DNA of 35,675 nucleotides. Source: Opitutaceae bacterium (GTDB taxonomy: Bacteria > Verrucomicrobiota > Verrucomicrobiia > Opitutales > Opitutaceae). Each line of letters begins with the position of its first letter. Position 1 is the stretch's first letter. Position numbers and translations under genes: made by a program. Positions 1 through 35,675 of the stretch are shown one piece after another. The stretch lies in assembly GCA_028280945.1 (NCBI GenBank), contig JANQKV010000041.1, positions 1 through 35,675 on the forward strand, read 5' to 3'. The notes below the pieces were generated by a model. The model did not search any database and was not told the origin of the DNA. It saw only the letters and a program-made list of their open reading frames with translations.

Positions 1-2
1 GT

Positions 3-1775
3 GTGATCGCGTTTTGGTTGGGTTGGCTCGGCCTCCTGCTTTTGTTGAATCGTGCCGGGCTGAGCAGCAGCGCCAGTGTCCTGGTGGGATGTGTGGTGCT
101 TACGACGCCGGTGATGTGGTTTTATTCCCGGGCGGTTTTGATTGAATCGATGGCATGGAGTGCCTCGGTTTGGTTTCTTTGGTCTCTCCTGCGCTATCGT
201 GAGTCCGAGCGTGAGGTTCACCTCGGACTCACTCTTGGATTTGGATTGATTGCGGTGTTGGTGAAGCCGACGACCTGGGCAGTGGCGTGTTTGCCCTGGG
301 CAGCATTGTGGTTGCGAGATCTCTGGCTCCGCGATCCGAACCGTTTTCGTCGATTAACCGTGGAAGCGGCTGGTATCGGATTTCCGCTCCTTTTGGTGGG
401 GTTCATTTGGGTCAAGTATGCGGACGGCGTGAAATCAGCCAACCCGATAGCCCACTTCCTGATCTCCGGTCAGTTGGTCGGATTCAATTTTGGAGAATGG
501 GAAGAAAAGCTGTCCCTATCGACTTGGCAGCAATTGGGAAACCATTGGTGGGAAATTGTGATCAATCCCGTTGTGTTGGTTTTGGGTCTGGCGGTTTCGC
601 TGTGGGAAGGACGGGCACGTAAACTCTGCGGGTTGGGTATGCTTAGCTTTCTGGGTGCTCAGGTGATCTTTACGAACCTGTATCATGCTCACGACTACTA
701 CTTTTATGCCTGCGCTGTCGGTCTGGTCGTGGCCGTTGCGAGTGGCTTGGCGTTTTGGTGGGATCGCCCTGGAATATCGGTCGTCACGCGCGCCATGTTA
801 TTCGGCGTGTTTCTCTTCCTGTTGGGAAGCCAGCTGCGGCTTTACCGATCCGGTTTGTTTAAGCTCCAGGAAGGAGCGCAACCGCCGCATGTTGGACTCG
901 CCGAATTCCTCCGGGATGCCACCCGACCGGATGATGTGGTTGTAGCGCAAATGGGCGATTGGGAAAGCTCCCTGGCCTTTTATACAGATCGGCGAATGCT
1001 GATGATCCCTGATGCCCAGATGTTTTATCATCCGGCCATCGTGGATGAGAGCATCGCACTTCTTCACGATGAGAATGTGGCGGCTTTGGTGGTGAGTGGA
1101 GAAGCGGCTCGGCACCCTGAATGGATTTCGCGGCGGGTGGCTCAACTCAGCCTCTGGCCCGAGCCAGTCATTTCGTGGTTGGACGTGGTGCAGGTATTTG
1201 TCCAAGCCGATCAACGAGCCGCTTTTTTTGACGTAACCGCTCGGAACTCCTACCCGGGAATTCAGCCCTTGGTTGGGAGCCTTGATTCGACCGCCACCGA
1301 GGAACTGCGCATCGAAGGGGCAGAGCAGGAGCAGGCGCTGGATTTTCTGGGGGTTATCCCAGTCCAGGGGCGATTTCCTCACGGTTTTCGGACGGGAAAT
1401 TTTGCCGGGCAAGATGCGTTGCTGGTTCATGCTCCGACCGAGTTGTATTTTCCGGTGCCCGGCCAGCGAGGGACTTGGTCATTTGATTTGATCGTCAGTC
1501 CCGATGCTTTCGTTCATCGGGACTTTGATGGAGCGGCGGTGGTAGTGGAGTTTGGCAATGGGTCGCGCGAACGCGATATGCGGCACGTGGAGCTCTTTCT
1601 GCCCGGGGAAGGAGAAGACCGCCGAGAGATCATAGTGCCTCAGGTGCAGGGCGCTGCTGAGCGCGTATTTTTGAGCATCCTGCCGGGAGTTTCCGGCCAC
1701 TCGGCCTTTGATCAAGTGTGGCTTCTGGGAGCCGAGTTCGAGTCTGATAATCCTCAGACCACTTCGGCAAAATAA
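3..1775 (+). CDS. Membrane glycosyltransferase (GT-C, ArnT/PMT-like), 5' end outside window
   Basis: The reading frame is open to the left edge, so the GTG at base 3 is probably internal and the N-terminus is missing. About 270 residues of hydrophobic helices are followed by a soluble C-terminal region. The helix pattern and a His-Asp-Tyr-Tyr cluster near residue 230 resemble lipid-linked-sugar-dependent GT-C enzymes (GT39/ArnT type), which act in the inner membrane with the active site facing the periplasm. The acidic first-loop motif that would prove this lies outside the window. The C-terminal third looks like a beta-rich periplasmic domain. The gene is convergent with the methyltransferase gene on the other strand, and their coding ends overlap by 22 bases. 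A polymerase or a membrane protein of unknown role remains possible. Confidence 0.7.
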   Translation: MIAFWLGWLGLLLLLNRAGLSSSASVLVGCVVLTTPVMWFYSRAVLIESMAWSASVWFLWSLLRYRESEREVHLGLTLGFGLIAVLVKPTTWAVACLPWAALWLRDLWLRDPNRFRRLTVEAAGIGFPLLLVGFIWVKYADGVKSANPIAHFLISGQLVGFNFGEWEEKLSLSTWQQLGNHWWEIVINPVVLVLGLAVSLWEGRARKLCGLGMLSFLGAQVIFTNLYHAHDYYFYACAVGLVVAVASGLAFWWDRPGISVVTRAMLFGVFLFLLGSQLRLYRSGLFKLQEGAQPPHVGLAEFLRDATRPDDVVVAQMGDWESSLAFYTDRRMLMIPDAQMFYHPAIVDESIALLHDENVAALVVSGEAARHPEWISRRVAQLSLWPEPVISWLDVVQVFVQADQRAAFFDVTARNSYPGIQPLVGSLDSTATEELRIEGAEQEQALDFLGVIPVQGRFPHGFRTGNFAGQDALLVHAPTELYFPVPGQRGTWSFDLIVSPDAFVHRDFDGAAVVVEFGNGSRERDMRHVELFLPGEGEDRREIIVPQVQGAAERVFLSILPGVSGHSAFDQVWLLGAEFESDNPQTTSAK

Positions 1776-2506
1776 TCCTCGGTCTTATAAAGGACAACCA
1801 CGTCCTGCATGCCCCAGGATTCTTCGATGTAGGATCGAAGAATGAGGTTGGTATGCTTCTCGATCTGGCGGGTCACCCATTGGGGAGAGGTGAGGGCGAT
1901 ACCGTAATCGTTCGCATGCCGATCAAAGTAGTTCTGGTAGGAGAACCCCTCTTTTTTGAAATCGGCCAGCAAAGCGGCCTTATCCACGTCGTCAGCGATG
2001 TAGGGCTGTTTGTCAGCCAGAGCGCTGGCAAAATAGCGCCCCTGCAGTGTCAGGATGATGACGCCGCACTCGGCCGTTGATTCCACCAGGAAATCGAACG
2101 TTTTCTCCCATGCTTCCTGGTCCAAGTGGGTCAAAACCGATCCGCACCAGATCAGGTCGAACTTTCGATCGAAGTTGATCTCGGAAACATCGGTGGACGA
2201 GAGAACGGGAAGTGCCCCCCAATGTTTGGCGCAGAAATCAATGCAGGATTGATCCAGCTCACACGCGGTGATCTCGGCGTAATGGTGTTGGGGACGCAGC
2301 CAACGCAGCACGCGCGCGTATCCGCAGCCAAAATCAAGGATGTTGGGGAAATGAGGCTTGTCACAAAGTTGCGCTGCAAATTCGACGATTTCGAGTGCGC
2401 GGTGGCCGATCTCGAAATACTGATCCTCCCGACCGGGCACGATCATAGTGTCTCGAGGGGAGATCGTGCGATCGATTTCCAGATGGCTAAAGTCGTAAAG
2501 GGGCAT
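1754..2506 (-). CDS. Class I SAM-dependent methyltransferase
   Basis: A 250-residue protein with a Rossmann methyltransferase fold. Motif I (ILDFGCGYARV) is at residues 56-66, an acidic residue that would bind the SAM ribose follows in ACELD (81-85), and the motif IV region is FDLIWCGSVLTHL (116-128). It is last in the minus-strand run that starts near 9107, 26 bases after the methyltransferase-GT2 fusion gene. Its context among glycosyltransferases suggests O-methylation of a sugar in the cytoplasmic glycan precursor, but the acceptor cannot be read from sequence. The 3' end overlaps the convergent membrane glycosyltransferase gene by 22 bases, so no separate terminator lies between them. 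Confidence 0.85.
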   Translation of the reverse strand: MPLYDFSHLEIDRTISPRDTMIVPGREDQYFEIGHRALEIVEFAAQLCDKPHFPNILDFGCGYARVLRWLRPQHHYAEITACELDQSCIDFCAKHWGALPVLSSTDVSEINFDRKFDLIWCGSVLTHLDQEAWEKTFDFLVESTAECGVIILTLQGRYFASALADKQPYIADDVDKAALLADFKKEGFSYQNYFDRHANDYGIALTSPQWVTRQIEKHTNLILRSYIEESWGMQDVVVLYKTEDYFAEVV

Positions 2507-2532
2507 GGGCTCTTGGTTAAGTAGGGAAATCG

Positions 2533-3984
2533 TCAGACAAACTTAAGTTTGCGGGCGGCGAAAATCACCATCCGCAGCAGCAACATGCCGCCGGTCCAGC
2601 GATTGATGTTGGTGGTTCCGTAGGTGCGATCCTTGTAGCGGATGGGGATGTCGCGAATCTTCAGGTTCAAGCGATCGGCTCCGAAAAGCAGGTCAAAATC
2701 GCCATACGGGTCAAACTCACCGAAGTAGGCACGGTTTTCGGCGATGCGTTCGTAGTTCACCCTACTGAGCACCTTGGTGCCGCACAACGTATCCTTGATG
2801 GGTTGGCCCAACAGCCACGAGAACGTGATACCGAATGACTTGTTGGCGATCATGTTGAGGAAACGCATCGCCTCATCGTCCATGGGGTAGACCAAGCGGC
2901 ATCCGTTGGCGAATTCACAGTGCCCATCCAGAATCGCGTCGACATACTTGGGCAGCTCTTCCGGTGGCATGGTGAGGTCGGCATCGAGAATCATGAGGAT
3001 GTCACCCTCGGCCTCAGCGAATGCTTCCCGCACGGCGTTGCCTTTGCCCTTTTGGGTCTGCTGCATGATTTTGATCTTCAGCCCCGGGTATTCCCGATGG
3101 ATGCGCTGAATTTCCTCCCAGGTATTATCACTGGACCCGCCTTCGATGAAGATGAACTCGGTCCACTTGCCCATGTCGGGGGTGCGGGTGATGGCCGCTT
3201 CGATATTACCGGCCTCATTACGCGCGGGCACTACCACTGAGACTGTAATCTCAGCAGCGGATATCTCGCCTTGCTTGGGATGGTGGACAGCGGAACGTTG
3301 CAACACCTTCGGTCGGGCAACGACAAATTGCGTTACGCAAAACCAGGGGAGAATGGGGGCAAGCCAACGATTGATCAGCCTTTCAATAAAGCCCCCCGAG
3401 AAGGGGATCAAAGCACGCGGTTGGGTCTTGATGACTTCCCATTGCGCCAGGTGCAGCAAGTTCTCCACATCCTTGCCGGAAAGCCAACTGTTATTGGGTT
3501 GAGAAGCCCGTAAACCTAAAACCTGAGCCAAGCTGAAAAGCGGCCGCCACAACGTATTGGGCATGTTCACCAAAAGGCGGGTGGCCGGGTGCGATTGGCT
3601 GCGAAGATGGGCAAAAAGCTGCTGCACATCCTCGACGTAGTTGATGGTGTCGGATACGATGATGTATTCAAAATCGTCCGACGTGGTGAAGGATTCGCCT
3701 TCTGCCACTATGTATTCTGAATCGGGATCGTTGGTGCGGGCGCGTTCGATTTGGGATCCGGAGCGATCGATGCCTATCCTACGATTGACGGAGAGGTTTT
3801 TCAGCAGTTCGCCGGTTCCACATCCCACCTCCAGCACCGAACTGTCCGACGGAATCAGCACGTTGTAATAACGAGCTAGCAGCCGGCGGTATCCTTTCGC
3901 TAGAGATGATAGCGGCTTTACCCGTGAGTCATAATGCTCACGGACGTCATCCGTATGTCGCGAGTTGGTGGAGCCCTCAGGCAT
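2533..3984 (-). CDS. Bifunctional fusion: SAM methyltransferase + GT2 glycosyltransferase
   Basis: A 483-residue two-domain protein. The N-terminal domain (about 15-225) is a class I methyltransferase with motif I LEVGCGTGEL at 51-60. The C-terminal domain (about 246-483) is a DPM1/GT2-type glycosyltransferase, with SVVVPARNE at 249-257, GGSSD near 282-286 and the metal-binding DAD at 334-336. A basic hydrophobic tail, rich in Leu, Arg and Lys, may touch the membrane. GT2 enzymes of this type usually transfer a sugar from a nucleotide donor to polyprenyl phosphate or to a growing glycan. One polypeptide could therefore add and methylate a residue in sequence. The domains are joined in one uninterrupted frame. 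Both domain assignments are firm; the substrates are unknown. Confidence 0.88.
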   Translation of the reverse strand: MPEGSTNSRHTDDVREHYDSRVKPLSSLAKGYRRLLARYYNVLIPSDSSVLEVGCGTGELLKNLSVNRRIGIDRSGSQIERARTNDPDSEYIVAEGESFTTSDDFEYIIVSDTINYVEDVQQLFAHLRSQSHPATRLLVNMPNTLWRPLFSLAQVLGLRASQPNNSWLSGKDVENLLHLAQWEVIKTQPRALIPFSGGFIERLINRWLAPILPWFCVTQFVVARPKVLQRSAVHHPKQGEISAAEITVSVVVPARNEAGNIEAAITRTPDMGKWTEFIFIEGGSSDNTWEEIQRIHREYPGLKIKIMQQTQKGKGNAVREAFAEAEGDILMILDADLTMPPEELPKYVDAILDGHCEFANGCRLVYPMDDEAMRFLNMIANKSFGITFSWLLGQPIKDTLCGTKVLSRVNYERIAENRAYFGEFDPYGDFDLLFGADRLNLKIRDIPIRYKDRTYGTTNINRWTGGMLLLRMVIFAARKLKFV

Positions 3985-4025
3985 AAGCGCTCAAACGTGA
4001 CGTCCTAAATCGAACCACAACAAGA

Positions 4026-6014
4026 CTATTTCTGATCGAAAGATCGGTTCACAATTTGGGCGACGGAAACTGCCCGCTCGTCGGGTTCCTGAAGTTGGGC
4101 AACTTCGCGATAGAAGCCGATCAGGCTTTCGGCGCTACGCGTCCATGAAAAATGAGTTTGGGCGAATTGAGCGGCTCCGGCAGCCAACCGCTCTTGCAGG
4201 GACTGATCTGTGCTGATCGTGTCAATGGCGTCGGCGATGGCAGATGCATCGGCATCGGGCAGGACGAAGGCATCCTTGAGATGCCGCACCACCTTGCCCA
4301 AATTTGAGGCAGGTAGGATCACCGGTTGGCCCAAAGCGAAGAATTCGGGTAGTTTGGAAGGGAAGCGGAAATCGTTGAAAGCGCCCGGCGAGCCGGGCTG
4401 AACGAAAAAATCGGCCATGCTCATTAACGTAGGCAGATCTTCGGCGCGTTTGATAAAGCCAAGATGCACGAGTTTGGACCCCAGTAGTGATCCAAACGTT
4501 TCCTCGAACTTTGGGGTGTCACGTCCGGTCCGCACCAGCACGGTCGAGCGGCCTCGTCGATTCAACTCCGCCACAGCGCGATAAAGTTCCCCGACCTCAG
4601 ATACATTGGTGTTGTGAGTATTCCCATGATAGAAAATCACGGTCTGTTCATCGGATATTCCCAATTGGCGCCTTAGGGGCAGGTTTCGCTCTTGCTGGGC
4701 GAATGCTTCAGTCGCAGCCGGCCAAAATACAAGTTGCGGCAAGCTGGAAGGAATCAACTCCAGCAATGAATCGTATATCGCGGTGATGCCGGCGGCTGCT
4801 TGCATCAATTCCCTCGAGTGATGCGGGTGACTGAGATTTTCAGGGATAAGATCGTCGAGCTTGGAAGCGGATAGCGCATTTAACTCATCGACAGTCATGC
4901 CGAGGTGATCAGCTACCAATACGTCTTCATTGTCCTCAAGATGAACGACGAGTGAAGATTCGTATCTCTCGTCGATTTGCTGCCAAAAGGTCCTCAGGTG
5001 CTCCCGAGGGGTCCAGAGATGAGTCACCCTTGGACCATGCCCGTCGCGAAACAGGTTGAGTAGACTATCGATCTCGGAAAACTCCAGAGAAAGAAAGCGA
5101 GCATCGAGCTGAGCTCCGATGGTTTCGCCGTCGCGGGGCACCGCGACCACGCAATCGTATCCTAGGGCGATGAGCGCGTTAGCCAGGGCAGTGACGTGAT
5201 AGGCACTGTTTGTGGCGAAATTGCCGTGTAGCACGAACAGAACATTTGATGGTCCTGAGGGAATCTTATCGCCGATGGATCTTTGCTCATCAGATACTTC
5301 CGTTGGTGGAAGCTTAAGTTCCCACATTTCGGGAGGGGCGCGAAGTGGGGCAAAAGCGCCCGTTTTGATGTCGGCTTCATATCCCGAGTCGAGGAAGCAA
5401 ACGCGTCCGCATGTTGTCGTTACCTGAAGGCGGATTTTTCCACGACCTCTAGGTAAGTTCTCGGCGGTCATGAACCCTGCAAACCGCGCTTCGGGTTGAT
5501 CAGGGAAACGCTCGGCGACATCCGGTCGCTCCTGTTTCAATAGCAGTGGAACCTCAACATCGCCCTGCAACAACACCACAGAGTCGATCTCAAGTTCGGG
5601 ATGCCAACACCACCCGGCAAGTCGTGTTGTTTTGGTGATTTTTCCGTCAATGCCCGCGGGTTCAAATCCTCCCATCAACGGATGTGGTGAGACGGGAATG
5701 GCAAGATCGCGGGCTTCGACCCAGGTGTTTCCGTCATCGGCAGAAAACTCCAACACGCCCTCGTGCATTCCCGCCGGCAGCAGAACGACAAAGAGGAAGC
5801 CGCTTTGAGACGCGAAAGGGTCGTTTGGAAATCTCTCGGCTACGTCCTCCCGTAGGGTGATGGATTCTGGCGCATGCACCGACTCGCCGATACGGAGGCG
5901 GGCGACTGAGGGACTTTCCTGGCCGGGAATGAAGCCCCACCCTTCAAGACGCATGTAGTGAGGACTCGGGGCGAGTGGAGTGGGCGTCTCCAGTCCGAAT
6001 TCCGGGCTGATCAT
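4026..6014 (-). CDS. GT4-type glycosyltransferase with two N-terminal beta-sandwich-like repeats
   Basis: I chose the ATG at 6014 because it overlaps the stop of the upstream coiled-coil gene as ATGA (6011-6014). An in-frame ATG at 6059 would add 15 residues. The 662-residue protein starts with two related modules (about 22-108 and 131-217). Each has a Gly-Trp near its start and a DVAERFP motif before a Gly-Phe. The catalytic part starts near residue 256 (NVLFVLHGN). It ends in a GT-B C-terminal lobe with FPSKLPEFFALGQPVILP, typical of retaining GT4 nucleotide-sugar transferases. The modules are probably non-catalytic and glycan- or partner-binding, which is inference. Translational coupling suggests this enzyme works with the coiled-coil protein. 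Confidence 0.8.
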   Translation of the reverse strand: MISPEFGLETPTPLAPSPHYMRLEGWGFIPGQESPSVARLRIGESVHAPESITLREDVAERFPNDPFASQSGFLFVVLLPAGMHEGVLEFSADDGNTWVEARDLAIPVSPHPLMGGFEPAGIDGKITKTTRLAGWCWHPELEIDSVVLLQGDVEVPLLLKQERPDVAERFPDQPEARFAGFMTAENLPRGRGKIRLQVTTTCGRVCFLDSGYEADIKTGAFAPLRAPPEMWELKLPPTEVSDEQRSIGDKIPSGPSNVLFVLHGNFATNSAYHVTALANALIALGYDCVVAVPRDGETIGAQLDARFLSLEFSEIDSLLNLFRDGHGPRVTHLWTPREHLRTFWQQIDERYESSLVVHLEDNEDVLVADHLGMTVDELNALSASKLDDLIPENLSHPHHSRELMQAAAGITAIYDSLLELIPSSLPQLVFWPAATEAFAQQERNLPLRRQLGISDEQTVIFYHGNTHNTNVSEVGELYRAVAELNRRGRSTVLVRTGRDTPKFEETFGSLLGSKLVHLGFIKRAEDLPTLMSMADFFVQPGSPGAFNDFRFPSKLPEFFALGQPVILPASNLGKVVRHLKDAFVLPDADASAIADAIDTISTDQSLQERLAAGAAQFAQTHFSWTRSAESLIGFYREVAQLQEPDERAVSVAQIVNRSFDQK

Positions 6015-6790
6015 AGCTTGGGGCCGAACAGGGTTCGCCAGAGTTGGCCGAGCTTCCACCAGAGAGATGACTCAATGGTGTCCAGTCTTTGGGTGGCGCC
6101 TTTCAGCGCGGACTCTTCTTGATCGAGCTGGTTTTGCGTTTGTGATAGCTCCTGCCGCAGTTCGCTAAGTTTATTTTCCAAGTCACTGATTGTGCTTTTG
6201 GCTGCGGTGACCTGTTGGCGGCTCTCTTCGAGATTTAGACGCAGGCCTTCGATTTCCGACTCGGTTTTTTGGAGACGTTCCGCGGTGGTTGCTTGTTGCT
6301 TCTCGGCTTGGGTTCGAGCCTGCGCTTGCTCATGTCGCTGTTGGTCGATTTCTCGCGCGATGCTGTGGACTTTGCCGATCTCCTGGTTAGCAGTCTCCAG
6401 CTTCGCCGCGAGGTCCTTGATGATTTTGTCTCGTTCCGTCCGATTGCGTTCATCGGTTGCCTCCAATTCTCCGATGCGAGAGCCCCGGTTTTCAATCTCT
6501 TCAGACTTTCGATCACATTCTTCCTCCAATTCCCGGATACGGCGGTTCAACGAGTCATCGAGTTTTAGAATGTAGGCGATTTTGTGCTCCAGCAGGTTTT
6601 CGGCTTGGCCAAGAAGACTAACGGCTTCGCTGTTTTCGGTCTGTTGTTGCTGGATACGGTCTTGCAGCTCAAGGACTCGAGTTTTTTCGATGACAACCTC
6701 TCGCCGCAGGTCCCTAACGAGGGTCTCCAGCTCGTCCAGGGAGAGGGAATCGGCAGAGGATTTGGACATCTCGTTGAAAACGGTAAACAC
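6011..6790 (-). CDS. Free-standing coiled-coil protein, coupled to the GT4 gene
   Basis: A 259-residue protein that is almost entirely heptad-rich, charged coiled coil (Glu, Gln, Lys, Arg and Leu; about residues 18-240). It ends in an aromatic tail, SLWWKLGQLWRTLF. There is no signal peptide and no enzymatic motif. The stop overlaps the start of the following GT4 gene by ATGA. Coiled coils ending in an aromatic or amphipathic tail often occur in or next to O-antigen glycosyltransferases and chain-length rulers such as WbdD, so a scaffold or ruler attached to the membrane or to the GT4 is plausible. This is inferred from architecture and position. An alternative ATG lies 7 codons inside. Confidence 0.7.
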   Translation of the reverse strand: MFTVFNEMSKSSADSLSLDELETLVRDLRREVVIEKTRVLELQDRIQQQQTENSEAVSLLGQAENLLEHKIAYILKLDDSLNRRIRELEEECDRKSEEIENRGSRIGELEATDERNRTERDKIIKDLAAKLETANQEIGKVHSIAREIDQQRHEQAQARTQAEKQQATTAERLQKTESEIEGLRLNLEESRQQVTAAKSTISDLENKLSELRQELSQTQNQLDQEESALKGATQRLDTIESSLWWKLGQLWRTLFGPKL

Positions 6791-6934
6791 CAGAACTGGC
6801 GTTCCAAGTCAGATTCATTAGTGCACGCTAAGTTACTTCCAATGTTGAAGTTAAGGGGATTCTGATAAATAAAACCAAATGATTACCCCGCTTTGAATTT
6901 GAGGGACTTGAGGTCGGGGAAACCCATCACGGAG

Positions 6935-8167
6935 TTAACCAGCGGACTCCGCTTGTCGCTGAGAGTGGTAGCTGTCTCGAAGAAAGGCTGTGAGTGCCGG
7001 GTGGTAGGTTATTTCCTCCTGAGTGAGGTCTCGTCCGAAAGTTCGGCGGCGTAATTGATCGATCTCCTTTTGTCCGATCTGCGCCATTTGCGCGGAGGTC
7101 TTCTGCGCGGAATGGACTCGGAACAAGCCCAGGAATTCCGGCAGGTGATGAAAACGGGCTCCGGCTTCCTGAAAACGGAGCAGTAGATCCCAATCGAGCG
7201 CGAACTGCCATCGCGGATTCAATCCGCCCACCTCATTCCAGATCTGCCGTCGCCAGAACAAGGTTTCCTGAGGGATATAATCATTCAGTTTCAACACCTC
7301 CGGGTCATGTCGAGGCAAGAACCACCGGTTGATTTCGTTCCCTTTTTCATCGACTACAATCCTGTTGGCGTAGACTACGTCGACCTCCGGGTGTTCGTGG
7401 AAGAAGGAGCGCACAAAGTCCAGAGCCCTCGGGATATAAAAGTCGTCGGAATTGATCCACGCCATGAGGTCCGAGTCCGAACCGCGGGTTTGGGCGAAGC
7501 CTTTTTGAATCGCGTCAGCTTGCCCCTGATCGGCCTCTGAAAACCACCTCAGATGGGGGTAATTTTGACCCTGTAGCAACTCCCGGGTGTAATCGGTGGA
7601 ACCTCCGTCCATGATTACGTGTTCCACCCCGGCTAGATCGTTCGTTTCCACTGATTTGATAGTCTGTCCAATGAACCTTGCTTGTTGGTAGCTGGGAGTG
7701 ACGAGGCTCAGACGGGGATAGTTGTTATGGGGGCGGTGCGGCAAATCTGGGAAAGACACGGGCTTCGGCGGATGTTTCGCGTGGATACCGAGCTGAAAAG
7801 CCACGAGTTTGTCGGGATCAGTTCGCAATTCCTCCGGGGTCAAGGGGGGGGGCTCGATCACCACCGACAAAGATGTGACACAAATCCATTCCGGAGAGGG
7901 TTCGGTTTGAACCTCGAAGTGCAGATCGTGAGTTCCGAGAGGCAGCTCGAACCGAAACTCGATTCCAGGACGGAGCGATTCCGGCGCGTTGAGATATGAA
8001 ACGACATCCGCACGACTGATCCCCGTATGGGCGGGTATCTCCCAGCTCCCGATTCTCAGTCTAGCCCGCCGGATCGCACATTTACCTGTGTCCACGCACC
8101 ACCCGATAACGCGCAGGCGACCGTCACGGGTGCGTTGGGGAAGAGGGAGATCGTATTCGAATTCCAT
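6935..8167 (-). CDS. GT2 glycosyltransferase with N-terminal beta-sandwich-like domain
   Basis: The frame is open to 8329, but that start would overlap the upstream methyltransferase by 128 bases and adds low-complexity sequence. The ATG at 8167 gives 410 residues and a 34-base gap. Residues about 17-105 form a module related to the two N-terminal modules of the GT4 gene downstream (an IGWC core, a beta-rich pattern, then DVVSYL). Residues 152 onward are a GT2 catalytic domain: SLVTPSYQQ at 154-162, MDGGSTD near 186-192, a DQGQADAI segment near 213-220, and INSDD at 238-242 as the metal-binding motif. Enzymes with this NSDD signature usually transfer a single sugar to a glycan acceptor. The product is unknown. 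Confidence 0.85.
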   Translation of the reverse strand: MEFEYDLPLPQRTRDGRLRVIGWCVDTGKCAIRRARLRIGSWEIPAHTGISRADVVSYLNAPESLRPGIEFRFELPLGTHDLHFEVQTEPSPEWICVTSLSVVIEPPPLTPEELRTDPDKLVAFQLGIHAKHPPKPVSFPDLPHRPHNNYPRLSLVTPSYQQARFIGQTIKSVETNDLAGVEHVIMDGGSTDYTRELLQGQNYPHLRWFSEADQGQADAIQKGFAQTRGSDSDLMAWINSDDFYIPRALDFVRSFFHEHPEVDVVYANRIVVDEKGNEINRWFLPRHDPEVLKLNDYIPQETLFWRRQIWNEVGGLNPRWQFALDWDLLLRFQEAGARFHHLPEFLGLFRVHSAQKTSAQMAQIGQKEIDQLRRRTFGRDLTQEEITYHPALTAFLRDSYHSQRQAESAG

Positions 8168-8201
8168 GCTACCCACTTTCAGTGGAGAACTCGCCTGATT
8201 C

Positions 8202-9107
8202 CTAGCGGCAGCGGGGCAGGGAGAATCCGGCGCGGCAGAAATCCGTGAAGTCTGTTCGCTTGGCCGATGCCAGTATTCGCAGTGCGGGGTCGGGATCTCC
8301 AACCTCAACCTCTTGGAATCCAACGTCACTGCACCATGACCGCAGGCAGGAAGGTGAGGGCATGAAGTAATTCCATCCCCCTCGATTCAGGCTCTGCCGC
8401 GAACTACCATCATTGTGCGTGATCGCCGGTCCTTCGTAATGGCAGACCGAATCCGGCGACGGGTAGCCCAAGGTTTCTACGAAGCAAATCCCGCCGTCCT
8501 TCAATGCCGTGAAGATCAACCGCAGCGACAGCAGGGGGTCAGAAACGTGATAGAGCACGCCGGAATAGATCACATAGTCGAATGAATCGGCAAACATCGG
8601 CAACGCATCATAAAGACCCATCGGCAAACACTTTACCTGGGAATTCAGGCCAAAGGTGCTGGCTAGGATGTTCACCATTTCCGCATATTTCTTAACTTCC
8701 TCAAGTGCGGTGACGTTCGCTCCCATGGCGGCGAGTAGCAGCGAAGTGCCTCCCGTCCATACCCCGATATCGAGGACGTTTTTTCCGCTCAAATCGACGG
8801 GCAGTTGGTAACTGCTGACAAACTTTGAGATGATATCAAGGTGCCGGTCGCCCATCAGGCCTTGGTAAGACGCTCCGTTGCCGAAATCGTGGTTGTGCCC
8901 CCAGTGGAATTTGAGGGAGAGATCACGTTGATTTTCACTATCGAGGAAACCCTCCATATTGGAATCAATTGATCCGATTCGCCGGTCAATTTCCGCAAAC
9001 AACATGTCGGCTTTGCCTCCCACCACGTTCGCTGAGGAAAACCTCTCAGTGAAAAGATCCTTGAGTGCTTCGTTGGTGGTTTGGAGTGAATTGGTATCAG
9101 TATTCAT
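8202..9107 (-). CDS. SAM-dependent methyltransferase, CmoB/DUF1698-like
   Basis: A 301-residue protein and the first gene of the left minus-strand run. Motif I VLDIGVWTGG is at 111-120. The motif SGVLYHVSDPLLSLRLIF (182-199), followed by a Gly-Gly turn and VETLG, is typical of CmoB/DUF1698-like methyltransferases. The sequence before motif I (FHWGHNHDFG, 67-76) resembles sugar-methyltransferase N-termini in glycan clusters. The C-terminal region is rich in Ser, Arg and Trp and probably binds the acceptor. It likely O-methylates a sugar, although family members also act on tRNA, and only the neighbourhood argues for glycans. A 252-base non-coding stretch with an inverted repeat lies upstream. 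Confidence 0.82.
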   Translation of the reverse strand: MNTDTNSLQTTNEALKDLFTERFSSANVVGGKADMLFAEIDRRIGSIDSNMEGFLDSENQRDLSLKFHWGHNHDFGNGASYQGLMGDRHLDIISKFVSSYQLPVDLSGKNVLDIGVWTGGTSLLLAAMGANVTALEEVKKYAEMVNILASTFGLNSQVKCLPMGLYDALPMFADSFDYVIYSGVLYHVSDPLLSLRLIFTALKDGGICFVETLGYPSPDSVCHYEGPAITHNDGSSRQSLNRGGWNYFMPSPSCLRSWCSDVGFQEVEVGDPDPALRILASAKRTDFTDFCRAGFSLPRCR

Positions 9108-9359
9108 GCATGCAGTTTAGAGGGAGCTGGGCAGGCGAGGTCGGTGTTGACCCTTGCAGCCGGTAACATGATGGGCGAGGGGATGGGAAGAACCCTTTGC
9201 CCAGCTCCGAACAGAGGCAGCGACCCGGGGCGAGTCGAGCTGAATTTCAGGGGTTGGATTTGAGCTTTGAATACTGGCCTGGTCGGCTATCAATTCTTGT
9301 TAGACAACTATGAAAATGTGGAGGTTGCCGTTGTCTGGGGGGCGATTTAAACCCGTCCA
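9108..9359. other. Intergenic region between divergent genes, with long inverted repeat
   Basis: This stretch lies between the start of the minus-strand methyltransferase operon and the dead plus-strand repeat gene. It should contain the promoter of the left minus-strand operon, but I see no convincing -35/-10 pair. The clearest structure is an 11-base perfect inverted repeat (9123-9133 and 9198-9208). A short frame from 9310 (30 codons) does not join the repeat gene in frame and shows no recognisable protein. Confidence 0.45.
9123..9208. repeat. 11-bp perfect inverted repeat, arms 64 bases apart
   Basis: The left arm GGAGCTGGGCA (9123-9133) and right arm TGCCCAGCTCC (9198-9208) are exact reverse complements. 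In the minus-strand transcript the arms would sit in the leader, close to the start codon of the methyltransferase gene at 9107. The pair could be a long-loop RNA hairpin, a paired protein-binding site, or the ends of a tiny remnant element. Confidence 0.5.
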
Positions 9360-10919
9360 GTGGGCGGTAGTGACTTTCCACCCTATTCTCGGGAATACCT
9401 GAATTTGGGTATACGATTGTCGCGTAGGAAGGCTGGGTCGGGTTTGATCTTCACGTGGCATACCGAACCCTTCCAGCTTGCGACCAATGTTGTCACCGCC
9501 TCGGCGGGACGGGGCATTTCCATGTGGATTGAAGTAGATGACATCGTGCCGTCTGACCTGCCGATTGCTGGCGACATGGACGGTGACGCCATTGGTGAGG
9601 TGCTGTGGCAGGACGTGGGCAGCGGGCGGCGCAGCCTGCGCGAGTTGGACGGCAACGCGAGTGAACTCATGTCGATTCCGGTTGGCTGATGGATCGAGGC
9701 GATGGGTGACTTCAACCTGGACCGAATCAACGACGTGATCGCGCGCAACCTGGAGACCGGCGAATAACGCTACTGGCTGAGCGGGGCCTCGGGCCTGACC
9801 GAGTCCGCGGCCCTTAGCGAGATCGATCCTTCGTGGTCTCTGGCCGGCGCGGCCGACTTCGACACTGACGGCTACGCTGACCTACTCTGGCGCCACCAGC
9901 AACAGAGCCAACTGGTTATCTGGCTGATGCAGGACGGTGTCTTCCAGTCCGGAGCCGACATGGGCCCAGTGGGTTCAGACCATGCACTCAATGGCACGGG
10001 TGACTTTGATGGCAACGGTAGCCCGGATCTGATCTGGCGCCACCGACCGAGTGGCACGGTGGGTATCTGGCTGATGACCGGGACTACCATCAACAGCTAT
10101 ACCGTGTTGGGAGCGGTCAGCAGTGACTACAAGGTGCGCGGCACGGGCGACCTCAACGCAGATGGTGAGACCGACATCATCTTCCGCCATACTCCTTCCG
10201 GAGAAGTGGGGGCTTGGCTGATGACGGGCACGATCATCAACAGCTATGCACGCATCTCTTCGGCCGGCTCCGACTATGTGCTCAGCGGAGTGTGGGACTA
10301 TGACGACGACGGCAAGGTCGACATCTTGTGGCGTCACACCTCAACGGGAGAGGTGGGTGCCTGGACCCTGGACGGCACTGCTGTCACGGGCTACGCCCGC
10401 ATCGATGCGGTCAGCAGCGAATATCACCTTTCCAAAAATGGTGAACCCGAGGATGAAGAGGAGTAGGCTCAGCTCAAACTCGACCTTAACCGGGATGGCC
10501 ATGAGGACATTCTGTGGCGCAATACCTCCACGGGCCAAGCCATCGTGTGGTTGATGGACGGCACCAGCCTTACGACCTTTGCCGACTTGGGCACGGTGGA
10601 CTTGGCCTACGAACTAGCGACCTGGGGTGACTTTAACCAAGACGGGCACATCGACCTGATCTGGCGCCACACGACCTTCGGCGAAGTGGGCGTCTGGGTA
10701 ATGAATGGCTCAAGCGTATCGACTTATGTGTCGATATCCTCAGTCGACACGGACTACTCGATCACCGGCACGGGTAACTTCAACGGCGACAGGCACGAGG
10801 ACATCCTGTGGCGCCATGACGCCAGCGGAGTGCTCGGGGTCTGGACGATGAACGGCACAACCGTGACCGGCTACACCCACATCGACAGCGTCGCCCCCGT
10901 CTGGCGCGTCAGGAACTGA
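9360..10919 (+). pseudogene. Decayed FG-GAP/VCBS-like repeat protein with three in-frame stops
   Basis: One frame runs without frameshift from about 9360 to 10919 but is cut by TGA (9687-9689), TAA (9765-9767) and TAG (10464-10466). It encodes about nine tandem 49-residue units with the core DFNxDGxxDILWRH, then WLMNG, then a spacer ending in Tyr plus hydrophobics. The D-x-N-x-D-G-x-x-D loops are typical calcium-binding FG-GAP/VCBS-like beta-propeller blades of secreted or surface proteins. The last unit ends naturally (WRVRN, stop). The N-terminal part before the first unit is short and has no signal peptide, so the 5' end is also lost. A 39-base acidic insertion (10443-10481) interrupts the unit containing the TAG. 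It is the only plus-strand gene between the two minus-strand operons. All three stop types occur, which argues against recoding. Confidence 0.8.
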
Positions 10920-10929
10920 CCGGATTCGA

Positions 10930-10966
10930 CCTGCCCGGGTAGAAAATCAACTGCTACGCGGGCAGG
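10930..10966. terminator. Strong hairpin between convergent genes, possible bidirectional terminator
   Basis: Arms 10930-10942 and 10954-10966 pair over 13 bases with one mismatch, and the loop is 11 bases. It lies between the end of the repeat pseudogene (10919) and the stop of the transaldolase gene (10968), where a shared terminator is expected. Neither strand has a clear T-tract after the stem, so it may act with Rho or mainly protect RNA ends. Confidence 0.45.
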
Positions 10967-10967
10967 A

Positions 10968-11687
10968 TCAGAGAGTATAGCCAGCGGCCTCGGCATCGTG
11001 TGCGAACATGCGCACGGTGTCGAGGGACAGCTCCCCCAGATCCATGCCGAGCAGTTTGCCCGCCTTGGCGAGGATGGAATGGGGGACTGTGACGATGTCG
11101 CAGCCACTTTCGGCGGCCTGCACTATGTTGAGAACCTCGCGCACGCTGGCCCAAAGTAACTCCGCCTTGAGAAGCTCCCTAAGCATGGTCTTGGATTCCT
11201 GCATGATTGGTATCGGATCCACTCCGGTATCTGCAATCCGTCCGGCGAAAACCGAAACCACGGCAGGGACTGCCGGGTTCAGGGTATCAGCTACGCCTGC
11301 GACCTGATCCAAGGTCAGGATCGCCGTGATGTTGAGCTTCACGCCTTCGACAGCGAGTTCCTTTATCAATGGTAGGCTGGATTTTCCCTCCGAGTTGGTG
11401 ATGGGGATCTTGACGTAGACGTTGTCTGCCCAAGAGGCGATTTTCAGGGCCTGGCGCTTCATCTCAGCCGGATCGTCGGTAAGCACCTCGAGCGAGATGG
11501 GCTTGTCAGTGACGCTCTGCAAAATATCCCGGGAAAATCCCTCGTAGTCCGCGATGCCAGCCTTGCGCATCAGCGTGGGATTGGTGGTCAGCCCCTTGAT
11601 AAAGGGTTGGGCGTAGAGATCGAGAATTCCCGATTTGTCGGCGCCGTCGGCATAGATCTGAACATCGAGTTCTTGAAGGGTATTCAT
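10968..11687 (-). CDS. Transaldolase (fructose-6-phosphate aldolase-like subfamily)
   Basis: The frame is open to 11840, but the conserved protein starts at the ATG at 11687, giving 239 residues. That is close to the short FSA/TalC-type transaldolases. Visible family features are LTTNPTLM near residue 33, YVKIPIT carrying the Schiff-base lysine, KLNITAILTLDQ, and VFAGRIADTGVDP. Transaldolase interconverts fructose 6-phosphate plus erythrose 4-phosphate with sedoheptulose 7-phosphate plus glyceraldehyde 3-phosphate. It sits directly after gmhB in the heptose operon, so its likely job is to feed sedoheptulose 7-phosphate into heptose synthesis (inference from context). It is the last gene of the long minus-strand cluster and is followed by a hairpin. 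Confidence 0.88.
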   Translation of the reverse strand: MNTLQELDVQIYADGADKSGILDLYAQPFIKGLTTNPTLMRKAGIADYEGFSRDILQSVTDKPISLEVLTDDPAEMKRQALKIASWADNVYVKIPITNSEGKSSLPLIKELAVEGVKLNITAILTLDQVAGVADTLNPAVPAVVSVFAGRIADTGVDPIPIMQESKTMLRELLKAELLWASVREVLNIVQAAESGCDIVTVPHSILAKAGKLLGMDLGELSLDTVRMFAHDAEAAGYTL

Positions 11688-11706
11688 GTGGGGGTGAGGA
11701 TGTTGG

Positions 11707-12261
11707 TTAAAGGGGCGGGAGGCTAGACAGAATAATGCCGGCCGCCTCGTCGAGGGAGTTGGCGGTGTGGTGCGGAGCCTTTTGGGAGTGGGTTTCGGCA
11801 GGACGAGGAGCCACCAAAATGGTCCGGCAACCGGCGGCATGGCCGGCGTCGATGTCTCCCGCCCGGTCGCCCACCATCCAGCTCAGGCGAGGATCCAGTT
11901 CCAGGGCCGCCGCCGCATCCAACAGCATGCCGGGTTCCGGCTTGCGGCGGCGATTGTCTGGATGGGAGATGCCTCTCCCGGGAGAATAACAGACCTCAAC
12001 CCGGTCAATTTCGGGGATCCACTGGAGTAATTGATCGTTCATGGCCTCCACCACCTCCTGGGTCTGGGTGCCGCGGCCCACATCCGGCTGATTGGTTACC
12101 ACCACCAGCATGTAGCCGGCAGACTTCAAACGCCGGCAGGCCTCAGCGGCTCCCGGAAGCAATTGGAAGGCATCCAGGGTCGCGGGGGGGTGAGGCACAT
12201 CGCCAATGAAATGGCACACGTTCAGGGTGCCATCCCTGTCGATGAATACCGCCGGTTTCAT
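11707..12261 (-). CDS. gmhB: D-glycero-D-manno-heptose 1,7-bisphosphate 7-phosphatase (GmhB-like, HAD)
   Basis: A 184-residue HAD-superfamily phosphatase. Motif I FIDRDGTLN is at residues 6-14, with D8 as nucleophile and D10 as acid/base. Motif II is VVVTNQ, followed by RRRKPEPGM with the motif III lysine and a C-terminal GDRAGDI motif IV. These match GmhB/HisB-N enzymes, which remove the 7-phosphate from heptose 1,7-bisphosphate. The zinc loop normally seen before the RKP motif (a CxH and CxC pair) is degenerate: only one Cys of the usual set is visible. It lies 19 bases before transaldolase and 24 bases after gmhA, in line with a GDP-heptose pathway. Confidence 0.87.
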   Translation of the reverse strand: MKPAVFIDRDGTLNVCHFIGDVPHPPATLDAFQLLPGAAEACRRLKSAGYMLVVVTNQPDVGRGTQTQEVVEAMNDQLLQWIPEIDRVEVCYSPGRGISHPDNRRRKPEPGMLLDAAAALELDPRLSWMVGDRAGDIDAGHAAGCRTILVAPRPAETHSQKAPHHTANSLDEAAGIILSSLPPL

Positions 12262-12285
12262 GGGAGGCGGAGGCGACTCACCGAA

Positions 12286-12888
12286 TCAGCGGGTGGATTC
12301 CCACTTTGTCTGATTGGACTTCAAACTCGGATGAGAGACAAACAGGTGCCAAATAACCCCCTGAAAAGCCTCGGAATGGGGAGTGATGTTGCCGGGATTG
12401 ACGACCGGGACAATCACGCAGGCGTCCGCCACCTGTGCGGTATATCCGCCGTCCTTGCCCACGATGCCCACAATCTTGGCTCCCACCTCCTGGGCGTGCT
12501 GCAACGCGTAGACCAGGTTCGGGGAGACATTCTTCTCCAAGTTTCCGCCTCCGACCGAATATACTAGAATGACGTCTTTGTTGCTGAGTCGGGAGGTCTT
12601 GAGCCACTCCACAAATACAGTCGGCCAACCCTCATCGTTGGTGCGGGCGGTCAGTTCGGAGACGTTGTCGGTGGGAGCGTAGGCCTCGAATCCGCCAATC
12701 TTGCGAAAATCATTCACGGCGTGAGATGCGTTGGCCGCACTGCCGCCCACTCCGAGGATGAACAGGCGTCCTCCGGCGGCTTTCGCGGCGGCCAGGGTGG
12801 CCACACATTTTTCGCAGTCGTCAGCGGACAACTGACCGACAATTTCAGCGGTTTCTTGCAGGTGTTGGGCGGAATAGGATGAGGCCAT
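12286..12888 (-). CDS. gmhA: Sedoheptulose 7-phosphate isomerase (GmhA-like, SIS domain)
   Basis: A 200-residue SIS-domain protein. The phosphosugar-binding loop GVGGSAANASH is at 46-56, a second Ser/Gly loop (SVGGGNLEKN) at 111-120, and a C-terminal HSEAFQGVIWHLF helix corresponds to the catalytic/tetramer region of GmhA. GmhA converts sedoheptulose 7-phosphate to D-glycero-D-manno-heptose 7-phosphate, the first committed step. Its length is that of normal GmhA (about 190-200 residues). It sits between hddC and gmhB, which supports the assignment over other SIS proteins such as DiaA. The second loop differs from the usual GNSxN form and deserves comparison. Confidence 0.87.
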   Translation of the reverse strand: MASSYSAQHLQETAEIVGQLSADDCEKCVATLAAAKAAGGRLFILGVGGSAANASHAVNDFRKIGGFEAYAPTDNVSELTARTNDEGWPTVFVEWLKTSRLSNKDVILVYSVGGGNLEKNVSPNLVYALQHAQEVGAKIVGIVGKDGGYTAQVADACVIVPVVNPGNITPHSEAFQGVIWHLFVSHPSLKSNQTKWESTR

Positions 12889-12920
12889 AGGATGGATAGA
12901 TTACGGGGTTAAAGGGGGAA

Positions 12921-13628
12921 TCAGGATTGAAGCAAGGTGTTCAGTTCAGCCAGGCCGGCATGCGAGCCGACCTCGTAAAAACGCTCGTAGACCTCGTAGC
13001 CGATGAGCTCCCCGCGGGCAACAAGTTCAGACTGAATCGCCGACAGGTCGCAAAACTCGTCCGGTTGGCACGAGGCGAAGGCGGAGGCGCGGAAGACCCC
13101 GAGACCATAGTCAATGTGCTTCATGTGGGGGTTTTTTTCCGTCTTGGAGTATTGGCGAATGCAGCCGTTCTCATACCAGACATTGCTCGCATCATAGGCC
13201 TCCCGGTTCTCAAAAACGGTCATGAGTCCCGATGCCTGGGAGTCCAGAAAGCGGCGGCCGACAGCCTGGCAGTCGACCATTAGATAACTGTCCCCATACA
13301 GGACATAGAAAGCGTCACCGAGCAGCGGGATAGCCCGGGCCAGGGCGCCACCGGTGCCCAGCAGTTTGTCCCCGTCAAATGAATACTCGATGCTCATGCC
13401 GTGTTCACGACCGTCGCCGTAGGCATCGACGATCATTTCCCCGAGATGGCCGACACAGACCACCACCCGGCGGAGGCCGTTCCGGCGCAGCAGTTCGAGT
13501 TGGTGGCTAAAGAACGGCCGACCGGCCACCTCCACCAGCAACTTGGGAATTTTCTCCGTGATCGGGCGCAGGCGGGTGGCCAGGCCGCCAGCCAGCAGTG
13601 CCACGGGCAACTCACCGGTTTCCGCCAT
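12921..13628 (-). CDS. hddC: Heptose 1-phosphate guanylyltransferase-like nucleotidyltransferase (HddC)
   Basis: A 235-residue sugar-phosphate nucleotidyltransferase. The signature LLAGGLATRLRP is at 11-22 and the downstream lysine in IPKLLVEVAG follows. GTGGALARA and LYGDSYL are the base- and metal-binding segments. HddC-type enzymes join D-glycero-alpha-D-manno-heptose 1-phosphate to GMP, giving the GDP-sugar. The adjacent hddA and gmhB point to the GDP-alpha-heptose branch rather than the ADP-beta branch (HldE). The gene starts 2 bases after the hddA stop, so the two are probably translated together. Nucleotide specificity cannot be proved from sequence alone. Confidence 0.86.
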   Translation of the reverse strand: MAETGELPVALLAGGLATRLRPITEKIPKLLVEVAGRPFFSHQLELLRRNGLRRVVVCVGHLGEMIVDAYGDGREHGMSIEYSFDGDKLLGTGGALARAIPLLGDAFYVLYGDSYLMVDCQAVGRRFLDSQASGLMTVFENREAYDASNVWYENGCIRQYSKTEKNPHMKHIDYGLGVFRASAFASCQPDEFCDLSAIQSELVARGELIGYEVYERFYEVGSHAGLAELNTLLQS

Positions 13629-13630
13629 GG

Positions 13631-14614
13631 TCAGTTTTGCACCACCACCTTGGTGCCCTCGAAGTCGAACCGGAAACGAACCTCCTTCAGACCCTGCTCA
13701 CGCATGGCGTGGCGCAGGCGGGTTTTGTCCCGGGCATAGAACATCAGGAAGCCACCCCCGCCGGCCCCGATCAACTTGCCGCCCAGGGCACCGTTGGCCG
13801 TGGCGTGATCATACCACTCGTTGATATGGGCGTTGCTCATGCCCGAGCTCCGGGCCTTCTTGCGTTGCCAGTGCACATCCATCAACCGGGCGAACTCGTC
13901 GAGATTGCCGGACTCAAGGGCATCCAGAGACTGGTAGCCGAGGTCCTTGGTGAAGTGCAGGTTGTCCAGCATGGACTGGTTCTGCTGCTTGGACTTGTCG
14001 TTCTGGTCCTTGAGGATGGCGGAGGCGGATCGGGAATAACCGGTGAAGAAAAGCAGCAGGTTGTCCTCGAGGTTGAACAGGGTTTCCTCGGAAATGTCGC
14101 AGGGCCGGTATTCCACCCGGCCGTCCGGATGAAAGGTGAATGCCGTGATACCCCCGACCGCGGCGATGTATTGGTCCTGCTTGCCGATGGGCTCGCGCAG
14201 CTTGTTGATCTCAATGTCGCAGGCCTGTTCGGCCAACTCCGCCGGAGAAACGATGTTCTTGCGGCAGGTGTGGAGCACCTTCAGCAGGGCGGTGGCGAAA
14301 CTGCCCGAGGAGCCCAATCCAGTGCCGGCGGGAATGTCGGCCATCGAGGTGATCTCCATGCTGGGTTCGACATACCCTGCCATCTTGAAGGCCTCCCGCA
14401 TGATGGGATGTTCAACCTCATCGACGCGCTGAACTTTTTCCAACTGGGAGTATTTAAGGATGATCTCCTGGCGGAAGGTGTGGTGCTGCGTGAGGTAGAC
14501 GTATTTGTCGATGGCCGCGGCGACAAGGAAACCGCCGTGCTCGGTATAGTAGGAGGGCAGGTCGGTGCCCCCGCCGCCCAGGGATACTCTAAGTGGGGAT
14601 CGTGCGATGATCAT
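13631..14614 (-). CDS. hddA: D-glycero-alpha-D-manno-heptose 7-phosphate kinase (HddA, GHMP family)
   Basis: A 327-residue GHMP kinase. SLGGGGTDLP is at 11-20, the ATP-binding glycine loop PAGTGLGSSGSFA at 95-107, and a C-terminal GAGGGGFLMFY motif near residue 285. Together these are characteristic of HddA-type heptose kinases, which phosphorylate C1 of heptose 7-phosphate to give the alpha-1,7-bisphosphate. The downstream order hddC, gmhA, gmhB supports the call. Related GHMP sugar kinases (fucokinase, galactokinase) are less likely in this setting. The gene follows the SDR after 4 bases. Confidence 0.9.
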   Translation of the reverse strand: MIIARSPLRVSLGGGGTDLPSYYTEHGGFLVAAAIDKYVYLTQHHTFRQEIILKYSQLEKVQRVDEVEHPIMREAFKMAGYVEPSMEITSMADIPAGTGLGSSGSFATALLKVLHTCRKNIVSPAELAEQACDIEINKLREPIGKQDQYIAAVGGITAFTFHPDGRVEYRPCDISEETLFNLEDNLLLFFTGYSRSASAILKDQNDKSKQQNQSMLDNLHFTKDLGYQSLDALESGNLDEFARLMDVHWQRKKARSSGMSNAHINEWYDHATANGALGGKLIGAGGGGFLMFYARDKTRLRHAMREQGLKEVRFRFDFEGTKVVVQN

Positions 14615-14618
14615 GCTT

Positions 14619-15614
14619 TTATGCGGAGGAGAGCAGGCCCTGGTCGCGGCACCAGCCGATGGCGGCCTTCATGCCGCCTTCCAGTTCCTGGGTGGGTTGA
14701 TAATCCAATTCGCGGCGGGCCTTTTCAATCGAAACCCCGACATGCCAATCCGCCTCGCCCACGAGGTGAAGGTTCTGCCAGTAGAGGCCCAGGGCGGCCA
14801 GGGTGCGGTCGCCCCAGTAGGCGAGGGGGGCCATCAGCCCGGGCAGCTTGAGGTAGTTGAGGTCGGTTTCGAGAGCCTGGGCCATGGCTTCGATAATGCG
14901 TTTCGTGGTATAGACCTCGGCATCCGCGATGTAGTAAGTCTGGCCCACCGCCGCCGCCTTGGTCAGGGCAAGCCAGCATCCCTGGACGAGGTTGTCGATG
15001 TGGGTGACACTGCGGGCATAGTTTCCGTGCCCCACCAACGGCATCCTGCCGTTTCGAATCCGTTCGTAGATGTCGACATGGCGCGCCGGCACGGGAGGAC
15101 CGTAGAACATGCAGGGACGGATCACGACCCCCTCCATTGACGATTGGAGGCTCAACTGCTCGGCGAGGAGCTTGCTCCGGCCGTAGTGGGACCTGGGGGC
15201 AGGGCGGTCACTCTCCTGCATCAGGTAGTCCGGGCCCGAGCTGCGGCCCCCGGCGGCGTTACTGCTGATCAGGACCAGCCGTTTGGTCCCGGCTGCCTCC
15301 GCCGCCTCAATCAGCCGGGCCGTTCCGTCCGTGTTGATCCGATACCAATCGGCAGTTCGCCTGACGTGAAGAATGCCGGCGGCGTGCAGGATGGCATCAC
15401 AGCCCTTGACGGCCTCCGCCACGGCCGCGGGGTCGTTCAAGTCTCCCACCACCGGAACAAACGTGACCCCCGAGGGAGGAGACACGGGAAGGTCCCCGGG
15501 GCGCAGCATCATGCATCGGACCTCTTCGAGGTCGGCGGGTGGATTCGTGGCGATCGATTCCAGAAAAGCGTTGGTCAACCAGCCGGGAACACCGGTCACA
15601 AGGAGTCGTTTCAT
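14619..15614 (-). CDS. NAD-dependent epimerase/dehydratase (extended SDR)
   Basis: The frame is open to 15752, but the ATG at 15614 starts exactly on a Rossmann strand and overlaps the stop of the upstream methyltransferase as ATGA. The result is 331 residues. The cofactor motif is TGVPGWL (7-13), lacking the usual third glycine of TGxxGxxG. The catalytic pair appears as YGRSK at 144-148 with an upstream Ser in LISSNAAGG, and the substrate region includes VIRPCMFYGP. Extended SDRs act on nucleotide sugars as epimerases, dehydratases or reductases. Here the likely substrate is GDP-heptose or another GDP-sugar made by the neighbours, but the reaction cannot be deduced. A 3-beta-HSD-like sterol role is unlikely in this context. 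Confidence 0.83.
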   Translation of the reverse strand: MKRLLVTGVPGWLTNAFLESIATNPPADLEEVRCMMLRPGDLPVSPPSGVTFVPVVGDLNDPAAVAEAVKGCDAILHAAGILHVRRTADWYRINTDGTARLIEAAEAAGTKRLVLISSNAAGGRSSGPDYLMQESDRPAPRSHYGRSKLLAEQLSLQSSMEGVVIRPCMFYGPPVPARHVDIYERIRNGRMPLVGHGNYARSVTHIDNLVQGCWLALTKAAAVGQTYYIADAEVYTTKRIIEAMAQALETDLNYLKLPGLMAPLAYWGDRTLAALGLYWQNLHLVGEADWHVGVSIEKARRELDYQPTQELEGGMKAAIGWCRDQGLLSSA

Positions 15615-16303
15615 TCGCCAGGATGCGGTTTGCGCAGGGTGAGGTAGTAGTAGAACAGGGTGGAACTGGAGCGCTCCACCTCGAACCGGCCCTCCCAGAG
15701 GTGTTGTCGCACCTGGGGCCATTGCGGCAGGTAGTCCTTCAGGAAACACCACTCCTCCTGGATGATGCTGCCGAAATACTTGAGGTAGGGCGTGACGTGC
15801 AGCCGGGGTTGCCGGAAAAACCAGAACGCCATCTTGATTTGGGGCGAACCCGGGAAATCGAGCACCGAAAGGCGCCCGCCCGGCTTCAACAGGCGCCAGC
15901 TCTCATCCATGAACTTGGCCACGTTTTCCGCACTGGCCAGGTGATGCAGGCTGTGGATGCAGGTGAGCCAGTCGTAGGACTCGTCGGGCAGGTCCGTCTT
16001 GGTGACATCCCCCTGGTGGATGGTGAAGCGGGAATCGGCGGCCAGTTCCTCGGAGATGGTCAGGTCAATGCCCGTGAGGTTCTTGAAGTCGAGGCTGTGG
16101 AACACGTCCAGGGCCTCACCATGACCGCAGCAGAGATCGAGGAGTTGGATGTCGCGGGGAGCATCCATCAGGCCGAGGCGCTCAAGCTTCGCCGGCATTT
16201 CCTTTCGCCGCCGCTTCCGCTCGTCCTCATTGGCATAGGTTTCCAGCCAGGCGTCGGATTCGTTGCGGTCCTCCGAGGTCGCGTTGATCTTGAAGTCACT
16301 CAT
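15611..16303 (-). CDS. Class I SAM-dependent methyltransferase
   Basis: A 230-residue protein. Motif I LLDLCCGHGEAL is at 54-65, a GIDLT acidic turn follows, and motif IV is YDWLTCIHSLHHL. LLKPGGRLSVLDFPG is the typical post-IV strand of UbiE/Methyltransf_11 members. Both ends overlap neighbours by ATGA (15611-15614 with the SDR, 16300-16303 with the GT2 gene), so the trio GT2, methyltransferase, SDR is translationally coupled. Sugar O-methylation on a nucleotide sugar or glycan is the likely job. A respiratory-quinone role is not supported by context. Confidence 0.84.
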   Translation of the reverse strand: MSDFKINATSEDRNESDAWLETYANEDERKRRRKEMPAKLERLGLMDAPRDIQLLDLCCGHGEALDVFHSLDFKNLTGIDLTISEELAADSRFTIHQGDVTKTDLPDESYDWLTCIHSLHHLASAENVAKFMDESWRLLKPGGRLSVLDFPGSPQIKMAFWFFRQPRLHVTPYLKYFGSIIQEEWCFLKDYLPQWPQVRQHLWEGRFEVERSSSTLFYYYLTLRKPHPGE

Positions 16304-17097
16304 CCGGCAGCATTCCAGGGTTGGGCATTCTCCGCCAGAGGCCGGGAATACACTTTGGTGAAGTCCCGGAGGCGGATCTTCAGCATGTCCAACGGGTCAC
16401 GCACCATGCAGGCGGCGATGTTGATGCGGGAGCCGGGCTTGTTGTCCCAATGCACCGGCACAAACCGGCAGGAGACGCCGGTCTTGTGCATCAGGTAGAA
16501 CAGTTCCACGTCGAGCATGCCTCCGTCCACCCGGGCTAGGGGAAAAACCTTCTGCACGGTTTCGCGGGTGAAGAGTTTGAACCCGCATTGGCTGTCGACC
16601 ACCGCCTTTTGGAACACGACCACATGGGCCAGCAACTGGCCGAGCAAGCCGATGATGCGACGGCCCCGGGACTCATCCTCCTGGTAGGTGCGGACCCCGG
16701 CCACGGCGTCGGCATTCTCGTCGCGCATCGCCGGGGCGAATTTGTCGAGTTCCTGGATGGGCGTGGAGTGGTCGGCATCCATGAAAAGCACCCAGTCACC
16801 CTTGGCTTCCAGGCATCCCCGTCGCACCGCCGCTCCTTTGCCAATCTTGCCCGGTTGGGTGACCAGGCGGATCTGGGGATGCCGGCGGGCATAGTCCTCC
16901 ACGATGTCACCGGTCCCGTCCGGACTGTTGTCATCAACCACCAGGATCTCGTGGCTGGGATAAGATCCTTCCAGGAATGGCAGAATCTCGTCGAACGTTT
17001 GAGGAAGACGGGCCGACTCCTTGTAGGTCGGAATGATGATGGAAAGGTGGGGGGAGGACGGGGCGGACTCGTCCGCGGGCCGGTCGTTGGCTGGCAT
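16300..17097 (-). CDS. GT2 glycosyltransferase, DPM1-like
   Basis: I chose the ATG at 17097 (265 residues). An upstream in-frame ATG at 17133 would overlap the preceding methyltransferase stop by 23 bases, and neither start has a clear ribosome site. SIIIPTYKE (19-27), VVDDNSPDGT (53-62) and the metal-binding DAD (107-109) identify a GT-A fold of the dolichyl-phosphate-mannose-synthase type, with a basic, hydrophobic C-terminus. Such enzymes often load a sugar onto polyprenyl phosphate for periplasmic GT-C transferases. The two membrane proteins in this cluster could be such partners. The donor might be the GDP-heptose made next door, which is inference. Confidence 0.85.
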   Translation of the reverse strand: MPANDRPADESAPSSPHLSIIIPTYKESARLPQTFDEILPFLEGSYPSHEILVVDDNSPDGTGDIVEDYARRHPQIRLVTQPGKIGKGAAVRRGCLEAKGDWVLFMDADHSTPIQELDKFAPAMRDENADAVAGVRTYQEDESRGRRIIGLLGQLLAHVVVFQKAVVDSQCGFKLFTRETVQKVFPLARVDGGMLDVELFYLMHKTGVSCRFVPVHWDNKPGSRINIAACMVRDPLDMLKIRLRDFTKVYSRPLAENAQPWNAAG

Positions 17098-17110
17098 GTT
17101 GAATAGGGGG

Positions 17111-17830
17111 TCAGACCCGCTTGTATTCCACATAGATTGCCACGCTCGAGCACTGCCAGCGGAAGAATGGCACCTTCTCTATGGTCCGGTTCCACCAGAC
17201 CAGCAGCGGCATGAGCTTGGCGGGGACCTTGAATGGGAACAGGAAGGGGAAAATCTCGAATTTGGTCAGTTCATACCCCTCGTGGCCCTCGAAGAAACTA
17301 CGCCATTTTCCGGGGGTGAATGATTGCTCGCCGGCGGCGCGGTGTCCGGGGGTGAGTTCCTTGAGTTTGCGGAAGATGCTCAGTCCGTTGGACTCGGTCA
17401 GCAGGCAACGCCCGCGGGCCGTGCGCATCATCTCTCGCGCCATGGCGCGTTGGTCCTCAACATGGTGCATGACGTCGAACTCCACGGTAACATCAAATGC
17501 CTCATCCTCGAGGGGGAGCTGCTGCGCATCCGCCTGAACCGCGTCCAAACCGATGCTCTTGAGCCAATCCACGCCTTCCTCAAAATACTCGGAGACAACG
17601 TATTTGCCAATCTGACCCTGATTTGCGGCAAGCATTGCCTTGCTCATGTCACCGTTGCCGGAGCCGATCTCAAAAAAAGAGGCCTCCTTGTCCTGGTCGA
17701 AGTGGTCATAAAAGAACTCAACGTAGCGCGGGACGATGAACACGTCGCTGATTTCCCCCACGATCTTCTTTCGCCAGGATGATTTTTGATCGTGAATTTC
17801 GGCCCAGTTTTCTTGCCTTGGTAGCTTCAT
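17111..17830 (-). CDS. Class I SAM-dependent methyltransferase (intact copy)
   Basis: A 239-residue protein. SAM motif I FFEIGSGNGDMS is at 52-63, a second acidic segment (YVVSEYFEEGVDWL) follows, and FDVMHHVEDQRAM is motif IV. A tryptophan-rich, basic C-terminal part may bind lipid or acceptor. The N-terminal half has a near-identical truncated copy 1.6 kb upstream (about 19470-19816). It lies between two GT2 genes. Methylation of a glycan or lipid-linked sugar is likely. A 102-base gap before the next gene upstream contains no open frame. Confidence 0.85.
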   Translation of the reverse strand: MKLPRQENWAEIHDQKSSWRKKIVGEISDVFIVPRYVEFFYDHFDQDKEASFFEIGSGNGDMSKAMLAANQGQIGKYVVSEYFEEGVDWLKSIGLDAVQADAQQLPLEDEAFDVTVEFDVMHHVEDQRAMAREMMRTARGRCLLTESNGLSIFRKLKELTPGHRAAGEQSFTPGKWRSFFEGHEGYELTKFEIFPFLFPFKVPAKLMPLLVWWNRTIEKVPFFRWQCSSVAIYVEYKRV

Positions 17831-17932
17831 GCAGTTTCAAAAAGGAGCACTGGCTGCAATATTACAAGATCACGTTGATCCTGTGTTCCCAGCTACTGAT
17901 GTGGTGGTAACGATGCCTGTATGGGGGGTAAA

Positions 17933-18625
17933 TTAGTGGAAAAAATTGTATTTTAGGATGGCGTAGATGGCCCGGAAGCCGTCACGCCAACCGATCTTCT
18001 TGCCTTCGCTATAGGTGCGGCCATAGTAACTGATGCCCACTTCATATATTCTACAGCCTTTGATTTTGGCAACTCTTGCTGTAATTTCAGGTTCAAATCC
18101 AAAGCGGTCTTCCTTAATTATTATACTTTGAATGATCTCGCGACGGAAAACTTTGTAGCATGTTTCCATGTCCGTGAGGTTGAGGTTGGTAAACATGTTA
18201 GAAAGCATGGTGAGGAATCGGTTCCCGATCATGTGCCAGAAGTAAACCACGCGGTGTGCTTGTCCGCCCATAAATCGAGAACCGAAGACTACGTCAGCTT
18301 TACCATCCAGAATTGGCTTGAGCAACAACGGGTATTCACGTGGGTCGTATTCCAAGTCGGCATCTTGGATGATAACGGCTTCACCTGTGGCTACGGCTAT
18401 ACCGGAGCGTAAAGCGGCACCCTTGCCTTGGTTAGCTTGATGATAAATTACTTTTTGGACCAGCGGTTCGATTTCAGTGCGTAGAATGTCACGTGTGCTG
18501 TCCTGCGAGCAGTCGTCTACAATAATGATCTCCTTGTCCTTCACCGGCGCGGCCCGCACGGCCTCCACGATGGTGCGAATCGTTTTTTGCTCATTGTAGC
18601 ACGGGATTACGATCGATAGTTTCAT
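17933..18625 (-). CDS. GT2 glycosyltransferase, DPM1-like
   Basis: A 230-residue compact GT-A enzyme. [10 protein letters not shown] is at 4-13, IIVDDCSQD at 34-42, [11 protein letters not shown] at 65-75 and QDADLEYDP at 87-95 with the DAD metal site. This set is typical of polyprenyl-phosphate-sugar synthases (DPM1-like) without transmembrane tails. It likely transfers hexose or mannose from a nucleotide donor to a polyprenyl-phosphate carrier for use by a GT-C partner, but the donor is not visible. The gene looks more AT-rich than its downstream neighbours, and upstream lie decayed remnants. It may have arrived with a separate cassette. Confidence 0.87.
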
Positions 18626-18717
18626 TAAATAAGATATACTGTCAATTGGGTTTGCTTCACGGTTATACGCTGATTGAGCAATGAAAATTACTACTGCTTC
18701 GCCGTTGGTGAATCGAT

Positions 18718-19373
18718 TTAGAATATTTGATAGTTTTGTGCGGCACCCTCCAGTGGTGGAGCTGTGAACACATGATTCAGAATTAAACCGGAGGCATCGA
18801 TGGTTTCGGACGCGAGCGGGTTTCCTAAAAGCTCGACCAAGAGTAGCACAATATTACTTCGGGTAAGTGAAGAGAGGTCCTCAACGACGGATGTGTTGCC
18901 TTCCCTGGAGGAAATGAATCTCACATTGGGAATCTTTTTCATCAGCATCGGTAACGTAATGTTTCCATGCCGGTAAGCCATGAGGGGAATGACTAAAATG
19001 GGACGCATCGATTGAAATATTCTAGTTTGGAGATATATTTCTATTTCGGCTAGACCACTACCGGAGGGCCATCCCGAAATTTACTGAGTCCGATCACTGG
19101 GAGGGCGCGGGAACTGGTCGGGTCTGGTAAGTAATCGCAAGTCACGAGAAATGAACAGCAGACCAGTTGCCGCAGTGAGTATAAGGCGTAAACGAATGCC
19201 CCAAGCACCGGTTGAGGATTCGGTTTTGCTCCCGTTGGACGCAACACCGAAACCAGCGGCTATGGCAAAAGGAACCACAATACAGTAAAGTAGCGTTTCG
19301 CGACAAATCCTTTGAAAATAAGGGTATACAATAAAAATACACCAAGCCCGATCAGTAGACAGCTTTAGCGGGG
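18718..19373 (-). pseudogene. Frame-broken remnant, possibly of a membrane protein
   Basis: No single frame spans this interval. The minus strand instead shows coding-like stretches in different frames. Near 19280-19373 there is a hydrophobic helix (LLIGLGVFLLYTLIFKGF) ended by TAG. Then comes a segment in a second frame with two more hydrophobic stretches (FAIAAGFGV, LRLILTAATGLLFISRDLRLL) ending near 19081. Finally a 96-residue frame (18718-19008, open further upstream to about 19066) starts with IPLMAYRHGN-like sequence. This looks like the last part of a membrane protein broken by at least two frameshifts, but I do not recognise the family. The 96-residue frame might instead be a small separate gene. 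Confidence 0.35.
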
Positions 19374-19469
19374 GGTTGGAGTGGACCCCAACGGTTGGAC
19401 AATTGGCGAGGGTTAATTGTATATGAGAGCGGGTGGGATAGGCCGATTCATGCCTCTTCCGAGAATGGG

Positions 19470-19816
19470 CATAAAACTCGTCGGAGGAAGCATCCGCGAC
19501 TGGTAGGTTTTGGGCGTCGGCCTGAATGGCATTGAGAGCGATCGGTCAACCAATCGACCCCCTCCGGGAAATACTCGGAGACTACATAACGTCCGATTTG
19601 GTCTTGGTTGGCTGCCAGCACTGCCTTGCTCATGTCGCCGTTGCCCGAACCGATCTCGAAAAACGAGGCCTCCTGATCGCGGCCAAAGTGGCCGTAGAAG
19701 AATTCAATGTAGCGAGGAACGATGAACACATCGCTGATCTCGCCTACGATCTTCTTTCGCCAGGACGACTCCTGATCGTGGATTTCGGCCCAGTTTTTGT
19801 TCGATGGGTTATTCAA
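19470..19816 (-). pseudogene. Truncated, frameshifted duplicate of the 17.1-17.8 kb methyltransferase
   Basis: The start is a TTG at 19816 that overlaps the stop of the membrane gene upstream (TTGA). The first 90 or so residues match the intact methyltransferase at 17111-17830 almost residue for residue, including EIGSGNGDMSKA and YVVSEYF. After the EGVDWL segment the frame breaks. The expected continuation (ALNAIQADAQNLP) is in another frame, so a small indel occurred. Homology to the intact copy then stops near 19474, before motif IV. It cannot make a functional enzyme. The likely histories are a partial duplication, or an older related allele left after recombination. Confidence 0.8.
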
Positions 19817-21573
19817 ATTCTTACTGAGAGCTTGATAGTGCCACGTTTGATTTGACGTGGTTCACGGAGAATGACCGGAACGTTTTCGCCGGATTTATTG
19901 GCTGGAACAGAATGTGAAAATGACTCAATTTCCGCGTTCTCTTTCAAGATCATGTATTCCAACCAAACATTTGGTGCACCGTTTGGTGGGCGTTCGACCA
20001 CGATGGTGTTGTCGACTGTGCAGTTGGCACTTCTCAGACGGCCGAAATAGGCAAAAGCGGGCAGGTCGTCCGTTTGGTAGGTTGGACTGGCGAGCAGAAA
20101 CCAATTTCTAGTGGGAAATGAAGGAAGGCTGACATTCCGGGGGTGAAACGGAATAGACATTCCTAGATGGAGTTGGGAGAATTCTGAGTTTTCCCAGCGT
20201 TGCAGATAATCTCTTTCGACGACGATGTCGCTAATCTCTCCAGAACGATCCCATTGCTGAAGGGCCAATGCGGTGACATCCCGTGGTGTCTTCCAAAACG
20301 CATTCCGGATTTGAACCACAGCATTGTTTCGTGAGACATTACCTGCAAACAATATTACGATGGCCACGCAGCCCAACCCATAAAGAGCCAGTAGAGATTT
20401 ATTGCGTTGTCCTCGCAGCCAATTGAGCAGAGTGCCGAGAATCAGGGCCAAGCCGAAAGTTTGCACGTAAAGTTGCAAGTAGCCCATTCCCCATTTTAAC
20501 TCTAGTTGGTATTTTACGGTGATCGCGGTGAGGACAGGGGGAACTGTAATAAAGCAGACCCCTCCCACCACTGGGACCATCCAACGATGAAATGGTAGTT
20601 TCTGTATTTTTGTGCTCGCGGAGCGAGTCAACCAAATCAGAAGGCAAACAACGGCCACCCCTCCGGTGATCGCGCTAGGTGTGATGGTCGGTATTTGCCG
20701 CCAGACGGAAGGCGTCATTGAATCGCCGACGAATACTGGGATCGTGCTAGCAAGCTGGACCAAGTAAGCATGTAGGATGCTCTGCAAAGATGATACCTGA
20801 ATTGTGGTTCCTGTATTCAAGCTAGATTGTTTCAGTAGCAAATTGAGCACGCCGAACAATATACCCCAACCGATCGGAATCAGCAGTAATGTCCATTTAC
20901 GTTTGAAAGGCGTGGAAGAGAGCAAGTTCTGTCCTAATGTTGCTACCGCTACGACGATGGCTGCTTCCCAAGTCAATATAGCAAGAAAGACCCAAGCCAA
21001 ATGTTTGATGACTAAGCGGCGCGGAAAGGTGGAGGTTTCGTTGATGTGAACCAGAAGTTGATCGTAGGATGAAATAGCTTGAACCATAAACCCCGTGAGC
21101 AGAGGTAGGTAAGCAAAGTAGCTAGTGAAAGAGTCGTGGTAGTTCTGGAACTGTGAACAACTAACAAAAATTATAAGGACCAACGATGCGGGAATATGGC
21201 TTGAAAAGAGCCGAGTTAATCCCGACTGAATTAGAAGAAAAGAAAGGAGGTAGATGATCCCGAAATAGATGCGGTAGGCAACCAGATCGTTGCCAATTTC
21301 AAGCAAGATCGGAAGTAATCCGAACGAAAAAACTAAAGGAAATCGGCCTTGAAATTTTAGGAAATTCACGAAATTTTCGTAGCAATAATCCCACAGGGTG
21401 TGCCCCCATATTTCTAGTTTCTGGTTCCATAGTGAAATTACGGAGTCATCATCATAAAAACCGGCCGACCAGATTTGAGCGATCATCAGAGTCGCGAGCA
21501 GCACGGAAGGGCCATATATATCAAGAATGTTCGATCGGGCTGCTGTTACGGTGGATCGGTTGGTGTGGTGCAT
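19813..21573 (-). CDS. Large polytopic membrane protein, probably GT-C or polymerase-like
   Basis: I chose the ATG at 21573 (586 residues). A TTG at 21624 would add 17 residues of unclear sequence. It has about ten hydrophobic segments, starting with PSVLLATLMIAQIW, followed by an acidic loop (SAGFYDDDSV) like the first periplasmic loop of GT-C enzymes. A hydrophilic C-terminal domain of about 150 residues ends the protein. No family name is recognised with certainty. Among glycan genes it could be a GT-C glycosyltransferase that uses polyprenyl-phosphate sugars from the DPM1-like neighbours, or a modification enzyme. AT-rich codon use suggests an origin different from the flanking 11-17 kb and 24-31 kb genes. 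Confidence 0.65.
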   Translation of the reverse strand: MHHTNRSTVTAARSNILDIYGPSVLLATLMIAQIWSAGFYDDDSVISLWNQKLEIWGHTLWDYCYENFVNFLKFQGRFPLVFSFGLLPILLEIGNDLVAYRIYFGIIYLLSFLLIQSGLTRLFSSHIPASLVLIIFVSCSQFQNYHDSFTSYFAYLPLLTGFMVQAISSYDQLLVHINETSTFPRRLVIKHLAWVFLAILTWEAAIVVAVATLGQNLLSSTPFKRKWTLLLIPIGWGILFGVLNLLLKQSSLNTGTTIQVSSLQSILHAYLVQLASTIPVFVGDSMTPSVWRQIPTITPSAITGGVAVVCLLIWLTRSASTKIQKLPFHRWMVPVVGGVCFITVPPVLTAITVKYQLELKWGMGYLQLYVQTFGLALILGTLLNWLRGQRNKSLLALYGLGCVAIVILFAGNVSRNNAVVQIRNAFWKTPRDVTALALQQWDRSGEISDIVVERDYLQRWENSEFSQLHLGMSIPFHPRNVSLPSFPTRNWFLLASPTYQTDDLPAFAYFGRLRSANCTVDNTIVVERPPNGAPNVWLEYMILKENAEIESFSHSVPANKSGENVPVILREPRQIKRGTIKLSVRI

Positions 21574-21728
21574 TGATTTGAGTAAGCTGATCGGCCGAAA
21601 AAAGTCGGTCTTGGTCGTGGTCAAGTGGAGATGAAAAGGTTTCTCAAGGTAAACTGGAGCGAAACTATGTCGTTCAAATCGTGCATGAATCTGATCAGGT
21701 CTGAGATTGTCAGGTGCTGACGTAGTAA

Positions 21729-23678
21729 TTAATCAGAATCGACCGTTATTCGCAAACCCAGCTTCCGAGGGTCATTCGGAGGTAAGTGAGGTGGGCTTGA
21801 TTCAATGACGATACGGTCAGATTCTTGACTGATTCCAATTTTGATTGTCCGACGCTCGTGCGCTTGCAGCTCAGTTTGATGGTAGAAGTGGTCGGCTTTA
21901 ATTACTATATTCCTTTTCAAAGCTGTCGGATTCCATAGCGCTAAGCTAATTTCACCGGATTCCGATGAGTATGTGCGAATCACTGCTTTTTCTGCAGTCC
22001 ATCCATCGGCAAAAAACCCGCCTTCAAATACAATGCTTGGCATTGGATTGTCTGTTTTTTGGGGTAATGATTCCCATAGACTTGATCCACTTTCTGAAGT
22101 AAAGGACTGCACCAACCTGAATTTGCTGATTTTTTCTGTTTCCAAGTCATCTCTATTGACGACTAGCAGAGCTACGGGAATATCGTTCTCTCGAATGCTA
22201 CCGATCCTTTCTGCGGAAAGTGTTGAGGCGACCGGTCTCATCTTCAATTCGTGAGAATTTAGAAACGGCAATACCCAAGAATCGCTTCCTGCAAACAGAT
22301 ACATTCGTCCGTTTGGGTTTGATTTTCGCCAACTTATAGTCGAGTGCCAAATCGGAAGTAGCGTCGGTCGCTCGACAAACTGTTGCTCCACTCTAGCCTG
22401 CAATGCCCTTGCTAGGTCTCGTGGACGTTTGTTGAACGAGAAGAGTGGATAAATGACCGTGCCATAGCCAAAGACTGCCAGTAGTATCCAATGTGATGCG
22501 GGATGGCGGGCTCGCATAGCCAGTGCAGCTGTCCAAAATACGAAAGGAAGGAGAAGGAATCGATTGTTCCAAGGCATCCAAGCCACGAGTAAACAAACCA
22601 AAGCCCAACAAACTGTTCCCGCTACGGCTAGTCGCCACCAAGCAGACTGAGGGCGCCAGCGAAATAGTGAGAACATCGCGATAGCCAAGCAAAGACTTCC
22701 GGTTGCTCCGAAATCACTGGCTGCATCCATGCCCATCCGGTTAACCGAGAATGTTTCGTCACTAAAGTCGAACCGGTAACCTACATCGCGAAGCCCCATC
22801 ATTTTGAGGGTGTTTCTGCAGGCTTCTTCCCAAAAAGGTGAGTGACCGGGGTCTTCTTGGAATGGCTCTGTTCCGGTTGCCATATTGGCGTATATATAGC
22901 GAACAGAATTGGCCGCCGCCCCTTTAAGGCCGTCGGGGTTCCGGTGTGCTTTTTGGAAGCTGAGGGAACCCAGTGGATGATCATGGCGCAAAAAAGATGC
23001 AACATATGTCTCGATACTTCCGCAAAAGAACATGCCAACAATAAGTGTTACCAGCATTACTAAAGCCCCATTGCGATTGCATCTTAGGACAATCAAGCTC
23101 AACCCAGAAGCTAGGACGGCCAACGGAAGACCACTCGTTTTTGATCCTGCTGCAAAAGCAAGGCCGAGCGCTGCAAAGGCCAAATGAATTTTTCCACGGG
23201 TTCTTTGCCAGCGCAACATGCCATGAACCCAGACTCCCACGCCGAATACGACTGCAATATCGTTTTTTGTCCCGGTGGCCTGAAATACCAGCATGGGCAT
23301 ACTGAGGAATCCGAGCACGGTGAGCCACGCTATACATTTGCCGCGCAATTCGTTGACCCACACCCACGCAATGATGCAAATCCCCATAAAGCATAGGAAA
23401 CTTGGCAACGCGTATCCCCAGCGAAGGGACAACAGTGGCAGATGGATGGCGTCAAAAGTCCATGGGAAGACGAGTTGACGCTCCGTGGTCCAATAAGGGT
23501 TGTCCCAAAGTCCTCCCCAAACGGTTAAGGGCAATCGTCCGAGGTTGTAGACGTGCGCATCCCAGATCGTAACCGGGGCCAGTAGTGCCATTGAAGCCCA
23601 ATAGCAAAAAACAAAAATACACAACCACTTCGCAGTCTGTGCAACAACGTCGGCGCTCTTGGACTCGGTAGCGTTCAT
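21729..23678 (-). CDS. Membrane glycosyltransferase, GT-C-like
   Basis: A 649-residue protein. An N-terminal hydrophobic helix is followed by a loop with TIWDAHVYNLGRLP (37-50), where Asp-40 matches the catalytic acidic residue expected in the first periplasmic loop of GT-C enzymes. Around ten more helices follow, then a soluble beta-rich C-terminal region (about 440-649). Such proteins take a sugar from polyprenyl phosphate and transfer it on the periplasmic side. The start overlaps the stop of the 46-residue membrane protein as ATGA. It is next to another large membrane protein of similar plan. The exact acceptor is unknown. Confidence 0.72.
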   Translation of the reverse strand: MNATESKSADVVAQTAKWLCIFVFCYWASMALLAPVTIWDAHVYNLGRLPLTVWGGLWDNPYWTTERQLVFPWTFDAIHLPLLSLRWGYALPSFLCFMGICIIAWVWVNELRGKCIAWLTVLGFLSMPMLVFQATGTKNDIAVVFGVGVWVHGMLRWQRTRGKIHLAFAALGLAFAAGSKTSGLPLAVLASGLSLIVLRCNRNGALVMLVTLIVGMFFCGSIETYVASFLRHDHPLGSLSFQKAHRNPDGLKGAAANSVRYIYANMATGTEPFQEDPGHSPFWEEACRNTLKMMGLRDVGYRFDFSDETFSVNRMGMDAASDFGATGSLCLAIAMFSLFRWRPQSAWWRLAVAGTVCWALVCLLVAWMPWNNRFLLLPFVFWTAALAMRARHPASHWILLAVFGYGTVIYPLFSFNKRPRDLARALQARVEQQFVERPTLLPIWHSTISWRKSNPNGRMYLFAGSDSWVLPFLNSHELKMRPVASTLSAERIGSIRENDIPVALLVVNRDDLETEKISKFRLVQSFTSESGSSLWESLPQKTDNPMPSIVFEGGFFADGWTAEKAVIRTYSSESGEISLALWNPTALKRNIVIKADHFYHQTELQAHERRTIKIGISQESDRIVIESSPPHLPPNDPRKLGLRITVDSD

Positions 23679-23815
23679 TTCGTAATCAAGTATAGTCGAC
23701 TAACCAAAGATATAAGAGTGAGGATAACGATAATGACGTAGGGGATATCCGCCCATTGCAACGCCCGCCGCTGTTCCGGCGTTGTTTCATATTGTTTTTG
23801 GTTTTGAGGGGGCAT
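23675..23815 (-). CDS. Small single-pass membrane protein, 46 residues
   Basis: The ATG is at 23815 and the TGA at 23677-23675. The frame has a polar, Gln-rich N-terminus (PPQNQKQYETTPEQRRALQW) and one hydrophobic segment (IPYVIIVILTLISLVSRLYL) with flanking Arg and Lys. Its start lies one base after the TAG of the upstream methyltransferase gene, and its stop overlaps the ATG of the membrane glycosyltransferase as ATGA, so both junctions are coupled. It has no match I can name. The tight coupling suggests a small partner subunit, such as a stabiliser or regulator of the membrane glycosyltransferase. It might instead be an untranslated spacer frame, though that is less likely given both junctions. 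Confidence 0.6.
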   Translation of the reverse strand: MPPQNQKQYETTPEQRRALQWADIPYVIIVILTLISLVSRLYLITK

Positions 23816-23816
23816 T

Positions 23817-24647
23817 CTATATAGCACTGGGGCGTTCTAATACAAGTATCCAACGTAGCCAAAGGCGTGGATCGATGGTTTCCCATTTAACACAGCGAAA
23901 AAGCTGGGGAATGAGACCTGCTTCCCGAGCCGGATTGATCACACGACGCAAAAGGGCATCGGGCGAGTAGTGGCGGCCGAAGCGGTTTTGCCATTCGGGA
24001 ATCAGACAATAATACCTCGCTTCAGTATCGAAACCGATCTTTTCATGGATGTTCGCATCGGTCTCTCCGGTGATGTTACAGTGATTTGCGTTCAGATAAA
24101 GGGGGAGAATTATCGTGCGACCGCCGGGTTTAAGTAAACGGGCACACTCACGCACATAGGCCGTATCGGCGTCGCCTTCAAAGTGTTCGAAGGTGCAATG
24201 CAACATCATGAAGTCGACGCTGGCATTGGGTAAGGGAATAGAGGCGGCACTGCTGCCGATGCGGTCTCCGTGCACGCCTGCGGGGTAGACCAAGTCTTGT
24301 TCGTAACATCGAACATCATGCAGGCGGCGAAGCATGCCGGGCACCACTGACTTACAGCTGCCGATATCCACGGCGGTCTGCCCGGGCATCGGTTGGGCTA
24401 TCGCGAGACTCAGGTAGTGTTCCAGTGACTTCTCCAACAGGCAATGATGGTTCGGGCCACCGTAGATCCGGTATTCACCGGCATATTCCTCGAGTTGCAA
24501 GTGGGCTTCGAAGCCGGCCAGGTGTGGGGCCACGGAGAAATCCTCGGTAGGGACGCCCAGTTCGGTCAATTGCTCTTCCACGCGATCGAGGGCCGGGTGT
24601 GAGATGTCGATGTATTTCCAACCGGATTGTTCAAGGACGGGAGGCAT
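23817..24647 (-). CDS. SAM-dependent methyltransferase-like protein
   Basis: A 276-residue protein with a methyltransferase fold. VDIGSCKSV at 93-101 takes the place of motif I but lacks the usual GxG, while YEQDLVYPAG follows as the acidic turn. MMLHCTFEHFEGD and ARLLKPGGRTIILPLYL are the motif IV and post-IV strands. The N-terminal 80 residues and the C-terminal 70 are specific to this protein, the latter with many aromatic and basic residues. It lies 9 bases after the GT2 gene upstream. The missing GxG could weaken SAM binding or mark a divergent subfamily. Acceptor unknown. Confidence 0.75.
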   Translation of the reverse strand: MPPVLEQSGWKYIDISHPALDRVEEQLTELGVPTEDFSVAPHLAGFEAHLQLEEYAGEYRIYGGPNHHCLLEKSLEHYLSLAIAQPMPGQTAVDIGSCKSVVPGMLRRLHDVRCYEQDLVYPAGVHGDRIGSSAASIPLPNASVDFMMLHCTFEHFEGDADTAYVRECARLLKPGGRTIILPLYLNANHCNITGETDANIHEKIGFDTEARYYCLIPEWQNRFGRHYSPDALLRRVINPAREAGLIPQLFRCVKWETIDPRLWLRWILVLERPSAI

Positions 24648-24656
24648 AGGTAGGGT

Positions 24657-25961
24657 TCAGCTCAAGCTGGTTTCGAGGAGGAGGACAGAGAGTTTGCGAT
24701 CGTCGGGTGTATTGTGGACGTCGCGGGGGATAAAGAAACTGTTGGTGCGGATTTCGACCTGGCAGGCGGGTTGGTTGATGTCGGCCACGGTGCCTTCCAG
24801 CACGAAATCCTGTTCCTCGGTCACCTTCGCCACCGCCTGTTTCCGGCCATTGATGCGCAGTTCGCAAACCACGTCGCGGTGGTGGCCCTGGGGCAGGTGT
24901 TTCAGAGTGAAGACAAGTTTTTGGGCCCCCGCCTCCAGCGGAATGGCGCGGCGGTAAACGGGGCCGATCCACCCGTCACCGTGTTGATCGGTGAACCCGT
25001 CGTCGGTGGTGATAAGGCGTTCGAAAAACCGCAGTCGATGGGTGGCGAGCCACGCCCGCAGGAGGCGGTCCCGGGCCATGCGGGGAGAGAAGGTCAGGGT
25101 CTTGAGAAACTGGATGAACGCCCGGACACTTCTGCCTTCGCGCGCGGCATCCTCCGCCGAGCGGGCGTAGTGCCGGGCCCGCTCGTGAAGGTCCCGGTTG
25201 TGCAGCCAATAGGAGATCTCGCAGCGCCATCGGCGGGGATGCCACCACCCGCCCCAGTAGCGGCGGCTCACCTTGATGCTCATTTCGAAGATGTCAGCCT
25301 CGGTGCTCATGGCTGACTTGGATACGGCATGCATCCGGTAGGTGCTCCAGAGCTCATCCACCCGGTGGAAGCTGAACCGTCGCCCGAAACGGCAGAACAG
25401 GTCGTAATCCATGACATGGTGTTCCTTCACATTGAATCCCCCACACTTCTCCCAGACTTTCCGGTGCCAGAAGACGGAGGGTTGCGGCAGGATGTTGTAG
25501 CCCCGTTTCCAGATGGCGAGGAACTCGTAAAAGGAGGGGAATTCCGCCGGATGCTCGATTCCCACGTAGGGTGAATCTTCCCCGGTAAACAGGCACCGGC
25601 CAAACACGACGTATTTCCCCTGGGAGGGATCCATCTCCCGGGCCACACTCTGCAGGCATCCCGGGTAGAGCGTGTCGTCGGAGTTCAGGAAGCCGAGAAC
25701 CTCGCCCTTGGCCCGCTTGAACCCCCGGTTCAGCGCGTCGGCCTGCCCCTCGTCCTTTTCCACGAAAAGATGGAAGATCTGCGGGTGTTTCTCGGCGAAT
25801 TCCCGGGCGATCTCCGCGGCACCGTCGGTGGATCCCCCGTCTTGAATGATGACCTCCAGGTTCGGGTAATCCTGATCCACCAGGCTTTGCAGGGTTTCCG
25901 CGATGAAGCGGCCCTGGTTGAAGGAGGGAACGATGATGGAGATGGCGGGTGGCTTGTTCAT
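24657..25961 (-). CDS. GT2 glycosyltransferase with C-terminal beta-rich domain
   Basis: A 434-residue protein. The GT-A catalytic part covers about 6-230: SIIVPSFNQG (8-17), QDGGSTDG (40-47), EGQADALNRG (71-80) and NSDD (93-96) for the metal. A helical linker follows, then a beta-rich C-terminal domain from about 329. That domain contains DGWIGPVYRR and ends with a DDRKLSVLLLE segment, a pattern seen in accessory domains of glycan transferases and probably glycan-binding. The start overlaps the double-GT4 stop as ATGA (25958-25961), so it is translated with the putative polymerase. Confidence 0.85.
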   Translation of the reverse strand: MNKPPAISIIVPSFNQGRFIAETLQSLVDQDYPNLEVIIQDGGSTDGAAEIAREFAEKHPQIFHLFVEKDEGQADALNRGFKRAKGEVLGFLNSDDTLYPGCLQSVAREMDPSQGKYVVFGRCLFTGEDSPYVGIEHPAEFPSFYEFLAIWKRGYNILPQPSVFWHRKVWEKCGGFNVKEHHVMDYDLFCRFGRRFSFHRVDELWSTYRMHAVSKSAMSTEADIFEMSIKVSRRYWGGWWHPRRWRCEISYWLHNRDLHERARHYARSAEDAAREGRSVRAFIQFLKTLTFSPRMARDRLLRAWLATHRLRFFERLITTDDGFTDQHGDGWIGPVYRRAIPLEAGAQKLVFTLKHLPQGHHRDVVCELRINGRKQAVAKVTEEQDFVLEGTVADINQPACQVEIRTNSFFIPRDVHNTPDDRKLSVLLLETSLS

Positions 25962-28423
25962 CCGTATACCGCGTCAAATACACGACGGTAGAGGGAGAGG
26001 GTTTTGATTGCGGTCATGCGAGCCGAAAAGATATTCCGGCGCCGAAACGCGGCGCTGATCAGTTCCTCCCGGCGCTCCGGATCGTTGATGCAACGCAGCA
26101 GGCTGGCCCCGATTTCGTGAACGTTGTGGGGATCAAACACATCGGCGGCGTCGCCCGCCACTTCCGGGAGCGACGTGCCCGCGGAGCAGGCCACGGGTTT
26201 TCCGGCAATGATCGCCTCGGCGACGGGCATGCCAAATCCCTCGAACAGGGACGGGAAGACCAGGAGTTCGCAGCCGTGGAACAAGGCCTTCATTTCCAGC
26301 GGCGAACGGTAGCCCAGGTGACGCACCCGCCCCCGGAGTTCCGGCCGTTCCATCCAGGCTCGGGCCGGGTGGTCGTCCTCGAACATTCGCCCGGTGAAGA
26401 TCAATTGGAGGTTTTTCGGCAGGTGGGGCAGAATCAGGGCGAAGGCCTCCACCAGCTTGGCGTGGTTCTTGTGGGGCCAGCCGTGGGCGGGGAAGAACAG
26501 GAACGGGCCCGAGATCCCCATCTTTTCCAGCAGCCGATTGCGCCGGCCGGTGCTGAGTGGCTTCCAGACGTTGCGGCTGGGGATGTTCCAGATGGTGGTG
26601 ATCTTCTCCAGCGGTATGCCGTAGTTCTCATGCAGGCATTGTTGGGTGAATTCGGAAATGGCGACCACATGGACGGCGCGATTGGCGGAATCCCGATAGA
26701 GCTTGTCCCTTTCCTTGAATTCCTCCTCGCCGAAAAACTGGGGTAGCGCGAGGTGCTGCAGGTCGTGCACCGTCACGATCTGGGGAAACTTGGCGAGGTC
26801 CGGGTGCACGTAGCCGCAGGTGGAATGCACCAGGTCGAAATCCAACTCGCGGTAGGTGCGAAGGGTGCGCATCTCCGGGGTGAGGACCGGTTGGCGCCCC
26901 ACGGATTCGGCCAGACGGTTGGTGAGTCCGGCAAGGGACCGTTCCGCATCCCGCACCACCGGATCCGAATAGACCGGGTTGAGCTTGAACTTGGGGTCAA
27001 GTTTCCACTCGTGAAAGGAACTCCGGGGCACGTAGGCGCTGTAGTGGTTCGTGTGGTCCAGCTGGCTGATGGCATGAATCAGTTCATGGCTCATTTGCTC
27101 GGTCCCTCCGGACCGTCCTATTTCCATCCAGCGCAGGTCATACAGCAGGCGGAAGGGTTGCTCCCGGCGCGACCGAATCGATCGTTCACACAGGGTGGTG
27201 AACTTCTTGCCGGCGACCTCAATGGAATGCTCGTCCCGGGCCACGCCGGCCGCAGTCTCGAGGACCTTGGCCGGGGCCGGTTTTTCCAGCAGCGAGGCCA
27301 CGCGCTCGGCAAAGTCTGAGGGATCGTCCTCCAGCCAGGCGTTGCCTTGGTGGGCCGCCTCGGACCCTTCCGCGGCCATGGTGGTCATGACCACCGGGAC
27401 CCGCATGCTCCAAGCCTCGAATATTTTCTGCCGCACGCCGCCGCCGAACCTCATGGGTATCACGTAGACGTCGGCGTCCCAGAAGTAGGGTCTGATGTCC
27501 GGCACGTCCTCGTGCAGTGAGGCATTGGTGGCTTCAGCCAGCGCCGAACGGACCTCGGCAACCGGTTGCATTCCCGCCAGGACCAACCGTGCCTCCGGGC
27601 ATTGTGTGATCACCCGGGGCCAGATGTCCCGCACCAGAAACTGAATGGCATCGACATTGGGCGGGTGCCCGAGGTGGCCGGTGAAAAGCACGGTTTTTTC
27701 GCCAGATCGCCGCCAGTCCGGGGACGGGGGGGTGAAGTAGTCCTGATCCACCGGGATCGGGGCGACCACGGTGTTTGGGGGCAGCGCCAGCAGGCGGCGG
27801 GCAATTGACAGATCGGCTTCAGAAACAAAGCCCACGGCGTCGGCGTTCGCGCAGACCCGCTGCTCCTGTTGATGCACCTTCCTCAGGGTGGATGAGGGGA
27901 GTGGGGGAATGTTCCGTCTATGGTAGTCCGCACGCACATCGTGAAAATAGACGCACTTGGCCCCGAAGCGCGGCAGGTATTCCAGCCAAGGCCGGTTGGA
28001 GGTTTGAATGATTACAAAGCCCTGCCAAGACTCTGACTCCATCGCGGCGAGCAACTGGGGGGCACAATTCGACAGGACGGCAAGACGCAGGAAGGCATCG
28101 TCCGGGTCTTGTTCCAGCCCCAGGAGTCTCTCCAGCAGGGAAACGCGCCATTTGGCCGGCAGCTTCAACAGCCAGCCCTTGAGTTGACCGTCACTAACCT
28201 CTTGGATGATCAAGGGAGACGCCGGTGCACTGCGGGGCCAAAGAAAGGTGCTCCCTACCGCCTGCTCGAGATTGGCCACTCCTTCCGCCGGGTGGTGTTC
28301 ATACAACGGCGCCACCACACCCACCCGGTGAGATTGCGCCAACAGCCGCAGGTTGAAGAAATCATGGCCGTTTCTTCCCGGGAAGTAGGGGAGATCGGTG
28401 GTGAGAACTAGAAAACTGGACAT
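25958..28423 (-). CDS. Double-GT4 glycosyltransferase (two GT-B domains)
   Basis: I chose the ATG at 28423, just after the sulfotransferase stop; the longer frame to 28480 adds only basic low-complexity sequence. The 821-residue protein has two GT-B domains (about 2-416 and 423-821). The first contains VLFTGHLGHPPN and a GGGVRQKIFEAWSMRVPVV segment. The second contains FPAHGWPHKNH and FPSLFEGFGMPVAEAIIAGK, with the E-x7-E motif of retaining GT4 enzymes. Two catalytic GT4 domains in one chain of about 820 residues is the plan of E. coli WbdA, the O8/O9a polymannose polymerase. Position directly after wzm, wzt and a coiled-coil fusion supports a processive polymerase role (inference). Confidence 0.85.
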   Translation of the reverse strand: MSSFLVLTTDLPYFPGRNGHDFFNLRLLAQSHRVGVVAPLYEHHPAEGVANLEQAVGSTFLWPRSAPASPLIIQEVSDGQLKGWLLKLPAKWRVSLLERLLGLEQDPDDAFLRLAVLSNCAPQLLAAMESESWQGFVIIQTSNRPWLEYLPRFGAKCVYFHDVRADYHRRNIPPLPSSTLRKVHQQEQRVCANADAVGFVSEADLSIARRLLALPPNTVVAPIPVDQDYFTPPSPDWRRSGEKTVLFTGHLGHPPNVDAIQFLVRDIWPRVITQCPEARLVLAGMQPVAEVRSALAEATNASLHEDVPDIRPYFWDADVYVIPMRFGGGVRQKIFEAWSMRVPVVMTTMAAEGSEAAHQGNAWLEDDPSDFAERVASLLEKPAPAKVLETAAGVARDEHSIEVAGKKFTTLCERSIRSRREQPFRLLYDLRWMEIGRSGGTEQMSHELIHAISQLDHTNHYSAYVPRSSFHEWKLDPKFKLNPVYSDPVVRDAERSLAGLTNRLAESVGRQPVLTPEMRTLRTYRELDFDLVHSTCGYVHPDLAKFPQIVTVHDLQHLALPQFFGEEEFKERDKLYRDSANRAVHVVAISEFTQQCLHENYGIPLEKITTIWNIPSRNVWKPLSTGRRNRLLEKMGISGPFLFFPAHGWPHKNHAKLVEAFALILPHLPKNLQLIFTGRMFEDDHPARAWMERPELRGRVRHLGYRSPLEMKALFHGCELLVFPSLFEGFGMPVAEAIIAGKPVACSAGTSLPEVAGDAADVFDPHNVHEIGASLLRCINDPERREELISAAFRRRNIFSARMTAIKTLSLYRRVFDAVYG

Positions 28424-28433
28424 CGCTTCGCGG

Positions 28434-29885
28434 TCAGGGTGACGCTTGCTCCTCACCCTCGGCTCTCGTTTTCCAGGCATCTCGGTCCTGTTCGGTCAGC
28501 CAGACTGATTTTTTCAGCTCCTCCACTTGGGAATACAGTTGGTTCATTTTCTCAAGCTGGCCGTGGATGGTCGCCTCCAGTTCGGCCGCCTTTTTACCTT
28601 GGTTTTCAATCACGGTGCCCCGTTCATTGTAGTCACTTTCCAGCGCCGTGAAGTTCTTTTCGAGATCGGCTAATTGTGCCTCCGCCATGTTGGCCCGGTT
28701 GGCCGCCTTGTCCTTCTCCTCGCAGGCTGCCGTCAGCTCCCGCTGCATCTCCTCCAATTGCGAGCGCAATAGTTCGATCTCCCAGTCCTTGGCCTCGCCA
28801 GCCGAAGTCGAATTCCGACTGAGCTCGTCGAGTTGGGATCGCAAGAGATCAATCTCCTGGTCCTTATCCTTGCCGGCCAAGACGGAATTTTTGCTCAGAT
28901 CGTCCAACTGTGTCCGGAGGTTCCGAAGCTCCTCCTGGGCAGCGGACAATTGCCTGCGAATGGCAAAGTGGTTGTCTGCCGGGTCTTTCGGTTTGGCCTG
29001 GTCCGGCTTCGACCGCGGCAGGGTGCCGCCAATCATGCCCAAGGCTTCATCGTATTCCTCCGCGTAGCCCTGTTCGGCGAAGCAGTCCCGGCCCAGTCTT
29101 GTCAAGACCAAGGTCAATTCATCGCGGTCGAGCCCGGTTTTCCAGCGGCCAATCGAGCCGCGGTGGGCGGTTTTGTGCTGCCAAACCTTGTCGTCGCCAA
29201 ACCGGGGGGAATCCTGGTCGGCGGATGATCCTGGCGAGGCCTGATACTGTAGGGGATCACCCTTCGGAGCGGCGAGCCCCAGTTGCTCGAACAGGTGCCG
29301 CAACGAGGTGCCCCCGTCTGAAACCAGGTCCTCGTATTTGATGCGGGGGGCTTCGGGTCTCTCTCCGAAGAACCGATTAAGCTTGGTGAATGCCGTGGTG
29401 CAGTCGTGCGTGTGGGGGGAGGCCTGTTCCCCCATCTGCTCGGCTACACTGATGCCCCAGTGCGACTTGCAGGAGGTGATCACGTCTAGGGGGGATCGTC
29501 TCAACCAGATCATCCGGGCCGCGGGCCAGCGCTCGCTCAAGAACCAGGGGATATGGTAGTAACGCGGGGTCTTGTCGATCAGGCATCGGGTTCCGGACTT
29601 GGCCAGCAACTGGGAGTAGTGGCGCCGGATGGCCTCATGGACGGGTTCCGTGCCATCCTTGTCGCGGGGAAACAGCGTGACAATCGCCTCATTGGCCAGG
29701 TTCTGGTCATAGTCCGCATCCACCAGCTTTTGGTTGGGGTCCAATGCGGCGTAGGGAAGCTGGATCCACAGCTCCGACGGACAGGTGGCCTCCTCGGAAG
29801 CGGACAGCAACACACCCAGCAGCGTCGACCCGGATCGCGGCGCCGACATGATGAATATGAGATTGTCGCCCTGGGGTGTAATCAT
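28434..29885 (-). CDS. PAPS-dependent sulfotransferase fused to a coiled coil
   Basis: The ATG at 29885 overlaps the wzt stop as ATGA (29882-29885); the longer frame to 30077 adds 64 unconserved residues. The result is 483 residues. Residues 9-280 are a sulfotransferase: SAPRSGST (14-21) is the 5'-phosphosulfate-binding loop of PAPS, and LRRSPLDVITSCKSH (128-142) is the 3'-phosphate-binding segment. From about 308 to 478 there is a charged coiled coil with three tandem 25-residue units (323-397). Sulfotransferases move sulfate from PAPS to a sugar hydroxyl. In the same position E. coli O8/O9a has WbdD, a chain-terminating modifier with a coiled-coil ruler, so a terminator/ruler role is plausible. 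Confidence 0.85.
   Translation of the reverse strand: MITPQGDNLIFIMSAPRSGSTLLGVLLSASEEATCPSELWIQLPYAALDPNQKLVDADYDQNLANEAIVTLFPRDKDGTEPVHEAIRRHYSQLLAKSGTRCLIDKTPRYYHIPWFLSERWPAARMIWLRRSPLDVITSCKSHWGISVAEQMGEQASPHTHDCTTAFTKLNRFFGERPEAPRIKYEDLVSDGGTSLRHLFEQLGLAAPKGDPLQYQASPGSSADQDSPRFGDDKVWQHKTAHRGSIGRWKTGLDRDELTLVLTRLGRDCFAEQGYAEEYDEALGMIGGTLPRSKPDQAKPKDPADNHFAIRRQLSAAQEELRNLRTQLDDLSKNSVLAGKDKDQEIDLLRSQLDELSRNSTSAGEAKDWEIELLRSQLEEMQRELTAACEEKDKAANRANMAEAQLADLEKNFTALESDYNERGTVIENQGKKAAELEATIHGQLEKMNQLYSQVEELKKSVWLTEQDRDAWKTRAEGEEQASP
28695..28919 (-). repeat. Three tandem 75-bp (25-codon) units inside the coiled coil
   Basis: In the sulfotransferase fusion, residues 323-347, 348-372 and 373-397 align without gaps, each starting LRxQL and containing an Asp/Glu-Lys core. 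The first two are very similar and the third is more diverged. A period of 25 residues is not a multiple of seven, but it is compatible with a stretched coiled coil. Unit-length indels would change coil length. Confidence 0.7.
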
Positions 29886-31129
29886 GACGCCACCCTGTCC
29901 ACCTTGTGTTGGCCCTGCCATTCCACCACGTCCATGAGCCCGGCGTTGCGGAACCGGCCAATCACCGGAACCCGCAGGATGTCCAGCTTTCGGCACAGAA
30001 ACTGATCCTTCTCGGCGTGGGCACAACCGGCCGAAAAGAACAGGTGCCCGGGACTCACCGGCAGATTGAGTTGCCAAGTCACCACGATTTCGTCCCCCGA
30101 TTGGAAAGAGCCGGTGTTGCGATGCCCCAGCATCTCGGTGTTGGCGGATGTCAGCAAAACCCCGTGGACGTTGGTCACCCTCAGCCCGTAGATTGGGTGG
30201 TCCACGGCTTCGTGGAATTTGATGCGGTAACAGAAGTCGAAGGCGCTGCCACTCTCCACGCTCTCCACCTTTTCACCGTCCGGAGTTTGAATCCAGATAT
30301 CGGTAAAGGAAGCCTCGCCTGATCCGTAGGACTTGATCTCCGCCTCCACTTTCTCGCCGAATATCTTTTGCTGGTAGATGTTGCCGCAGACCTTCGGGTC
30401 ATCGATGGCAAGGACCTCGCCCTGTTCCAGCAGGACCGCCCGTTCACACAGGTTGGTGACGGTGTTGATGTCGTGGGAGACAAACAGAAACGTGCAGCCT
30501 CGCTCCCGCAACTCCTCGATCCGCCGAAAACAGCGACGCTGGAAGCCCATGTCTCCCACCGACAGGGCTTCGTCGACAATGAGAATGTCGGGCTTGACCG
30601 CGATGGTGACAGCAAATGCCAGTCGCACCATCATGCCGCTGGAATAGGTTTTCACCGGTTGGTCGAGAAATTCCCCGATGTCCGCAAACGCCGCGATGTC
30701 GTCAAACTGTGCATGGATCTCCTCCCGGCTCAACCCCAGGACTGCTGCGTTCATGAACACGTTTTCCCGTCCGGTGAATTCCGGATTGAAGCCGCTCCCC
30801 AACTCCAGCAAGGCCGCAACCCGTCCGGTTTTTGTCACGCTTCCGCTGGTGGGCTGGAGGGTGCCGGCAATCGTTTGCAGCAGGGTGGACTTGCCCGATC
30901 CGTTGCGTCCGATGATGCCCACGCTCTCCCCCTTGCGAACCGTCAGAGAAATGTCCCGCAGGGCCCAGAAATCAGTGAAGTGCGAGTCGGCGCGGCGTTG
31001 GAGTGCCTTCGAGCGCGTCAGATTGCCCAGTCCCTTCAAGACCGGGCTGATCATACGGGAGGAGGGCTCGTTCCAAATGCGGTAGACCTTGGAAAGATTG
31101 CGGACCTCGATGGCGTTTTCGTTACTCAT
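29882..31129 (-). CDS. wzt: ABC transporter ATP-binding protein with C-terminal carbohydrate-binding domain (Wzt)
   Basis: The ATG at 31129 gives 415 residues; a longer frame to 31267 adds no conserved sequence. Walker A IGRNGSGKST is at 73-82, the signature YSSGM at 162-166, Walker B ILIVDE at 182-187 and the switch His in VSHD at 218-220. Residues about 265-405 form a beta-rich domain as in Wzt proteins of the O8/O9a type, which recognise the modified non-reducing end of the finished glycan before export. It pairs with Wzm (stop 17 bases upstream) and overlaps the sulfotransferase fusion. The protein acts at the cytoplasmic face of the inner membrane. Confidence 0.92.
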   Translation of the reverse strand: MSNENAIEVRNLSKVYRIWNEPSSRMISPVLKGLGNLTRSKALQRRADSHFTDFWALRDISLTVRKGESVGIIGRNGSGKSTLLQTIAGTLQPTSGSVTKTGRVAALLELGSGFNPEFTGRENVFMNAAVLGLSREEIHAQFDDIAAFADIGEFLDQPVKTYSSGMMVRLAFAVTIAVKPDILIVDEALSVGDMGFQRRCFRRIEELRERGCTFLFVSHDINTVTNLCERAVLLEQGEVLAIDDPKVCGNIYQQKIFGEKVEAEIKSYGSGEASFTDIWIQTPDGEKVESVESGSAFDFCYRIKFHEAVDHPIYGLRVTNVHGVLLTSANTEMLGHRNTGSFQSGDEIVVTWQLNLPVSPGHLFFSAGCAHAEKDQFLCRKLDILRVPVIGRFRNAGLMDVVEWQGQHKVDRVAS

Positions 31130-31146
31130 GGGTGGCGGCAGCCGGG

Positions 31147-31959
31147 TCAAAGGACGTCCGCGAAGGCAGGTTTGACTTTGCGGAACATGAACTGTCCCAG
31201 CAGGAATACCATGGCGCTGGCGGCATAGACAAAGGCAAGGTGATTCAGATTGATCGACCGGCCCCACAGAACCGCGTCACGGCTCATCTCCACGATCAGC
31301 AGCACGGGGTTCAGCCGCATCCAAAACCAGGCCTCGGGGGGAATGCTATGGGCGGGATAGAACACGGCACTGGCAAACATCACCGCCATGGTGGCGAAGG
31401 GAATCAATTGGGTGATGTCCCGGAAAAAGACTCCGAGGGCCGACAGGATCCAGGATACTCCCAGCAGGAAAAACACCATGGGCAGCAGAATCACGATCAA
31501 CCACAGTGAATTGACGGTCAATCCAGGGCCGATCCACGCCACTCCGACAAGTAGAATGGCCAAGCTGATCAAAAAGTGGAAAAGTCCGCCCAGAACAACT
31601 GAGGCCGGCAGAACCTCCAGGGGAAACACTACTTTCTTTACGAGGTTGGGTTGGGTCACGATGACGGCGGGAGCCAGTCCACCCACCTCCCCAAACGCGT
31701 GAAAGATGGTGAGCCCCATGAAGATGCCCAGACCGTAGTCCACCTTGGTTTCATTGGGAATGATGCCGAAGCTGCCGCCAAAAATGTATCCGAAGACGAA
31801 AACATACAGGCTCAACAGCAAGAGCGGAGCGATCACCGACCAAACCAGGCCCAAGTGACTGCCTTTGTGACGCAGTTCCACGTTTCGGGTGGTGAACTGC
31901 CAAAGGAGCTCTCGGTTCGACCATAGTTTACCCAGGAGTGAATCTATCGCGCTTGCCAT
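31147..31959 (-). CDS. wzm: ABC-2 type permease of polysaccharide export (Wzm)
   Basis: I chose the ATG at 31959 (270 residues); an in-frame GTG at 31980 adds 7 residues, and neither has a strong ribosome site. About six hydrophobic helices are visible, with the LRHKGSHLGLVWSVI segment near the first one and LGVFFRDITQLIPF further on. Both are typical of ABC-2 O-antigen exporters. It forms the channel for lipid-linked glycan in the inner membrane and works with the Wzt ATPase immediately downstream. It is the first gene of the long minus-strand cluster. The IS3-family remnant starts about 110 bases upstream, so transcription may be read from this short region. Confidence 0.9.
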   Translation of the reverse strand: MASAIDSLLGKLWSNRELLWQFTTRNVELRHKGSHLGLVWSVIAPLLLLSLYVFVFGYIFGGSFGIIPNETKVDYGLGIFMGLTIFHAFGEVGGLAPAVIVTQPNLVKKVVFPLEVLPASVVLGGLFHFLISLAILLVGVAWIGPGLTVNSLWLIVILLPMVFFLLGVSWILSALGVFFRDITQLIPFATMAVMFASAVFYPAHSIPPEAWFWMRLNPVLLIVEMSRDAVLWGRSINLNHLAFVYAASAMVFLLGQFMFRKVKPAFADVL

Positions 31960-32038
31960 TGATTTTAAGTGATCAGTCACCCGTCATCGGATTCGACTCA
32001 AGCATCGATTGGTATTGGGAGTTTAAGCGGGCCGCGAT

Positions 32039-32067
32039 ATCATCGTCAGCTTTTTCTCGTCTCGCAA
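32039..32067 (-). promoter_or_regulatory. Possible promoter of the wzm operon (weak)
   Basis: On the minus strand, TTGCGA and GATGAT lie 17 bases apart, upstream of wzm and just inside the edge of the IS remnant (32071). Each box matches 4 of 6 consensus positions, so this is only a candidate. It would place transcription start about 50-60 bases upstream of wzm. Confidence 0.2.
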
Positions 32068-32101
32068 ACTTGATGTGACACCGTTACTTGGAAACCGGTC
32101 C

Positions 32102-32891
32102 CTAATGTTTGTGGCTAAAGCGTGGAGTGTGTTTAAGGATGGTTATTGGTCGTGCGCCGCGCTTCAATGTTTTGCTGCGGAGCCTCAATGTCGAAGCATA
32201 GATGCACTTGAGCACTCATCGCGCAGACGGTCGATGAAACTCAATGTAGCCGTTTGGGGTGGTTTTGTCCGGCCGGATAAAGTTGAGCGTCACTCCGGAT
32301 CGATATGCCCAACTGTCTATCACCTTGCTGTAAAATAGCTTCGCATGTCGTTGCTAAGGTCCTCGGAACCCAGCCATTGTCGACTCTGATCAAACGGAGT
32401 ATTTTACGTTTTTCACAAAACCGATTCAAGTATTGGGCGACCTTCTCGCCACTTATGGGAGGTTTACGCCTGATCAGCAGTGCCTCGCGGGTGTGGGTAT
32501 CAATCAACGTCAGGATACAAAACCACCTGTGATCCTCAAAGCGCTCAGCCACAAGATCCATCGCCCAGAGTTGATTCCCACACACTGGTGCCTCCAGTGG
32601 CGCACGGGTTTTTGCCGGCGCTTCTTCTTGTGCTTGTGACTCAGGTCCAGCTCCTCCCCTTGGTAGAGGCGGTAAAATCCGCCTAGCGTTCACTTTCCAG
32701 CCTTCGCGTCGCAGCATGATGGTCACTACGGTATCCAGAGTGGATGCACTTGGCGGCCAGTTCCCGCAGATGACACCGCAACAGCGGTTCCGCAGGATCC
32801 GGTTTGTTCTTTTAAGTAATAGGAAGAGGAGGCCAGCGGCATTAGCCTGCACTCCTGATGGTTGCCATTTGAATAAGCCTCGATCAGCCAC
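32102..32891 (-). pseudogene. IS3-family transposase orfB remnant (DDE integrase)
   Basis: The minus-strand frame contains NQLWAMDLVAERFEDHRWF, LTLIDTHTREALLI and IRVDNG, which are the DDE integrase segments of IS3-family OrfB. After VDNG the frame shifts. The rest of the domain (LNFIRPDKTTPNGYIE, SFIDRLRDEC and an FDIEA segment) appears in other frames down to about 32102, with internal stops. It cannot yield a working transposase. Length and order match OrfB. Confidence 0.8.
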
Positions 32892-33186
32892 CCGGCGAGC
32901 TCCCGTTTGCGCGCAGGCTTCAGAGTTTTTTTTGAAATGACCTCTTGAAGCATGTCCTTGCCCATACTCAGTTCGGCCTCCAGTTGCTCAAGCTTGGCGT
33001 TATCCTCACGCAGCTGACGCATCTCGCGGATCTCCGAAACGCTCATGTCTCTGAAGCGCTTGCGCCTGTTGTAAAACGTTGATTCGGGGACGCCCATCCC
33101 GGCGGCATAGATAGGCGATTTTCTCGCCGTTCTAGGCCCGCTTGAGCACATAGACAATCTGCTCGTTCGTGCATCGCTTCTTCATT
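32726..33186 (-). pseudogene. IS3-family transposase orfA remnant
   Basis: From the ATG at 33186 the frame reads MKKRCTNEQIVYVLKRA and then stops at TAG. The sequence continues in another frame with GVPESTFYNRRKRFRDMSVS and EIREMRQLREDNAKLEQLEA, the helix-turn-helix plus leucine-zipper plan of IS3-family OrfA. A further stretch leads towards the orfB region. A stop and at least one frameshift make it inactive. Confidence 0.78.
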
Positions 33187-33334
33187 GGTGATGTCCTTTC
33201 GGTTAAGGCACCACCTCAGCCAATTCCTCTAGGTCGTTTCCGTCCAGTTTAAGGGTCAACGTCATCTCGGTGTCCAAGTTGATGGGGTCACTTCACTGAT
33301 CAGATCGACCAGCACTTTGGTGAATCTGGATTCC

Positions 33335-33402
33335 TTGACACAAAATGAGCCGGTGAACTCAAAATCTCTCTTAGTTTGAGCTTGCACGCTGGGATAAGCG
33401 TG
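33335..33402 (+). promoter_or_regulatory. Possible promoter and two hairpins upstream of tolC-like gene
   Basis: A TTGACA box lies at 33335-33340, with a poor -10 candidate (CAAAAT) about 19 bases later. Two adjacent inverted repeats follow: CTCAAA/TTTGAG (33358-33363 and 33375-33380) and CACGCT/AGCGTG (33385-33390 and 33397-33402). They could be regulator-binding sites or leader hairpins for the export operon. All of this is weak. Confidence 0.25.
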
Positions 33403-33472
33403 TGGCCTCGTTCAATCGGGGTCGGTCGGCTTACTTATACGGTTTGGCCTGAAATACACACACAGTTCCCTA

Positions 33473-34843
33473 ATGCCAAAAATCCACCTAAACAAATTAT
33501 TTGCAGCATGCGGTGTAATGGCTGCAGTCACTTGCTCGGTTTTCTCTAAAACCCATCACCCTTCCTTGCCCGAGGATTCTTTGCCTGAATTGCAAAAGAT
33601 CATCAATGAAGCATTAGATGTTTCTCCGAGGATGATGATTCGGCGGGCCGATGCTGCCGCGACACTGGCAAACTTGGATGGTGCGAAGTCTTCTCGTTGG
33701 CCAAGAGTCGGTGGTTGGGCCAGCTATTATCGAGTCGAAGACGACAGGAACGATCCTCTTGGGTCTCGGCCTGGCACCACGTTGAATTACCGCGTATCAA
33801 TTGATCAGCCCGCTTACCATTGGGGCAACATATCTCGAAACATTCGTAATGCCGAGATAAGGTCCTTGATCGATTCGAATCAAACGCGATTGGCCTACCT
33901 GAATTTGGCCAGAGATGTTCGGTTACAGTATCTGAATTTGATCCGGGCTCGCAGGGGAATCGATCGTGCGGAATTGGGTTTGAAAATCAACGAGGCCGGT
34001 TTAAGACGCGCCTTGCAGCAACGAGAGCAAGATCAAGGATCGGAAGCTGAAGTCATTGCCGCCCGATTGATGCAACAGCGCGGTCAATTGGCTGCTGCTG
34101 AGGCGGAGGATTGGTTTCTTCGAGAGAGCAGAGTGTTGGCCCGCTTGGTGGGGTCTGAACCCCTCGCAGCAGACGATGTTCCCGATTGGTTCTCCGTGCC
34201 GGATTTTGTCGACGATGCTCCTATCGTAATTTCTCTGATGGCTTCATTTCTCGCGGCTGGAGATCCGGAAAACAGTGAAATCATCAATGCCCAGCGGGAA
34301 CTGGAGATCGCGCAAAACAATCACAAAAATACGAAGACGGCGCTGCGTCCATTCTTCGATGTAACCGCCGGAATATCTCAGCAGGACCAGGATTTTTCGT
34401 TGAGCGCGAATGATTACAACTTCAGGCAGCTTTTTGCGGGAGTTTCGGTCAGGTGGACTCTCTGGGACAGTTTCGCAACGAAAGCCAGGGTTCGATCAAG
34501 TTTGGCAAATCTTCGTGCCGCGGAAGTGCGTTTGCAGGAAACGCAACATAGGTTGATCGACAACGCTGATGACCTGGGTCGTCTCATAAAACGTGATGCG
34601 ATGCGGATTTCGATTGTGGAAAGTGAGCTGGAATCGGCCCGAGGTCACCTTGATTACACACTCGATTTAAGAGAACGCGGTGAGGCCTCGGAATCGGATG
34701 TCCTGAATTCGGAATACGCGTTGCAGCAGAAAATCGAGGAGGCTCTTTTCGTGCGGACGAGTTATTGGAACCGAATTTCGGATTTGTTGGTCATGATCGA
34801 AATGGACCCCATTTTGGCTCAAGTCCCGAACACTGCGGAATGA
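33473..34843 (+). CDS. TolC-like outer-membrane efflux protein
   Basis: A 456-residue protein with an N-terminal signal-peptide-like segment (KLFAACGVMAAVTCSVFS). Long alpha-helical hairpins carry the repeated OEP pattern (LNLARDVRLQYLNLIRARR; later the LNSEYALQQKIEEALF segment), and a beta-rich segment falls in the middle (NYRVSIDQPAYHWG). This is the plan of TolC/OprM outer-membrane channel subunits. Its stop overlaps the start of a HlyD-type adaptor by ATGA (34840-34843), so they are translated together. It could serve a tripartite efflux or a secretion system whose inner-membrane pump lies to the right of the window. No link to the Wzm/Wzt exporter is proved. Confidence 0.88.
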   Translation: MPKIHLNKLFAACGVMAAVTCSVFSKTHHPSLPEDSLPELQKIINEALDVSPRMMIRRADAAATLANLDGAKSSRWPRVGGWASYYRVEDDRNDPLGSRPGTTLNYRVSIDQPAYHWGNISRNIRNAEIRSLIDSNQTRLAYLNLARDVRLQYLNLIRARRGIDRAELGLKINEAGLRRALQQREQDQGSEAEVIAARLMQQRGQLAAAEAEDWFLRESRVLARLVGSEPLAADDVPDWFSVPDFVDDAPIVISLMASFLAAGDPENSEIINAQRELEIAQNNHKNTKTALRPFFDVTAGISQQDQDFSLSANDYNFRQLFAGVSVRWTLWDSFATKARVRSSLANLRAAEVRLQETQHRLIDNADDLGRLIKRDAMRISIVESELESARGHLDYTLDLRERGEASESDVLNSEYALQQKIEEALFVRTSYWNRISDLLVMIEMDPILAQVPNTAE

Positions 34844-35675
34844 AAAAACTTTTTTTGATAATTGGTGTGGTCGGAGTCGCCGTTGCTGGTTTTGTTTTCT
34901 CCAACAGACCGGAAGCGATCACTCGTGCCGCTTGGAACGGCAAGGCGGTTCAAGCCGTGCCGGGAAGCATCACGGTGTTGGCCGAGTTCGAGATGGACCT
35001 CAAAAGCGAGATAGGCGGGCGTGTGATCGAGTCCGCGCTGGATCCGGGAGCGGCCTTCAAGGAAGGTGCGATTTTGGTGCAAATTGACTCCAGTGACTTG
35101 GAATTGGAGATCGAGCGCATCCAAGGCGAGTATGAAGCCGCCCGGGATCGCATTGCCGTGGGATCCTCCATCGCGCTTGAACTCGCTTCGGCTCAGGAGG
35201 ATTTGGCGGCAGCGGAGCGTCTCATGCGCAGTGGCAACATGTCTGAGGCGGTATTTCGCAAGCAGGAACGCGAGATGCAACAGATCGAAAAGCGTCTCGA
35301 GTTGGAGCGGGTGAACAACGAGCTTTTAATTGCGAATTTTGAAAACACCCTGGCGCAAAAACAGCGGGAGTTGGAAAAAATGCAGGTCATGGCTCCGTTT
35401 GAGTGTGTTGTTGCCGAAGTATATGCCCACCCCGGTGACTTGATTGGTTCGGGAGCCCCCATTGCCAAACTTATTTCAACCTCCCGCACCGTTGAAGCTC
35501 GAATCAGTGAAGAGAATTTCTCCAACATCCGCGTAGGACAGATCGCCTCGACTCGCCTTTTGGGCTACGGCAGTGAACAGTTCAACGCCACCGTCTCCAA
35601 AGTGCTGCCTTCGGCCGATGCCGAGACCCAGCGTTACATCGTTCATCTCGATGTTGAAATTGAGCTCGATAAGCT
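34840..35675 (+). CDS. HlyD/RND-type membrane fusion protein, 3' end outside window
   Basis: The start ATG overlaps the TolC-like stop, and the frame runs off the right edge after 278 codons. MKKLFLIIGVVGVAVAGFVF is a membrane anchor or lipoprotein-like signal. Residues after it show the barrel-sandwich (lipoyl) half (VIESALDPGAAFKEGAILVQ), a long coiled-coil hairpin rich in Glu, Arg and Leu, and the second lipoyl half (VMAPFECVVAEVYAHPGDLI). This is the classic periplasmic adaptor plan. It joins an inner-membrane pump to the TolC-like channel. The pump gene is expected just beyond the window, most likely RND or ABC type, which cannot be decided here. Confidence 0.87.
   Translation, partial: MKKLFLIIGVVGVAVAGFVFSNRPEAITRAAWNGKAVQAVPGSITVLAEFEMDLKSEIGGRVIESALDPGAAFKEGAILVQIDSSDLELEIERIQGEYEAARDRIAVGSSIALELASAQEDLAAAERLMRSGNMSEAVFRKQEREMQQIEKRLELERVNNELLIANFENTLAQKQRELEKMQVMAPFECVVAEVYAHPGDLIGSGAPIAKLISTSRTVEARISEENFSNIRVGQIASTRLLGYGSEQFNATVSKVLPSADAETQRYIVHLDVEIELDK

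What the first reader, a model, noticed from the sequence alone, without database searches (positions are those of the whole stretch)
25958..31959. wzm-wzt followed by a sulfotransferase-coiled-coil and a double GT4: candidate sulfation-based chain terminator and ruler
Seen: wzm, wzt with a C-terminal carbohydrate-binding-type domain, a PAPS sulfotransferase fused to a coiled coil with three 25-residue units, then an 821-residue double-GT4 enzyme, with ATGA overlaps at several junctions. Known: in E. coli O8/O9a, wzm and wzt are followed by wbdD (terminal methyl/phosphate modification plus coiled-coil ruler) and wbdA (double GT4 polymerase of about 840 residues), and Wzt recognises the capped end. 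Inferred: here sulfation replaces the WbdD cap, the coiled coil sets chain length, and Wzt recognises a sulfated end.
Basis: partly seen in the sequence, partly recalled or inferred. Interest (0 to 1): 0.78.

Follow-up and report, generated by a model that had tools for sequence, protein, structure and literature searches.

The report
Sulfotransferase-headed glycan chain terminator
In this bacterium's sugar-chain export operon, the slot that in close relatives holds a methyl-adding chain-capping enzyme holds a sulfate-adding enzyme instead, and the part of the exporter that should recognise the cap has changed with it, which points to sulfate as a new kind of end tag for bacterial surface sugars.

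Summary
On the minus strand lie Wzm, Wzt with a cap-binding domain (CBD), a 483-aa sulfotransferase plus coiled coil, an 821-aa double GT4, a GT2 and a methyltransferase. The same six-gene order recurs in two relatives of the same family: G433 also has sulfotransferase-coil, G556 has methyltransferase-coil in that slot. The window coil is homologous to methyltransferase coils (against that of G623 it beats all 400 heptad-block and register shuffles). The window's Wzt-CBD matches the sulfotransferase cassette (41%), not the methyltransferase cassette (16-20%), although polymerase, GT2 and methyltransferase are closer to the latter. Head and CBD thus differ together, as expected if the head writes the cap that Wzt reads. 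In other bacteria a sulfotransferase-coil is fused to a GT4 or to methyltransferases. Best explanation: WbdD-like termination with sulfate as cap. Not shown: glycan, enzyme activity, chain length, physical contact. Against: the window coil lacks the amphipathic-looking tail of its relatives; one ST-MT relative keeps a methyl-type CBD; the joint change rests on one triple, and head and CBD are adjacent in DNA. New variant of a known kind.

The parts
31147..31980 (-). wzm, ABC-2 permease, 277 aa (GTG start; ATG at 31959 also possible)
   Evidence: Pfam PF01061 9e-24; 47% and 52% identical to Wzm of G433 and G556
29882..31129 (-). wzt, ABC ATPase with C-terminal cap-binding domain, 415 aa
   Evidence: PF00005 2e-25, PF14524 4e-23; best PDB hit 8dku, A. 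aeolicus WzmWzt, 4e-66
29885..30346 (-). Wzt cap-binding domain (residues 262-415 as cut for comparison); R317 aligns with the methyl-pocket Leu300 of A. aeolicus
   Evidence: AlphaFold2 pLDDT 77, Foldseek best 2r5o E 1.2e-10; 41% to G433, 16-20% to G556; R317 column
28434..29885 (-). sulfotransferase + coiled coil, 483 aa, proposed chain terminator
   Evidence: PF13469 7e-22; AlphaFold2 mean pLDDT 82
29031..29885 (-). sulfotransferase head (residues 1-285): PRSGST loop, E38, DKTP (104-107), R130, S138
   Evidence: P16, R17, G19, E38, D104-Y109, R130, S138 invariant over 36 aligned rows (window plus 35 of the 61 loci); Foldseek best 4gbm CurM sulfotransferase 7.5e-9, then TPST2 2e-8; profile to PDB 2e-20; NCBIfam best NoeE 2e-27, far below its cut-off
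28443..28982 (-). long helix / coiled coil (residues 302-481)
   Evidence: helices 302-362 and 364-481 in the model; homologous to the coil of a methyltransferase protein next to Wzt in G623
28695..28919 (-). three 25-residue units (residues 323-397), third one degenerate by eye
   Evidence: 29/50 identity at lag 25
28596..28634 (-). shared coil motif DYNERGTVIENQG (residues 418-430)
   Evidence: motif once here, 4x in G433, 4x in G556, 2x in G623, 4x in L136; 5 distinct proteins among 4657 ORFs, copies included
25958..28423 (-). double GT4 glycosyltransferase, 821 aa, proposed polymerase
   Evidence: two GT4 stretches; 45% to G433, 50% to G556, 33% to L136
24657..25961 (-). GT2 glycosyltransferase with a C-terminal extension, 434 aa, constant part of the cassette
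   Evidence: PF00535 3e-31 over residues 8-146; 48% G433, 54% G556, 36% L136
23817..24647 (-). SAM methyltransferase, 276 aa, constant part of the cassette; its homologue is fused to the ST-coil in L136
   Evidence: PF08241 5e-9; 53% G433, 62% G556; 37% to residues 618-862 of the L136 fusion

Best explanation
The operon makes and exports a surface glycan by the polymerase-terminator route. The double GT4 (with GT2) extends a lipid-linked chain in the cytoplasm. The sulfotransferase at the far end of a coiled-coil rod puts sulfate from PAPS on the non-reducing end once the chain is long enough to reach it; this stops growth. The Wzt cap-binding domain recognises the sulfated end and licenses export through Wzm. 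Shown by sequence and model comparison: a PAPS-type sulfotransferase head, a long helix, an O9a-type cap-binding domain, the same slot filled by a methyltransferase-coil in a relative, a homologous coil under different heads, and a joint difference of head and CBD. Inferred: that sulfate is terminal, that it stops the chain, that the coil sets length, that Wzt binds sulfate.
For: Same six-gene order in G433 with sulfotransferase-coil and in G556 with methyltransferase-coil. Identities window vs G433/G556: Wzm 47/52, Wzt NBD 60/59, Wzt CBD 41/16-20, GT4x2 45/50, GT2 48/54, MT 53/62; in 2000 column resamplings the window was closer to G556 in 94.7% (Wzm), 39.5% (NBD), 0% (CBD), 99.9% (GT4x2), 98.9% (GT2), 99.4% (MT). 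Among 15 hand-picked Wzts, CBDs fall into blocks, none of which mixes head types except that of G531, while NBDs stay 46-84% alike. Window coil vs the coil of the Wzt-adjacent methyltransferase protein of G623: score 178, z 9-11, above all shuffles (300+300, 200+200); seven other phylum coils and the stand-alone window coil scored inside their shuffles. L140 (Bradyrhizobium): Wzm-Wzt-[ST-coil-GT4] in one chain; L136: ST-coil-MT-MT in one chain, followed by homologues of the double GT4 and GT2. A Wzt with a CBD 39% like that of L140, found in G741 by its CBD alone, is followed by a sulfotransferase of another Pfam family with the start of a coil. The head's best NCBIfam match is NoeE (2e-27, 96 bits against a cut-off of 500), which I recall as a fucose sulfotransferase of Nod factors. 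APS kinase in the genome. A coil-bearing terminator is called a characteristic marker of this strategy in PMC11231755 (passages and half of the Discussion read).
Against: No glycan structure or activity data. The window's coil ends without the W/R/L-rich tail seen in G433, G556, G623 and, before its MT domains, L136 (by eye). The window and G433 coils, both under ST heads, do not beat their shuffles (109 against a maximum of 112). In G531 a sulfotransferase-methyltransferase fusion follows Wzt, yet its CBD is 43-47% identical to those of methyltransferase cassettes, so a sulfotransferase does not always go with a changed CBD. MT heads go with three unlike CBD groups and ST heads with two, so CBD type is not set by head type alone. 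Head and CBD are adjacent in DNA, so one exchange could move both without functional need. The joint change rests on one triple; a maximum-likelihood tree of the double GT4 does not resolve window, G433 and G556; a label permutation over the 15 loci gave 124 to 533 of 20000 depending on how G531 is labelled, but 1590 to 1916 of 20000 for the 12 family members alone. R317 is Leu in the ST-linked Wzts L140 and L162. The ST version is rare: a strong match (E 9.6e-53) in only one other of 252 family genomes. In A. salmonicida a sulfotransferase-domain gene lies between wzt and wbbB and the authors know of no sulfate in that O-antigen (PMC4483657, passages read).
Confidence: 0.68

Rival explanations
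1. The sulfotransferase decorates residues inside the chain as it grows, and the true terminator is another enzyme, such as the sixth-gene methyltransferase.
For: Sulfotransferases in an ABC-exported capsule cluster are proposed to sulfate a repeat-unit rhamnose (Vibrio sp. KMM 8419, PMC11641403, passages read; the authors call the exact functions unknown). The sixth-gene methyltransferase is a constant neighbour and its homologue is fused to the ST-coil in L136. A. salmonicida has an ST-domain gene after wzt besides WbbB (PMC4483657, passages).
Against: The sixth-gene methyltransferase is present whether the head is ST or MT, so it does not explain why the Wzt CBD goes with the head. The ST occupies the slot and the coil type of the Wzt-adjacent methyltransferase-coil proteins.
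Confidence: 0.18
2. Dual cap: the sulfotransferase and the sixth-gene methyltransferase both act on the terminal residue, as kinase and methyltransferase do in O9a WbdD.
For: ST-coil-MT in one chain in L136 and ST-MT in one chain directly after Wzt in G531; MT gene kept in window and G433.
Against: The same methyltransferase gene is kept in G556, whose head is already a methyltransferase, which fits a role elsewhere better. The MT of G531 is only weakly like it (40% over 40 residues, E 5e-4).
Confidence: 0.1
3. The sulfotransferase domain is no longer catalytic and serves only as a scaffold that holds the polymerase, or it sulfates a protein as the related tyrosylprotein sulfotransferases do.
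For: TPSTs are among the closest solved structures.
Against: P16, R17, G19 of the PAPS loop, E38, DKTP and R130/S138 are kept in all 36 aligned rows, window included; the closest solved kin is the CurM/4gox type and the best NCBIfam match is NoeE; an APS kinase is present.
Confidence: 0.04

Closest known systems
E. coli O8/O9a WbdD with WbdA and Wzm/Wzt (K. pneumoniae O5/O3)
   Same: Wzm, Wzt with C-terminal cap-binding domain (best structural match 2r5o), a chain-modifying enzyme at the N-terminal end of a coil, and a separate polymerase-like protein with two GT4 modules.
   Different: Head is a PAPS sulfotransferase, not a methyltransferase or kinase-methyltransferase; the profile of the head listed no WbdD among its PDB matches up to E 0.01; no amphipathic-looking tail in the window protein. 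WbdD and WbdA themselves were not aligned here.
K. pneumoniae O7 ORF6 and O12 WbbB (terminator-coil-polymerase in one chain; PMC11231755, passages)
   Same: L140 has head-coil-GT4 in one polypeptide after Wzm-Wzt, the same plan.
   Different: Caps there are methyl-phosphate (O7) and Kdo (O12); in L140 the head is a sulfotransferase.
Uncharacterised methyltransferase-coil proteins after Wzt in the same family (G556, G623, G624, G644)
   Same: Same slot after Wzt; coil homologous to the window's in G556 and G623; double GT4 homologous in G556 and G644.
   Different: Head chemistry and Wzt CBD. Function known from Pfam labels only. G642 and G563 have a methyltransferase gene and then a coil protein; that of G642 has one kinase-like Pfam match (PF01636, E 1.6e-4, 21.9 bits, under the cut-off of 23.2) that PDB and NCBIfam searches did not back.
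CurM and 4gox polyketide sulfotransferases, NoeE, tyrosylprotein sulfotransferases
   Same: Fold and sequence of the head; E38 lines up with a Glu of the TPST1 GEET motif, which I recall as the catalytic base.
   Different: No coil and no transporter context in those enzymes (recalled); NoeE match far below its family cut-off.
A. salmonicida wzt-ORF19 (sulfotransferase domain)-wbbB (PMC4483657, passages)
   Same: A sulfotransferase-domain gene directly after wzt in an ABC-type O-antigen cluster, in print since 2015.
   Different: 216 aa; WbbB there is a homologue of the K. pneumoniae protein that carries its own terminator in O12; the authors could not assign ORF19 and knew of no sulfate.

Membership tests
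Polymerase-terminator, ABC transporter-dependent glycan assembly | Wzm plus Wzt with C-terminal cap-binding domain | tested here: met
   Pfam; CBD model best match 2r5o, then 5hno and 8dky
Polymerase-terminator, ABC transporter-dependent glycan assembly | Chain-modifying enzyme at the N-terminal end of an extended coiled coil | tested here: met
   Sulfotransferase fold then helix 302-481
Polymerase-terminator, ABC transporter-dependent glycan assembly | Polymerase with several GT modules encoded beside it | tested here: met
   Double GT4, 821 aa; activity not tested
Polymerase-terminator, ABC transporter-dependent glycan assembly | Wzt CBD specificity matched to the terminator | tested here: inconclusive
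   CBD goes with head in the window/G433/G556 triple and no CBD block mixes head types except that of G531; binding not testable
Polymerase-terminator, ABC transporter-dependent glycan assembly | Coil length sets glycan length | not testable with these tools
   Coil length and motif number vary among homologues, but no glycan lengths are known
WbdD family proper | Methyltransferase or kinase-methyltransferase head | tested here: not met
   Head is Sulfotransfer_3, fold CurM/TPST
WbdD family proper | C-terminal amphipathic membrane helix and polymerase recruitment site | tested here: not met
   By eye only: the window protein ends in a charged, Pro-terminated tail, while G433, G556 and G623 end in W/R/L-rich stretches; recruitment not testable
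PAPS-dependent sulfotransferase (PF13469) | Family profile above cut-off, PAPS loop and 3'-phosphate residues | tested here: met
   79 bits against a cut-off of 27; P16, R17, G19, D104-P107, R130, S138 invariant in 36 rows; roles of these residues recalled
PAPS-dependent sulfotransferase (PF13469) | Transfers sulfate to an acceptor | not testable with these tools
   APS kinase present in the genome; no assay

The most novel reading that the evidence does not exclude
Sulfate is a further class of export-licensing cap, next to methyl, methyl-phosphate and Kdo. The cap is swapped as one genetic module: the 3' part of wzt (cap reader) and the 5' part of the next gene (cap writer) lie side by side and are exchanged together onto a conserved chassis of transporter, ruler coil and polymerase, so that a lineage can change its end tag in one step.
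Probability: 0.45. Interest if true: 0.85.

Novelty: new variant of a known kind. Interest (0 to 1): 0.7.

Why it matters
How an exporter knows that a sugar chain is finished is understood for methyl, methyl-phosphate and Kdo caps in a few bacteria. That makes a direct test possible: cassettes with alike polymerases but different writer/reader pairs (window and G433 against G556). It would also give a defined, end-specific sulfated bacterial glycan and a bacterial carbohydrate sulfotransferase with known context.

Tried and rejected
The first genome-contig scan with the whole ST protein found no confirmed relative; the second, with the two-sequence ST-head alignment, gave 61 loci. ST among order genomes: 13 of 177 match, the 12 others weakly (E 6e-20 to 9e-4, 24-40% identity over part of the head, open frames 267-405 aa); among family genomes 9 of 252. 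Considered and rejected: that coil similarity is generic (seven control coils scored inside their shuffles; reversed ORFs gave 0 motif matches; the motif was derived from the five proteins, so its count shows specificity, not discovery). Considered and weakened: R317 as a sulfate signature; it is Arg in window and G433 and in one other (L076) among about 87 distinct Wzts aligned, but Leu in L140/L162, and 2r5o has a hydrophobic residue there in a weak alignment (E 0.02). Kinase label for the coil protein of G642: one sub-threshold Pfam match, not backed by PDB, NCBIfam or the G563 homologue. Coil kinship of window to L140 (z 1.5-2.4) and to the stand-alone window coil at 6011-6790 (z 0.6-1.3) was not supported. 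A tree of the double GT4 did not resolve the triple. Of the phylum Wzt_C places listed (a capped list) I fetched 80 neighbourhoods, several cut by contig ends; with a profile from this ST family only L061 had an ST as next gene and L060 a weak one as second; other ST subfamilies, such as that of G741, would be missed by that profile. Literature: listings of searches showed no report of a sulfotransferase terminator; 'sulfotransferase' with 'WbdD' occurs in 0 papers of the held library; most subscription journals are not held, nor is a review that I wanted.
Full report
What is there. The window is the whole of contig C71 of a 5.44 Mb genome. G433, placed in the same family by the genome search, has the contig that the named record Opitutaceae bacterium IP29b_bin.87 shows, so the window is probably Opitutaceae. 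The finding lies on the minus strand. Wzm (31980-31147), Wzt (31129-29882), a sulfotransferase fused to a coil (29885-28434, 483 aa), a double GT4 (28423-25958, 821 aa), a GT2 (25961-24657) and a methyltransferase (24647-23817) follow each other with at most 17 bases between them; two of the five junctions overlap as ATGA. The 25-residue repeat is real (29 of 50 at lag 25). The genome has one Wzt_C match, an APS kinase for PAPS and further Sulfotransfer_3 places on three other contigs.

The parts. The head is a PAPS-type sulfotransferase: Sulfotransfer_3 at 7e-22; a profile of window and G433 heads finds 4gox (a polyketide synthase sulfotransferase domain) at 2e-20, CurM sulfotransferase at 4e-20 and TPSTs from 6e-6. 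The best NCBIfam match is NoeE at 2e-27, 96 bits against a cut-off of 500; I recall NoeE as a carbohydrate sulfotransferase. AlphaFold2 gives a head with most ten-residue blocks at pLDDT 83-98 and some at 57-78, and helices 302-362 and 364-481 at 61-90; Foldseek finds CurM sulfotransferase and TPST2 first. In 36 aligned rows (window and 35 of the 61 loci) P16, R17, G19, E38, D104-Y109, R130 and S138 are invariant. The Wzt C-terminal domain models at mean pLDDT 77 and its best solved match is 2r5o, the C-terminal domain of a Wzt (E. coli O9a as I recall), then the Kdo-cap domain 5hno and the A. aeolicus methyl-cap domain 8dky.

The same cassette with another head. A relative in the same family, G433, has the identical gene order Wzm-Wzt-[ST-coil, 679 aa]-GT4x2-GT2-MT. 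A second, G556, has Wzm-Wzt-[methyltransferase-coil]-GT4x2-GT2-MT. Three more of 252 family genomes have a full-length double GT4 of 40-41% identity; it lies before wzt there, and after Wzt come a methyltransferase-coil (G644) or a methyltransferase gene followed by a coil protein (G642, G563; the two coil proteins are 52% identical). The coil protein of G642 has one kinase-like Pfam match just under the cut-off, not backed by other searches, so I do not count it as a phosphate terminator. On this evidence the sulfotransferase sits where methyltransferases sit in its kin. It is rare: with the ST as query, G433 is the only strong match besides the window in 252 family genomes.

The coil is shared between heads. 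The window coil scores 178 against the coil of a Wzt-adjacent methyltransferase protein of G623, above every heptad-block and register shuffle, z 9-11; it also exceeds its 400 shuffles against G556 (111 to 106) and L136 (104 to 92). Seven other coils from phylum Wzt neighbourhoods and the stand-alone window coil did not. Window against G433, both with ST heads, does not (109 to 112), while G433 against G556 does (216 to 133). A motif D[RY]xx[RW]xx[VI]Ixx[QI]G occurs 1, 4, 4, 2 and 4 times in window, G433, G556, G623 and L136, at steps of 63 residues in G433 and 42 in L136, and in no other of 4657 ORFs of 150 aa or more, overlapping copies included (17 records, all of these five proteins). I derived the motif from these proteins. 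The coils therefore seem to grow and shrink by units under different heads.

Writer and reader differ together. Compared with G433 and G556, the window's Wzm (47/52%), GT4x2 (45/50%), GT2 (48/54%) and MT (53/62%) are closer to G556, the NBD is a tie (60/59%), but the CBD is 41% to G433 and 16-20% to G556. Resampling columns 2000 times, the window was closer to G556 in 94.7, 99.9, 98.9 and 99.4% for Wzm, GT4x2, GT2 and MT, in 39.5% for the NBD and never for the CBD. Along Wzt the drop begins between residues 211 and 270. Since the CBD is the 3' end of wzt and the head the 5' end of the next gene, this reads as one exchanged segment. Over 15 hand-picked Wzts, CBDs fall into blocks: ST (window, G433; 41%), MT-coil (G556, G623 twice, G624; 49-65%), G642/G563 (71%), alphaproteobacterial ST (L140, L162, G741; 30-63%), a second cassette type with MT heads (G669, G713; 67%) and G644 alone, against 10-27% between blocks, while NBDs stay at 46-84%. 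G531 (ST-MT head) belongs to the second MT cassette type: 43-47% to its CBDs; it keeps a methyltransferase domain. MT heads thus go with three CBD groups and ST heads with two. A label permutation on residual CBD identity gave 124 to 533 of 20000 for all 15 loci and 1590 to 1916 of 20000 for the 12 family members; I give this little weight. A maximum-likelihood tree of the double GT4 left the triple unresolved.

Elsewhere. Among 61 loci with a related sulfotransferase in named genomes, the ST lies directly after Wzt in 5 (L135 which is G433, L140, L158, L162, L169). L140 (Bradyrhizobium iriomotense SZCCT0007) has ST, coil and GT4 in one 989-aa chain after Wzm-Wzt, the plan of K. pneumoniae O7/O12 with another head. 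L136 (a groundwater Deltaproteobacterium) has ST, coil and two methyltransferase domains in one 1185-aa chain, the first of them homologous to the window's sixth gene, followed by homologues of the double GT4 and GT2; its contig starts too late to show Wzt. A search for the L140-type CBD in 22 genomes found 2: G751, which is L162's own genome and so adds nothing, and G741 (the genome of L147, Mesorhizobium camelthorni), found here by its CBD at another place; it too is followed by a sulfotransferase, of family Sulfotransfer_1, with the start of a coil at the contig end. That is one independent case in which reader type and sulfate chemistry go together though the writer is of another Pfam family.

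What is known. PMC11231755 (passages and half of the Discussion) says that its K. pneumoniae examples all have a protein with an extended coil, a characteristic marker of the strategy, and describes methyl, methyl-phosphate and Kdo ends; 'sulf' occurs 0 times in its main text and in that of the WbdD structure paper PMC3482155 (passages). PMC9445017 (passages) shows cap reading by the Wzt CBD, with Leu300 in the methyl pocket; the aligned residue is Arg in window and G433 and in one other of about 87 Wzts, but Leu in L140/L162. PMC4483657 (passages) reports wzt-sulfotransferase-wbbB in A. salmonicida without a function. No held paper has both 'sulfotransferase' and 'WbdD'.

Judgement. It works like WbdD; it is not a WbdD by its head, and it lacks the amphipathic-looking tail of its own relatives. 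I put the sulfate-terminator reading at 0.68 (0.70 before I rechecked: the kinase label proved weak and one of two CBD hits was not independent), internal sulfation at 0.18 and a sulfate-plus-methyl end at 0.1. It is a new variant of a known kind, and what would settle it is the chemistry of one chain end.

Noticed in passing
window 10968-14614 (-): Transaldolase/FSA-like, HAD phosphatase, SIS, nucleotidyltransferase and GHMP kinase genes: together they look like a GDP-heptose pathway (recalled), so the glycan may contain heptose.
   Followed up: no
window 6011-6790 and 4026-6059 (-): A stand-alone coiled-coil protein (259 aa, ending in a WWKLGQLWRTLF tail) overlaps a GT4 gene; the pair recurs two genes after a Wzt in the congener G415 (L045; 39% and 52% identity). 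Perhaps a second coil-GT scaffold, or a tail for the tail-less sulfotransferase coil.
   Followed up: partly
L204 (G531): A second cassette type, Wzm-Wzt-MT-GT2[coil]-1217 aa-GT2 (e.g. G669, L236), has an ST-MT fusion in place of the MT in G531, with an opposite-strand ORF before the GT2.
   Followed up: partly
L258 (G642), L259 (G563): Methyltransferase gene followed by a coil protein after Wzt; in G642 a sub-threshold APH-kinase match. It could be a WbdD-like enzyme split into two genes.
   Followed up: partly
L136:302-751: A 149-aa ORF before the ST fusion begins with a HVPKCAG motif that I recall from another sulfotransferase family; possibly a second, cut sulfotransferase (not scanned).
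   Followed up: no
window 32241-32891 (-): Integrase-core (rve) transposase piece just upstream of the operon, a possible trace of how the cassette moved.
   Followed up: no
L061 10537-15932: In G433 the cassette lies beside genes that look by eye like the ATP synthase operon, unlike the window, which fits a mobile cassette.
   Followed up: no
window 1754-2506, 2533-3984, 8202-9107, 15611-16303, 17111-17830: Five further methyltransferase domains in the cluster, one fused to a GT2: a methylated glycan is possible.
   Followed up: no
window 19813-21624 and 21729-23678 (-): Two large proteins without Pfam hit but with 9 and 7 TM-like stretches; no match to the next genes after the G433 and G556 cassettes that I compared.
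   Followed up: no
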